NCBI GenBank assembly: GCA_028713225.1
Contig: JAQTOS010000006.1
Coordinates: 62,001-126,000, forward strand
Reading direction: 5' to 3'
DNA: 64,000 bases
Source: Candidatus Altimarinota bacterium
GTDB lineage: Bacteria > Patescibacteriota > Gracilibacteria > BD1-5 > UBA6164
Shown here: in pieces, positions 1 to 64,000 of the stretch
Layout: every line of letters starts with the position of its first letter
Position numbering within the stretch: the stretch's first letter is position 1
Program-made: the position numbers and the translations under genes
The notes under the pieces: model-generated
Databases searched by the model: none
Told to the model about the DNA's origin: nothing
What the model saw: the letters and a program-made list of their open reading frames with translations, nothing else

Positions 1-264
1 AAATTAATGGAAACAACGAAAGAATTGTGAGAATATATATGAAAAGTACACCAATCACTAATTAAGATTAAAGATATATTAAGTACAACTGATACAGAAA
101 GAGAAACTCTTATATTTGTTGAAAATATTCATAGAATAATTTTTGCTTGAGGAAAAGCTACAATGATAATAAATGATTTAAAAAATGTATCAGACTATTG
201 AGTAGATGAATTAATAGCAGGATTAAAAAAAGACATTTTGGAATGATTAAAAAATTTTAATTAA
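1..264 (+). CDS. Partial gene, unknown protein (C-terminal end)
   Basis: The first 87 codons of the window are an open frame ending in TAA at 262-264. The upstream part lies outside the window, so the true start is unknown; an ATG at 7-9 could be internal. Read with UGA as Gly, the peptide is mostly helical and charged, with a segment IIFAGGKATMIINDL followed by VDELIAGLKKDILEGLKNFN. Several UGA glycines occur, so it is a native gene. I do not recognise a family. The next gene starts 7 bases after the stop, so the two are probably co-transcribed. Confidence 0.55.
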
Positions 265-271
265 AATAATT

Positions 272-1738
272 ATGAAAAAATATATATTGTCATTTGTAAT
301 ATTTTTGGGATTATTTCAAATAAGCCCAAGTTTTGCTGATACTCCAAGTTATATAACTCAATTAATTAAAAATACTGATTCAAATTATTATGAATTAAAT
401 AAATGATTTGAATTTACTGATGAATCTGGAATAAAAAATAGATTAGCATCTTATTCTTGTTATAAAATAGACTCTTCAAATTATCCAGCTTTTACTCAAA
501 AATGATATATATTAAAAACATATGATTGAAATTATTGTTTTGCAAAGACGATAAATAAAGAAAAGAAGATCCTATATACAGATGCTTCCATTTATTTCAA
601 AGTATTAAATTTTAGTTCGCCTGTAAATTTAGAAAATAATTCTTATTATGCTTATAAATTTACTACATATTTTATTTTTCAAGATAATGAATGATTCTAT
701 TTATCTAATTTTACTAAACTTTGATATACTCAAGATAATACAATAATTTTAGTAAAGGATTGAAAATATTATATAGCTAAAGATTTTAAAAAAACAAAAT
801 TATTTGATGCGAGTTTAATATCTGGAATAAAAGACAAAAACAAATTTTTAAGTTATGTTTACGATGATATAAAAAAATCTGATATAAATACTAATGATAT
901 AGAAACTAATTTGAAAAATATAAAACAGATTACTTCTAATTTCAAATCTACAGATAAAACAGAAGATGCTTATTCATGGATATTATCAAATATAAGTTAT
1001 TTTACATGAGATCTAAATGATAGTAAAAATAATTCTATATTTTCTTGATTGTATACATTTCAAAATAAAACTTGAGTATGTGACTGATATACAAAAATTT
1101 TCTCTTATCTACTTATGTTTTCTTGAATAGAAAATCTTGAAATAAAAACTGGATTCGTATTAAATAGTGACTTATTTCCAAATTTTTGACATGCTTGGGT
1201 GAAAGTAGGAGATTTTTATTATGATCCGACTTTTGATGATCCGATCTGACAAAAAACAACAAAAACTGAAACTGATTATAAATATTTTAAACTTCCGAGT
1301 AGTATACTTTATGCTGATAGAATTGATTGAACTAATATAAGTGATTCTATTAAAAAATCATCAAAAGCATTAAGAGATTTACTAGTTTCAAAAAGATTTT
1401 ATGATGTAGGAAAAAAATATAAAAATTCTAATTATTTAATTTTAAAACCATATATAACAAAGATAAATTTATGATTAAAATTTAATGAAAAATTAGATAC
1501 AAGCAAAGCAATAAAACTATTTTCATATCTAGAAGCAAAAAATGATTATAGCGCTGTTGATGCAAATTGAAATAAAAAATATATAAAAAATATAATATAC
1601 TATAAAGTTGATAATAGTAATTTAGAAAATATATTTGCTCAAGTTTTTGCGTATAATACTGCTTGAGTATATCTAATTAAATGGGATTTATGAAATGGGC
1701 AATATGAATACAGATTATCAAATAATATAAAATTTTAA
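272..1738 (+). CDS. Secreted transglutaminase-like protein
   Basis: This 488-aa protein begins with a signal peptide (MKKYILSFVIFLGLFQ, cleavage probably after SPSFA). Its second half contains a transglutaminase-like papain-fold core: Cys270 in the motif TGVCDGYT, His307 in FGHAWVKVG and Asp318 in YYDPTFDDP, the expected Cys-His-Asp order and spacing. The family covers amide-bond hydrolases and cross-linkers acting outside the cytoplasm, so a role in processing extracellular protein or peptidoglycan is plausible; the substrate is unknown. UGA glycines occur next to the catalytic Cys and His, which fits code 25. It lies directly upstream of mltG, another envelope gene, and is probably in the same operon. 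Confidence 0.8.
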
Positions 1739-1743
1739 AAAAA

Positions 1744-2766
1744 ATGTCTAGATTTAAAAAAAATAATTCAAAAAATAAATATATTAAATATTCCCGAGCA
1801 ATTTTAGTAATAGTATTACTTTTAATTCGTTTTATTATTTATGATAATGCTATAAATAAGCCACTAATTAACTCAAATACTAGTATAAAAATAGAAAAAG
1901 GTGATACTTACTATTCCCTATCAGATAAACTAGATATAAAAAGTATTATATTAAAAGTATATTTAAAATTAAATCCACCAAAAACTGATTTAAAAGCTTG
2001 AGTTTATCAAATGCAAGCTTGAGATAATTTAATTAACATAATATCAAATTTACAAAAAGAAGCTTCTAGTTCTGATTCAAATTTAACTTTACTTGAATGA
2101 CGGAATATTTATGATATTGATTCCTATTTATCAAATAAATGATTAATAAAAACTGGAGATTTTATTACAAAAACTTCTAGTGTAGATTCTGGATTAATTA
2201 ATAAATATCCTTTTTTAAAATGAGCTATAAGTTTAGAATGATTTTTATATCCTGATACTTATAGTATTGAAGAAACAAATTTTAATTTAGATACTTTTAT
2301 AGATAGACTTTTAAATAATTTTAAGACTAGAGTATATGACAAAATTTTATTTAGTTTTGGAAATAAAGAGATCTTGGATATAATAAATTTATCGTCAATA
2401 GTGGAAAAAGAAGAGAGAGACCCTTTGCAAAAAGCAATTGTGGCTTGAATTCTAAAAAAAAGACTTGAAGAAAATTGGTATCTGTGAGCAGATGCCACAG
2501 TATGCTATCCTCATAAAGCAACAAGAGAAATTTGCACCCCTTCTTTTGTAGTAAATCATATTTATGAAAAAAACTCATACAATACAAGAACTTTGTTATG
2601 ATTACCCCTATCACCTATTTGTAATCCTAGTTTAGAAACAATAGAAGCCACCATAAATATTAAAGTGACTCCTTATTATTACTATTTGCACGATACTACT
2701 TGAGAAATACATTATGCTACAACTAATCTCGAACACGAGAGAAATAAAGCCTTGTATTTAAAGTAA
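1744..2766 (+). CDS. mltG: Endolytic peptidoglycan transglycosylase MltG (YceG-like)
   Basis: This 340-aa protein has a single N-terminal membrane anchor (about residues 17-35, hydrophobic AILVIVLLLIRFIIY). A LysM-like segment with the YceG pattern (GVYQMQAGDNLINII) follows, then the catalytic core. The catalytic glutamate is Glu221 in SSIVEKEER, and the downstream motifs LGADATVCY, YNTRTLLGLPLSPICNP and YYYYLHDTTGEIHYA match the family. MltG cleaves nascent glycan strands at the membrane and limits their length. The gene begins 5 bases after the transglutaminase-like gene, with no Shine-Dalgarno sequence. A perfect palindrome 39 bases after the stop probably ends the transcript. Confidence 0.92.
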
Positions 2767-2804
2767 CAAAAATCAGAAGTTTTAAAATATTTACTATAAA
2801 ATTT

Positions 2805-2824
2805 CCTCTCTTTTAAAAGAGAGG
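2805..2824 (+). terminator. Perfect 20-bp palindrome after mltG, probable terminator
   Basis: CCTCTCTTTT is followed directly by its exact complement AAAAGAGAGG, then a T-rich stretch. It sits between the mltG stop and the helicase promoter. Confidence 0.5.
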
Positions 2825-2827
2825 CAT

Positions 2828-2855
2828 TTGCTTGTATTTTACTTTTGCTTATTAT
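2828..2855 (+). promoter_or_regulatory. Predicted promoter of the DEAD-box helicase gene
   Basis: TTGCTT and TATTAT are separated by 16 bases, and the -10 box ends about 20 bases before the ATG. The 16-base spacer recurs at most promoters in this window. Confidence 0.45.
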
Positions 2856-2874
2856 TAAATAAACTAAATTAAAC

Positions 2875-4572
2875 ATGTTGTTTGAAAACTTAAATTTAAA
2901 ACCTGAAGTAATGAAAGGACTAGCTGATGCTGGTTATACCACTCCAACTCAAATCCAATTTGATGTAATATCTGAAATCAAAAATGGTAAAAATATTATT
3001 GGACAATCTCAAACTGGTACAGGTAAAACTGCTGCTTTCGTTGTTTCTCTACTAGAAAAATTAGATATGGGGAAAAGAGGTACTCAAGCTCTTATTCTAG
3101 CTCCAACTAGAGAACTTGTAAACCAAATAAGAGAGGAAATTCTTCTTTTATCAAAACATATGAATGTTAGATCTCTTCCAGTTTATGGTTGAAGTCCAAT
3201 ATTCAAACAAAAAGAAATGATTAAAAAAGGTCAAGATATCATCATTGGTACTCCAGGTAGAGTTATTGATTTGATTGAAAGAGGTGTTTTGAAATTAGAC
3301 CAACTTGATTTTTTCGTTCTTGATGAAGTAGATAGAATGCTAGATATGGGTTTTGTTGATGATATAGATTTTATCTGGGGAAAAGCAACAAATCTTAAAC
3401 AATCTATGGTATTTTCTGCTACTATCACTGATGATATGAAAAGAATTATAGAAAAATATTTAGGTCTTGATTATACTTATATCAAATCTACAACAGCAAT
3501 TACAACTGAAAAAATCGACCATTCATTTATAGAAGTTCCTCATGTTGATAAATATGAAATGCTTCTTAAATTTATAGAAGAACATAAAGATCAAAAAACT
3601 ATTGTTTTCTGTCAAACTAAAAGAGATACTGAAGAATTAGCTGATAAATTATTAGATGATAATATCAGAGCTTCATATTTAAATGGTGATATGAGACAAA
3701 GAGAAAGATTTAAAGCACTTAAAGATTTCCAAGAAAATAAAGTTGATATTTTCGTAGTTACTGATGTTGCTGCTAGATGATTAAATATGAAAAATATTGA
3801 ATTAGTAGTAAACTTTGATGTACCATTAGACCCTGAATCATACATACATAGAATCGGTAGAACTGGTAGAGCTGGTGCTTCTGGTAGAGCTGTAATGTTC
3901 GTTTCTGATAGAGAAAGATCTTCTCTAAGAAGTATTGAAAAAACAAACAAAATCAAAATAAAACAAATTGATAACGAAGGAAATGAAGTAGAAAGAAAAG
4001 AAGAAAGAAATGGTGGAGGAAGATTCGGAGATTCTAGAGGTGGAAGATCTGGTGGAGGAAGATTTGGATGAAGAGGAGGTTCTAGAGGATGAGATTCTAG
4101 AGGTTGATCTAGATTTGGATGAGATAGAGGTGGTGATAGAGGAGGAAGTAGATTTGGTTCAGACAGAGGTGGAGATAGAGCTCCTAGATCTGGATGAGAT
4201 TCATACTTCGGCAGATCTGAAAGCGCTGCTCCTAGAGGAGAAAAAATAGGTTTTGAAAAAAGATTTGAGGCTGGTAGATCTGAAAATGGTGGAGAAAGAA
4301 GAAGTTTTGGAGGCGGAGAAAGAAGAGATTCTGGATTTGCTAGAAGAGACGATAATAGAGGAGGTGAAAGAAGATCTTTTGGTGATAGAGGAGGAAATGA
4401 TTCTTTCAATAGAAGAAGTTCATCTGATAGAACTGAAAGAAATAATGACAGAGGAACTGATTCTCCAAGTTATTTTGAAAAAAAAGAAAGAGCAGATAGA
4501 GGTCCATCTAGAAGAGATGACAGATGACCAAGAAGAGATGATAGAGGTGATAGAGGATCATTTAGAAGATAA
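2875..4572 (+). CDS. DEAD-box RNA helicase with long Arg/Gly-rich tail
   Basis: This 565-aa protein has a complete helicase core: Q-motif region near residue 20, motif I GQSQTGTGKT (43-52), motif II DEVD (150-153, a variant of DEAD), SAT (181-183), AARG (299-302, with Gly302 written UGA) and HRIGRTGR (about 325-332). From about residue 379 to the end the sequence is low-complexity Arg/Gly/Asp/Ser, an RGG-type RNA-binding tail of nearly 190 residues. ATP-dependent RNA unwinding is the family role; ribosome assembly or mRNA turnover is likely in a cell that also carries RNase R and an RNase J-like enzyme nearby. The core mostly uses GGT for Gly, whereas the tail mixes GGA, GGT and UGA. A strong terminator follows. 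Confidence 0.93.
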
Positions 4573-4578
4573 AAACAT

Positions 4579-4614
4579 AAAAATCCCATTAATGAATTTA
4601 ATGGGATTTTTTTT
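4579..4614 (+). terminator. Rho-independent terminator of the helicase gene
   Basis: The stem AAAAATCCCATTAA pairs with TTAATGGGATTTTT across a 5-base loop and is followed by a run of T. Confidence 0.85.
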
Positions 4615-4620
4615 GAATAA

Positions 4621-4649
4621 AAAAAATGGCATAGGGGAGTTCCCTATGC
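4621..4649 (-). terminator. Terminator of the small minus-strand ORF, overlapping its stop
   Basis: On the minus strand GCATAGGGA and TCCCCTATGC form a stem, followed by a run of eight T. The ORF's TAG stop lies inside the left arm. Confidence 0.75.
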
Positions 4650-4988
4650 TGCTTTATTGGAAGGTAAATAATTAAAAAGGTAATTGTTATTAGCGAAAAT
4701 GTCTTTCACCAATTCAATATTTATCTTTCCGTTTTGTTGAATTGCTTGAGATTGAATTCGTTTTAAAACCAATCTCTTTGCTTGTCTATTCCGCTTAATC
4801 GCGGTATGTTTTTTCTCGTGCAAGATTTCACCATCGGTTTTCATACGAGTACGAGTAATTTCCGGTAATTCAAAAATACATCCTTTCCCTGCTTGAATAT
4901 AATCTTCTGCGGTTAATTTTGCAATAAACTGCAGTCTAGCTTCTCCTTCTGGAATTGGATTTTTGTAAGATTCTCTAGAACTACGCAT
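4644..4988 (-). CDS. Small unknown protein, foreign-looking (Shine-Dalgarno, no UGA)
   Basis: This 114-aa basic protein is preceded by a strong Shine-Dalgarno sequence, GGAGG, 6 bases before the ATG. Native genes here lack such a site. It ends in TAG and has no in-frame UGA, so all its glycines are GGN, and it uses CGT/CGG/CGC arginine codons as well as AGA. Its residues are rich in Lys, Arg and Gln (for example KRNRQAKRLVLKRIQSQ), suggesting nucleic-acid binding, but I do not recognise a family. Its own promoter and terminator flank it, making a self-contained cassette between two native operons. The base composition and translation signals suggest recent acquisition from a standard-code donor. 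Confidence 0.7.
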   Translation of the reverse strand: MRSSRESYKNPIPEGEARLQFIAKLTAEDYIQAGKGCIFELPEITRTRMKTDGEILHEKKHTAIKRNRQAKRLVLKRIQSQAIQQNGKINIELVKDIFANNNYLFNYLPSNKAA

Positions 4989-5029
4989 AGTACACCTCCG
5001 AAAATAGTTTAGCTTTTATAAGCAAATCT

Positions 5030-5057
5030 TTTATAATGATTTAAAAGGATAAGTCAA
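5030..5057 (-). promoter_or_regulatory. Predicted promoter of the small minus-strand ORF
   Basis: On the minus strand TTGACT and TATAAA are separated by 16 bases, about 40 bases upstream of the start codon. Confidence 0.6.
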
Positions 5058-5087
5058 AATTTAATATAAATTTAATGTTGAAAAATA

Positions 5088-5125
5088 AAAAAACAATATT
5101 TCCAAATGGAAATATTGTTTTTTTT
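5088..5125. terminator. Bidirectional terminator between two minus-strand units
   Basis: AACAATATTTCC pairs with GGAAATATTGTT around a 4-base loop, with A-rich sequence on one side and T-rich on the other. It would end the RNase R / RNase J-like transcript just after its stop. Confidence 0.8.
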
Positions 5126-5126
5126 A

Positions 5127-8100
5127 TTATAATTTTGATGTAATTTCATCTCATAAGCCTGATATAAGAACTTGTACTTTTCAAGAAATTTCTTTCTCTA
5201 TATCAGATGCCAAAATTTTTCTATTTTCTCATCAATGAGTAAGTATTACTTTTGCAGATTTAGCAAAAGTTAAATCTTTAGTAATATATTTAACAGTATC
5301 AGAATGTGAAGGATGAGCCGAAAATCATCAAACTTGTACAACTTTACATCTAACATTATAAACTTTATCATCTATAATAACCTGTTTTTCTCAACTTATT
5401 AATTTATTTCATAAAGTTCATTCTGCTTGGTATCATACAAAAAATATTTTTGAGTTTGGATCTTCTAGTAATTCTTTTATATGATTCAATCCAGATCATC
5501 ATTGAGCCATTCAACCTCAAGCTATAATAGTATCTTTTGCTCTTATTCTTTCAGCTGTATATAAATCTTTATATTCTCATTTTTGCAAAGTCCTTGTTAT
5601 CTCTTGTGTAAATATCTCAGTTTGGATATCTGTATCAAGTAGATAATACTTTTCAGGCATATGTTTCAAATATACTTTTTTTATTTTAATAGCCAAAGGT
5701 GCATCAACTATAATATTTCCTGTGTATATTCATTTTTGAGATTCTGCTATTTTAGCATTCATAATAGAAACAGCTTCAGCTAAATCTATTTTGTCCTTAA
5801 TTTCTTTTTCAGTCGGATTTTCTATTTTTGAAAGACTACGTAATCTTTGTTTAAGAGGTTTAATAGATTCTCTAAAAGCTTTAAACTGAGGAAATTTATC
5901 CATATTATCTTCTTTGTTCTTAAGAAGCATAAATTCCACTTCTTGTTCTCTATCAAGAGAAAAAGTCAAAATAAGATTTTTTCAAACAGTAGAATTTAAT
6001 TCATCAACAAAATTATCAAACTCTATATATTTATCCGGATGTTCTCTACCTGCATAAGTTGATTCAAAAATTCAAATATCAATTTTATGTGGTGAAGCAA
6101 ATGGTGAACCTGATAAATTTGGCTGAGTGATTTTTCATAAATCCCCACTATAAAGAATATTATTAAATGATCTTTTAAATGTTGGATTATGATTAACTTT
6201 ATTAAGTGTATGTTCAACCTGTTTTGTAACTATTGTAACTTGAGCCTGAGTACTTCATGCAATATGTCCAGCTTCAAAAAATCTAAGTTTAAAAGATTCT
6301 ATTACTTTTTGATTTGGGTTTTTAAAAACTGGTTCTAAAAATGCTGAAGATATTTTAATATCTTCTTTTGTAATAAAGCTATTTCTTTTAATTTCAATTT
6401 TATCTTTTTCTGCTTGAATAAAAGCTAATAAAGATTTTTCATCCGAAATATTATATTCACTTAATAAAGAAGAATATTTTTCAAAAGCTATTTGTTCTGA
6501 ATTATCTTGAGGAATACCATCTAAAGTAATCGTATCTATTCTTTTATTTAAATTACTTAAAGCTTTTCATTTATTTTTTACCTCGATTAATCATTTTTTT
6601 AAAATAAATTTTATTTTATCTTCATTGTTTTTATAAAAATCTAATAATTTCTCATCTTTTGTATAAGTATAAAAAACAAAATAAGCTTCTAATAATGATT
6701 CTTGATAAATACACCCTTTATCTAAATTTATAATATCCTCTAAAGTACTTATATTATGTTTTAATAAAAGATTTTTTGATTTATTATAGGTATTTTTAGT
6801 AGGTGATTTATTTTTTTCATATAAATTATTTAAATATAAAATAAAGTCTATATTATTTTCTAAATCATCTACAAATTGTACTTTATTTGAATCAACTAAA
6901 GAATTAAAAGTAACTTTTTTTTCTAATTCACTTTTTTCTACATTTGGTTTTATTTTTTTTAATTTTGTTTTTAAACTTCAAATTAAATCTAAAAATTTAT
7001 TAGATTCAATTATAAAATCTTCTTTAGTATTTAAAAAAGAAAGATTTTCATTTATAAAAGTAGTTAATTCTTGAGTATTAAAAGATTTTCATTCATCATC
7101 TATTAATATTTCTAATTCTGATTTCTGCGATTGTAAAAGTTCCAAACTATCGGTAGAAATAACATTTTCTTCTTTGATATCAACTTTTTGTTCTCTTGAT
7201 TTTAATCAATTTTGAAATGTTATAAATTCCAATGCTGTTTCTAATTCTCTTGATAAATTGTCTAAAGTTTCTTCATCCTCTTTAATTTCTTTTGTTAAAG
7301 TTTTATTATTATCTAATTTTTTTCTCCATTTCCCTATAATAGGCTGTTTTAAAACAGGTAATATGTAAATCTTTTTATCATAACCTCATTTTATTAATTC
7401 TGGAATTTTATCTATATTTTCATCATCTAAACTTGATATAATCATTCTATTATCTAAATCCATTTCATCTCAAAACTCTAAGGTTTCAATCATAGACATA
7501 GTTTTTTTGATATCATCTTCATCATAAAGAAGTTCAATTTCTTGAGTTTCTATAGCTTGAGCAATATCAGATTCTTTTAATATATCTTTTTTAGCTAATT
7601 CAAGTTTAGCATATTTTACAAATTCTTCTATACTAGAAAAACTTCATTTTAATCAATTTAGAGTTTTTAATTTTGCAGTTTTATCAGCTTTTTTTAAATC
7701 TTTATTATTTTTTAATTCTTCATCTAACTTAATCGCTTTTAAAAAATCTTTAAACTGAGCCCCTCTTCTTTTTTTCATTTCCTCTTGTTCCTCTATATTG
7801 TTTCTAGTTATAGTAACATAATCTTCTAGCATTATAGGAATCAAATCTTTAGTTAGAGAAGTCATTATGATTTTTCATTTAAATCATTTTTTTACTAGTA
7901 GAGCAAGTCTACCAATATGATCCATATGTCCATGAGTTATAATAACATAGTCTGCTTTTAATGCTCGTTCATCTATTAGTTTATTATATTCATCATCTTT
8001 TCGTCATCATTGAAACATTCCTATATCCGTAAGGACTTTTACCTTTGAAGTTCATAAATCAACAGTTGTTAAAATAGAAGAACCAGTTAAACTAACTCAT

Positions 8101-8153
8101 TTTTCCCTATCTTCAACACCTCATAGAAATTTGATTGAAATTTGATCTTTCAT
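5127..8153 (-). CDS. Metallo-beta-lactamase/beta-CASP RNase (RNase J-like) with a huge insertion
   Basis: This 1008-aa protein starts with a metallo-beta-lactamase module: HGHMDHIG at about residues 73-80 gives the HxHxDH zinc motif. The later fold motifs FFEAGHIAGSTQ (about 622-633) and LYSGDLG follow, then a beta-CASP region and the C-terminal motifs FSAHPSHSD (about 947) and LTHGGE (about 962). These belong to the RNA-processing beta-CASP nucleases (RNase J / CPSF73 relatives). In most relatives the first two zinc motifs are less than 100 residues apart; here about 550 residues separate them, a charged, coiled-coil-like stretch rich in Lys, Glu, Asn and Leu. The gene starts 15 bases after rnr, so the two form an RNA-degradation operon. 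It uses UGA Gly throughout and has no frameshift that I can see. Confidence 0.85.
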
Positions 8154-8168
8154 ATTTTTTAATTTTTA

Positions 8169-10307
8169 TTAAACTAATTCAAAATTTATAGTTAATTTTT
8201 CCTTATCTAATGAAACTAATCTAAACTTAGATTTATCTCAGATTTTTATAATTTCTTGACTTGGAGTAAGGATTTCAGCAAGTCATTTATCTATCTTATT
8301 ATAAGAATATCAGCCAGCTTTATCTAAATCTAGACTTCATCCGATATTTGCATCATTAAGTTGTATTTGAGTTCATCTCTCATTTATCATCATAATAGTT
8401 CCATCAAATTCTTGGTCTATTTTTGGTTCTAAATGTTTTATATGATATAGAGTATTTATTTTTCTTTCTATATTTTCAGCTCTTTGTTCTTTTAAACTAC
8501 AATTCATCGCAACTTCTTCAAGCAACTCATTATAATGCTTTTCATCTAATTCACCATGAAGTGTTTCTTTGATAATTCTATGAATTTGAGTATCTGGATA
8601 TCTTCTAATTGGTGATGTAAAATGACTATAATTTGTAAGAGCTAAACCATGATGTCATTCAAGAGTATTAGTATATTTAGCTAATTGAAGAGTTCTAAGA
8701 ATAAGAGTAGTTAAAGCTTTTTCTTTTTCATGTCCTGCTACTTTTTTAAGTAGTTTATCTATATTCCCAGCATTTATATCGAGTCATTCTATATCTATTT
8801 CTAGATAAGCTAAAGTTGTTTTCAGTAATTCTATTTTTTCTTTTTTTGGTTCTTGATGAGTTCTATGAAGAAATGGTCATTTTCAGTAAAGAGTTGAAAC
8901 AGTTTCATTTGCAGCAACCATAAGAGCTTTTATTAAATCATTTGATTCATAAGTCTCATATTTTTTAAATGCTATTGGATTTCTTTCATCATCCAAACTT
9001 ATTTTTATTTCAGAATTTTCGAAAATTAATTCTCATTCTTTTTTTCTCAACTCATTTAATTTTCTTGATAATTCAAAAGAATTTTTAACAGTTTCTATTA
9101 GATTTTCATCAACATTTTTAGAAAATTGCATTTCATCTCAAATCCCTCTTTTATCTTCAAATATTTCTTGAACTTCTTTATAAGTAGTTTGCGCATTTGA
9201 ATTAATTACTGATTCATATACTTTTGAGCGAGTAAAATCTATTTTACCATATTTATCAACTATCATCTCACAAGTCATAGTAAGTTTATCTTCGTTTGGA
9301 TTCAAACTACAAAGTCCATTACTAAGTTTTTCTGGAATCATAGGAATAACTTTATCCACGAAATATATACTTGTTGCTCTTTTTGCAGCTTCTTCTCATA
9401 CAAGAGAATCTTCTTTCACATAATGAGTAACATCGGCTATATGAACATAAAGTTTCATTTCTCAATTTTCTAATTTTTCTACACTTATAGCATCATCAAT
9501 ATCTTTAGTATCTGGTCAATCTATGGTAATAGTATATAAATTTCTCAAATCTATTCTTTTTGCAATTTCATCATCTTCTATAACTTCACTCATTGCATCA
9601 ACTTCAGCTAAAACTTCAGGAGAAAATTCTATTTCTACTCCAGCTTTTAAAACTATAGCAAGCTCATCTAGAGAATTTTGCCATTTTGGATGAAGTTTTG
9701 ATTTAATTGTTCCGACTTTTCATTCTCATAATTCAAGAGAAACTACTTCCCCCTCAACTAATTCAAAACTATTTAAATTTGATATTTTGATTTCTTTCTT
9801 TTCATCTCCATCAAGTAAAATTTTTCAATTTTTAAATATTCAATAATGATAAACTTTTGATACTTCTAAAATTTCTTTTACAATTGCTTCTGATTTTTTC
9901 CCAATTTGTGTAATAACAAGTGATACTTTATCTCCGTCTTTTGCTCAAGATAAATTATTTTTCGCTACATAGACATCCGTATCTTGTCCTGCAACTGTAA
10001 TAAATCAACCTTTCTCATCATGCTTTCTATAAACTCAAATCAAAGCCTTTTCTGCTTTTCCTGAAGTAGATTCTACAAGATTTTCTACTGCAGATTTTGG
10101 ACTAAATATTATTTCTATAACTTTATATATTCGAGTATTTGGATTATCTCAAATTTTTTCAATTTTAACAGTATCTCAATCTTGAGCTCAATTAAAATGT
10201 TCGAGCATTACTATTTTATTCCCAACAAGTCATAAATTTGCAGTCATTTGTATAGTTCAAGTAAATTCTCTAGTTTCTGGACTTTTTGGTCTATTAAATT
10301 TTGCCAT
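8169..10307 (-). CDS. rnr: Ribonuclease R
   Basis: This 712-aa protein matches the RNase II/R family. It has cold-shock-like N-terminal domains, then the RNB catalytic domain with DGPDTKDIDDAISV (about residue 260, the Mg-binding aspartates), PMIPEKLSNGLCSLNP and TSPIRRYPDTQIHR (about 560), and a C-terminal S1-like domain. It degrades structured RNA 3' to 5'. A good promoter lies directly upstream, and the RNase J-like gene follows after 15 bases, so one transcript would carry a 3' exonuclease and a beta-CASP nuclease. Confidence 0.93.
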
Positions 10308-10341
10308 ATTCTGCCTCGTTTTTTATAAAAAATAAGAGTAA

Positions 10342-10369
10342 CTTATAATGATATAAAATGGATTGTCAA
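10342..10369 (-). promoter_or_regulatory. Promoter of the rnr operon
   Basis: On the minus strand TTGACA and TATAAG are separated by 16 bases. The sequence just before the -10 box (ATCAT) matches the promoter at 5030-5057. Confidence 0.7.
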
Positions 10370-10373
10370 ATTT

Positions 10374-10402
10374 TTGCAAAAGAAAAATTTTTATGATAAA
10401 AT
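10374..10402 (+). promoter_or_regulatory. Predicted promoter of the gene at 10438
   Basis: TTGCAA and TAAAAT are separated by 17 bases. It is divergent from the rnr promoter. Confidence 0.5.
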
Positions 10403-10437
10403 AAAGTTATAATTTTATATTATTAAATAATTTATTT

Positions 10438-11313
10438 ATGAATAATTGAAATAAATCATTATCAGATGAAGTAAGAAAAGCTGAAAATAGAGTTCTTGCT
10501 TTATGAGCTATGTTTCCTAGAGAAGCGATGCTGGAAGAAATATGAGAAGATGAGGTTAAAAAAATGGAAGAAAGCATTGCACGTATTAATGAAATGATCA
10601 TAGAATCAAGAAATAAAAGAGATGGTGATTTAGGAAAAGCTAAAACTCTACAAGAAGCAATTTTAGCGTGACAAATGGATTTAGTAGATGAATTAATATC
10701 TGGGAATTGAGAAATTCCTAATTCATTTATGTCTTCTAAAGCAAAATTAATGGAAGATTTTTCAAATCCATTTTTAGATGATATATCTAAAACAACTTAT
10801 GATTCGCCATTTTCTGTTCCACATAAGACAATAATACATGAGAATTTTATAATTCCTTGAGATTTAAGTAGATTTAGAATCAATACACCTATACTTAAAT
10901 TATCAGATGAAGAGAAAAAAGAGTTAGATTTAAGTTTAGAAAAAATTGATTCAGATTTTAAAAAACCAAAAATAATATTTGAAAAAATATGAGTATTTGA
11001 TAATTTTGATAAATATGATATTTTATCCGATGAAGAAAAAGAATTATTAAAAAATAAAATTAATTTAAGTTTTTTAAATGTAGATTGAAACTCTAGAATT
11101 TTTGTATATAGAAAAGATATGATGATTAAGAGAGAAAAGCATTTTTGAGGCGATTATCCACAATTAGTTTTTAGAATTGATGTTGCTGATAATTGAGAAA
11201 TTATATCATATCATAATGAAAAATGAGTTGGTAATTGAACTAGTATAGATACAATAAAAATGTTAGATGGAATTCCATTTTTTAAAGATTTAAAAGAAAA
11301 GTACTCTATTTAA
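10438..11313 (+). CDS. Unknown protein, 291 aa
   Basis: The ORF starts at an ATG with an AT-rich leader and ends in TAA, and is followed by a strong terminator, so it is a single-gene unit. It is charged and hydrophilic with no signal peptide or membrane segment, so it is cytoplasmic. The N-terminal third is helical (EVRKAENRVLALGAMFPREA, then EDEVKKMEESIARINEM). The C-terminal third looks like a beta-rich domain (RIFVYRKDMMIKREKHF, then YPQLVFRIDVADNGEIISY). I do not recognise a family. UGA Gly use is normal, so it is native. Confidence 0.75.
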
Positions 11314-11340
11314 AAACAAAATATTTAGTTAATATTTTTC

Positions 11341-11382
11341 AAAACAGACTTTTTCAAAAAAAATTGAAAAAGTCTGTTTTTT
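11341..11382 (+). terminator. Rho-independent terminator
   Basis: AAAACAGACTTTTTCAA pairs with TTGAAAAAGTCTGTTTT around an A-rich loop and is followed by T. Confidence 0.85.
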
Positions 11383-11422
11383 GTTTATATTAAGTGTAAA
11401 TTAAAAGATAAAGCACGAAAAG

Positions 11423-11947
11423 ATGAAACTAATACTTTGACTTTGAAATCCTTGAAATGAATATACTTATACTAGGCATAATATTTGATTTTTATTCTTG
11501 GATTTTTTTGCATCTAGAAATGGATTTTGAAGTTTTAAATTGGAGTCAAAATTCAAGTGAGAAATTGCATTTTGAGATATAGATGGAGAAAAAACGATTT
11601 TACTCAAACCAATTACTTATATGAATCTAAGCTGAGAATCACTTAAAGAAGTAATGAATTTCTATAAGATTGAAAAAAAAGATTTTATAGTAATTTTCGA
11701 TGATATGAGTATGGATTTTGGGAAACTTAGATATAGAGAAAACTGAAGTGCAGGCTGACATAATTGAGTAAAAAGTATTATTAAATATTTTTGAGAGGAT
11801 TTCAAAAGAATAAAAGTTTGAGTTGGATTTAATGCAAATTTTGAAGTTTCAGATTGGGTTTTATCTAAATTCACTAAGACTGAATTAGAAGAATTAGATA
11901 AAAATATTTTCTTTGAAGTAGAAAAAATGCTTGAAGAAAAAGTTTAA
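11423..11947 (+). CDS. pth: Peptidyl-tRNA hydrolase
   Basis: This 174-aa protein matches bacterial Pth across its length: LGLGNPGNEYTYTRHNIGF at the N-terminus with catalytic His19, KPITYMNLSGESL, DDMSMDFGKLRYRENGSAGG and HNGVKSII. Pth recycles tRNA from peptidyl-tRNA released by stalled ribosomes. Most of the invariant glycines are written UGA, including both in LGLGNPG, making this one of the clearest proofs of the code. It begins a run pth - HD hydrolase - murC with short gaps. Confidence 0.95.
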
Positions 11948-11964
11948 TATTAAAAAATAAAAAA

Positions 11965-12762
11965 ATGTATAGTTTAACAGAAGCAACAGAATTACTAGAA
12001 ATATCAGAAAAATTCTGATCTTGAAATACTGGGGATAAATGAATTTTATCTTATAATGCTCATAAAGTTAGACACACTTTATGAGTTTTAGAAGTTTGAA
12101 GACATATAATCATAAAGTTAAAAGAAAGGATAAATTTATCTGATGAACTTATAAATAAGGCTGAAATTTGCTTTATGCTTCATGATTTAGGTAGATTTTA
12201 TCAAAACAACTGAGAAAGAGTTTTCAATAATGAAGAATTCGAACATTGAGACAAATCTTATGAATTAGTAGAAAAAGCTGGATATGAAGCTTCTATATAT
12301 TTAGCTATAAAATATCATAATAAATATAGTACTAGCTGACTTTTTGAAGAAAAAGATTATATTTCTATGAGTAAAGAAAATAAAGAAGAAGCTGTGTTTT
12401 TAACTAATATTCTTAGAGATGCTGATAAATTACAAAATATGCTTTATTCAGTATTTAATATATCTCATTTACAAAGTTTAGATGTTTATTGAGATTCTCT
12501 AAAAAATGAAGATATTTCTCCTATAAATATAGAGGATGTAAAAATTCATAAATTAATTGATAGAAGAAATATAAAAACAATTTGAGATTATATTTTATCT
12601 AGCCGATGTTTTGCTTTTGATATGAATTTCAATGAAACAATAGAAATATTAAAATTTTTCTGATATTTTGATAAAATTTATGCGCTACTTGAAGCTAATT
12701 CATGAGTAAGTAAAGAAAGTCTGGAAATAGTAAGAAATAATGTATTAAATTTTAAGATTTAA
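11965..12762 (+). CDS. HD-domain phosphohydrolase
   Basis: This 265-aa cytoplasmic protein carries an HD-type metal-dependent hydrolase fold: His in HKVRHTLGVLEVGRHI (about residues 33-48), the HD pair in CFMLHDLGRFYQ (about 72), a further His in LAIKYHNKYS, and an Asp in LRDADKLQN. HD proteins hydrolyse nucleotides or cyclic nucleotides; the substrate cannot be told from sequence alone. It sits 17 bases after pth and 4 bases before murC, in the same operon. UGA glycines are frequent. Confidence 0.85.
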
Positions 12763-12766
12763 AAAA

Positions 12767-14092
12767 ATGGAAAAAAAAGTTTATATAATTTGAATTGGTT
12801 GAATCGGAATTTCAGCTATTGCAAGATATTACAACGAAAACTGATACCAAGTTTTTGGCTCTGATAAAGTAGGAAGCGAACTAATAGAAAAACTAAAATC
12901 AGAAGGAATTAATATAATTATTTGAGAAGATGAATCTAGAATATCTTCTGATTTTAATATTGTTGTTTATACTGAAGCTGTTCCTGAGAATCAAGAAGAA
13001 TTAGAAAAGGCTAGAAGTTTATGAATAGAAACTATTACTTATCCAGAAAGCCTAGCTAGAATAGCAAACGATAAAAAACTTATAGCAATTTCAGGAAGTC
13101 ATGGAAAATCAACTACTACTTCCCTGATTTCTATAATGCTGAAAAATTCTTCTCTTGATATAAATACAGTAGTTTGAACTTTGCTTAAAGAATTTGATGG
13201 AAAAAATGCTTTTTTCTCAAATAGTGAATATTTTTCTATTGAAGCCTGTGAATATAAAAGGTCTTTTTTGAGATATAAGCCTTATATCTGAATAATTACA
13301 AATATTGATTTAGATCATCTTGATTATTACAAAGATTTGGCTGATTATGAAAGCGCTTTTACTGATTTCATAAAAAATATTAAAACCGGATGATATGCGA
13401 TTTTGAATTGAAATTGTGAATCAAGTATGAAAATGCTTCAAGTAAGAAATGATATAAATTATGTAATAGTTTATAATAACTCTGAAATAAAATTAAATAA
13501 TGAAATAATAAAAGTTCCTCATATAAATATGCAAATCCCTGGAGATCATATATTATTTGATGCTCACATCGCTTTTGCTGTTTGAAAAATTTTATGACTA
13601 GAAGAAAATGAAATAATTAAATCTCTAGAAGCTTATACTTGAGTTTGGAGAAGATCTGAAATAGTTGGAACAACAGAAAATGGAAATATTTTAATGAGTG
13701 ACTATGGTCATCATCCAACAGAAATTTCTCTTACTCTTGATGCTTTAAAAGAAAGAAATCCAGACAAGAAATTATTTGTAGTATTTCAACCACATCAATA
13801 TTCTAGAACTCTAGAATTGCTTGATTGATTTTCTCATTGTTTTAATTCGGCTGATACTTTAGTTATTCCAGATATTTATGAATCAAGAGATTCTGCAGAA
13901 TCAATTGCAGCAATGAATACCGAAATATTACTGAATCATATAAATCATCCAAATAAAATAAACTGAAATTGACTTAAAAATACTCTAGAAATCATAAAAC
14001 AATATGATATCGAAAATCCAAATTCCTCTATTATTTTACTACTTTGAGCTGGTAATGTAGATGATTTGAGATATGATATAGAGACTAAATAA
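12767..14092 (+). CDS. murC: UDP-N-acetylmuramate-L-alanine ligase
   Basis: This 441-aa Mur ligase has an N-terminal Rossmann segment ([17 protein letters not shown]), the ATP P-loop [10 protein letters not shown] (Gly110 to Lys114), a central-domain segment [23 protein letters not shown], and a C-terminal domain with DYGHHPTEI and FQPHQYSRT. The HHP and HQYSRT motifs are typical of MurC. The enzyme adds L-Ala to UDP-MurNAc in the cytoplasm. It is about 50 residues shorter than many MurC proteins but keeps all three domains. It is the last gene of the pth operon; a terminator follows. Confidence 0.92.
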
Positions 14093-14103
14093 TCCAATTA
14101 TTT

Positions 14104-14146
14104 ATAGCTATACCAAATTTATATAATTTGTATAGCTATTTTTTGA
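14104..14146 (+). terminator. Terminator after murC
   Basis: ATAGCTATAC and GTATAGCTAT form a stem around an A/T-rich loop, followed by six T. Confidence 0.7.
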
Positions 14147-14185
14147 CATAAAGTAAGTCAAAAAATTTCTTTTAATCTCATAAAC

Positions 14186-14194
14186 TGCTATAAT
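14186..14194 (+). promoter_or_regulatory. Extended -10 promoter element of clpC
   Basis: TGCTATAAT is a perfect extended -10 (TGnTATAAT), about 46 bases before the ATG. No good -35 box is visible. Confidence 0.5.
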
Positions 14195-14240
14195 AGTCTA
14201 GAGATAAATTAAACATAATTATTAAATAAAAAATATTACT

Positions 14241-16832
14241 ATGGTTTACAATAATTTTTCTGATTGATATAAAGAAACTTTACTAAAAGCTGAAGAAAAA
14301 GTAAAAGGAATTTGATTCAAAGATTTAAAAGAAGAAGATGTCTTACTTGAAATGTTAAACTCTCCTAAATGAGCATTAGAAGAGCTTTTTTCTGTTTATT
14401 GAGTAAATATAAAACTAGTTATTGAAGTATTAAATACTCCAAATTTTAACAAAGATTTAGCTTCAAGAAAATGAGTTTATAGTGGTTTATCAAAAGAATT
14501 AAAAGATACAATTTTGGCTTCAGTTAAAACTGCTGCATCTTTTTCTAAACAAAAAGCATCACTTGAGGATTTTTTAATTGCGCTTCTTAAGAAAAAAACT
14601 TGGTTTTATAAAATGTTTGATTTTATAGGTGTTAATCCACTTGATGTTGAAACTAATCTGATTGAATTAAATAAAATGTGAGTTATAGATGGTTGAAATC
14701 TAGATAATTCTGTTATTAATGATGCATTACTTGAAAAAGGGTTTTGAGACCTTATTTGAGCTCTTGCTAAAAATATTTATTCAGCAATTCCTGGTAGAAA
14801 TACTGAAGATGATGATGAAGAATGAACTACTCCATTTGATAATAATCCAAATTCAAAAGATAAAACAAAATCAGATTCTACTACTCCTGCCCTAGATTTT
14901 TTCTCTACAAATTTAACTGAAGAAGCAAAAAATGGTAAACTTGACCCAGTTTTGGGAAGAGAAGATGAAATAGAAAGACTTATTGCTATTTTGAATAGAA
15001 AAACAAAAAATAATCCAGTTTTAGTTGGTGAACCTGGTGTAGGTAAAACTGCAATTGTAGAATGACTTGCTAGAAAAATCGCATCTTGAGATGTTCCATT
15101 TTCTATGAGAGATAAAAAAATTCTTGCGCTAGATATGACTATGCTTGTTGCTGGAACAAAATTTAGATGAGAATTTGAAGCTAGAATTAAACAAATCATA
15201 GACGAAGCTTCAAAAGTAGAAAATGAAATAATTTTATTTATTGATGAACTTCATACTATTATTTGAGCTGGTTCTGGAGAAGGAACACTTGATGCTTCAA
15301 ATATTTTAAAACCTGCAATGTGAAGAGGAAAAATCTCAGTAATCTGAGCTACTACACTAAAAGAATATCAAAAATATATAGAAAAAGATACAGCTCTAGA
15401 GAGAAGATTTCAAAAAATAAATGCAGCTGAACCATCTGAGGAAGTAGCTATACAAATAGTAAAATGATTAAAAGACACTTTTGAAACTTATCATAATTTA
15501 AATATAAGTGACGAAGCTGTAGAAGAAGCTGTAAGATTATCTCAAAGATATATTACAGATAGATTTTTACCTGACAAAGCCATAGATTTGATTGATGAAG
15601 CTTGTAGTCTGAAATCAATGAAATATAATATTGATGAAACTGAAATAGTTAAATTAAAAGAAAAAATAGCTGCAATTCAAACAAAAATTGATGCTGCTGT
15701 TATGAGTCAACAATACAAAAAAGCTACAACTCTAAAAGAAGAACAAAAAGCTCTAGAAGAAGCAATTTATTCAAAAAAGAAAAAATTTGATATTCCAAAA
15801 GATAAAAGATATTCTATTGAAGAATGAGATATACAAAAGGTTTTGAGTATTTCTACAAAAATTCCTGTTTCAGATTTGAGTAAATGAGATATTGATAGAC
15901 TGAAAAAACTTGGAAAAACTTTAGAACAAAAAATAATTGGACAAAAAGAAGCAATAGATGCTGTAGTTTCTGTTATTACTAGATCTAAAGCCGGAATAAA
16001 TAGTCCAAATAGACCTACCTGATCTTTCTTATTTTTATGACCAACTTGAGTAGGTAAAACTGAACTAGTAAAAACTTTAGCAAGCGAATATTATGGAAAT
16101 CCAGATGCATTTATAAAAGTTGATATGAGTGAATATTCAGACAAAACTTGAGTAAATAAATTGATTTGAGCTTCCGCTGGTTATGTATGATATGAAGAAG
16201 GTTGATTATTAACAGAAAAAGTAAGAAAAAATCCTTATAGTATAGTACTTTTTGATGAAATAGAAAAATGAGATTTAGAAGTATATAATCTGATGCTTCA
16301 AATAATGGATGAATGAGTTTTAACAGATTCAAAATGAAGAAAAATCAATTTCAAAAATACTATTGTAATAATGACTTCAAATATTTGAGCTGAAGAATTT
16401 AATAAAAAAGCCCAAAAAATCGGTTTTGATATAACAGAAACTGAAGAAGAAAAAGTATTAAATGATTTTACAAAAGCAAAAGAAACTATTAAATGAAATC
16501 TGACAGAATATTTTTCTCCAGAATTCATAAATAGAATTGATAAAATTTTAGTTTTTTCTCCGCTTGATAAGAAATCAATCAAAAAAATCGTAGAACTTCA
16601 ATTAAATATTTTAGTTGAAAGATTGGCTTGAAAATCAGTTAAATTAACTTACAATCCAAAAGTTTTAGAATTTATAGCAAAAGAAGTTTATAATCCTGAA
16701 TTTTGAGCAAGAGAAATTAGAAGATATATTGCTGATACTTTGGAAGATAAAATTGCTAATTTATTGATTTTTGGTAAAAAAACTGATACAATGAACATAG
16801 AAATAGTTAAATGAACTTTAATAATCAAATAA
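14241..16832 (+). CDS. clpC: ClpC-type AAA+ unfoldase
   Basis: This 863-aa protein has a Clp N-terminal region and two AAA+ modules. The first carries the Walker A GEPGVGKT (about residue 263) and [12 protein letters not shown]. The second carries FLGPTGVGKTE (about residue 600), in which two glycines are UGA, then FDEIEKGDLEVYN, MTSNIGAEEF and FINRIDKI. Between them lies a short UVR-like helix pair ([20 protein letters not shown], about 480-500), which favours ClpC over the long ClpB coiled coil. It unfolds proteins for the ClpP protease or for refolding. No clpP is in the window. Confidence 0.9.
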
Positions 16833-16837
16833 AAATC

Positions 16838-18436
16838 ATGAAAAAAATATTGCTTACATTTTTTGTAATATTTTCTAGCGTTTTAGCGAACGCTAGTTTT
16901 GTTAATGCCTGATTTCTTGATTGAGATGATGATTTAAATATATATAAGAAAATAGATGAAGGAGTTTATAAATTACATGCTAGCCTACTATCAAATCAAT
17001 TAAAATGAGGAAAACCAGATTGAGATATTTGAAAAGTATTAAATTCTTATACAATAGAAAAATGTTTTAAAGAAGATTGAAGTATAAAGGATGATGAGAT
17101 GGCAAATATACAGGCTCAAACTTGAGCTTATTTAACTAGTATTTATTCGATGTTAAAAGATGAGTGCAAAAATAATTGATCTCTTACTTATGCTCAATTG
17201 AGCATTTATTCAGACACTATAAAAAATCATTATAAAAAATCTGATAACACAGCTAAGAAAGATGCTGATGCAATATATAAAATATCTAGAATAGGTCTTT
17301 ATTCTGATTGAGTAGATGAAAATTCTCCTTTTGATTTGATGAGTGATATAAAAGATATTAATAAAATAATTTTCACTGAGGATATTCCTTATGAGTGAGT
17401 AAATAATATGAATAATGATTCAGCTCTTGCTGCTTATTTGAATTGAAAACTTGGAAAAGATATATTAGATGCAGCTCAAAATCCAAGCTTCTTAGCGAGT
17501 AATCCTAATGCTTGAAATTCTTCAAATACTAATTCAAATAATAATATAGTTTGAGATAATAATGATTCAAGTTATGCTTGTAAAACTAATGAATCTGGAT
17601 TAAGTCAAAAACAATTAGATTCAATTATGCCTACTTGGTGAACTGGTGCTAATTTAAATAAAATAGATAGTGTCTGACTGAATTCTAAATTAGACCCAAA
17701 TAGCGGATGGAGTTTTTCTGGTAATAAAAATGTATCTGGAAATACTTATTCACCATTAAATGATAATAGTTTATGGCCTTGCAATGAGTTTTTTTGTATA
17801 ACAATTAATTTCAAAATGTATAGTCAGAACTTGCTTTGAGGTGGAAAAACTAATTCTATACAAGCTCTTATTGAAAGATCTAACTGACATTTAAAAAAAT
17901 TTACAAATAGTTCATTAATCCGATCTCGTCAAACAACAAACAATTTTCAAATTGGTTTAAAAGATTTGAGTCTTCCTGATTTGTTTAATGTAAATTTTGT
18001 TATATCAAAAAAAGCTCCACCAATATTAAATTTACATTGATGAAAAGAGCTTGCTAACACTCCAAATAAAGATAATATAACAAAAACTTTAATTCAAGAA
18101 TATTTCAAAAATTATTGAATTGAATATAATAGAGTTAATGATTTAGATATTTTTGAACAACAAGAATGTGAAATAGCTTCAGTTATAAATTCAGCTGAAC
18201 AACAAATTAACAAAAGTCCATTGAAATTTAATGATTGTAAAAATAATCAATATAAACAAAAATTAAATGAAGTAATATCTCAAAATATTGATTCTTCTTT
18301 AATGGCTGATGATTTAAAAGGTTTTAACAATCAATTTGTAGAACTAGCTTGATTTCTGGCAAATTTCCCAGATTATGCTAATAATATAAAAATAACAGTA
18401 AGTAAAATGTCAAAAAAATGAACATGATCGAATTAA
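16838..18436 (+). CDS. Secreted unknown protein A (532 aa)
   Basis: A signal peptide (MKKILLTFFVIFSSVLANAS) is followed by a long helical, Asn/Ser-rich exported protein with several scattered cysteines that could form disulfides. A linker rich in Asn and Ser lies in the middle (about residues 225-245). I do not recognise a domain. It starts 5 bases after clpC. Its last codons run past an internal ATG, so the reading frame overlaps the next gene by 19 bases (18418-18436). UGA Gly is used throughout. The overlap and similar style suggest that proteins A and B are made and act together at the cell surface. Confidence 0.7.
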
Positions 18437-19806
18437 AAAGAATTATATTTTTAGTATCAGTTTTGATATTACTCGTTCCACATATTAGTCTAGCTGCAGA
18501 TTCTAATGCCACTGATTGTTCTGTTAAACCTACTTCAGATGCTATTCTCGATTATATAAAAGATGATAGAAAAATTGTATCTAATATAATAAGTAATCTA
18601 GACGGATGAAATGATGCATCAACTTTATGATGAAAAACAGTTGATACTTATGATAAAATTAGGTCAAAAATGATAGGATTATCAAATTCTATATTTTCAT
18701 GGAACGGCTATGAATCATATTTTAAATTTTATGTTACATTACCTCTATCTCCTGTTGAACAAGAAATTCCATATGAGATAATGAGAGATCATAAAATTAT
18801 TCAAAATGAAGGGAAAACTCTTGAAAAAATTTTACAAAAATTAGTAAAGAATGGGACAGATAGTTCTTCAGTAAAAAATCTATGTGATTGAGTAGCATGA
18901 GATTGATGTAGTTGATTAGAATGAAAAACCGCACGAGACGTAATCACAAAATTAATGGAAAATAATTCTAATATTGCTGATTTATATAGATTATCAGTTT
19001 TATGAGAAGTTGCTAATTTTAAATGAGATTTATTTCTAATTGATAAAGATAAATTAACAAGTTATTATAAAGAAGATAGGGTTACTACATATTCACAAAA
19101 TTGTTGATTTGCAAAAAAGTGAATGGATAAAATTAAAGAAATTTTAGATTGGCAAAAAATAACAAAACAATGATTAATTCAATGGGATGAAGCATTACTT
19201 AGATTAAGATGTTCTTGAGTAGAATCAGCTTGAGTATGTAGTGATAAAGATAGTAAAAAATATAAAGAAATTGAAAAAAACTTGCTAAAAAATGAATTAC
19301 GAAGACAATGATTATCGTCAAATATGACAAAAAAAATGCTTCAAAATTTGGATAATTTCAATAATACTTGCATGTGAAATGATTTAGCATCAAACGCAAT
19401 ATGTGCCGGTAAATTAGCCCTAAAAAATTCAGCAAAATCAGTTTATAATTGGGATATGCAAAAATGAGAAGACTGATGATTTATACAAAATTTTATCGAT
19501 ACCGCAGATTGAATAATCTGACAAGGACTTGGTAAAAAAGAAAATGTAAGTATACAAAAATTAGCTGAATACCAAGATAAACGAGACCATGAAGCTTTAA
19601 TAAAAAAAGAATTGAGCGAAGTATTTCAAGCTTGATTATGATCTATTTGACAAAGTACCGATGAAGAAGATAAATTACAAAGTAAAATAATAGATATACA
19701 TTTGAATTTAGTAAAATCTATAGAAATACTTAATGATACTGCAAAAATATCTTGTGATGTATCTAGAATGCAATGAGCAAGTCTCCCTGATTGATGTGTA
19801 AAATAA
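18418..19806 (+). CDS. Secreted unknown protein B (462 aa)
   Basis: The start is the ATG at 18418, which gives a clear signal peptide (IIFLVSVLILLVPHISLAA). The mature part is helical and contains cysteines spaced along the chain (ATDCSVKP, KNLCDGVAGDGCSG, RLRCSGVESAGVCSD, NNTCMGND, ISCDVSRM), consistent with a disulfide-stabilised extracytoplasmic protein. No known family is recognised. It overlaps protein A by 19 bases and is followed after 30 bases by map. The pair could be parts of a surface structure used for host contact in a predicted episymbiont; that is inference only. Confidence 0.7.
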
Positions 19807-19836
19807 AGAAAAAATTAAAATTTAAAAAATTAAAAT

Positions 19837-20595
19837 ATGAGCTGATATAAAGCAAAAACTCCAAGAGAGTTAGATGTTATGAGAAATAATGCTAAAATTC
19901 ATAAAATAGTATTTGATGAAATTAAAAAATTGGCTATGCCATGAGTAAATGCTTGGGAAATAGACCAATTATGTTTAAATATTTGTAATAGACATAATGT
20001 TTTACCAGGTTTTCACTGAGTTTATGGCTTCCCTGCAAATATTTGTATAAGTATAAATGATGCTGTTGTTCACTGAGTTCCAACAAAAAAAATGGTTTTC
20101 AAAGATGGAGATGTAGTAAAATTCGATTTCTGAGTAAAAGATAAAGAACTTGGACTAAATACTGATGCTGCTTTCACTATGATAATTTGAGAATCAAAAG
20201 ATAGAGAAGTTGAAAGATTTCTAAAAGTAAATGAAGAAGCACTTTACAAATGAATAGCAAAAGCAATTCCTGGAAATAGAGTTTGAGATATTTCAAATGC
20301 AATTCAATCTCATGTTGAAAAAAACTGATTCCATATAGTAAAAGACCTGACTGGTCACTGAATCTGATATAAACTTCATGAAAAACCTTATATTCCAAAT
20401 TATGGTAAGGCTGGGACTTGAGAACTCCTTACTCCTTGAATGACTCTAGCAATAGAACCAATCATCGGTTTTTCTACTGGAAGAATAAAAGAAGTTACTG
20501 GAAAATGGGAAATTTTTATGGCTGATAATTGACTTGGATGCCAATTTGAACATACGATTCTTGTTAGAGATTGATATCCTGAAATAATAATATAA
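19837..20595 (+). CDS. map: Methionine aminopeptidase type I
   Basis: This 252-aa protein carries the five metal ligands of the family: Asp in KFDFGV, Asp in NTDAAFT, His in TGHGIGYKLHE, Glu in LAIEPIIGF and Glu in QFEHTILV. The N-terminal motif RNNAKIHKIVFDEI and the segment HGVYGFPANICISINDAVVHG also fit. It removes the initiator Met from nascent proteins. By hand count 15 of its 27 glycines are UGA, a useful measure of normal UGA use in this genome. A terminator follows immediately. Confidence 0.95.
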
Positions 20596-20596
20596 G

Positions 20597-20632
20597 AAAA
20601 AATAATTCCAAAATTTGGAATTATTTTTTTGT
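20597..20632 (+). terminator. Terminator after map
   Basis: AAAAATAATTCC and GGAATTATTTTT form a stem, followed by T. Confidence 0.85.
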
Positions 20633-20701
20633 ATTTTAAAATTGTAATTATTACATATTTTATTAAAATATACTTAACATAATAATTAAACAAAAACGAA
20701 A

Positions 20702-21088
20702 ATGGAAGCCCTATTAATAATAATTTGAATCGTATCTATAATTAATTTTTTCTTATTTAAAAAAGCCGTAAAAAAAGAAAATCTTGAATTAAAAAATTCT
20801 AGTATAAATCTAGCTTATTTTTTTGTTTTCATTTTTCAAGCTTTGATAATAAGTTTTCTTGCTATTTCATTTTTAAATGTATTTGCATCAATTGCTTTGA
20901 GTTTGTTATTATACTTTAACTTGATATATTTAGTAAGTTCAAAATTACTCAAAAATATTGAAAACAAAAAAGATTTGGCAACAACTATTACAATTAGATT
21001 TTTGAAATATTTGGTGATTTTTGAATGAAGTATTGCTGTGTTAATATGAGCAATTTATGTATTCTCTCTATTAATTTCTAAAATTTAA
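20702..21088 (+). CDS. Small integral membrane protein, unknown
   Basis: This 128-aa protein has about four hydrophobic segments: LLIIIGIVSIINFFLF, AYFFVFIFQALIISFLAISF, SIALSLLLYFNLIYLV and GSIAVLIGAIYVFSLLIS. A short charged loop (KKAVKKENLELKNSS) and a second (KLLKNIENKKDLATT) face one side. No family is recognised. Its stop is 4 bases before the recombinase gene, so the two are co-transcribed. Confidence 0.7.
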
Positions 21089-21092
21089 GTAA

Positions 21093-21998
21093 ATGAAATT
21101 TAGTATTGCAAAAATAAAATTTCTAAACTGGCTTGAGATAATAAAAGCTAAATCACCAAAAACTGTTGAACAATATAATAGACATTTAGAAAAATTTGAA
21201 ATATATATGAAATCTAGCGATTTTGAAGTTGAAGATATAGACTTAGATTTAGCAGAATGATTTAGAACTTATGTTCATAGAAGCTGAAAAATTGTCAGCA
21301 TCAAAACAGCAAATGCTTATATGATAAGTCTTAGAAGTTTCCTAAAATATTTAGAAAAAACTTGAGTTAAAGCACTTTCTCCAACTTCTATTGATTTGAT
21401 TAAACAAGAACAAAGACAAGTAGAATTTCTAAACGATGAAGAACTTTATAAATTATTTTTGGCTCCAGATAAAGCAACATTAACTTGAAAAAGAGATTTA
21501 GCGATAATGACTTGTATTTATTCAACTGGACTGAGAATTTCAGAACTTACAGCACTAAATAGAAATGACATAAATCTAGAAAAAAAGGAATTTGTAGTTA
21601 GATGAAAATGAAAAAAACTTAGAATAGTTTACCTAACAAAAGAAGCGATTACAAAAATAAAAGATTATCTAGAAGCGAGAACTGACTCTTACTCTCCCCT
21701 ATTTATCAGACACAATTTTGACTCAAAAAATTTCAAAAATCTAAGTGATGAAGATGTAAGATTATCGAGATTTTTTATCACAACGATGATAAAAGAAATG
21801 GCTGTAAAAGCGTATATTCTAAAAGATATTTCAGCTCATACTCTAAGACATAGTTTTGCTACAACTTTGCTTAATAATTGAGCAGATTTGAGAAGTATCC
21901 AAGAATTACTTGGACATTCTAGCATCACAACAACTCAGGTTTATACTCATGTTACAAACCCAAAACTTAGAGAAATACACAATAAATTTATGAAATAA
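21093..21998 (+). CDS. xerC: Tyrosine recombinase XerC/XerD family
   Basis: This 301-aa protein has an N-terminal SAM-like core-binding domain ([15 protein letters not shown]) and a C-terminal catalytic domain. The catalytic residues are visible: Arg in STGLRISEL (about 147), Lys region in RGKGKKLR, His and Arg in [11 protein letters not shown] (about 250), His in [10 protein letters not shown] (about 275) and the nucleophile Tyr in TQVYTHV. The length and motifs fit the chromosome-dimer resolvases XerC/XerD rather than phage integrases, and no attachment site or cargo is seen nearby. The symbol is approximate, since XerC and XerD cannot be separated here. Confidence 0.9.
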
Positions 21999-22010
21999 TA
22001 ATTTTAAAAA

Positions 22011-23369
22011 ATGTTTAAAAAAATAGTTGGGCTTGCTTTTTCAAATAAATGAAAAAATGCCAAAGATGTAGAAATGTATATAAAATGATTAGTTGAGTGA
22101 TGAGCGACTGAATTTTTTACTGGTTATAATCCACCTTATTGGTATGAAAAATTTGGTTTTGAAGTTAGTCCAAATGGCAGATTTGCTGAACATGAACAAA
22201 TTACTGATTTTGAGTTATTAAAGCAAATAGTAATTGAAGTTCATAAATACAATTTAGAAATTTTTATCAATTTGAATGCTTGGTATTACACATCTGAGAC
22301 TTTTCCTCTTATCAGACAAATGGTGGAAGAATTTATTAAAGCTTGAGTAGACTGAATTATATGCTGAAATATAAGCATTTTAGAATATTTAAAAACTATA
22401 AATTACTCGGGGAAAATAAATATCTCAACTATAATGGCAGTTTATAATAATGAAGCTATTAGATTTTTACTTGAAAATTATAAGATAAACAAAGTAATTT
22501 TAAGCAGAGAAGTGACATTAAAAGAAATAGAAGAAATAGTTACAAGCTTCCCTAAAACTAAATTTGAAGTTTTTGGTGAATGAGATTTTTGTAGATATAA
22601 TAACTGACTTTGCTTTGCTGAACACAAATATGAAACAAGAGATATTTGTACAGTAGTTTTAGATAATATGGAGATTAAACATAGATTTAGACCAGATTTC
22701 AAAAAACTGGTTCTTGATGAAACTATATCAAACGAAGAAAAAGCAAATTTACTAAATATGGAATATAAATCTGATACTCAAATTTTGGAAGAGATTTTTG
22801 AAAAATTAGATTTATGAATTGAAGATAAAGAAAGTCTAAAAAAAGAAATGCTAAATCTAGTATTAAAATCATCAAAAAAATCTGATTTATTTTTTGATTG
22901 ATTAAAATCACCTTTTTCAAAAGAAAATAAAAATATTTTACTTATTTTTAAACGAGTAAAATATTTAATAAGAGAAAATTTCAAAGATGAAATTCTAGAA
23001 AATCTAAAAATTGAGCTAGAATCAAATATAAACTCTGGGATGACTTACTACGCAGAAAAACTAAAAAACATTGGCGGAGAGGCAAAAATTAAAGCTTTAG
23101 AACTGCAAAATCTATATAATAAATGAGATAACTTAAATTTATACTCATATTTATTCTTTTCAAAGTTTCCAAATATAGAAACTGTGAAATTTCCAACTAG
23201 ATGAAGAAATTATAATGAAAAGTTAAAAATAATCGAAGAAGTTGTAAATAATAAAAAAATAGATGGAACATTACTAGATAGATGAATAAGTCCAAAAAGA
23301 ACTCATTATGATTTATCTTATTTATTCGGCTGAGATAAACTATGGTTTAGAAAGCTTTTGAAGAAATAG
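22011..23369 (+). CDS. Peptidase U32-like protein
   Basis: This 452-aa protein has the features of the U32 family: a TIM-barrel-like N-terminus with tandem segments (LNAWYYTSETFPL, GVDGIICGNISIL, INISTIMAVYNNEA) and the cysteine motif FEVFGEGDFCRYNNGLCF. Characterised U32 members are iron-sulfur hydroxylases of tRNA (TrhP) or ubiquinone (UbiU/V), and others are annotated as collagenase-like peptidases; which applies is unclear. The N-terminal start KKIVGLAFSNKGKNAKDVEMYI is consistent. It follows xerC by 12 bases and ends 11 bases before a hairpin shared with the converging GGDEF gene. Confidence 0.75.
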
Positions 23370-23379
23370 TTTAATATGA

Positions 23380-23404
23380 AAAGAGTCGCTTATTGCGACT
23401 CTTT
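23380..23404. terminator. Bidirectional terminator between converging genes
   Basis: AAAGAGTCGC and GCGACTCTTT form a stem. The TAA stop of the GGDEF gene on the minus strand (23390-23392) lies at the loop, so its last codons are part of the stem. Confidence 0.85.
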
Positions 23405-24619
23405 ATTTTTTAAATCTAGACAGGTTTTTACATTATTTCTACCTGAATTTTTTGCTAAATATAAAGCCTCATCTGCTTTTTTATATAAAGTTTTTTCATC
23501 TGTAAAATATTCTTTCTTATTATTATAACAAGCGACTCAAATACTAATAGTAATATTTCAAATATCATCTAAATTTATATTTTCAATAATTCTTCTGAAT
23601 TTTTCTGATAAAGCCCTAGCTTCTTCTGCAGAAGTTGATGGTAAAATAATTGCAAATTCTTCTCATCACACCCTAGCTTTAAAAGATGTTAATCAAAAAT
23701 TTATCTTTATATATTCTGCTACTCTCTTAATAACAATATCTCAGATATTATGTCAATATGTATCATTAATTTTTTTAAAAAAATCTATATCTAACATAAC
23801 TAAAGCCAAATTTGTTCAATCTTTTTTTGTTCTATTATATTCTTCAAAAAGTCTTTTATCAAAACTCCCTCTATTTTCAAGTCAAGTTAAAGCATCCGTT
23901 AATGACTTTTTTTCTAATATTGAATTTTTTTCCATTAAATCCTCAGTCATTAAACTCAATTGTACGTTATTCTCCATAAGTTCTAATTTTTGTTTTTCCG
24001 ACTCTGTAATATCTGTACGTACTACTGTAAAATATTCAACTTCTCAATTAAGCATTTTTGGTATAATTGTAGTCTCAGTCCGATAATAATCCTTCCTTTT
24101 AGTTTGATTTTTTATAGAGCCTTGCCATATATTTCAAGCTAAAACTGTATTCCACAAATTATCCCAGAATTCCCTTGGTCTTTCCATTGAAAAATCTCAT
24201 GAAAGAGTTTTTGTTTCAATTCAAATAAGCTCATCAATAGAATATCAAGAAATATCTGCAAATTTTTTATTTGCTGATATTATTTTTCAATCTAATCAAA
24301 CCTTTAAATATAATGTAGAATTATTTATAACTTTAAAATAATGATTTTCTAAATCTCTGTCCAATCATAAAATTTCTTCTATTTTATTAGCTAATCAAAT
24401 ATCAAAGAAATCCTCTGAAGACTTCATTTTTTCAAGTAATTCAAGTTCATTAAAATTATCTAAAGCTAGATTTAATTTTTTTGAAAAATATTTTATTCAA
24501 GTTAATATTTTTTTTCTTGAATCATTATTGATTGAATCTCAATTTTTTATAGATTCAAATGTTTGTGAAAATTCTTCTTTAGAACATGTTATATCTTGAG
24601 GTTTTATTGATTTTATCAT
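23390..24619 (-). CDS. PAS-GGDEF diguanylate cyclase
   Basis: This 409-aa protein has an N-terminal helical region of about 120 residues, a PAS sensor (ISANKKFADISGYSIDEL, about 140-235, with a PAC-like FTVVRTDITESEK), a coiled linker, and a C-terminal GGDEF domain: LTDALTGLENRGSF, DIDFFKKINDTYGHNIGD, the active-site motif RVGGEEFA (a GGEEF variant, which is active in the family) and KADEALYLAKNSGRN. It makes cyclic di-GMP. No signal peptide or membrane segment is seen, so it is a soluble sensor. The HD-GYP protein at 44 kb would be the matching phosphodiesterase. Its stop is embedded in the shared terminator. Confidence 0.9.
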
Positions 24620-24685
24620 AAAAAATTGTGTAAATAAAAAGATAAATTATTTTAATTATTTACAAAAAAAAATCAAACTAATTAT

Positions 24686-25771
24686 TTATTTTTCTAAATC
24701 TGGTGCTAATTTAAGTGGTTCTATTTCATAAGATTTAAAATCTACAAATTTATATGGAACAACGATTTTTCCAAGTTCTGGATGATTAAATTTAGACAAA
24801 TATTTATTTTCGAAGAATTTTGGATTTGCAATCAAATCAGTCATTGATGCTATTTTACCACAAGGGATTCATAAATCTTCTAATTTTTTCACCAAATCAT
24901 CTGTTTTATATGCATCAAATTGATATTCCATATTCTTAACTAAATGTTCAGAAGCTGCCATTCTTAAAGAATTTGAAGAATATTTTCAAGCAATATCTGG
25001 AATAATATTTTCACAAAATCTTTCCCAAAGCACATCATTTCAAATTGCAATTGATATATTTCCATCACCAGTTTTATAAAAACCAAAAGGGAAAATAGAG
25101 GTATCTTGATTTCCTGGAAAATCTGGATTTTTGCCACTTATACTAGTTGCAGTTATATTTTGTTTTAATAATTGAAAACCGCAAGCAATCATAGAAACAT
25201 TTACAAAATCTCAATTACCAGTTTTTTCTCTTTTATATAGAAGTGAAGCAATTCCAAGAGCCAAAGAATTACCAGAAAATGCATCAATCATAGCTGTAGC
25301 ATTTTTAATAGGTTTATCTTCCCCATTAAATGAAGCTATTCAACTTTCTGCTTGTACGATAACATCATATGCTTTTTTATCCCAATTTTCTCAATATCCG
25401 TTTACTGAACCATAAATAAGTCTTGGATTTATAGTAGATAATGTTTCATAATCTATTTTTAATCTTTTTTTTACACTTGGTGAGAAATTTTCTACAAAAA
25501 TATCAACTTCTTTTATCAGTTCATAAAATAAAGCAAGTCAATCTGCAGTTTTAATATCAAGATTTATAGATTTTTTTCATCTATTTAAAACTTCAAAGTA
25601 ACCACTTTTTCAATTTTTAATTGGATAAAATAATCTTGATTCATCAAAAAAGTTTTCAGTTTCTATTTTCAAAACATCAGCTCAATAATCTGCAAAATAT
25701 CTTGTACAAAAAGGTCCAGAAAATATTCTAGAGCAATCAAGCACTTTTATTCAAGTAAATAGGTTTTCCAT
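24686..25771 (-). CDS. CaiB/BaiF family (class III) CoA-transferase
   Basis: This 361-aa protein matches class III CoA-transferases: the start GIKVLDCSRIFSGPFCTRYF and ADYGADVLKIET, the conserved NRGKKSINLDIKT, VDIFVENFSP, YGSVNGYGENW and QAESGIASFNG, then a small C-terminal lid. These enzymes move CoA between carboxylic acids; the substrate cannot be assigned. The catalytic Asp is expected in the region DAFSGNSLALG, where Asp is present (MIDAFSG). Having this enzyme in a small, probably fermenting or symbiotic genome is notable next to a fused CoaD-CoaE a few kb away. Confidence 0.85.
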
Positions 25772-25830
25772 TTTTTATTTTTATCAGTTTAAATTGAAAT
25801 AAAATATAGCCGAAAAGATTAGATTTACAA

Positions 25831-25876
25831 ACAAAAAAAATAAAATCATAAAACTTTTAAATTTTATGATTTTATT
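25831..25876 (-). terminator. Terminator of the thioredoxin-fold gene (minus strand)
   Basis: AATAAAATCATAAAA pairs with TTTTATGATTTTATT around an 8-base loop; on the minus strand it is followed by eight T. Confidence 0.75.
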
Positions 25877-25895
25877 TTGAATATTTTAATTAATA

Positions 25896-26228
25896 TTATC
25901 CACAATGACCTGAACAAGAACCGCATCCTCCTGATCCACAAGAATCAGCTCCAGTTTCTTCTCCACCACCAATTATACTCATAAACATAGAAGTAATTTC
26001 TTCTTTTTCAGGAACAATTCCTTCGAAAATTACATCTTTAAATTCTATAGATTCTTCTTCTATAATAAAAGCTGGTTCAGCAGTAATTCAAAGTTCAGTT
26101 TTTACATTTTCATCACTTGATGTTTCAAGAGCAATAAATTCACTAAGTCCTAAATCTTCTAAAGATTCTTTTACAATATTTAATAAATTTGTAGAATCTG
26201 CATTTGATCAATATATTATTACTTTCAT
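25896..26228 (-). CDS. Thioredoxin-fold protein lacking CxxC, with Cys-rich tail
   Basis: This 110-aa protein begins like small thioredoxin-fold redox proteins (MKVIIYGSNADS, an ELGITAEPAFIIEE segment with the cis-Pro-like EP), but the CxxC expected after the first strand is replaced by SNADS. Instead the C-terminus, after a GGG linker, ends in four closely spaced cysteines and a His (CGSGGCGSCSGHCG). That tail could bind zinc or another metal, or be a redox site in itself. The function is not known. It is flanked by a terminator on each side and so is a single-gene unit, directly downstream of the L25 gene. Confidence 0.7.
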
Positions 26229-26254
26229 CTTTTTTTTGTTTTAATTATATAAAT

Positions 26255-26292
26255 AAAAAAGCAAACATATTTTATTTATGTTTGCTTTTTTT
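26255..26292 (-). terminator. Terminator of rplY
   Basis: AAAAAAGCAAACATA and TATGTTTGCTTTTTT form a stem around a 7-base loop, with T beyond the stem on the minus strand. Confidence 0.85.
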
Positions 26293-26314
26293 CCTAATTT
26301 TTTTCTAAATTTAA

Positions 26315-26914
26315 TTAAGCAGCAGCTTCAACAGTAGCAGTAGCAACTTCTTCTTCAACTTTATGAACTTTTGGTTTATCAGCAACAACAACAGTAGCAT
26401 GAGCATCTGTTACAACTGTAAATTTTTTATCTATAACTAAGTCTGAAACTTTTATAACGTCACCTACTTTAGCTAATGCAGATAAATCAACAGTAAAATT
26501 ATCAACTAAGTCTTTAGGTTCACATTTTACTTCTAATGATTTAAGATGTTCTTCTAAAACTGCACCTTCTTTAGCAGCAGCAGAATCTCCAACAAAAACT
26601 AGAGGAATATGAGTATGAACTTTTTCACCTTTAACAACAGCGATAAAATCGATATGTTGGAAATCTCCAGAAACTGGTTCTCTTTGAATATCATGAACTA
26701 GAACTTCGATTTTATTTTTTCCGAAATCAAGAGTAATAACATGATTTTCTCCTGAGATTCTAAACATTTTTAAAAATGTTGAATAATCCATTTTTACCAT
26801 TATTGGTTCTTGGTGGTGTCCGTAAACAATACCAGCTAACATTTTTAAAGGTTTTAAAGCTTTAGGACCTTCTTCTTTTGTTCTCACTTCTACATTTAAA
26901 ACTAAATTTTCCAT
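26315..26914 (-). CDS. rplY: Ribosomal protein L25 (TL5/CTC form)
   Basis: This 199-aa protein has an N-terminal 5S-rRNA-binding L25 domain (VRTKEEGPKALKPLKMLAG, IVYGHHQEPIMVKMDY, HVITLDFG, HDIQREPVSGDFQHIDF) and the extra beta-domain of the TL5/CTC type (VHTHIPLVFVGDSAAAKEG, EVKCEPKDLVDNFTVDL, IKVSDLVIDKKF). It has an Ala/Val/Glu-rich end. All ten glycines are GGN and none is UGA, unlike average genes here. It has its own promoter and terminator. Confidence 0.95.
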   Translation of the reverse strand: MENLVLNVEVRTKEEGPKALKPLKMLAGIVYGHHQEPIMVKMDYSTFLKMFRISGENHVITLDFGKNKIEVLVHDIQREPVSGDFQHIDFIAVVKGEKVHTHIPLVFVGDSAAAKEGAVLEEHLKSLEVKCEPKDLVDNFTVDLSALAKVGDVIKVSDLVIDKKFTVVTDAHATVVVADKPKVHKVEEEVATATVEAAA

Positions 26915-26951
26915 AGTTATTTTTGATATATTAAATAATAATTACGGGGGG

Positions 26952-26979
26952 ATTTTATACAAAAAGCAAAATTTATCAA
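26952..26979 (-). promoter_or_regulatory. Promoter of rplY
   Basis: On the minus strand TTGATA and TAAAAT are separated by 16 bases. A run of six C (minus strand) lies just after the -10 box, near the expected transcript start. Confidence 0.6.
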
Positions 26980-27038
26980 ATCTTTTTTAGTAAAAAGTAT
27001 TTTTTAGTATTTTTTTAAAGCTGAAATATATAAGTTTT

Positions 27039-29882
27039 TTAATAATTTATTTTCTTTATTCCGTCTTTATACCAAAAATCAGATTCAATATTTCTAACAT
27101 TATCTTGGTCTCAATTTAGTTCAAGTCAAAGTCTTTTTGCTAAGTCTTTTGTATATTCATCAAAATATTCATCTATTGGATCATCAACTTTTCCAGAATA
27201 ATACATTTTATATCTAGATAATTTTTTATCACTTCAAATAGTAATTAAACATCTTCCAAGTAAAACTCAATTTTCATTTCTAATATAATAAACTCATTTA
27301 TTCGCGTCAATAGTATTTGATATAGCTGAATAATAGTTTCAAACATTTGAATAAAAAGACAAACAAGAATTATCAACCCAATTTCACATCATAAGAGAAT
27401 TTATAGGATCTAATTCTTTTTCTATGATTATAGAACTTGATTTTTTAGCATATTGACTTGAATTTTGTGTTTCTAATTTCGAAATAGCATTCATCTGAAA
27501 TTTCAAATCTTCATACAGGTTTGAATCTCCTATTTTTGATTTTATTTCTTCCTCTTGTTTTTTCATTACTGTATTGAAATATTTTTTAAGTTCTCATTTA
27601 TTTTCAAAATTTATTTCAAATTCAAATCAAAACTCATTTAATTGTGAAATATCCTTTATAATATTTTCTATATGATTATTTATTCTTGACTCTATATTTT
27701 CATTTCAGCTAACATCTTCGTTATTTCCATCAATTTCATCTTCTAAAAGTATTTCTTTTCTGTTTTTAGAATGCCAAATTTCCTGTTGTTCTTTGCTTAA
27801 ATTTCTGTCTAACCAATCTATATTTCTTGAAGTTTTATATTGATTTAAATCTTCCAAATTATCAAATTTTCAAGTCAAATAATCAAGTAGCAATTTATTA
27901 ATTTGCCTTTTATTATAACTTGGGTTAAGTGACATTTTATAGGCTTCAATAAATTCTGCTCTATCTAATTTAGCATTATCAATAGAATTAAAATCTATAT
28001 TTTGGCTTCATAAACTAGATTTCATAGTTGAAATTACTTTGACTTTTATCTTTTTATAATAAATATAGTCAAAATATTTTATCAAATTATCCATAAGTAA
28101 TTTCTCAAGTCCTTTTATATTTTCCCAGTACACAAAATTATCAAATTGATTCAATAATTTTGCCTGTTTATTTTCATTATTTATTTTCAGAATTTTCTCG
28201 AAATTTTCTTTCAATTCTTCCCTTTTAATATTTCAATCCTCATCAATAAAATCATCTAAAGTTTTGAATTTACTTATATCTATATCAAGTCCAAATTCTT
28301 GTATAAAATTCATTTTTTCCATCATAGAAACAAGTGCATTTTGTTTATTTTTCAAATAGTAAGCAAAAAGTTTATTGAAATTATCACTTGGAGGAATTTT
28401 ATTTTCTATAAATACTTTTGTATTATGTTTTGAAGGACTTATTTTTTTATCCACAAATTCCGCTAACTCTTCCCATAAATCTAGATTTTTTGTAGAAAAA
28501 TTAGAAATTGCTTTATTTCAATCTCATGGAATCAATCAAAATTTATTAAAATCTTCCAAATCAAATGAATTTACATAATCTATTCTCTCTGGCTTTTCCA
28601 TAAACCAAGCTTTAGTCCAAGGTTTTGTTCAAGTAAATTTTGTTCAAGTTTCCTCAAATTCAAATAAAGTATCATCGTCTTGCATAAAATCTAGAAAATT
28701 TGAACTATTTACAGGAAAATTTTCATAATATGTTAAATGTGCTCAATACTTTGGTCAAATAATAAAGAATCGAAATTCTGGTCAATATTTATGATTTATT
28801 ACTAAATCGAAATCATTTCCTAATCTATTCAATGGTTCTGATGCATAAACTTCACTTATTATTTGTCTTTGAATATCTTTATCAAATATTTTAATAATAT
28901 CAAATCATTGAGGTTTTAAACTTCTTGCAATATGAGAATAAATTGAAGCAAACTTATTTAAATTACTAATCCCATTTATTCATTTTTTTACTTCATATAA
29001 ATCCAATAAATAAGCTAAAATGTCACTATCTATATTTATTGATAATTCTAATATATCATTATTAAATGAAAATATATTAAAATTAGTTTTATCTATATCT
29101 AAAAAATCTACAATAAGTTTTAAAGTTTCCAAATTTGATTCTTCTGATATTCTTCTGATATAATCATTACTAATAAGCTGCTCAAATTCTAAGCCTGTTT
29201 TTATTTCCAAAAAAGAAATCAAATAATGTAAAACTTTTGTTAATGGATTACTTAAAATTGTCTTAATATTTTTATTTTCATATAGATACTCAAATTCTAA
29301 TGGTGTTTTACATAATTTTATAATTAATTCAATATTATTATCTGGTATTGATCTTAAAAGTTGAGCAACATTAGGATTATTTAAAATAACCAAGAATTCA
29401 TCTACTGTTTTATATAAATCTGTAAGAAATTTAATTAGATTTTTATCAATATATCTTAAATTATCATTTGTAGCATATTTACAAAGTTTTTCAAAATCAT
29501 TTTGATTCTTACAAATAGTCGTAATATATCATATTTTTTTCTCTTCTAAAATATTTAAAATAAGTTTTACTTGAATATTATTCCAAAGGTTATTAAAATC
29601 TTCTAAACTTTGTCAAAAATATAAATATTTAGCAATTTTAACAGGAAAACATTTATTTGAAAATTCACTTTTAAATATCTTAAAATAAGGCTCCAGAATA
29701 CTTATTTCATCCTTAATATCATCAAAATCCTCTTTTTCAAATTCATCATTATCTTCCAAACTAGACTGAACTTGTTCTCTAAAATATTCTTTAAAACCAG
29801 AAATAGCCTTATTTTCTTTTAATAAGGCTTTTATTTCAGCAAAATATATATTATCTAGAGTTTTTTTAGGAAGCTTAGTCAT
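27039..29882 (-). CDS. Large unknown cytoplasmic protein, 947 aa
   Basis: This is one continuous code-25 frame of 947 codons with many UGA glycines and no signal peptide. The first half is all-helical, with repeated leucine-rich helices that look like a solenoid (ELIIKLCKTPLEFEYL, then KTILSNPLTKVLHYLISFLE, then EEILK-type pairs). The middle is charged. The last 120 residues form a different, beta-containing module: DNSCLSFYSNVGNYYSAI, VYYIRNENGVLLGRCLITIG, YKMYYSGKVDDPI. I do not recognise any family. The C-terminal Cys/Arg pattern vaguely recalls the PcfJ-type domain, but not enough for an assignment. It is a single-gene unit with a terminator from the next operon just upstream. Confidence 0.7.
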
Positions 29883-29944
29883 ATTTTTGTTTTTATTTTT
29901 GTTATATTTCTTTGTTTATTTTACTATATTTTGCTTTAAAACAC

Positions 29945-29977
29945 AAATAAATAAGCACTTTTAGTGCTTATTTATTT
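29945..29977 (-). terminator. Terminator of the PHP-NMNAT / nadK / coaDE operon
   Basis: AAATAAATAAGCACT and AGTGCTTATTTATTT form a stem with a 3-base loop, just after the coaDE stop on the minus strand. Confidence 0.8.
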
Positions 29978-31146
29978 TAATACTCAAAATTCTTTCTTTT
30001 TTCGTATTCCAAAATCATAGAACCATATATTTCTGGAATATTGTAAGTTTTAGAATCTATATCCATAAAAAATCTATTTTCATATTTCTTTTGCATATTT
30101 TTGATTCAAGAAACTCTTTTTGTGAGAGAAATTTGATTATTAAGTCTGTGTTCTATTTGTTCATCACTTAAATTATCTCTTTGTTTAATTCTTTTTCTTT
30201 GTTCTGACTTATCCGTTCCAATATGAACAATATTTTCATCAAAAATATAAGTAAGTTTTCTATCGAAAATTATAGCTCATTCAACCAAAATTATTCAAGG
30301 ATTTTTTATAGAATCTACTTTTTTTCTAAGAATGTGAATCATCGGTTCTAGCATAATTTCCATCAAAATTTCCATTTTTTCTTTTGATGCAAAAACTATA
30401 TCTCAAAGAGTTTTTTTATCTGTTGTTCAATCAGTATTTAAAACTTTTTTTCCAAATTTTTCTGCGATTTTATTTCTTATATTTTGAAATAATGGAAATT
30501 CAAAACTTTCATGTAACTCCTTTGTAATTTGGTCTAAATTTATATAAGTTATCGCTAAATTTTTATCCTTGCTATAATCAGCTAAAGCATTACATAAAGT
30601 AGATTTTCCTGACGCAATTCATCAAGTAACTCAAACTATAAACTTCCCTGTTTGTCTCATTCTAAGAGCTTCTCTAACTATTGGATTAGCTAAGGATGCT
30701 ATATCTCCAGAAAATTGAGAAATTGCTTTTAGAGAGCTAGAACTTATAGTATTTTTTAATGGATCAAGTTGCGGAATTATTATAGTTTTTACATCTCAGG
30801 CAAATTTCTTTGAAGCCAAAGCTATTTCTTTTTCATATTCAAAATCTTTTCAGTCTCTTACTCATTTAAGTATTCCAGATTTATTATTTTCATAAACATA
30901 ATCTGCAATAACTCAAGAATGAATAATTACTTCAACTCTTTTTTTGATATTTTCAGGAATAGTTTTTTCTATCAATATTTTTCTTTCAGAAGCTGAAAAA
31001 GTAGTCTTTTTATTTGGATTTACTCCTATCAAAATTTCTACTTTCCCAACTGGATTTATATCTAAATAATCTCGCACAACAGCTTCGTGTCAGTAAGTCC
31101 AAGGGTCAAAAGATCCAGGGAAAACAATTGTATTATCTTTTTTCAT
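29977..31146 (-). CDS. coaDE: Fused phosphopantetheine adenylyltransferase / dephospho-CoA kinase
   Basis: This 389-aa protein joins the last two steps of CoA synthesis. Residues 1 to about 175 are CoaD-like: VFPGSFDPWTYGHEAVV holds the nucleotidyltransferase HxGH-type motif (written TYGH), and FEYEKEIALASKKFAG, TIIIPQLDPLKNTISSSSLK and GDIASLANPIVREAL fit the rest. Residues 185 to about 389 are CoaE-like: P-loop VGVTGGIASGKSTL, NLDQITKELHE, LEPMIHILRKKV, ILVEGAIIF and RIKQRDNLSDEQIEHRL. The order is the same as in the bifunctional CoA synthase of animals. In most bacteria the two enzymes are separate genes. It is the last gene of an operon after nadK (6-base gap). The symbol is descriptive. 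Confidence 0.88.
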
Positions 31147-31152
31147 AATTTT

Positions 31153-31965
31153 TTAATTTACTACAAATCATTGTTCTGCGTAAACCTTGTTTTCAAACTC
31201 TTTTAGGTAAGAATTTGCTATCAAGAAATTTACTTTTAATCTAGATTTTTGAACTATTATATCCACATCTCATCTGTAATTTTTAAGTACAGTTTGGTCA
31301 TCTGCAAATATTGATAATTCAGGTTTTCTAGCATTATTTTTGTGTACTTTTACTATTTGTTTATTTGGGAAAACAATAGGTCTTATTCATCGCGGTTCAA
31401 ATACATTAAGTCCTGTAGCGATAAAAGTATTTGCATTATGAGGTAAAAGAGGTCATCCTGCAGATCTATTATAACCAGTAGAACCAGCCGGAGTAGAAAT
31501 AAGTAAACCATCTCATCTCATATTTATACTTGAATATTCTCACACGATAATATCTGTATCAACCATTTTTGCTCAAGTTGCTTTTATAGCAATTTCATTA
31601 AATGCCTTAGCTTGAATTTCAGTTTTTTCAGTAAATACTTTTATATCAAGAAGTGGATAAGATTTTCTTTTAAATCAACCATGATTTTCCATTGCTTCTC
31701 TAGAATTAAGTAAAAATCATTTTGTTCAGAAATTTATAGGTAAATAATCTACTCTTTCTTCTGCTGTTTCTCAAATTGCTTTCAAAATAGTACCGTCTCA
31801 ACCCAAAATCATATAAACATTTTGACTTATTCAATCAAATATTTCATTTAATTTCTCTTCCCTAGCTAAAAAATTAGCTATATCTATATCTTTATTTTTT
31901 ATTCTATATTTATCAACAAGAATATTCTTCCCTGCTGAATGATTAATCAAAACTAAATCTTTCAT
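31153..31965 (-). CDS. nadK: NAD kinase
   Basis: This 270-aa protein carries the family hallmarks: GGDGTILKA (catalytic Asp and nucleotide loop), NFGTKGFLLN, and the strongly conserved RGDGLLISTPAGSTGYNRSAGGP. It phosphorylates NAD to NADP. Its neighbours are the PHP-NMNAT fusion upstream (24-base gap) and the CoaD-CoaE fusion downstream (6-base gap), so this operon makes NAD, NADP and CoA. UGA is used for the first Gly of GGDGT. Confidence 0.93.
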
Positions 31966-31989
31966 AATTTTTATTGATTAAGGAGTAAT

Positions 31990-33513
31990 TTATTTTTCTT
32001 CCCATTTTCCAATTACAAGTGGAGCAATGCGTTCATCCATAAATTTTCTTGCTAATTCAAAATCTTTTGAATTTAAAGCATTTCTCAAATTTGTAGCTGA
32101 AATATCAAGTCCATTTGGAAGTGTAAAATGGTCTCTTTCTACTTGAATGTAATTAACATTTTCTATATTTAATCTATTTTCATAATCTCTAATCGCATTT
32201 ATTGCTCTATCTTCCTTGAAATCTCATCCATAGAAATTTAATTTTCAATTAAAACCTGGAACTAAAACTTTTAATTTTTCTCACAAATTTGCTGTCCAAT
32301 CTCCATCATCTCAACAATCATCTAAGTAACTTAAAATAAGTTTTCCAGACGCTATTTCGTCAAAAAACACTGCCTCTAAAAATTCTCATCTTGTTTCAAA
32401 ATCAAATGGATTTTTTTCATTTACTACATTTGCTGAACCAAGAAAAATTACTAATTTATCATTTTCTCTAAGTGCTTGCCTAATAACTCTTAAATGTCCA
32501 ATATGTGGAGGATTCATTCTCCCAATCATAACAGCTAAATCTCATTTTTTGAAAAATTCTTGAGTTTCGAATTTTTCGTTTGAAACTCAATTTAATGCTA
32601 ATTTATCTTTGATTCTATACATATTATCTTCAATTTGTTTTTTAGATAATTCTTGATTTAAGTGGAATAATTGTCAGTGTTTTCAATCAAAAGTAGAACT
32701 AAAATGACAATCAGATCAAAAAGTTAAAATCAAATCATATTTATGTCCAAAATAAGTAATAACATCTAAGTATTTTTTTGTAGCCATAGGATTTACTTCA
32801 ATTGCATTTATTCAAAGGTTAACTAATTTTTCAATTTTACTAGAAAATTCTTCAATATCATTTTTAAAAGTTACATTTGGATGAGCAAGTGAAACTATAG
32901 AATTTGGAACTCTAATTTTATTAAAATCCTCTATATTAAATTCATAATCTCCTACATCTATATGTCAAATATCAGCAAATTGTCCTCATCTTTTCATAAA
33001 AGATTTATAAAAAGCATCCGCAGTCATATCTTTTTTTCCTGAAATTTTAGCAATATTATCTAAACTTATTTTTTTTCTATAAATATAATGAGCTATATGG
33101 TAAGCTACTAAATTTTCTACATTTACTCATTTTGATTTGTAGTAAGAAATAATTTCATCATAATTTATATTAAATCCATTTTCTATAAGTTTCTGAACTT
33201 GAATTTGTATTTTTTCTTTTCTAGCATTTCTTATACTTTCTAGATTTGGATTAAGTCGATTATTTATTTCTCTAGAATAATGAAGTATGTGCATACTTTT
33301 AGAATCTATATAATCACAAGCTGAAATTTCTGTACTATAAGCTGTTGCAATTCACATATTTTCAAGCGATTTTTGCATATTAACATTAACAATATCATGT
33401 TCAGTTACAGCTAAGAAATCTATTTCTTTAGGATTTATCATTTTTAGTATATCTTCATTTGACTTCTTTCAATCAGAAAGAGTTGTATGAAAGTGCATAT
33501 CTATTTTTTTCAT
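31990..33513 (-). CDS. PHP phosphoesterase fused to NMN adenylyltransferase-like domain
   Basis: This 507-aa protein has two parts. The N-terminal 320 residues form a PHP metal-dependent phosphoesterase: IDMHFHTTLSDG, AVTEHD, SLAHPNV and FGSDCHFSS supply the metal ligands. The C-terminal 170 residues form a nucleotidyltransferase of the NMNAT/NadM type: AVMIGRMNPPHIGHLRVIRQ with the HxGH motif (HIGH), then FLGSANVVNEKNPF, RDHFTLPNGLDISATNLRN (the SxTxxR motif). The transferase part would make NAD or its acid precursor from the mononucleotide. The role of the PHP part is unknown; it could act on a nucleotide intermediate. It leads the operon with nadK and coaDE, which supports the NAD role. 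Confidence 0.83.
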
Positions 33514-33660
33514 AATCTATTTTTGATTAAAATATAAATTTAGAAGAAAAGTATTTTTAAAGCTTTATAATTATTTTCTTAAATGTACTATATGAAATAA
33601 GCAAAAATGTAATAATAAAAAACTATAATCTGTAAAATTAAAATAAAATATAAATATTTT

Positions 33661-33688
33661 TTGCTTTAAAATAAAGAAAAAATATAAT
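33661..33688 (+). promoter_or_regulatory. Predicted promoter of the TrmB-like regulator
   Basis: TTGCTT and TATAAT are separated by 16 bases. AAGTGTAATATTAATTTACA, an imperfect inverted repeat resembling the NAD-region motif, lies between the -10 box and the ATG. Confidence 0.55.
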
Positions 33689-33719
33689 ATAAAAAAGTGT
33701 AATATTAATTTACAAACTT

Positions 33720-34445
33720 ATGAAATACGAAAATATATTAAGTAAAATATGATTATCTCGTGAAGAATCTACAATATATCTGGATTTACTTGAAAATAAT
33801 GAATCTAGCATAGTTGATATATCAAATAGAACTCATATCAATAGGCCTGCTTTGTACAAAATTATTCCTGCTTTGATTGAAACAGGACTTGTTGCAAATG
33901 TGGTTAAATGAAAAAGAAAAGTATTTAAGGCTGAATCTCCTAATAATCTAAAAAAACTATTTGATAATCTATCTAATAGTTTTACAAATATTCTCCCAGA
34001 TTTAGAAGAAATGCACGATTCTAATAACTCAAAACCAAGTATCAGATTTTTTGACTGAACAAAATGACTAAAATTTATTTTTGAAGATATTTTATCTACT
34101 CTTAAAACTTGAGATACATATTACAGATATAGTGCCAGAAATGTATTTGATAGAAAATATTTTCCAACAGATTACAATACGATTATAGATGATAAATGAA
34201 TTTATAGATATCTTATAACAAGCGAAAAATTAGCTAGTACAAAGACACCAAAAGCAAGAAGAGAAATGGTTGTTATTCCAAAAAATTTCGATTTATTTGA
34301 AGATAATGTTTCAAAAATAATTTATAAAAATAAAGTTGCCATAGTTGATTACAATTCACTAACTGGTTTTATTATAGAAAATCAACTTTTCGCAAAATTC
34401 GAAGAAAAACTATTTAAATTGTTATTTAAGTTAATGAAAAAATAA
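33720..34445 (+). CDS. TrmB-like HTH transcriptional regulator
   Basis: This 241-aa protein starts with a winged helix: EESTIYLDLLENNESSIVDI, SNRTHINRPALYKIIPALIETGLV and KGKRKVFKAESPNNL, as in TrmB-type regulators. A coiled stretch follows, then a C-terminal effector-like domain (IRFFDGTKGLKFIFEDIL, TYYRYSARNVF, IYRYLITSEKLA). The target genes cannot be told from sequence. It lies between the NAD/CoA operon (divergent) and a LemA/TPM pair. UGA use is normal, so it is native. Confidence 0.8.
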
Positions 34446-34516
34446 AAATATATTTGACAATTATATAATTTTAATTAAAAGTTAATTTGTATAGTTTTAA
34501 ATTATACAAAACCTAC

Positions 34517-34522
34517 AAGGAG
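34517..34522 (+). promoter_or_regulatory. Shine-Dalgarno site deciding a GTG start
   Basis: AAGGAG sits 6 bases before GTG at 34529. Native genes here lack such sites, so it marks the true start and the foreign character of the gene. Confidence 0.75.
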
Positions 34523-34528
34523 AAGACT

Positions 34529-35872
34529 GTGAATAAGTTAAATTTTTCACAAAAAGAGTTATTAAGTAAAGTTTTATTATTTTTTGGATTTATCTTACTT
34601 GCCGCATCTATAGGAGTAACTTTTTACTTTCTAATAAATGTACACTTGTGGGATAAATTATGGAAAATAATGATTCATAACTTTAACTTTTGGATAGTTA
34701 TATTTTTAGGTGCTGGATATACCATATGGAGAAAAATCAAAAATCCATTACAGTTTATCTGGCAAGAATTTTTTATTCAGCTTTTTGCTGGCATAATCGT
34801 CACAATAGCGATTTTTGGAACTTTATTTTTTTGGTTTTCTGGAATATCTGATACTGAAATTCATAATTCATATGCAGTAAATACTGAATATTATGAAGAA
34901 TGGACAGAAGAAGTCACTTACACAGAAGAAGAATGTAGTGGTAGTGGGGAAAATAAAACTTGTCATACTGTAACAAAAACAAGACACGATTATCATCCCC
35001 CATCTTGGCAAATAAATACTTCTACAAATGAAGTTATAAAAATCGATGAGACTCAATATAAAAATTTCGTTGCAAAATTTAGAAACGAAGATAAAAAGTT
35101 TTTATATAGAATTAATCAAGTAAGTTTTGGTGACGGAAATAAGTATGTTACTACTTGGTCTGGCGGAGAAGAAAATAAAGTTCCAATAGCTACTGAACAT
35201 ACTTATGTAAATTATCTAAAAGCTAGCAAGTCAATTAAAAAAAGACAAGGAGTGAAAAAGGCTTATGATAAATTACTAAAAGAATATCCTAAAACTTACG
35301 AAGGAGAATACGGAAATATTGAAGTCGATAGAATTGTAAATGCTGGTGTAAATTTACCTGTTAATTGGGTAAAATCAGTTGATTCTAAACTTGATTCTTA
35401 TTTGTCTAATGCAGGAGCTAGAAAAGAGTTAAATATTCTTATTTATACTGTAAATTCAAAAGATTCAGGTTTTATACATGCATTGGAGGAACACTGGATA
35501 TACGGAAAGAAAAATGATGTAATAATCGTTATGGGAATAAATCAATTTCCTAAAATTGAATGGCTAGAGATAATGGTTTTTGCTGGAAATGAATCTCTAA
35601 AAGTAGAATTACGCGATTCTATAAAATCTTTGAAAGATATATCAAATCCAGAAGAACTAACACAAATAATAAAAACAAAAGTTGAGCAAAAATATAAAAG
35701 AGTCTCTATGAAAACTCTTGAAAAGTTGCTTTATGATATAGATTTACCGATTTGGGTAATACTACTAGCTATGCTATGTGTTGCTACAATTATTGGATTC
35801 ATATCAATTATGTCTGAAAACAACTCAAAAAGAGATTATTCAGACATATTACAAAAAAGGAGTTTACGATGA
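34529..35872 (+). CDS. Membrane-anchored TPM-like protein, foreign, ends in TGA
   Basis: Starting at the GTG with an AAGGAG site, the protein is 447 aa long. It has N-terminal membrane segments (LLFFGFILLAASIGVTFYF; NFWIVIFLGAGYTIW; LFAGIIVTIAIFGTLFFWF), an extracytoplasmic part with a Cys pair (EECSGSGENKTC), a domain resembling the TPM fold (LNILIYTVNSKDSGF, GKKNDVIIVMGI) and a last membrane segment near residue 420. LemA and TPM proteins commonly pair, and a LemA-like gene follows. None of its roughly two dozen glycines is UGA, and the standard-code stop is TGA in an ATGA overlap. Under code 25 the ribosome would add about nine residues before a TAG at 35894-35896. Confidence 0.75.
   Translation: MNKLNFSQKELLSKVLLFFGFILLAASIGVTFYFLINVHLWDKLWKIMIHNFNFWIVIFLGAGYTIWRKIKNPLQFIWQEFFIQLFAGIIVTIAIFGTLFFWFSGISDTEIHNSYAVNTEYYEEWTEEVTYTEEECSGSGENKTCHTVTKTRHDYHPPSWQINTSTNEVIKIDETQYKNFVAKFRNEDKKFLYRINQVSFGDGNKYVTTWSGGEENKVPIATEHTYVNYLKASKSIKKRQGVKKAYDKLLKEYPKTYEGEYGNIEVDRIVNAGVNLPVNWVKSVDSKLDSYLSNAGARKELNILIYTVNSKDSGFIHALEEHWIYGKKNDVIIVMGINQFPKIEWLEIMVFAGNESLKVELRDSIKSLKDISNPEELTQIIKTKVEQKYKRVSMKTLEKLLYDIDLPIWVILLAMLCVATIIGFISIMSENNSKRDYSDILQKRSLR
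35857..35862 (+). promoter_or_regulatory. Shine-Dalgarno site of the LemA-like gene
   Basis: AAGGAG is 6 bases before the ATG at 35869, inside the end of the preceding gene. Confidence 0.75.
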
Positions 35873-36414
35873 AAAAATGGGGAATTATTGGTGCATTAGC
35901 ACTGATTGCATTGGGACTTTATGTAATCATTACGTATAATGATTTGGTAGGCTTGCAAAATACTCTCAGAACGACAACTGAAAACAATCAAAATGTATAT
36001 TCAAGTGTTTTGATGAAAATGAAGCAAGCCGGAATTATTGCAAAAGAAGAACGTAATACGCAAATTCAAGCATACGTTGATTCAATCAAAGCTCGTTACG
36101 GCGATGGTGGTTCAAAAGGTGTTATGACATGGATTCAAGAACAAAATCCAAGACTTACTGGGGAAATGTACAGTAAAGCACTTCAAATTGTTGAGTCCGG
36201 CTACAACGAAATTCAAGCAAATCAAACTACTGTAATTGACAATAAACGTCTTTACTATAATAAGCTTGATAAAATTCCTTCAAGCTGGGTAGCAAAATTA
36301 CTTGGCTTTACAAAAAAAGAGATTGATAGTTACACTATTATCCTGAAATCAGAAGCAGCGAAAGCTGATTACGCAACAGGCACTATGAGTGAGCAGAATA
36401 TCTTTAAAAAGTAA
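35869..36414 (+). CDS. LemA-family protein, foreign
   Basis: This 181-aa protein has one N-terminal membrane helix (MKKWGIIGALALIALGLYVI) and the LemA-type helical body (YNDLVGLQNTLRTTTENNQN, VYSSVLMKMKQAG, IVESGYNEIQANQTTVIDNK, RLYYNKLDKIPSS). The family is membrane-anchored and of unclear function. It uses CGT arginine codons and GC-richer synonymous codons unlike native genes (which use AGA), has a strong Shine-Dalgarno site and no UGA. It overlaps the preceding gene as ATGA, the classic translationally coupled pair of a standard-code genome. A terminator follows. Confidence 0.85.
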   Translation: MKKWGIIGALALIALGLYVIITYNDLVGLQNTLRTTTENNQNVYSSVLMKMKQAGIIAKEERNTQIQAYVDSIKARYGDGGSKGVMTWIQEQNPRLTGEMYSKALQIVESGYNEIQANQTTVIDNKRLYYNKLDKIPSSWVAKLLGFTKKEIDSYTIILKSEAAKADYATGTMSEQNIFKK

Positions 36415-36420
36415 AAATTA

Positions 36421-36454
36421 CCCTCTTCGTTAATGAAGAGGGCTTTATTTTTTT
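36421..36454 (+). terminator. Terminator of the LemA/TPM unit
   Basis: CCCTCTTC and GAAGAGGG form a stem, followed by a T-rich run; the converging nrtR gene ends right behind it. Confidence 0.85.
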
Positions 36455-37142
36455 ATAAAATACCTACTATTTTAAGTTCATTATCTGAAAAACTATATAG
36501 TGCTGCTGGCCTATTTGTAGATTTATCTAGATTTCAAGTATCTTTTAATATATTTAATGATGCTATTTTTTTTCTGAAATTTCTTTTATCAAGTTTAGTA
36601 TCCAAAATACTTTCATAAACTGCTTGCATCCTCGATAGGGTAAATTCTTGAGGCAAAATATTTTTTACTATATTTGTATATTCTAGTTTCCAATCAAGTC
36701 TTTGTTTTGCGTATTTAATAATTTTTTCATGGTCATATCATATAGAAATCTCATCTATTCTTGAATAATCTATTATGTGAACTTTTGTAAGGTCTACATT
36801 TTGCATAAATAAATCTGATGAAACAAGAGCATAATAAGTAACAGAAACTACATGTCATCTTGGGTCTCTATTAACATCTCAAAAAGTATAAAGTTGTTCT
36901 TTGTAAACTCATTTTATTCCTGTTCTATTTTGTAATATGTTATCAAAATTTTCTTCCAAAGATAATCCACTTCTAACTATTCAACCAGGAAGAATATATT
37001 TTCATTTTTCTGGTCAATCTTCTGTTCTTTGATTTAGAAGTAAGTAAAGACTTCATTTATAAACAGTAAAAATAACAATATCTATTGCCAAAGCTGGAAT
37101 AGAAAGCGAAAAAATATCTGGAGTAAGATTATTTGATGTCAT
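36453..37142 (-). CDS. nrtR: NrtR-type Nudix regulator of NAD metabolism
   Basis: This 229-aa protein has an N-terminal Nudix domain (LAIDIVIFTVYKGSLYLLLN, LPGGIVRSGLSLEENFDNIL) and a C-terminal winged helix (LPQEFTLSRMQAVYESIL, KLDKRNFRKKIASL, RPAALYSFSD). This order and the strings LYTFGDVNRDPRGHVVSV are typical of NrtR, a repressor that senses ADP-ribose-type ligands and controls NAD salvage. The Nudix box is degenerate (no REXXEE), as expected of a regulator that no longer hydrolyses. It lies within a run of NAD genes. An 18-bp motif shared with pncA and pncB overlaps its predicted -10 box. Confidence 0.88.
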
Positions 37143-37165
37143 ATATTTTTTATTTAAATTTAATA

Positions 37166-37183
37166 TAAGTGTATTATATACAG
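37166..37183. promoter_or_regulatory. Candidate NrtR operator before nrtR
   Basis: TAAGTGTATTATATACAG matches two near-identical sites before pncB and pncA. It overlaps the predicted nrtR -10 box (TATAAT on the minus strand, 37173-37178), as expected for autorepression. Confidence 0.6.
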
Positions 37184-37313
37184 TTTTAAATATTTTAAAA
37201 GTATTTTTTAGAAAAATAAAATCCATTTTATTTGCAAAAAACAGAGCTTAAATTTGACTTATTTTTATTTATAATTATAAATATTTCTTATATTATTTTC
37301 TCGTATCAAAATA

Positions 37314-38456
37314 ATGAACTCAATAAAAGATATTACTTATAATACTGCAATCTTTGTGAACTCAGATTCGGCTTGCGAAAATAATTGTCCTGGATGTAGA
37401 TTATGAGTTAAAGAAGCTGATTTATCTAAAAAACTTCCACTATCTGAATTAAAAAATAGAATAGATTATTTATCTGAAAACATTAATTACTGATGAAGTC
37501 TTATTTTTCAGCCTTGAAATATTTTACTTGAATATAAAATTGACGAAATCGAAGAATTATTCACTTATACATCAGAAAAAACAAATAAATTAATTCAATG
37601 GGAAATTGCTAAACTTGATTCTAGAATTCTTGATTTTTTAGAATCAGAAAAAATAAAATCATTAATCCAAAATCAAAAACTCTGTTTAAATGTTTGATAT
37701 CTAGTAAAAGATTTAAAATTATTAAAAGAAATTTTTGCAAAAGTCTTTGTGTTGTGAAGAGAAAATAGAAAAAATCAGATAATAAAAGAATGATTTCAAG
37801 ATGATTTTTTAAATTTAAGCGATGAAGAATATCTACAAAAACTTAGCCAGTATGCAAATACTTGAAAAATAAATGAAAATGAAAATAGAATGCTTTTTAG
37901 TATCCATAACTTATGAAATCTAGACAATAATATAGATGACTTTTGGAATTTTATAGATTTTTGTGGCTTTGACCCAGATAAAAATGAATTAAAATATGCT
38001 ATAGAAAATCATACTTATTTTTCTTCTCTGGAATCATGAGTGAGTATACAATTTATATATTTAGAAGAAAATAAAATAGTTGATTGAACTGTAGTTTGGG
38101 CAACTACTTACCAAAAATGAGAAGAAAGATGTATTTTAAATGATGGTAGTGAATTAGATATTTTATGAGATTGAACTATTAGTTTTCATACAAATCCTTG
38201 TAATTCTATAGCTTTGTGAAATATAAAAGAATCAACTTGATTTGATGTAGAAAAAGCTTTTGAAGAACACAAAATAAGAATCTCTAATATTCTTATAAAA
38301 TATTCTGAAACGGAAAATTTCAATCAATCTCAATTATGCAAAAAATGCTTAAACTGAGAAAATCCAGAAGTAAGTTTTTATGAAGAATTAAAATTTTTCG
38401 TAAAAAAAGATTTAAAATCTATAAAAAAGAAAATATTCAGAATTTTATCGATATAA
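37314..38456 (+). CDS. Radical-SAM-like protein, possible frameshift near its end
   Basis: In the main frame this is a 380-aa protein. Near its start CENNCPGC gives a CX3CX2C cluster like the radical-SAM 4Fe-4S motif, and near its end LCKKCLNGE adds another Cys pair, so it may hold iron-sulfur clusters. No closer family is recognised. After a run of seven A at 38402-38408 the -1 frame stays open for about 38 more codons and ends with TAA at 38522-38524, inside the terminator, as several native genes here do. So the real C-terminus is probably FKIYKKENIQNFID... ending LKKAV, reached by a -1 slip or hidden by a sequencing error. Confidence 0.65.
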
Positions 38457-38524
38457 AATATATTGAAATTCCAGAAAATTTCCAAAATAATCCTGTGGAT
38501 TATTTTCTAAAAAAAGCAGTTTAA
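38402..38524 (+). other. Possible -1 frameshift site and alternative C-terminal extension
   Basis: A run of seven A followed by G (AAAAAAAG) is a slippery sequence. Shifting by -1 there opens a frame of about 38 codons with native codon use, ending in TAA within the terminator hairpin. Without the shift the protein stops at 38456. Confidence 0.5.
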
Positions 38525-38537
38525 GACTGCTTTTTTT
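38509..38537. terminator. Bidirectional terminator between converging genes
   Basis: AAAAAAGCAGT and ACTGCTTTTTT form a stem around TTAAG. It serves the plus-strand radical-SAM-like gene and, reversed, nadE. Confidence 0.85.
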
Positions 38538-41043
38538 AGTTTATCATCTCCCCAACTTTCGCTCTTACATTAACAGCTAAATCCAAAATCATATTATCAA
38601 AATTAAAGTCAAACAATGAATCCAAAGCTTCAAATCCTCAAGCTCAAGTAGTGTAAGATCCTGCATCAACTCTGAAAAAAATTATAAGTAATTCTACAAA
38701 AGTTTTATCATCAAATCAAGAATTTTTAGCTCGTTCTTCTATCTCTTTTTTAGCATCAGTTAAGCTGATTTTATCTTGTAAATATTCTCAAATAACATCA
38801 ATTCCTATCAAAGATATAGCAAATTTTTTATATTTTTCTTCTATTTTCATTTCATCAAAAAATTTTTCTATCATTTTAGTAGTATATTCGTGTTGAGCCT
38901 CTTTCCCTTCATTTTCTATAGCTTGTGGTTTTCCTATATCGTGAAGAGCTAAGATAAGTTTAAAAATCTCTCTATCAAAATTTGCAGGAAATTTCTCTCA
39001 AACAAAGAATTTTTCAAAATTTCTTAAAACCATAGCTGTGTGAGTACCAATAGAATATTTTTCCCAAACTCAAGCATCTTTTTCGTAAATATGATGATAT
39101 TTTTCCTTTATTGCATTTGCAAAATCTGCCTTTAAATATCTATTAAAAATCTCATCTATTTTATCTTTTTTGATGATTTTATCCTTTAATTCTCTATATT
39201 TTCTAGTGAAATAAATAGGATTTTGTGCTTCTCTTAAATCTGTACCAAAAGCTCTTTTACTCACTCGTATAATTGGGGGACTTTGTATTCTTTTGAAAAA
39301 ATTATTTTTCATCATCTTGTAAATCTTTTCAATATTTTCTACAAAAGCTAAATTTGTAGGGAAAATTTCTGGAACAATTTGTCTATTAATTTTCAATTTT
39401 TCTTCCAAAACTCCAGCATCAAAACAATTTAAAATATAATCTAAATCTTTTCTTTCCTCAATAATTTGATACAAAATAGCATCAACAAAAGGATAATCAA
39501 AAGGATCTCATTTTCACTCATCTACATCTTGATGTTCTGATAATTCTGCTGATGGCATAACATTTATAACATCATTCAAAATTCATCATTTTTTCTCATC
39601 TAAAAATCTTGCTAATTCATAAACTTGAGTTTTATACAAATCTCAAATTGGGGTAAAAGCTCAGGCAACATCTCAGTATAAAGTAGCATATCAAAGAGCA
39701 ATTTCTGTTTTATTTCAATTAGCTGTAAATATAGCATTTTCTTGACTTGCAATTCCTGCCAAAACTCTAGCTCATCTATCACGAGCTTGTATATTTTCCA
39801 AATTCAATCATTTCACTTCTTTTCCCAAAGCTTTTTCAATCTCGTTTTTCGTCATATCTACAATATTTTGAATAGGAAATTCGATATATTTTATTCCTAA
39901 ATTATCTGCCAATTTTTTTGCAATATTTTTTGTAGTATTTGAATTAAATTTACTAGGCATATTTATAGCTATCACATTTTCTCGTCCAATTGCATCAACC
40001 AAAAGTGTAGCAACAATCGCACTATCTATTCATCCACTCAAACCTATAACAACTTTTTTTTGTTTTATAGAAATCATAAATTCTTTGATTCCATAAACTA
40101 AAACTTGGTGGATTTGTTCTGACATAGCCCTCACCCCCGGCCCCTCTCCCAATGGTAGAGGGGGGATAGTTTGTTCTGTCCCCTCGCCCATTGGGAGAGG
40201 GCTAGGGTGAGGGCTGTTCTTGTTAGTATGAGGTATTATCTTATTTTCCAAAAAATATCATCCTCAAATTTTTTCTCAATTTTGAAATACACTAGATTCT
40301 CAATCAAATACAAATATATTTTTACCTGTATTTTGCACACCTGTATTATTTGCATAAATAAAATCTATTCAGTCGCTTTTTTCTCTCATTATTTTTTCTC
40401 TTTTCGCTTGTTTATTTAGAGAAAAAGGAGAAGCTGAAATATTTACAATAATATCAGATCAATTTTCTTTTAATAAATTTACAGGTTTGATTTGATAATC
40501 TGTATCCCACATATCCTCACAAACAACTATTCAAACATTTCTTTTGATTCCATTTATAACAATTTCAAAAGGCTTAAAATAATTTTCCAAAGATTTTCAC
40601 TCTTCCCTAGCTAATTTATCCAAAGAATAGAAATATCTTTCATCATCAAATTGTTTGTATTTTGGCATAAGTGATTTAATAGTATATCAATCAAAAACTC
40701 AATTTGATATTTTTTGCCCATTTTGTGCTATAAATCAAGCATTATATTTTCTCATAGAACCATCTTCATTTTTTTTAAGTTCATCAATCAAAATATTTCA
40801 CCAAATTGCTCGTGCACGATTTTTCGTAGTGTCTATAATTTCCTGATTCATATCGTGACATTCTCTCACAAAAGATTCATTTTCAAAATCATCTCCCAAG
40901 AAATATCCAGGCACAGCCATTTCTGGAAATATAATCATTTCAGAGTCTGTATTTTTTATAGCACTTATAATATTTTTCAAATTTTTCTCAGGATTTCCAG
41001 GAATAACTTTCATCTGAGCGATATTTATAGTATTTGTTTTCAT
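38536..41043 (-). CDS. nadE: Glutamine-dependent NAD synthetase fused to an HD domain
   Basis: This 835-aa protein has three parts. Residues 1-270 form a nitrilase-type glutaminase: Glu41 in FPEMAVPGY, Lys in LMPKYKQFDDERYF and Cys (about 175) in GIVVCEDMWD. Residues about 310-620 form the synthetase: the PP-loop IGLSGGIDSAIVA (about 335), FTANGNKTEIALGYATLYGD and PSAELSEHQDVDEG. The remaining 200 residues form an HD-type domain: SIGTHTAMVLRNFEKF and LILALHDIGKP (about 690-700). The third domain is not usual in NadE. Between the first two domains lies a GC-rich palindromic insert coding for about 31 residues. It converts nicotinate adenine dinucleotide to NAD with glutamine. Confidence 0.92.
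40127..40214. repeat. GC-rich palindromic element inserted in frame within nadE
   Basis: GCCCTCACCC and GGGTGAGGGC form the outer arms of an 88-bp imperfect palindrome, with inner arms built on CCCTCTCCCAATGG. It is very GC-rich in a gene of about 30% GC and encodes Pro/Gly-rich residues (PSPLPMGEG, PPLPLGEGPGVRA) in the linker between glutaminase and synthetase. The reading frame is kept. Confidence 0.85.
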
Positions 41044-41071
41044 AGGTATGAAAGTTAAAAGATATTTTAGA

Positions 41072-41180
41072 TTAACCCATCCGGCTTTCAGCCACCTTCC
41101 CTTAAGTCTAATGGAAGGATTTTTACTTTTGTTCTATTCCCTTCCCTTAGATTTAAGGGAAGGGCTAGGGATGGGTTATT
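41072..41180. repeat. Palindromic MITE-like element, copy 1
   Basis: TAACCCATCC and GGATGGGTTA form the outer arms of a roughly 105-bp element. It contains GGCTTTCAGCCACC, shared with the copies at 43.3 and 50.9 kb, and inner arms CTTCCCTTA / TAAGGGAAG. It lies between nadE and two foreign-looking small ORFs. Confidence 0.7.
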
Positions 41181-41191
41181 AACTTTTTTAT

Positions 41192-41219
41192 TTGACAAAT
41201 ATATTATTGTAACTATAAA
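41192..41219 (+). promoter_or_regulatory. Promoter of the small ORFs at 41.3 kb
   Basis: TTGACA and TATAAA are separated by 16 bases; the first ORF starts 69 bases downstream. Confidence 0.6.
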
Positions 41220-41287
41220 GGCTTTGTCTTTTACTATTCTATAGCGTCAAAATAGACTATAGGAAATTCAACTCAAAGGAGTAAAGG

Positions 41288-41500
41288 ATGGAAGAAAATA
41301 ATATACTTCTTGAAGTTCGTTACTCTGTAAATAGAGTATCAAATTTCTATGTTGGTGCAGTTAGTGTCTATAAGGCTAATGTATTTCAATATTTTATAAT
41401 GAATTCACATTTAACCGATACAGATGAGACTATAGCTATATCAAAAACAAAAACTACTGCGGATATAATTCGCCAAAATATACTTTCGCCAAAAGAGTAA
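41288..41500 (+). CDS. Small unknown protein, 70 aa, foreign-looking
   Basis: The ATG is preceded by AAAGGAG with a 6-base gap, a clear Shine-Dalgarno site that native genes here lack. There is no UGA codon, Arg codons include CGT and CGC, and the stop is TAA. The sequence (SVYKANVFQYFIMNSHLTD, ETIAISKTKTTADIIRQN) suggests a small mixed alpha/beta protein; no family is recognised. It lies just behind a palindromic element and shares a promoter with the next small ORF, so it may have come in with a mobile piece of DNA. Confidence 0.6.
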   Translation: MEENNILLEVRYSVNRVSNFYVGAVSVYKANVFQYFIMNSHLTDTDETIAISKTKTTADIIRQNILSPKE

Positions 41501-41560
41501 GGATAGTCTTTTCTAAAATCTGTGTAAAATAGACGGAAAATTTAGTTAGAAGGAAAAAGC

Positions 41561-41731
41561 ATGAATAAAAGACTATTTGCAAAAAATAATGTTGTAAAAC
41601 ATCAACTTTTGTCTAGAAAAAAGTTGTTAAAGCTAGGATTAAAAAAACTAGCTATACTACTAAGAAGTGAGGAAATTCATTTTCCAAATGAGGAAAGTAA
41701 AGTTTTAAACAAACTAAATACTTTACAATAA
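41561..41731 (+). CDS. Small basic protein, 56 aa, foreign-looking
   Basis: A short ORF (MNKRLFAKNNVVKHQLLSRK...) with an upstream GAAGGA Shine-Dalgarno-like site, no UGA and a TAA stop. It is very basic and helical (KKLLKLGLKKLAILLRSEE), and is too short to assign. The bases TAAAATAGAC upstream resemble those before the preceding ORF. A GC-rich terminator follows directly, so it is a real transcription unit end. Confidence 0.5.
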   Translation: MNKRLFAKNNVVKHQLLSRKKLLKLGLKKLAILLRSEEIHFPNEESKVLNKLNTLQ

Positions 41732-41739
41732 ATCCATAA

Positions 41740-41760
41740 CCCGCATTTGCGGGCTTTTTT
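41740..41760 (+). terminator. Terminator of the small-ORF unit
   Basis: CCCGCA and TGCGGG form a stem with a 2-base loop plus GC extension, followed by CTTTTTT. Confidence 0.8.
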
Positions 41761-41774
41761 ATTCCCAAAAACTT

Positions 41775-43256
41775 CTAAGCTCGCATAAATCTAGCTTTTA
41801 CTTCTTCCCTAATTCTGTTAGTTTCTTCATCTCTTTTTGTTGCTAAATTAATATACTTCATAGTTTCATTTACTCTTGTTCTAGCTTTTTCTATATTAGC
41901 TACAATATTTTTATCAAAAATTTCTCATTTTTCATAAATTGGTTTTAATAATCTTTCTCCAAATTTCATAGTTCTGTCTTGTACTATATATCTAGCATCA
42001 GTTCTAATTTCTACATTTAAATCACCTGGAATTGCTTCTTTTATAGGGTCATTTGATAATTTACCAGTGTATATTTCTCATTCTTTTGTAAGTTTATACC
42101 CAGCAGAAACTTCATCTCTTGTTTTATTTTTTGTTACAAGTAATCCTCCAAGTCCATAAACTATAAATTTTTCTGGGTCAAATCCTGTTTCTCTGATTTT
42201 AGTTTCTATTTCAAATATTTTTTCTTTTGAACTAATATCTGCAATAACTATTTTGTCTTTGTTTGGATCTAAAAATCCATTTTCTTTTTGTTGTTTTAAA
42301 GCATAAATAGCTTGTTCTAATAAATCTCAGCTATCAAGTCTCATATTTATTACTTTGTTTGTGAATCTATATTTTTTCTTTAATTCTATAATTTTGTCTA
42401 TTCATCTAATTGAATCTACTAAATCTACAAGTAAAGCAACTCTATCCATTTTTTCTATAGCATTATCAAATGCTTCGTCTTCTGTATCGTAAGCAGCTAA
42501 GTATCTATGAGCTGTAGTTCCAGCAGATAATACTTTTGAAAGAGCTAAAACTGCAGTATCATTTGATGTAAATTTCAATCATCCTCACACATATAGTGCT
42601 TCAATTGCATCAATATGAGCTTCTTCATTTATTGCAGCTCTTTTCCCAAATTCTACTATTCTTCCTTCTCAAATGAAACTTACTATTTCATGAATATCAG
42701 TTGCAACAATAGTTTGATAAAATACTCTTAAAAATAATGGTTCAAATACTGCTGCAAGTTCAGCTGGTCCACTAATACTCATAATTGGTTCACCTGCTTT
42801 CATAACAGTTCCATCTTCGACAGCTCTCACACTAAGTGGTAAAAATCCATTATTTTCATCTATAACTTTTTGCCACATTGCTTTATCAAAATAGCTATTT
42901 CCTCATGCATTTTTTTGATTTGCATAAAAATCTCGTGCAAAATCAAGTTCATTTTGAGTAATTGGCATTAATAGAATATCATCTATGATTTTCTTAATAC
43001 CATAAACCACATTATAAAGCCCATTTGGAGATTTTCTAAGAGTCATAGTATAAGTTTCCATTGTATTCTTTTTTTCTTCTCATTTTAAATGAGTCATAGT
43101 TCTATTATAAGTATCAGTTGAAACTATTTTATTTTTCTTTGCTATGTCTTTTCTTATTCTCAAATCTTGAATTTCTTCAAAATCTTGGAAATTTATTTCC
43201 GGGAAAGCAAAATGTTTCTGCTTATATTCCCTTTCAAAGTTTATTGTTGCTGTCAT
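41775..43256 (-). CDS. pncB: Nicotinate phosphoribosyltransferase
   Basis: This 493-aa protein matches the NAPRT family: TMTLRKSPNGLYNVVYG, PLSVRAVEDGTVMKAGEPIM, FEPLFLRVFYQTIVATD, the GTTAHRYLAAY segment (catalytic region), LVDLVDSIRGI, NMRLDSGDLLE and FIVYGLGGLLVTKN. It joins nicotinate to phosphoribosyl pyrophosphate to give nicotinate mononucleotide, step two of the salvage pathway. It lies downstream of pncA on the same strand. A palindromic element and a candidate NrtR operator lie between the two genes. Confidence 0.9.
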
Positions 43257-43277
43257 AATTAGTTATGGTTAAGGAAT

Positions 43278-43374
43278 AATCCCCCGGCTTTCAGCCACCC
43301 CCTTAATAAGGGGGACTCTTTATTTTTCCAAGTCCCCCTTATCAAGGGGGTGACGAGGAACGAGTCGGGGGATT
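43278..43374. repeat. Palindromic MITE-like element, copy 2
   Basis: AATCCCCCG and CGGGGGATT form the outer arms; the inside holds GGCTTTCAGCCACCCCC, AATAAGGGGGACT and AGTCCCCCTTAT. It sits between pncB and its candidate operator. Confidence 0.8.
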
Positions 43375-43386
43375 TGTTCTAATTTA

Positions 43387-43404
43387 TTGTATATTTTACA
43401 CTTA
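43387..43404. promoter_or_regulatory. Candidate NrtR operator before pncB
   Basis: TTGTATATTTTACACTTA is 16/18 identical to the site before pncA and contains TGTA-N5-TACA as an inverted repeat. Confidence 0.55.
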
Positions 43405-43406
43405 TT

Positions 43407-44030
43407 TTAAGTTATTATTTTTGCTCACATTTCTTTCATTTTCATAATAGCATCTGATGCATCCCGTGGATTTACATTTACTCATTTGATTCAAGTTGTA
43501 TGTAATTTTACTTCATATCCTTTTTCTATAGCATCTTTTACTGTATAAAAATCACAATATTCTGTTGCAAGTCCGACAATATTTAGTATTTTTACATTAT
43601 TTGCTTTTAGAATTTCGTCTAGTTTTCTTCTAGCTTTTCCTTCTATAAATTCTTTTCCTCCAAAAGATGAATAAGAATCTATATTTTCTTCAAATCATTT
43701 GAAAACTTTATGAGTAACTAAGTGTTTTGCAAAACCTTGCATAAAATCAGCTCCCCAAGTATCTGCAACACAATGGTCTGGCCATTTCATTTCTCCATCA
43801 ATAATTTCAAATGGATTTTTATCGAAACTTGAAGCAAATGAAATATGATTTTTTGGATGCCAATCTTGGCTAGTAATTACAAGTTCTCGTTTATTTTTTG
43901 CTACTCTCATGATGGAATTTATATAATCTAGCAGAGTTTCCCCACCGTTCACATAAAGTGCTCCATTTTTATCTGCAAAATCGTTTTGATAGTCTACTAC
44001 TATCACAGCTGCCCTGTCTTTTGTATTCAT
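43407..44030 (-). CDS. pncA: Nicotinamidase
   Basis: This 207-aa protein has the catalytic triad of the family: Asp13 in IVVDYQNDF, Lys in DGEMKWPDHCV and Cys in VGLATEYCDF. The metal ligands lie in SQDWHPKNHISF. It deamidates nicotinamide to nicotinate, the first salvage step. Two predicted promoters and two candidate NrtR sites lie upstream. Confidence 0.93.
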
Positions 44031-44061
44031 AGTCTAAACTAGATTATAAAATAATATATTA

Positions 44062-44079
44062 TTGTATTTATTACACTTA
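44062..44079. promoter_or_regulatory. Candidate NrtR operator before pncA
   Basis: TTGTATTTATTACACTTA lies about 30 bases before the ATG, just upstream of a TATAAT (44043-44048 on the minus strand). It shares its 18-bp pattern with the pncB and nrtR sites. Confidence 0.6.
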
Positions 44080-44166
44080 CTTTGTTTTAAAAAAAATATG
44101 AATTTATTTATATCTGAATTTAGTTTATTACTTAATGATATTAAATTCTTATCTCTTTTAAATTTA

Positions 44167-44185
44167 AAGTGTCTTATTTACACTT
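44167..44185. promoter_or_regulatory. Inverted repeat at the upstream pncA promoter
   Basis: AAGTGT and ACACTT flank 7 bases, directly downstream of the -10 box of the promoter at 44188-44215, so it would cover the transcript start. It contains the same TACACTT half as the 18-bp sites. Confidence 0.55.
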
Positions 44186-44187
44186 GT

Positions 44188-44215
44188 ATTATATTTTTAT
44201 ACTATTATTTGTCAA
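44188..44215 (-). promoter_or_regulatory. Upstream promoter of pncA
   Basis: On the minus strand TTGACA and TATAAT are separated by 16 bases: a perfect consensus pair. Confidence 0.75.
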
Positions 44216-44227
44216 AAGAAATTTTCT

Positions 44228-44270
44228 AAAATCAAAAAAAGCCTTTGGTAAAAGGCTTTTTTTGATTTTT
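44228..44270 (-). terminator. Terminator of the HD-GYP gene
   Basis: AATCAAAAAAAGCCTTT and AAAGGCTTTTTTTGATT form a long stem; it works in both directions and insulates pncA from the gene upstream. Confidence 0.85.
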
Positions 44271-44281
44271 AATTTAATATT

Positions 44282-45859
44282 TTATATAGTATTATTAATT
44301 GATTTAATATACTTTTCATATAACTTATTTTCTATAAATAGATTTACTATATTAGAATCTATAGTTCCAGTTTCAACTTCTTTATTTAATAATGTTAAAA
44401 CATCATCTATTGGCATAGCTTTTTTATACGGTCTATCAAAAGCTGTAAGGGCTTCAAACATATCTGCTATACACATTATTCTTGCTTGCAAGGAAATATC
44501 CTCAGCTATTTTTTTATTAGGATACCCTTCTCAATTAAGTTTTTCATGATGATCTCCTGCATACAGAGGAATATTTTCCATAGAGATTGGAAATTTTATA
44601 AGTTTCAGAATATTTTGTGTATCTACTATATGCTTATTCATAATAAATCTTTCTTCAGTCGAAAGATTTCATCTAGTAATAGATAAAGAATGCAATTCTT
44701 CCTTTGTTATATAATGTTGTTTATTTCAATCTATATCATAATATTCTTTTGAATATATTTCATTTAATTTTTCTAAATCATTATTGGAAATAGAACCTGA
44801 ATTATTTATTTTATCTATAAAATATAAAAAATTTTCTATATCACTGAATTCTTCTTCTTTAGAAGTGAGTCTAAGATGATATTTAATACTTTGAAATCTT
44901 TCACGAATTATTGCAATATTTTCTTTAGATAATTTAGATCCCTTATCTAAGATAGCTTCTGGAACAGAAATTTTACCAACATCATGAAGTAAAGCTGCAT
45001 ATTTCAGTTCTAACATTTCATCTTTTGAAAATGAAATATCTGCAAAAAATCATTCCTTTGAATTACTTATTGTTTCAGCTATAAGTAAAGTTATATCTGC
45101 TACCCTTTTAGAATGTCATGCTGTATGAGGACTACGAGAATCTATAGCTTCAGATAAAGCATCTACTAAAGAAGCTGTTAATTCTAAATGTTGAGCAAAT
45201 AAATTCACATTTTCTATAGAAACTGCAGCTTGAGATGCAATAGAAAGAATTATATCCTCATATTCTTTACTAAAAGGAATTACATTTCAATTATTTGATA
45301 ATTTGTTTATAAGTTGTAAAACTCATAAAATTGTTCAATCTTTTGATTTCATAGGAACAGCTATCATAGAAGTAGTTTTATATCAAATTGATTTATCATA
45401 ACTACTATTGAAATTATATTCTTCAATTTCTGAAATATTATAACAATCATCTATATTTACGATTTCTCAAGTTAATGCAACATATCCAGATATAGATTCT
45501 TTTTGCAGAGGGACATCAAAGCTTTGGAATTTATTTAAATTATTTTCATCTGTTTCTAAACTTAAAGTTCTAGTTATTTTGAAATTTAGTTTATCTGGCT
45601 GATATTCTCTTATATAAATAGAACAAGCATCACATAAAATAATTGATAGTAATTCATCTACTATTAAGGCTAGTAATTCGTCAATATCTTTAATTTCATT
45701 TAAAGCTGCTCATATTTTATTAAAAACTCATACCAAATCCTTATAATCTATCTTATGTTCTTTTTGTTCATTACTTATAATTGATTGAGTAAGATCTTTT
45801 ATTGAAACTTGAAAATTACTTATAGTTCATCTATAAATAGTGTGTGTTCTAGGAGTATC
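44282..45859 (-). CDS. GAF - HD-GYP cyclic-di-GMP phosphodiesterase
   Basis: This protein of about 525 aa has a GAF sensor (about residues 60-210: SGYVALTGEIVNIDDCYN, TTSMIAVPMKSKDGTILGVLQLIN) and an HD-GYP domain: SPHTAGHSKRVADI, the metal pair ALLHDVGKISVPEAI and GDHHEKLNGEGYPNK. HD-GYP proteins break down cyclic di-GMP. The start is uncertain. An ATG at 45884 fits the promoter and the native leader style (MNSLSNYIFDTPRTH), but its frame hits TAG after 17 codons. The main frame runs through without an early ATG, so I give the first plausible TTG (45859). A small indel in an ACACAC run, or a real frameshift, could explain this. Confidence 0.8.
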
Positions 45860-45933
45860 AAATATGTAATTAGATAATGAATTCATATTTATTTTTTGAT
45901 ATATTAGTAAAATATCATTTATTTTGATAGTTC

Positions 45934-45961
45934 TTTATATATAATTTTTAATTTTCTGCAA
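45934..45961 (-). promoter_or_regulatory. Promoter of the HD-GYP gene
   Basis: On the minus strand TTGCAG and TATAAA are separated by 16 bases, about 50 bases before the ATG at 45884. Confidence 0.55.
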
Positions 45962-45989
45962 ATAATAATTTAGATAATATATAATTATA

Positions 45990-47762
45990 TTATAAATTTA
46001 TAAATCATCTATTAACTAAAAATTCATTAACAAAATATGAAATAGCATTTAATATAGTTTTTGTATCTGAACTTTTTAATGAAGTTTCTATCATATTTGC
46101 ATTAGGATTAAAATCCTTTTTTTTATACAAAATAATAAAATTTCATTCTCCTATATATGAAATATAAACATCTTTAAGATCATAAAAGTTTAAATGTAAT
46201 TGTTGTCTATCTATTAATAAATCAATGTTTTTCATTTCAAATGCATTAAGATTAGCCTTATTTGCTTCATATAATTTAGCTAACAAATCATCAACATATT
46301 TCTTGCTTGAGTTTAATAAAGAATCATCATCTTCTCAATCCTTATTTAAAAAATGGTAAATTTTAGTTAATTTTTTAGATTTTTTATTTTTAGAATTATT
46401 CATTTTTAAAACTAAAACATCTTTAAATATTATACTATTAGAAAACATTTCATTATTTAGAATATCCTCAAATTTATCAACTTTTACAACACTTCAAAGC
46501 TGTTTAAAAATTGAAAATATTATATCAAGTAAAGCCTTAGAAAAAAATAAATTAAGTACTTCTTCTTTTGTCACATTATCATCTTCTATAGAATCTTCAA
46601 ACAAATCTATGTATTCCATAGCTTTAGCTGCTCAAGGCTCTTTTTTTTCTAAAGCTTTTTCTAAATTTGTTCTTCTTGGTCTTGTAACATATTCTATTTT
46701 ATTCTTTTTAAAATTTGATATATAATATCTTATAATATCTATCAAATCTCTAAGTATAATAGATGCCTTTTTTATATTTAATGCTTTTTCCATATCTGTA
46801 TCTCATTTTGGAACAGAATCATTTATATCAATAAGTAAATAAAATTTTTCTTCTTGAAGCCCAATTACATCATCATGATTATTTGTATTTTTCAGCATAG
46901 TAAAAACTGCTGTTGCGAGTAAAAAATATGAAATTTTAGTTTTTTCTGACATATTTTTTGATAAAAGATTTTCTCATTTTCTTTTTTTCTCTTCATGTAA
47001 TCAAATAAGTTCTTTTACCGTTTTAAATTCATTACGATCCATTTTTTTATTATCTGCTCTTCTATGAGGATTAATATAATCGTAAAATGGATTTAGCGAT
47101 GGTCTTTTATTTTTGATTCATCCTTTTTCTATATACATTCTAAGATTTGCGATATATGCTTTTCATTCTAAAAAACATTGTTTATTTATCTCATCTACTA
47201 TTTTTTTTATAAGCGTTCATAAAAAAGCTTCTCTATTAGCTTCTGCTTGGTTATTTATTTTCTTTTTTATAGAATCAAAATAATAAGTTAAACCATTTGA
47301 TAAATCAAAATTAGATTCTTTTTTATCTGGTTCAGTTTCAACATTTGAAATAGTTACAACTTCAAATGTTGAATCTAATTCTTCTTTTAAATTAGATAAT
47401 ACTCTTGAAGTTTCGCTAAAAATATCTTGTTTATCATTTTCATATAATACTGATACATAATCTTGGAGTTCCAAAAGAAAATCAGATGATATTTTTATAG
47501 CTGTATTATCAGCTTTTTTTAATATAGCCAAAATATCTTCTTTAGTTCTTTTCAAAGAAGCTTCCAAAGATTCATTTGCTATTATTATATTTATTGAATT
47601 TAGAATATTTTGAAGTAAAGCTTTTACATTTTCATTATCAACAAATGGCAAAATAGATTCAAATGTTGATTTCAAATTTGAATATCAAAAATTTTTAAAT
47701 AAATTATCATTAATATCTAATCAACTAGAATCTAAAGAACTTAATTCATCTGAGCTATTCAT
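45990..47762 (-). CDS. Unknown cytoplasmic protein, 590 aa
   Basis: This is one continuous code-25 frame with no signal peptide. The protein is almost wholly helical and charged, with likely coiled-coil segments (ESLEASLKRTKEDILAILKK, then SRVLSNLKEELDSTFEVV). A basic central part holds NPFYDYINPHRRADNKK. The C-terminal part has some beta character (VYISYIGEGNFIILYKKKDF). I do not recognise a family. It is separated from the HD-GYP gene by about 100 bases containing that gene's promoter and is probably its own unit. Confidence 0.7.
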
Positions 47763-47894
47763 CTATTTTTTATAACAATATAAGCACTTGATTGTATTTT
47801 TTTTGATAAAAAGTCAAATTAAAACTAAAATTTCTTGAAATAATCTCTAAAATCACTAATATAGCAGAAATTAATACTTAAATAAAAAAACATT

Positions 47895-48665
47895 ATGTGA
47901 AGAGGTCCAGTTTTAGAAAAGAAAAAAGGTTTAGTTAATGCAGCAAAATGAAAAGTTTTTGCTATACACGCAAAATTAATAGCACTTGCCGCTCAATCAG
48001 GATGAGATCCAAATATGAATCCTCATTTACACGAAGCTATAGAAAAAGCAAAAGCATCAAATGTCCCAAATGAAAATATAGAAAGAGCTATCAAAAAATG
48101 AACTTGAGAAGATAAAACTGGAGTTCAACTTATGGAAGTAAATTATGAATGATATGGGCCAGGTTGAGTTGCAATTATAGTAAGTACAATTACAGACAAC
48201 AAAAACAGAACAGCTTCAGATGTTAGACATATTTTTTCTAAATTTGGTGGAAATATGTGAGAACCAGGAAGTGTTTCTTTCATATTCTCAAAAATGTGAG
48301 TTATCTATGTAGATTTATCAAAATATGATAAAGAAAAAATAGAAGAATTAGTTTTAGAAACTGAAGCTACCGATATGCTTGAAGAAGCAAATTACCTAAA
48401 AATAATTACCGAAATGACTGATTTGAAAAAAACAAAAGATTTCCTAGAATCAAAAAATATAGAATTAGAATCAGCTAAAATTGATTATATTTATTCAACT
48501 GCCGCAAATGTAACTGACTTTGAACAAGCTTTGAAACTTACAAAAATGCTTGATTCATTTGAAGAATCTGATGATACTGAAGCTGTTCATTGTAATGCGA
48601 TAATTGATGAAGAACTTCAAACAAAAGTTTATGATTTCATAGAAAAAAATACTTTTAAGTTTTAA
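47895..48665 (+). CDS. YebC/PmpR-family protein
   Basis: This 256-aa protein matches the YebC family: [20 protein letters not shown], then [66 protein letters not shown] and [12 protein letters not shown]. Family members are described as transcription regulators and, more recently, as factors that help ribosomes through proline-rich stretches. The first residues ([12 protein letters not shown]) differ from the usual MAGHSKWANIKHRK. Many family glycines are UGA. It starts an operon of surface and unknown genes. Confidence 0.9.
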
Positions 48666-48667
48666 TT

Positions 48668-50002
48668 ATGATAAAAAGAATATTTTTCTTAGTATTATCG
48701 CTTACTTTATTTATAAATTTTGCTCAGGCAAAAGAAAACATAATAACAAGTGATAATCTAGAAATAATAAATTATAAAAATATTGATGAAAAAATAAGGG
48801 ATTTAATTCAAAATAAATCTCTTTATTTTGAATCTAGTTCTTGAATAGTAAATTGTGAAAATGATAAATGTATTCTTGATAGTTCTTGAATTTATGATTG
48901 AATAATAAAAATAAATACAAAACTTGGAGAAAAAATTTTGAAAACAGATTATTACACAGTAAATAAATATCATCAAATAGCCAATTCTATAATTTTTAGA
49001 AAAAATAAAACTCTGATAAAAGATATAGAAAGTGTTTATTCTTATGCAAAATTGGATTCAAAGGCCAAAGAATATCTAAAAAATTGAACTATTTTCATCA
49101 CTTCAAATAGATGAGAAATAAAATGTCAAAATGAAGTTTGTTTCATAAATACTGAAAATATACTTTTTTGAGATGTAAGTATAAAAATAAAATCAGCAAA
49201 TCAGACATTTAAAGAGATTATTTTAAAAATAAAAAAGTTTAATGATAATCTAGATATATCTGATGAATTCACTTATAAAAGATTACAAAAATATAATTTA
49301 AGTTGTGAAATTAGTGCTGCTGCTGATATAATTTCAACTCTAAAATCAAAAAAAATTGAAGAAGATGAACTTATAGACAAACTTCCTAAAAGTAGTTTTT
49401 ATGATAAAAAACCAATTTCTTTCAATTGACAAAGACTTTGGTGAAATCCAAATGACTGATTTGTTTGAAAAATCAGTAATGCCATGCAAAATGATTATAC
49501 TTGATACTGAGTTTTAGAAAAACCAATAGCTTCATTGTATAACAATTATTGACTAGAAACTAAGATAATAAATAAATATTCTTATAATTCTTGATATAAA
49601 CAAACTGAGCATTTAAGAGAATTATTAATAGAATTAAATAAATGAAATTTTGTTCAATTATGGTGAGATTATACAACTAATCCTGATGAAGAAGATTGAA
49701 CTAAAAAGCTTGTAAAACAAGATGATGTTGATAAATGAATATCTGGAATAAATTATTCAAAAAATTGGGCTAAAAATAGAAATATTTCTTGGAATTTTAT
49801 GAGAGATTCAAAACTTTATGAATATGTTTGATTGAGTTGAGAACACGCTTTTTACTTACTCGGATATGAATGAGAATTAGAAAATCCAAGCAAAATAATA
49901 GTTTGGGATACACTAACTGGTAAGCATAAATATTCACAAAAAGAATGGCTAAGAAAATGGAATTTAATGCAAAACAGAAGTCTTATTATATATAGAAAGT
50001 AG
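48668..50002 (+). CDS. Secreted C39-like cysteine peptidase
   Basis: This 444-aa protein has a signal peptide (IKRIFFLVLSLTLFINFAQA), an N-terminal domain of about 200 residues that looks like a regulatory or anchoring region, and a C-terminal papain-like domain of the C39-like (Peptidase_C39_2) type: the nucleophile Cys in LSCEISAAADIIS (about 217), His in GEHAFYLLGYEG and Asp in IVWDTLTGKHKYS. It would cleave peptides outside the cell, perhaps near double-glycine signals as in the C39 group. It begins 2 bases after the yebC-like gene. Extracellular peptidases suit a cell that depends on others for amino acids, but that is inference. Confidence 0.78.
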
Positions 50003-50076
50003 AAGAAATAGAAAAAATTTTGATATCGAGATAAAATAAGTAAAATAAAAGAAATTAATAATTTATTTTTAAAAAT

Positions 50077-50859
50077 ATGTGCGAACAAGAAATAAAGAAA
50101 TTACAAGACGAAATATCAGATTTAAAGAAAAAGCTTAAATCAGCTCATCTTTGGATGGAAAGAGAAGTAAAAGCAAGTGTACATAAAATAAGTAAGAAAA
50201 AAATTTCTAGATTTTCAGAGGATATAAAAGAAAGCTTTTTGAGAGAAAATATAGAAGATGTTATAAGTTCTAGAATAAATAATTTCTTTTGAGATTTACT
50301 TCTTTTAAATGCTCCACATTGAACTATTGAATCTATAACAAACAGTGAAATTGCTTATTTTAATATGACCAAAAATCCAAATACTGATGGATTTTCCGTT
50401 ATTTCTGGTTATCATAAAGTTCTTGATCTTTATATAGAAAGTTTTGTTTCAAATAATTTCAGAAAATTTTGTAAGAAAAATAATCAAATAATTCTAAGAG
50501 TAAATGATCCTCTTGAAAAAGCTCTAAATCTAGTAGTTACAAAAAAATATATACTTTCTGTTGGGAGATTTTACGCTCTTATCAAAATGATAAGAGAATG
50601 AGATTCCCTATATGATTACTGAATAGCTTTCAAAAAATATACAGAAAAATATTCTGATTTAAATGCTTTAGTTTGGGATGACGATTTTTTTACTAAAATG
50701 ACAGCTTTAAATAAATCTGAAGTATTATCTAGCAAAAGACATTCAGGAAATATCACAAAAAAAGAAACTACGGAAGCCAGAGATTTACTAATTTGAGATT
50801 TCAAAGATAAAAAATCTATCCTATACAAACTTCTTGAAACTCAAGCTGTTAATTATTAG
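50077..50859 (+). CDS. Unknown protein with coiled-coil N-terminus, 260 aa
   Basis: The N-terminus is a short coiled coil (CEQEIKKLQDEISDLKKKLK), followed by a basic region (VKASVHKISKKKISRF) and a mostly helical body (YHKVLDLYIESFVSNNFRKF, KYILSVGRFYALIKMIRE). No signal peptide is seen. I do not recognise a family. It ends in TAG, 3 bases before the third palindromic element. UGA glycines are present but few. Confidence 0.65.
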
Positions 50860-50862
50860 GAT

Positions 50863-50963
50863 AATCCCCCGGCTTTCAGCCACCCCCTTAATAAGGGGGA
50901 CTTGCAAATTTAGACAAAAAAGTCCCCCTTATTAAGGGGGTAACTCGTAAGAGTTGGGGGATT
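50863..50963. repeat. Palindromic MITE-like element, copy 3
   Basis: AATCCCCC and GGGGGATT form the outer arms. Inside, GGCTTTCAGCCACCCCC, TTAATAAGGGGGACTT and AAGTCCCCCTTATTAAGG match copy 2 closely. It lies right after a stop codon and probably acts as a terminator as well. Confidence 0.85.
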
Positions 50964-50993
50964 TTTTTTAAAATTTTAATAATCCCAATTTTT

Positions 50994-51647
50994 ATGTTAT
51001 ATATTGTAGCTACACCAATCTGAAATCTGGAAGATATGACTTTTAGAGCTGTGAGAACTTTGAAAGAAGTTGATTACATAGCCTGCGAAGACACTCGTAC
51101 ATCGGGAGTTTTACTGAAACATTATGATATCAAAAAACCACTTATTTCTTATCATTCTTTTTCAACTGAACTAAAACTTGATAAAATAATGGATTTATTA
51201 AAAGACTGAAAAGATGTAGCTTTGATTTCTGATGCTGGTACTCCTGGTATTTCAGACCCTGGATATATGCTTGTTAGAGAAGCTATAAAAAATGATATTC
51301 AAGTTTCTCCAATTCCTGGAGTTTCAGCTTGTATAACAGCACTTTCAGCTTCTGGATTACAAATGAATCATTTCTTGTATTTGGGATTTTTACCAGTAAA
51401 AAAATGAAGACAAACTCTTTTTACAAGTCTGCAAAACAAAGAACAAACTGTTGTAATTTATGAATCAGTTCATAGAATTCTTAGAACAATAGAAGATATT
51501 ATAAAATATTTCTGAGAAAATCACTATATCGTGGTCGGGAGAGAATTAACAAAAAAATTCGAAGAATTCAAGAGATGAGAAGCATCAGAAGTACTTGAAC
51601 ATTTCAAAAAAAATACAATGAAATGAGAATTTGTAGTAATGTTTTAA
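50994..51647 (+). CDS. rsmI: 16S rRNA ribose methyltransferase RsmI
   Basis: This 217-aa protein matches RsmI: MLYIVATPIGNLEDMTFRA, CEDTRTSGVLLKHYDI, DVALISDAGTPGISDPGYML, IPGVSACITALSASGLQ, FLYLGFLPVKKGRQ and YESVHRILRTIED. It methylates the ribose of C1402 in 16S rRNA. UGA stands for the conserved Gly of PIGNLED and of KKGRQ. Its family C-terminal tail is trimmed: the protein ends soon after the core, at GEFVVMF. Confidence 0.93.
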
Positions 51648-51657
51648 AAATAAATTT

Positions 51658-51978
51658 ATGCAAGTAGCAAGAAATCCTTTAGGACAAATAGAAAATATAC
51701 TGTGAAACAGACTCAGACATAAAGATTTGGAAGAGCAAACAATCAAGTCTGTTTTATGGAAAACAATAATAGATGAATATAAAAATCACAAAAATATAGA
51801 TATTTCTTCTTATTTGATTTCTATCTCTATTTCTGGGTCTACGCTTTTTGTAAAAACAAATAAACCTGTTATAAACAAAGAAATTTCTCTAATTGAAGAT
51901 GTAATTTTGAAAAGTTTTTTTTGAAAAATAAAAAAAATTGGTATAAATAGACTCGACTTTGAAATTAGATACTTATAA
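51658..51978 (+). CDS. Small unknown protein, 106 aa (weakly DUF721/DciA-like)
   Basis: It starts 11 bases after rsmI. The pattern of a helical N-terminus with VLWKTIIDEYKNHKNIDI, then a strand-turn-strand LISISISGSTLFVKTNKP and a final helix, recalls the DUF721/DciA fold, but the similarity is too weak to name. It is cytoplasmic, ends in TAA, and contains two UGA glycines. Confidence 0.55.
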
Positions 51979-52034
51979 GAAAATCCTTGAAAAACTCGCC
52001 TTTTATTTTCTAAATAATTAATTACAATAATTTT

Positions 52035-52415
52035 ATGAAAAAAAGAATTCTACTAACTATGTTACTTATAATTTTTGCAGTAAGTTCATTTACGCTATTT
52101 TTAATAGTAAATTATATGAATCCTTACTCTAGTTATACCATTTCTATGATTGCAATAATCACAACTTCCCTACTTTCAGCGACTTCATTTCTAACTCTAT
52201 TTTTATACTTTTTCAAAAAGGTATATTACAGATGAGAAATATTTTTAGGTCATATTTTTTCATCACTTAGACAAGCTTTTTTACTAACAGCTTATGTTAT
52301 TTGACTAGTTATTTTTAACAGAATCTGAGTAATATCATTTGAAACAGCTGCACTAGCTTTTCTAATACTTGCATTCATTGAATTACTTGTACAAAATTTA
52401 ATGTATAAAGAATAA
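52035..52415 (+). CDS. Small integral membrane protein, unknown
   Basis: This 126-aa protein has four hydrophobic segments: LLTMLLIIFAVSSFTLFLIV, ISMIAIITTSLLSATSFLTL, LLTAYVIGLVIFNRIGVI and TAALAFLILAFIELLVQNL. A positively charged loop (FFKKVYYRGEIF) lies between segments 2 and 3. No family is recognised. A clear terminator follows. Confidence 0.7.
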
Positions 52416-52419
52416 GCAT

Positions 52420-52448
52420 AAATCCTGAAAAAATCAGGATTTATTTTT
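52420..52448 (+). terminator. Terminator after the membrane-protein gene
   Basis: AAATCCTGA and TCAGGATTT form a stem around AAAAA, followed by ATTTTTT. Confidence 0.85.
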
Positions 52449-52507
52449 TGCATTTTTTTATGGCTTCTATATAATCAAAACCACGAATAAAACTAATAAT
52501 TAAAAAA

Positions 52508-53788
52508 ATGAGAAAAAACCTAGTTTGAGCTTGAGCTAGAGAGCTTAAGTATGAGATAAGAGAGATAGTAGAACTTGCTAACCAAATCAAATCTTACTGA
52601 GTAGATATTACCCGGGAAAATATCTGAGATCCTGTTGCTAAATGAGAACCAATTCCAGAGTGGATGAAAAAAATAGTAACTGAAGCGTGTAAACACGATT
52701 CTACTTATGGTTATTGTCCTACAAAATGACTTGAATCTGTTAGAGAATTTATCGCAAATAGAAGAAAAAATTTAAACAAAGATGATATAATCTTTTTTAA
52801 TGGACTTTGAGATGCTATCAATAAAATATATACAAACCTAGCTTTTGATGCTAGAGTAATTGGACCAAATCCAGCTTATTCTACACATTCTTCAGCTGAA
52901 GCAAATCATGCATGATCTGAGCATATTACATATTCTCTAGATCCAAAAAATGGATGGAATCCTGATTTAGAAGAACTTGAAAACAAAGTAAAATTCAATC
53001 CAAATATTGCCTGAATTCTTGTAGTTAACCCAGATAATCCAACAGGTGCAGTATTCAAAAAAGAAGTTTTGAAAAAAATAGTAGATATTGCTAGAAGATA
53101 TGGACTTTTTGTAGTGTTTGATGAAATTTATGAAAAACTTACTTACAATGATGAGGATAGAGTAATTTTATCTGATATTATTGAAGAAGTTCCATGAATT
53201 GCTATGAAATGAGCAAGTAAAGATCTTCCTTGGCCGGGAGCTAGATGTGGTTGGATAGAAGTTTATAATGCAGATAAAGATGCGAATTTTAGAGAATATA
53301 CAAAAGCTATTTTAAATTCAAAAATGCTTGAAGTTTGTTCTACAACTCTACCTCAAACTGTATTACCTGAAATTTATGCAAGCCGAGATTATGAAATTTA
53401 TAGACTTCAAAGAATAGAAAAATATAAAACTAGAGCAAAATTAGCAAGTGAAATTCTTTGAGATTTAGATTTGATTTCTGTTGTTGAACCAAAATGAGCA
53501 TTTTATCTAAGTGTTACTTTCAATACTGAGAAATTTCCAAGTTCAGCTAGTCTAAAAATAGATAACAAAGAATTAAAAGATTTCATAGAATGAAAAATGT
53601 CTGGAATCAGATTTGATAAAAGATTTTGTTATTATCTTCTTGCTTCTACTGGTATCTGTTCAGTTCCACTAAGCGGATTTAATTCTACTTATAATGGTTT
53701 TAGAATAACATTACTTGAAGAAAATTTAGATAAATATAAATGAATTTTGCAAACTATAAGAGAAGCAATTGTTGAATTTAGTAAATAA
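52508..53788 (+). CDS. Class I/II PLP aminotransferase (AlaA/AspC type)
   Basis: This 426-aa protein has the fold-type I aminotransferase pattern: STYGYCPTKGLESVREFI, FFNGLGDAINKIYTNLAF, VVNPDNPTGAVFKKEVL, VVFDEIYEKLTY (Asp that binds the PLP nitrogen) and the PLP lysine Lys238 in MKGASKDLPWPGARCGW. LSGFNSTYNGFRITLL near the end carries the substrate-binding Arg. The substrate is not certain; alanine or aspartate is typical of close families. It is long for the family, with an insert near residue 335 (KFPSSASLKIDNKELKD). Confidence 0.88.
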
Positions 53789-53797
53789 TAAAATATT

Positions 53798-54940
53798 ATG
53801 AACATAGTTTTTATTGGTTGATGAAACTGACAATCAAATATACTGAAATGAGTTAGAGAAGTATTTCCAGAAGATATAAATGTGACTTCAATAGTTAGTA
53901 TGTCTGACGATGGTAGAACTACTTGAGTTTTGATGAATTTATATAATACGACTTTTTGAACTCACTTACCACCACCTTGAGACTTAAGAAGATGTTTATT
54001 TTCTCTATCTTTTTCTAGATACAAAGAAGAATTTTCAAGATATATGGAATACGAAATTCAAGATGAAATCTATATAAATGATTTAACTGTTCTTGATTTA
54101 TTTGCTTTAGTAACACCTGAAAATCTAGAATTTTTGAGTTTTATACAAAATAAAGTAAATAAAGAAATTCTTGATTTCAAATTAGCAATTCCTGCTTCAG
54201 CTAAATGACATAAAATGTGAAATTTACTTATGGCTAATCTTTATCATAATTTTTGAAACTATGATAAAATGATTGAATTTATGGAATTTTTACTAGAAGT
54301 AAAATGACAAGTTATTCCAGTTACTACTTGTAAAGCATATATCAAAGCTAAATTAATTGATTGAACAGTAATAGAAAAACAAGATAATATATCTAATGTT
54401 GCTGATTATAATTCGCCTATTCAAAATCTAGAATTGATGAGTTGTTCGAAAGAAGCTAAACCTTCAGAAAAAGTAACAGAAGCAATTAAAAATGCAGATT
54501 TTATAGTTGTTTGACCTGGTGATATTTATACTTCTGTTGTTGCAAATCTAATTATTTGAGATATTAGATATGACCTTAGAAATTCAAGCGCTAAACTTAT
54601 TTACATTTGAAATAATACAAATAAATGATGAGAAACTAACGGACTTAGAGTTCTTGATTTTATAAATATTATAGAAAGATATTTATCAAAAAAACTTGAT
54701 TATATTATCGTGAATAATTATTTACCTAATTTATCAAGTGAACAACAAGAAAAACTAAGCAAAGATATAAGTGTAAAATGATGAGATTATGTTTTCCTAG
54801 ATGAATTTGATAAATACTTAATAGAAAGCAAAAATACTAAAATAATAGAGGATAATTTTATAGATATGGAAAGTTTATATAAACACAATAATATAAAAAT
54901 AGCTGAAACTTTACTTAATATAATGAATAATAATCAATAA
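53798..54940 (+). CDS. CofD/YvcK-family protein (gluconeogenesis factor-like)
   Basis: This 380-aa protein starts with the Rossmann-like motif IVFIGGGNGQSNILKGVRE and continues with SIVSMSDDGRTTGVL, LPPPGDLRRCLFSLS and FIVVGPGDIYTSVVANLI, the signature of the YvcK/CofD family. In Firmicutes and Actinobacteria YvcK binds UDP-sugars and links central metabolism to cell-wall synthesis. It starts 9 bases after the aminotransferase. The middle part (about 90-180) is shorter and more divergent than usual. UGA supplies several of the glycines in the start motif. Confidence 0.83.
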
Positions 54941-54950
54941 TCAAAAAAAT

Positions 54951-56156
54951 ATGACATTCAAAAAAATATTACACCTGCTATTTTCTAAAGCTTTTATGCA
55001 AAAATTTATTGCATATTTTTTACTTGTTGCATTTTTTTATATTTTCTCAGATTTTCTTGGAATTTTTTTCCTAACTTTTATCTTCTCATACTTATTTTTT
55101 GCACTTTGAAATTTTTTGAAAGAAAAATATGATTTAATGCTTGATAGATTATGTGCAGTAGAAAAAAGAAGAATATTTTTGAAAAAATTTTTTAATATAA
55201 ATATAATAATAATTTTAGAATATTTAATTTTTGTATCAGTTTTATTTTTTGCAATTTATGATATAGTACCTAGATTAACAAAAGAACTATCAGAAATTCC
55301 TAGGCATATACCAATTTTAGCTGATCAAATAAGTTCAATAACATCTAAATTAAATGAGATAAGAACTTTTAACACCCAAATTGGTTGAAATATTGAACAA
55401 ATGTTTTCATCTCAAAATTATGCAATTGCAATTCAAATTTATGAGAATTTAAAAAAAGCTGGTTGAGTTCTTTTACAATTAATTTTAGCTCTTATTCTAA
55501 GCTACGTATTTATAAGTGATAGATCAAAACTTGGACACTATTTAGAATGAATTAAAAAATCAAATTTCAGATTTCTATATGAAGAATATTCAGTAATTCT
55601 AGAAAAAATTTCTAGAAGCTTTGGTTTAGTTTTCAAAGCCCAAGCTATAATAGCTACAGCTAATACAATCCTTACTATTGCTTGACTTATTCTCATTTGA
55701 TTTTTCTTTCCTCATCATTTTCCATATATATTAACTCTTGGAATATTTGTATTTTTACTTAGTTTCATACCAGTTCTTGGAACATTTATATCATCAATTC
55801 CACTTATCATTATAGCCTATACTATGGTTTGATGAGTAAATGCAATTATTGCTGTAGTTTTACTTGTAGCAATAGTTCATGCTGTTGAAGCTTATTATCT
55901 AAACCCAAAAATAGTATCTAGCTTTATAGAAGTTCCTGTAAGTCTTACTTTTGTAATATTGCTTGTTTCAGAGCATTTTATGTGATTTGCTGGTCTTTTA
56001 ATATGAATAAGTATATTTTATTTAGGAATAGAATTACTTACTGATATTGATAAAATTATAAGTAAAACAAGAATGAAAATTAAAACAGAAAATGGTATAA
56101 TTGATGATACAAAAGAACATATTGAAAATGAAATAAGACTAAGTAGAAAAAGATAA
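54951..56156 (+). CDS. AI-2E family (PerM-like) membrane transporter
   Basis: This 401-aa protein has about eight membrane segments and the AI-2E family end: FVFLLSFIPVLGTFISSIP, VVLLVAIVHAVEAYYLNPKIV, FIEVPVSLTFVILLVSEHFM and GFAGLLIGISIFY. The N-terminal half has two membrane pairs and a soluble loop (TKELSEIPRHIPILADQI). Members export signals, sodium or other solutes; the substrate is unknown. It begins 10 bases after the CofD-like gene and 19 bases before tatD. Confidence 0.85.
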
Positions 56157-56175
56157 AAATTAATTTAAAAAACTT

Positions 56176-56976
56176 ATGATTTTTGACACACATACACATA
56201 TTTATTTATGAGATTTAGTTGATAGAGAAGTAGAAATTCTTGATAATATGAAGTCAGCTTGAATCTCAAAAATTACATCAATTTGAATAGATATACCAAG
56301 TTCATTCCAGTCAGTAGAACTAGCTTCAAAATATGATTTTGTATATGCTTCTATTTGAATTCATCCAAATGACACATATTTATATGAATGAAAACTCGAT
56401 GAAACTATTGCAAAATTAGAAGAAATTTATCTAAAAAATATTGATAAAATAGTAGCGATTTGAGAATGTGGTTTTGATTTTTTCAGAACTTCTGAAGAAA
56501 ATTTAGAACATACGAAACAAGAACAAGAAAAATTTTTCCGTGCTCAAATAGCTTTGGCTCAAAAATACGATTTAGCGCTTGTTGTACATACAAGAAATGC
56601 AAAAGATGATACATTAAGAGTATTAATGGAAACATGATGCAAAAAATTTATACTTCATTGTTTTTCAGAAGACCTAGATTTTGCTTACAAAGCTCTATAT
56701 TATTCAGACGAATGTAAAATAAGTTTTTCAGGAATTGTTACTTATCCAAATGCTATAAATGTAGCAAGAGTTGCATCACGAATTCCTCTTGATAAAATCT
56801 TGGTAGAAACTGATTGCCCATATCTTGCTCCTCAAAAGAAAAGATGACAAACAAATGAACCAGCTTATGCTTCTTACGTACTAGCCAAAATAATAGACCT
56901 AAGAGAAGAAGAACCTGAAATTATAAAATCTCAAATTTGGAAAAATAGTTTAGAAATATTTTGAATCAAAGAATAA
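56176..56976 (+). CDS. tatD: TatD-family metal-dependent DNase
   Basis: This 266-aa protein matches TatD: FDTHTHIYL (metal site), YASIGIHPNDTY, VAIGECGFDFFRT, VVHTRNAKDDTL, FILHCFSEDLDFA and KILVETDCPYLAPQKKRG. It acts as a 3'-5' DNA exonuclease in DNA repair. UGA supplies the Gly of GIHP and IGECG. Its stop codon lies in the terminator stem. Confidence 0.93.
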
Positions 56977-56994
56977 TTCTTTGATTTTTTTTAT
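56964..56994 (+). terminator. Terminator overlapping the tatD stop codon
   Basis: AATCAAAGAAT and ATTCTTTGATT form the stem, followed by T8. The TAA at 56974-56976 is inside the stem. Confidence 0.8.
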
Positions 56995-57022
56995 TTGCAA
57001 AAGTATAGATAAGATTTATACT
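56995..57022 (+). promoter_or_regulatory. Promoter of the surface-protein gene
   Basis: TTGCAA and TATACT are separated by 16 bases. Confidence 0.55.
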
Positions 57023-57055
57023 TCAAGAGAAATTTATATTTTTAATTTTACCATT

Positions 57056-57769
57056 ATGAAAAAACAACTAAAACAAAGTTTTCTTTCTTGACTAGTATTT
57101 GCAGGAACTGTTCTACTATCATATGTATGATTTGCTGCTTTTACAGCTCTTCCGACTCAAACTGATAATACAACATTAACTTCTACTATTTGGAATAATT
57201 TAGTAACTGCTATCAATGATATTTGAGCAAGAACTGATTGAATTTATAATAGTTGAGGAAATATAGGGATTTGAACTAGTTCTCCACGAACTAAACTTGA
57301 TGTAAATTGAAACCTGAATGTAAATTGAAGTAATTACGTAGAAACAGCTATGTTTTCAATAGATGCTACATCTAAAGCCAATATTATTAGTGCAAATCGA
57401 TGATATGTTAATTTTATACGACATACTAGTTGAAAATATTATAATCCCAATATTTTTGAAATTACTACAGACTGAATAAAAATAAAAAAGAAATGAACGA
57501 TTTCAATTGATATTAACCAAGATTATATGTCTTCTTGAACTATATGATATGTTCGAGTAAAAATAACTAAAAATAAAGTTGCATGAACAAGTATAAATTC
57601 ATTATGATGAGCTACAAACTGAGCTTGGGACTGATTAATATGAAATGCTAATATTGATGTAAATGCAAATGATGTAATAAATGTTTACATTTTATGATAT
57701 AATACTACTATTACATCTTTAGATCCTGGTGCATGGAGTAATTATAGTTTAATGTTTACATCAAACTAA
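57056..57769 (+). CDS. Secreted surface protein with tail-fibre-like repeat
   Basis: This 237-aa protein has an N-terminal export segment (LVFAGTVLLSYVGFAAFTA). The segment GNIGIGTSSPRTKLDVNG resembles the short repeat found at the base of phage tail fibres and bacterial adhesins. The rest is beta-rich, with many Asn, Thr and Gly (TTDGIKIKKKGTISIDINQD; SSGTIGYVRVKITK). It is probably an exposed adhesin-like protein. It is a single-gene unit between a promoter and a terminator. Confidence 0.72.
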
Positions 57770-57779
57770 TCTTATATAT

Positions 57780-57812
57780 ATCCTTATCAAAATTTGATAA
57801 GGATTATTTTTT
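57780..57812 (+). terminator. Terminator after the surface-protein gene
   Basis: ATCCTTATCAAA and TTTGATAAGGAT form a stem, followed by TATTTTTT. Confidence 0.85.
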
Positions 57813-57838
57813 GATAAAATCATTAAAATCAATATAAT
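57811..57838 (+). promoter_or_regulatory. Promoter of recQ
   Basis: TTGATA and TATAAT are separated by 16 bases; its -35 box follows directly on the T-run of the preceding terminator. Confidence 0.65.
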
Positions 57839-57864
57839 CAGAAAAAATATAAAAAAAATAATAA

Positions 57865-60147
57865 ATGCAAAACCTAGAACAATTACTACAAAATAAATTC
57901 TGACTAGAATCTTTTAGAGAAGGTCAGCTGGAAATCATAGAAAGTGTCATTAAGCAAAATGACACTCTTGTTTTTATGCCGACTGGTTGATGAAAATCTC
58001 TTACTTATCAATTCCCTGGAGTTTATCTTCCTTGATTAGCGATAATCATTTCCCCGCTTATCTCTCTTATGAAAGACCAAGTAGATAAATTGAATTCTCT
58101 TGGACTTAGGGCTGAACTGATAAATTCTACTATTTCAACTATGGATAAAGAATTTATTTTGGATGAAATAGCACAAAATGATTCTGAATCAAAATGACGA
58201 ATAAAATTTTTGTACATAGCTACGGAAAGACTAAACGATAGCTATTTTTTATCAGTTATAAAAAATATTGATATCTCACTTATTGCTATAGATGAAGCCC
58301 ATTGTATAAGCCAATGGTGACATGATTTTAGACCAAGTTATTTGAAAATAAAAGGGTTTATTGATACTTTAAGAAAAGTTAAACACTTCCCTATCCTGGC
58401 TCTAACAGCAACAGCAACAAAAAAAGTAAGAGAAGATATAGTTGAAAGACTTGGACTTACAAAATACAATATTTTCACGAAATGATTTGATAGAAAAAAC
58501 CTGATTTTTGTTGTAAGAGAAATATCTAAAACAGCTGAAAAACTAGAAAAATTACTGGAAATTATAGAAAAAACTCCTCCATATTGAATAGTTTACTGTT
58601 CTAGTATAAAGGCAGTTACTGAAGTATATAATTTCTTGCTTTTAAACTGAGTAAATGTAGGAAAATATACAGGAGAAATGAATGCTGGTTTTAGAGAATC
58701 TGAACAAAATAATTTTATGGATTCCTCATACGATGTAATTGTTGCTACAAATGCCTTTGGTATGGGAATAGATAAAAAAGATATCAGATATGTAGTGCAT
58801 TATAATCTACCTTGAAGTATAGAAAATTTTTATCAAGAAGCTTGAAGAGCTTGAAGAGATGGTAAAAAATCTTATTCTATAGTTATTGCTTCATATCAAG
58901 ATTCTATCATTCAAGAATTTTTCATAGACAATGCTTATCCACCAGAAGATGATATTTTCAAAGTCTATGATTATCTATATGATGGCTTTAAAATCTGAGA
59001 ATGAAGTGGACATCAAATTCTTAAAACATACAAGCTTATAGCTCGAGAAACTGGACTTAAAAATGACATGAAAGTTTGAAGTATTATAAAAATACTAGAA
59101 AAATATAATATCGTAAAAAGATGATTTGATTGAGATTCTCAAGAAAGTGATAATTTTAGATGAAGATGAATAACTCTGGTTTTAGCCAAAAAAACTCATA
59201 AAGAAGTGCCTATTTTATGGCATCATCAAAACCTACTTAAAGAAGAGTGATATTTTAAATTAGAACAAATTAAAAAATTACTTTTCAAACCAGGTTGCAG
59301 GAAAAAATTCATTTTGACTTATTTTTGAGATGAAGAGGATTTAAAAAATCTATGAGAAAACTGTGGAGCTTGTGATTATTGTCTGGATAAAAACAAATTT
59401 CAAGCATGAGAAGTAGAAGAAATTATTCACTATACGACTTTCTTGATTATTCTAGAATTTATAAAAAGATTTGATAACAAATTTGGTTTAAATACTCTTA
59501 TTTGAGTCCTAGTTTGAGCAAAAGAAAAGAAAATTTTAGAGTGGAATCTAGACACTGACAAAGATTATTCAGTTTTATCAGAACTTAACAAAGATGTAGT
59601 TTCAGCTATTTTCGAAGCTCTTCTTGAACTTGGATTTTTATACAGAAGTTTCGGTCAATATCCAAAAATCTGAATTACAGAAAAATGATTAAATACTATT
59701 TATCATAATGATTTATTGCTAGATGAAAATGATAGTATGCAAGCTATGCTTTACTGAAAAATTTCAAAATACAAAAATGCTATAAAATCTGGGAAGCCAA
59801 AAAGAGAAAAAGTAATCAAAATACCAGTTGAAAAAATTGATACTTATAGTCAAACTCTGACTCTCTTAAAAATGGAGAAAACTATCAAAGAAATAGCAGA
59901 AGAGAGAGGTTTTGGTACTCAAACCATAGAAGATCATATAGTAAAACTCTATAATTTTGATAAATTAAGTTTAGCTGAAATAATGAAATTTTCAGACTTT
60001 TCTAAACTAAAAAAAGTAAAAGAAATTATTGAAAAAAATAAACTTGATATAACAAAACTCTCTCCTATAAAAGAACTTTGTCCTCCAGATATTGCTTATT
60101 TTGACATAAAAATAAGTCTGGCTATGATGGATAAGAAGGATTTATAA
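57865..60147 (+). CDS. recQ: RecQ-family DNA helicase
   Basis: This 760-aa protein has the full RecQ layout: FGLESFREGQLEIIE, Walker A MPTGGGKSLTYQ (two glycines of GGGKS are UGA, Lys44), SPLISLMKDQV, IDEAHCISQWGHDFRP (DEAH box at about 143), LALTATAT, VATNAFGMGIDK and EAGRAGRDG. The zinc-binding part follows (KPGCRKKF, ENCGACDYCLD), then winged-helix and HTH-type C-terminal domains (KTIKEIAEERGFGTQTIEDH). It unwinds DNA 3'-5' in recombination repair. It is longer than E. coli RecQ because of the extra C-terminal region. Confidence 0.95.
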
Positions 60148-60148
60148 A

Positions 60149-60192
60149 ATAAACAAAAAGACAAGATAAATATCTTGTCTTTTTGTTTGCAA
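60149..60192 (+). terminator. Terminator of recQ
   Basis: AAACAAAAAGACAAGATA and TATCTTGTCTTTTTGTTT form an almost unbroken stem. Confidence 0.8.
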
Positions 60193-60214
60193 AAATTTTA
60201 AAATAATATAAAAT
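60187..60214 (+). promoter_or_regulatory. Promoter of the pilin-like gene
   Basis: TTGCAA and TAAAAT are separated by 16 bases; the -35 box overlaps the end of the recQ terminator. Confidence 0.5.
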
Positions 60215-60243
60215 CCAGAATATTAAATATTAATTTTCATATT

Positions 60244-61536
60244 ATGAAAAAACAACAAATAAAAGCCTTCACATTAGTGGAATTAATCATAGTAATTACT
60301 ATTCTAGCAATTCTTGCTACTATTGGTTTTATGTCATATCAATCATATACAGCTGATGCTAGAGACTGAAAAAGAGTAGCAGATTTATGACAAATGAGAA
60401 ACTGACTAGAAATTTATCAAACAAAAAAATCTCTATTACCAGTTCCTGATGCTCAAATAGTAAATATTTGAACTGGATGATCTATATTAGTATATCAATG
60501 ATATGCTGGAACAAATGTAATAAGTAAAATAAAATATGAACAAGTAAAAGATCCAAAAGATAATATTGCTTATACTTATTCAACAAACTGAGATTATACA
60601 AAATTTCAATTAATGTCTATGCTTGAAAATGGAGATTCTATGAATATTTCACAAAATCCAGTAAATACAACATATGCGGCTAATAATTATAATGACAGAA
60701 AAACATATGTAATCTGAAATAAATTATGAGTATTTCTAGATAATACAACAAATGCTCCAATCCAAGAAACTATATCTGGAAATCTAGATTTAGCATCAAC
60801 TTGAACAACATTCAAAGTAGTATTTTCTAATACTTCTAGTAATTCTGGAACTATTACTTGAACTTGAACTAGTTTGTATAACAATATTATAGCTATAACA
60901 AATACTGTAGCACAAACTCCAATAGTAATTCCAGTTACATATAATTGGTATTTATCAGGAAGTTCATGGATATTTAAAGATTCAAATAATAATATAACAT
61001 ATCCTACAACTTGTAATAATTTACTAACAAATTCTTGAACTTTTTACATTGCTTGAAGTTTAACAGCAAGCTGAGCTTGATTTAAAGATTGAGTTTATAC
61101 TATTAAACCTGATTCAAATCCTGCTTTTGATGTTTATTGTGATATGAATAGTGACTCTGGTGGTTGGACAAGAATATACAAAGATTTAACTAGTTCAGAA
61201 AATTTTTCAAGACTTAGAAATTGTAATACAAATTGAAGATATTTTGAGACTAATTTTGAATGTATAAAACCAACTATTTGAAATTTTACTATTGTAAAAT
61301 TTACTAGATCAGGTTATACCCCCCTTACATTTAATCCTTCATCATTATCATTTGTTGATTCGTCTTGTCCAAGTTCAAATACATGACGATGATGTCGGGC
61401 ATGATGGCAAATTTCACCTGTATCTTGATCTCGGTATACTATGCGGGAGTACAATAATGCGTGATCATATAATGCTGGTCGGTGGGGCCCTACTCTTTGA
61501 ACATTTCAATCAGCAATTATTGTTTATTGAAAGTAA
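60244..61536 (+). CDS. Type IV pilin-like protein with fibrinogen-like YCD-GGW module
   Basis: This 430-aa protein starts with a prepilin peptide: FTLVELIIVITILAILATIG, with Glu at position 5 after the cleavage site (KA/FTLVE), as in type IV pilins. Downstream are a Thr/Asn-rich body and, from about residue 280, a module beginning GVYTIKPDSNPAFDVYCDMN and SGGWTRIYK, the start of the fibrinogen-like domain known in some bacterial surface proteins. From about residue 378 codon use changes sharply: CGG for Arg four times, GCG, GGC and GAG, which are rare in this genome, though UGA still reads as Gly there. The protein is likely displayed on a pilus and binds a surface or host ligand. Confidence 0.78.
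61375..61500 (+). other. GC-skewed 3' segment of the pilin-like gene
   Basis: This stretch codes for the residues TGRGCRAGW to RWGPTLG in the pilin-like protein. It is much richer in G and C than its surroundings and uses CGG/CGA for Arg where native genes use AGA. It stays in the reading frame. It could be a recombined cassette or the variable region of a diversity-generating system; no reverse transcriptase or template was seen in the window. Confidence 0.5.
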
Positions 61537-61688
61537 TATAAAAAACTTGAAAAAAATGGATTTTTCAATAAAATCTGGACTTAAGGCATATGGCGATAAC
61601 GAGTTTCCTCCTTTTAACTTGGGATTGCTGTATGTCTTTTGTAATCAAAATAAAATTTTAAAATATCATTAACTGTTAATTAATTATT

Positions 61689-62804
61689 ATGTCGAAGAAT
61701 TATTACGAAATTTTATGAGTAGAAAAAACTGCATCTGAAGAAGAAATTAAAAAAGCTTATAGAAAATTGGCTATGCAATATCATCCAGATAGACATGCTG
61801 GTGATAAATGAATGGAAGCAAAATTCAAAGAAATCAATGAAGCTTATGGAGTAGTTTGAGATGCTCAAAAAAGAAGAGAATATGATACTTATTGAAGAGT
61901 AGGTGGATGAAATCCTTTTGGTGCTTCTGGATGATTTGGAGGTCAAGGTTTTGATGTAGATTTAGGAGATTTATTTGAAAATTTCTTTTGAGGATGATTT
62001 AATGGATGATGAAGGGCTAGAAAAAAATCAAGCTCTCAAAGATGAGAAGATTTGGAATATAAACTAGATTTGGATTTACAAACTAGTATTTATGGATGAA
62101 AGAAAACTATAAAATTTTCAAAAAATATATCTTGTGATTCTTGTAATTGAGAAGGTTGAACTGGTAAAAAAACTTGTTCTAATTGTGGATGAGTTGGTCA
62201 AGTGAAATACAGACAACAAACTATGTTTGGAACAATTGAACATACTTGAGTTTGTGAAACTTGTCATGGAGAATGAGAAACAATTGAACATGTTTGTTCT
62301 AAATGTAATGGTAAAAAAAGAATTAGATTAGAGCATACTATTGAACTTGATATTCCAGCCGGAATTGATAATGGAATGATTATCAAAATGCAAGGAGAAT
62401 GAAATGACTGAATCAAAGCTTGAGCTTGAGATTTGTATATAAAATTTGCAGTAAATTTAAAAGAAAAAAATCTAACTAGAAAATGAGTAGATTTATATTT
62501 CGATTTAGATATTGATGTTATAGAAGCAATTTTAGGTACTAAAAAAGAAATCACAATTCCAGTAATTGGAAAAAGAACTATAGAAATAGAAGCTGGAACT
62601 CAAGTTGGAACTGTTATAAAAATATCATGAGATTGAGTGAAATATATAGACAAAGATAAAAAATGAGATTTATTTATTACTCTAAATATACAAATTCCTA
62701 AAAAACTAAATACAAAAGAAAGAGAAATGTATGAAGAAATAGCAAAAGAAAATAAAATAAATTTCAAAAATAAAAAAGGAATTTTTGAACAAATATTTGG
62801 CTAA
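61689..62804 (+). CDS. dnaJ: Chaperone DnaJ
   Basis: This 371-aa protein has the J domain ([30 protein letters not shown]), a Gly/Phe-rich region (GGGNPFGASGGFGGQGF), the four-repeat zinc region ([32 protein letters not shown]) and the C-terminal substrate-binding domains. UGA encodes conserved glycines in the zinc repeats, which removes any doubt about the code. It works with DnaK (not in the window). The gene is preceded by about 150 bases with no gene that I can support. Confidence 0.95.
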
Positions 62805-62875
62805 TTTTTTTCTTATTTTGTTTTTCTCAAGTTTTTCATATAATAATGCACGAATTTAATAAATAACTATCAAAA

Positions 62876-64000
62876 ATGTTAGGAAAAGTTACTGTAATTT
62901 GAAGACCAAATGTTGGTAAATCAAGTTTTTTCAATATGTATACAGGTCATAAAATAGCAATAGTTGCTGATGAGGCTGGTACAACAAGAGATATAATAGA
63001 ATTTGAATATAATGATAGAGATAATGATATAGTTTATATTATCTCTGATTCAGGATGATTGGATTTTGGTTCAAAAACTGATGAAGTTGCTGTAGATATC
63101 ATAGAAAGAACTATTAGAGCAATTGACGAAAGTGATATGCTTTTATGGCTTATTGAATATGATAAATTTACCGATTTAGATGAAGAAATTCTAAGAACTA
63201 TCAGAAAGAAAAAATATCAAAATGTAGTAATTGTTGCTACAAAAGCAGATAATGAAAAAAAAGAAATGGAAGCTTATTCTTTAGCTTGAAAAGGTTGAAT
63301 TGATAATTTTTTCGTTGTTTCAACTTCTCATAATAGATGAATAAATGATATAAAAAACTTTATTGCTGATAATTTCAAATCTAGAGGTCTTCATTATGCT
63401 TATGATGAAACTGATGATACATTTATCAAACTTGCTATGATTGGTAGACCAAATGTTGGTAAATCAAGCTTAGTTAATGCGATAACTAGAGAAAATAGAG
63501 TTATGGTAAAAGATATGGCTGGTACAACTAGAGATAGTGTAGATACAAAATTTGTTTTCAAAGATGAAACAACTCCTGATGAAGGTCAAAATTTTGTACT
63601 TATAGATACTGCTGGTATTAGAAGAGCTTCAAAAATTGGAACAAGAAATATAGAAGATTGGTCAATAATGAGAACAGATAGATCTATTTCTAGATCTGAT
63701 GTTGTTGCTGTTGTTATAGATGGTTTTGATTGAATTGTTCATCAAGATATGGCGATTATAGAAAAAGCTTTAGAAGAAGGAAAATGAATAATTGTTGTAG
63801 TTAATAAATGGGATAAAGTACTTGCAAAACCAGGAATTAATAAAGATACAATAATGAATAAATATATTGATTATCTTAGACAAAAAATAGAATTTATGTC
63901 TTGGGTTTCTGTAATATTTGTTTCTGCAACTGAATGAAAAAGAGTTGATGAAATACTTAAAAGAGCTATAGAAATCAAAGAAGAAAGACAAAAAAGAATT
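62876..64000 (+). CDS. der: Ribosome-assembly GTPase Der (cut by window end)
   Basis: The visible 375 residues show two tandem GTPase domains. The first has G1 IGRPNVGKSSFF (about 8-19), the switch EAGTTRD, DSGG in the G3 position and ATKAD. The second has G1 IGRPNVGKSSLV (about 189), AGTTRDSVD, DTAGI and VNKWD. This double GTPase is the mark of Der (EngA), which helps mature the large ribosomal subunit. The C-terminal KH-like domain would lie past the window end. Here GGT and UGA glycines are mixed. Confidence 0.95.

Follow-up and report, generated by a model that had tools for sequence, protein, structure and literature searches.

A UGA-free, phage-type TPM-fold/LemA-like gene pair of probable standard-code origin in the chromosome of a UGA-glycine bacterium

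A pair of genes encoding a TPM-fold membrane protein (gene A) and a LemA-like protein (gene B) was found in a genome in which UGA is read as glycine. This two-gene cassette, a family pair mainly of large tailed phages, would have come into the recoded genome horizontally from a donor replicon that used, or was compatible with, the standard code and was most likely a phage or a phage-like carrier. It would have been inserted into a cluster of NAD-salvage genes with its own ribosome-binding sites and terminator retained, would never have gained UGA glycine codons, and would still carry the original UGA stop of gene A, now read through for nine codons. Together with the envelope-complex role proposed below, this explanation is given a probability of about two in three; taken separately, a foreign, standard-code origin of the pair is highly probable and a phage-type source is probable.

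Structure of the locus

The DNA analysed, called the window, is a stretch of 64,000 nucleotides (G000:C12:62001-126000) from a genome of 1.24 Mb in 19 contigs. Gene A (34529-35872, + strand, 447 aa, phrog_2087) starts with GTG and ends with TGA, a stop in the standard code, and gene B (35869-36414, + strand, 181 aa, phrog_1383) starts with ATG and ends with TAA. The location and the common strand given for the pair in a preliminary description of this DNA were correct, while the gene order is TPM-like followed by LemA-like; the 470-aa frame which had been read from 34487 starts too early, as the Shine-Dalgarno site indicates the GTG at 34529. The AAGGAG sites reported there upstream of both genes were confirmed at 34517-34522 and 35857-35862 (+ strand), respectively, each with a spacing of 6 nt to the start codon. 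The pair also has its own terminator, as had been claimed: an intrinsic hairpin, CCCTCTTC-GTTAAT-GAAGAGGG, with a T-rich tail at 36421-36442 (+ strand, z -4.4).

The terminal TGA of gene A (35870-35872, + strand), which lies within the ATGA overlap with gene B, had been overlooked in the preliminary description. Since the stop of gene A in the standard code is UGA, the host should translate nine codons further, and under code 25 the extension (35870-35899, + strand) reads GKNGELLVH and ends with TAA at 35897-35899. This UGA stop is a leftover of the standard code.

The pair is embedded in a contig of 126 kb and is flanked on either side by genes that use UGA. The left neighbour is a native TrmB-type regulator (33720-34445, + strand) with TGA at 6 of 8 glycine positions, and the right one is a native NrtR-type regulator of NAD metabolism (36453-37226, - strand) with TGA at 9 of 13. 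GC content was 0.30 for the pair and 0.26 for the host. Inspection of the edges of the pair revealed neither att sites nor an integrase nor a duplicated target, and the repeats there are short and AT-rich.

Glycine codons, Shine-Dalgarno sites and arginine codons

Codon statistics were calculated for the window and further stretches, which together represent roughly one quarter of the genome (1.24 Mb). As the preliminary description had stated, in-frame UGA glycine is absent from the pair: none of its 36 glycine codons is TGA (0/23 in gene A and 0/13 in gene B), versus a TGA share of 0.573 among the glycine codons of 209 sampled host genes (binomial P ~5e-14). AAGGAG was found at most 20 nt upstream of just 6 of 208 sampled genes. 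Shine-Dalgarno sites were present in 7/20 low-UGA genes versus 2/177 others (Fisher p 1.2e-6, with gene A itself counted). The use of CGT for arginine in the LemA-like gene was likewise verified (3 of the 5 arginine codons of gene B), and the arginine codons of gene A are 10 AGR, 1 CGC and 1 CGA, with 0 CGT. For codons other than those of glycine, gene B lies beyond all 154 native genes, and gene A falls within the native range (32 of the 154 score higher); because gene A is native-like in this respect, the two genes may not share the same age and donor, or gene A may have come to resemble the host in codon usage.

The statement that native genes lack all three of these traits was too strong, as about 10 other sampled genes combine low or no TGA with a Shine-Dalgarno-like start. 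UGA-poor genes of this genome are of two kinds, namely native ones without Shine-Dalgarno sites and CGN arginine, and a foreign-looking cohort with Shine-Dalgarno-like starts and CGN arginine. The genes for ribosomal proteins L25 and L21, native and highly expressed, belong to the first kind: they avoid UGA, have no Shine-Dalgarno site and are essentially free of CGN arginine. The ratio of CGN to AGR was 47:60 in the cohort with Shine-Dalgarno-like starts and 10:101 in the genes compared with it, a difference (p 4e-9) which is descriptive only because the cohort was picked by inspecting such starts.

Further UGA-free or UGA-poor genes, most with Shine-Dalgarno-like starts and CGN arginine, are located in the window at 4644-4988 (- strand) and elsewhere in the genome at L130:279-968, L141:6704-7606, 1300-1920 and 16662-17459, L147:16987-17745 and 19330-19980, L151:10139-11221, L152:6197-6844 and L145:5672-7189. 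Some of them match phage families (phrog_37671, an endolysin and an Apyc1-like metallo-hydrolase), and the gene at L145:5672 has its sole TGA 14 codons before its end.

The usual 3' sequence of 16S rRNA is GGATCACCTCCTT. The 3' region of the host 16S reads ...GGACTATCTCCTTATAAA and includes CTCCTT, complementary to AAGGAG. Since this part is retained, the Shine-Dalgarno sites of the pair can plausibly work. The anti-Shine-Dalgarno at L176:2920-2990 (G000:C16) is CTATCTCCTTA rather than CACCTCCTT, by which the pairing with AAGGAG is kept and that with GGAGG is weakened. Shine-Dalgarno sites are scarce among the native genes.

The pair in phages and bacteria

Each of phrog_2087 and phrog_1383 is represented by more than 400 phage records. 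Of 104 loci, 96 have the two genes side by side, 92 of them in the order A-then-B and 4 as B-then-A; near-identical phage records are included, and the loci thus do not stand for 104 independent cases. Its family assignments identify the pair as a phage cassette (phrog_2087 + phrog_1383) already on record but uncharacterised. It is carried by the large phages Kuttervirus Det7, XacN1, FLC9, phiAS5, Lak and Tenacibaculum pT24, with which the window pair shares both families, the tight same-strand adjacency, the usual A-then-B order, and the architecture of a TPM-like protein with transmembrane segments next to a LemA-like one. Unlike those pairs, it sits in a bacterial chromosome with UGA as glycine, among genes of NAD metabolism and not in a phage genome or prophage, and is only ~25-30% identical to them; compared with phage homologues, gene A has a longer N-terminus, extra transmembrane segments and an incomplete version of the cysteine pattern of most homologues. 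The pair was also found in bacterial genomes or megaplasmids of Variovorax, Achromobacter, Vibrio and a Kaiserbacteria MAG. No studied function of a phage LemA/TPM pair was found in the literature searched, PADLOC gave no match to a defence system, and NCBIfam had no name for the pair.

Two other occurrences of gene A were noted. A MAG labelled Rickettsia typhi has it on a 31-kb contig (L101, CAMDBF010000013.1), and the label or the binning is doubtful. Another Patescibacteria genome (L128, G125:C5:3280-4251) has a homologue without an adjacent LemA gene, immediately following an apparent ABC-type permease.

Gene A was lacking in all 59 relatives sampled within the genus, family and order of this genome, and was present in 6 of the 341 genomes of the class, namely the window genome, G446, G477, G485, G606 and G491. 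The recoded carriers of the pair are the window genome, G446, G477 and G485, and in all four the pair is UGA-free and lies next to UGA-using genes. The gene A copy of G606 has no in-frame UGA. The genome of G491 comes from a UGA-recoded order, and its copy (L125, G491:C135) is open in the standard code on a contig with a GC content of 0.55; this contig is probably a binning contamination. UGA accounts for 0.57 of the glycine codons in sampled genes of G485 and for just 0.12 in G477, so the absence of UGA from the G477 copy is weak evidence alone. In recoded relatives, each ordinary LemA gene has 3-7 TGA, and LemA genes as such therefore do not avoid UGA.

No relative of the window copy above ~32% identity was found among phages, plasmids, genome contigs and viral contigs, the genomes being scanned by one short peptide pattern, and a scan of viral contigs with either window protein singly gave no relative. 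The nearest relative of the window pair that was found is in a UGA-recoded SR1 MAG (G446, L096, JAPLUU010000003.1), at ~30% identity. The two pairs have in common a UGA-recoded host, the A-then-B order, the lack of UGA, a long N-terminus, shared inserts and a terminator-like hairpin of their own; they differ in that the G446 pair has TAA as the stop of gene A, a GC content of 0.40 and other neighbours.

A tree of 39 rows was built by a quick search with SH-aLRT supports. The copies of G477 and G485 nest inside a phage clade which includes the Lak and Tenacibaculum phages, and those of the window and G446 fall provisionally close to the root of the second phage group; a sister relation of the latter two was neither supported nor rejected. 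A single clade of all four recoded copies was rejected (p-AU 3e-41), by which at least two entries into recoded bacteria are indicated. An alignment of four sister-lineage rows retrieved 19 loci related at up to 44% identity to the G485 copy rather than to that of the window, and sister-lineage copies reach up to 44% identity to a phage contig. The pairs of G477 and G485 are 60/73% identical, and TopA of the same two genomes is 63% identical; this similar divergence would be compatible with inheritance within that family and avoidance of UGA, rather than with a recent entry.

Predicted proteins

Gene A matched phrog_2087 with E 5.5e-50 (profile positions 5-356 of 360). In its AlphaFold model (pLDDT 82), a TPM fold was recognised by structure comparison at residues 245-391 (Z 9-11 over ~125 residues), the matched TPM structures including 5anp, 3pvh, 7tbr and 8c7i (Z 10-11). 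Hydrophobic helices are located at about 15-33, 85-103 and 410-428, and the C-terminal tail is basic. The Pfam TPM model was absent among the families matched by gene A at E up to 1, and on the predicted structure the protein is therefore filed as having the TPM fold only, not as a member of Pfam TPM. It resembles the TPM-domain proteins BA41, AtTLP18.3, Psb32 and cg2496 in the fold and in its predicted membrane association, and differs from them by the lack of a PF04536 match, an identity of 7-17%, an extra beta domain and transmembrane helices.

Gene B matched phrog_1383, annotated as 'virion structural protein', with E 1.4e-31 (profile positions 16-186 of 187). A profile of 43 gene B homologues matched the LemA structure 2etd (E 3.5e-7, positions 94-160), and the AlphaFold model (pLDDT 80) is all helical with an N-terminal transmembrane segment at 4-22, preceded by MKK; a structure search gave generic helical bundles only. 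PF04011 reached 23.0 bits, below the gathering cut-off of 26.2, and gene B is therefore named LemA-like rather than Pfam LemA. Like bacterial LemA (PF04011, 2etd) it appears as a membrane-anchored helical bundle with profile homology, but it belongs to a phage-type subgroup. The earlier naming of the pair as LemA/TPM is thus right at the level of fold or profile, although neither gene reaches the Pfam cut-off.

A tentative role for the pair, somewhat short of an even chance, is that of a membrane-anchored, extracytoplasmic TPM/LemA complex which maintains or remodels the envelope. Gene B would have an N-terminal membrane anchor with its helical bundle outside, and gene A would be membrane-anchored with the TPM and beta domains outside; this outward orientation of both is suggested by the positive-inside rule. 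The two predicted proteins may form an extracytoplasmic complex assembling or protecting membrane complexes under envelope stress. During infection it might preserve or alter the envelope to the benefit of a phage, and in an episymbiont it might be useful under envelope stress. TPM proteins help membrane complexes to be repaired or assembled, and a chaperone-like partner role in the PSP envelope stress response has been proposed for them (PMC11237479). Up-regulation of both lemA and a TPM gene was observed in an sppA mutant of Flavobacterium whose membrane homeostasis is disturbed (PMC13236525). Topology, complex formation, envelope role and expression of the pair are inferred.

Genes of NAD metabolism around the pair

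The pair lies inside an NAD cofactor cluster at 29977-44030 of the window (CoaE, NAD kinase, NMNAT-like, NrtR, NAD synthetase, NAPRTase and nicotinamidase-like). The separate pair lineage of G485 is also in an NAD cluster (L127), and in two phages a gene for an ADP-ribose-1-phosphate phosphatase adjoins gene A. A Pfam scan of 132 neighbours at viral loci revealed no recurrent partner, however, and the copies of G477 and G446 are outside NAD clusters; a functional link to NAD metabolism was rejected on these grounds as a probable coincidence. Within the cluster, the NAD synthetase ORF (38536-41043, - strand, 835 aa) has a long C-terminal extension that is HD-type-like by eye, and its insert SPHPSPLPMGEG...PPLPLGEGPGVRA resembles a translated mobile repeat. 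The NMNAT-like nucleotidyltransferase (31990-33513, - strand) is fused to an N-terminal region that is PHP-domain-like by eye.

Origin of the pair

The claim of a standard-code donor was supported by the UGA-free coding, the UGA stop of gene A and the Shine-Dalgarno-led starts, and further by the foreign codon usage of gene B and the absence from the 59 relatives. As to the kind of donor, the preliminary description had proposed that the genes were recently acquired from a standard-code bacterium serving as host to the episymbiont. The standard-code traits of the pair, its occurrence in bacterial genomes and megaplasmids and the cohort of similar foreign-looking genes fit that proposal, but all bacterial relatives found, in genomes scanned by one short peptide pattern, are at or below ~32% identity, the nearest one found is in a recoded genome, the families are overwhelmingly those of phages and the non-glycine codons of gene A are native-like, by which a recent host-bacterium transfer is made unlikely. 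That description had also taken nearest relatives with the same codon use in Absconditabacteria or Gracilibacteria as a sign against transfer; UGA-free relatives were indeed found there, though only ~30% identical, and repeated entry is the better reading since the four recoded copies do not form one clade.

UGA-free coding might instead be selected rather than recent, either by high expression or by the need to be readable in both codes while moving between cell types. All four diverged recoded copies are UGA-free, 21 of 21 glycine positions shared by G477 and G485 are GGN although third-position identity at 4-fold sites is 0.23-0.35, and the L25 and L21 genes avoid UGA as well. Such selection is nevertheless considered rather improbable, as selection for readability in both codes would remove the UGA stop of gene A and polyphyly speaks for repeated entry. 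High expression alone is disfavoured as the reason for the missing UGA, given that native, highly expressed UGA-poor genes lack Shine-Dalgarno sites and CGN arginine and the pair has both. About equally doubtful is a code-neutral mobile cassette kept UGA-free by selection and carried by phages between episymbionts and ordinary bacteria. An assembly chimera or contaminating DNA, of which the G491 contig probably gives an example, is very improbable, given that the pair lies between UGA-using genes within a contig of 126 kb, has a GC content close to that of the host and is similarly arranged, with UGA-using flanks, in three other genomes.

For a horizontally acquired phage-type cassette, a phage is the likelier vehicle of the window copy. 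From spacer matches, Liu et al. (PMC10746230) predicted that Gracilibacteria and Absconditabacteria are hosts of code-11-compatible phages, some of which would infect standard-code bacteria too, and a UGA-free phage-type cassette in recoded chromosomes is what these predictions lead one to expect.

Significance

Published evidence for gene flow over the UGA stop/glycine barrier comes mainly from matches of CRISPR spacers and from the coding density of phages (PMC10746230). The pair is a chromosomal, sequence-level trace of such gene flow, suggesting that genes are carried across the code barrier by phages or other vehicles. The type of event is already known; what is new is a concrete chromosomal case, with an unadapted UGA stop and repeated independent entries. 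An unadapted UGA stop, Shine-Dalgarno-led starts and UGA-free coding can together serve in practice to single out foreign genes of recoded Patescibacteria, and a cohort of such genes is apparently present in the window genome. A widespread, uncharacterised pair of phage membrane proteins, repeatedly retained by bacteria, is thereby brought to notice.
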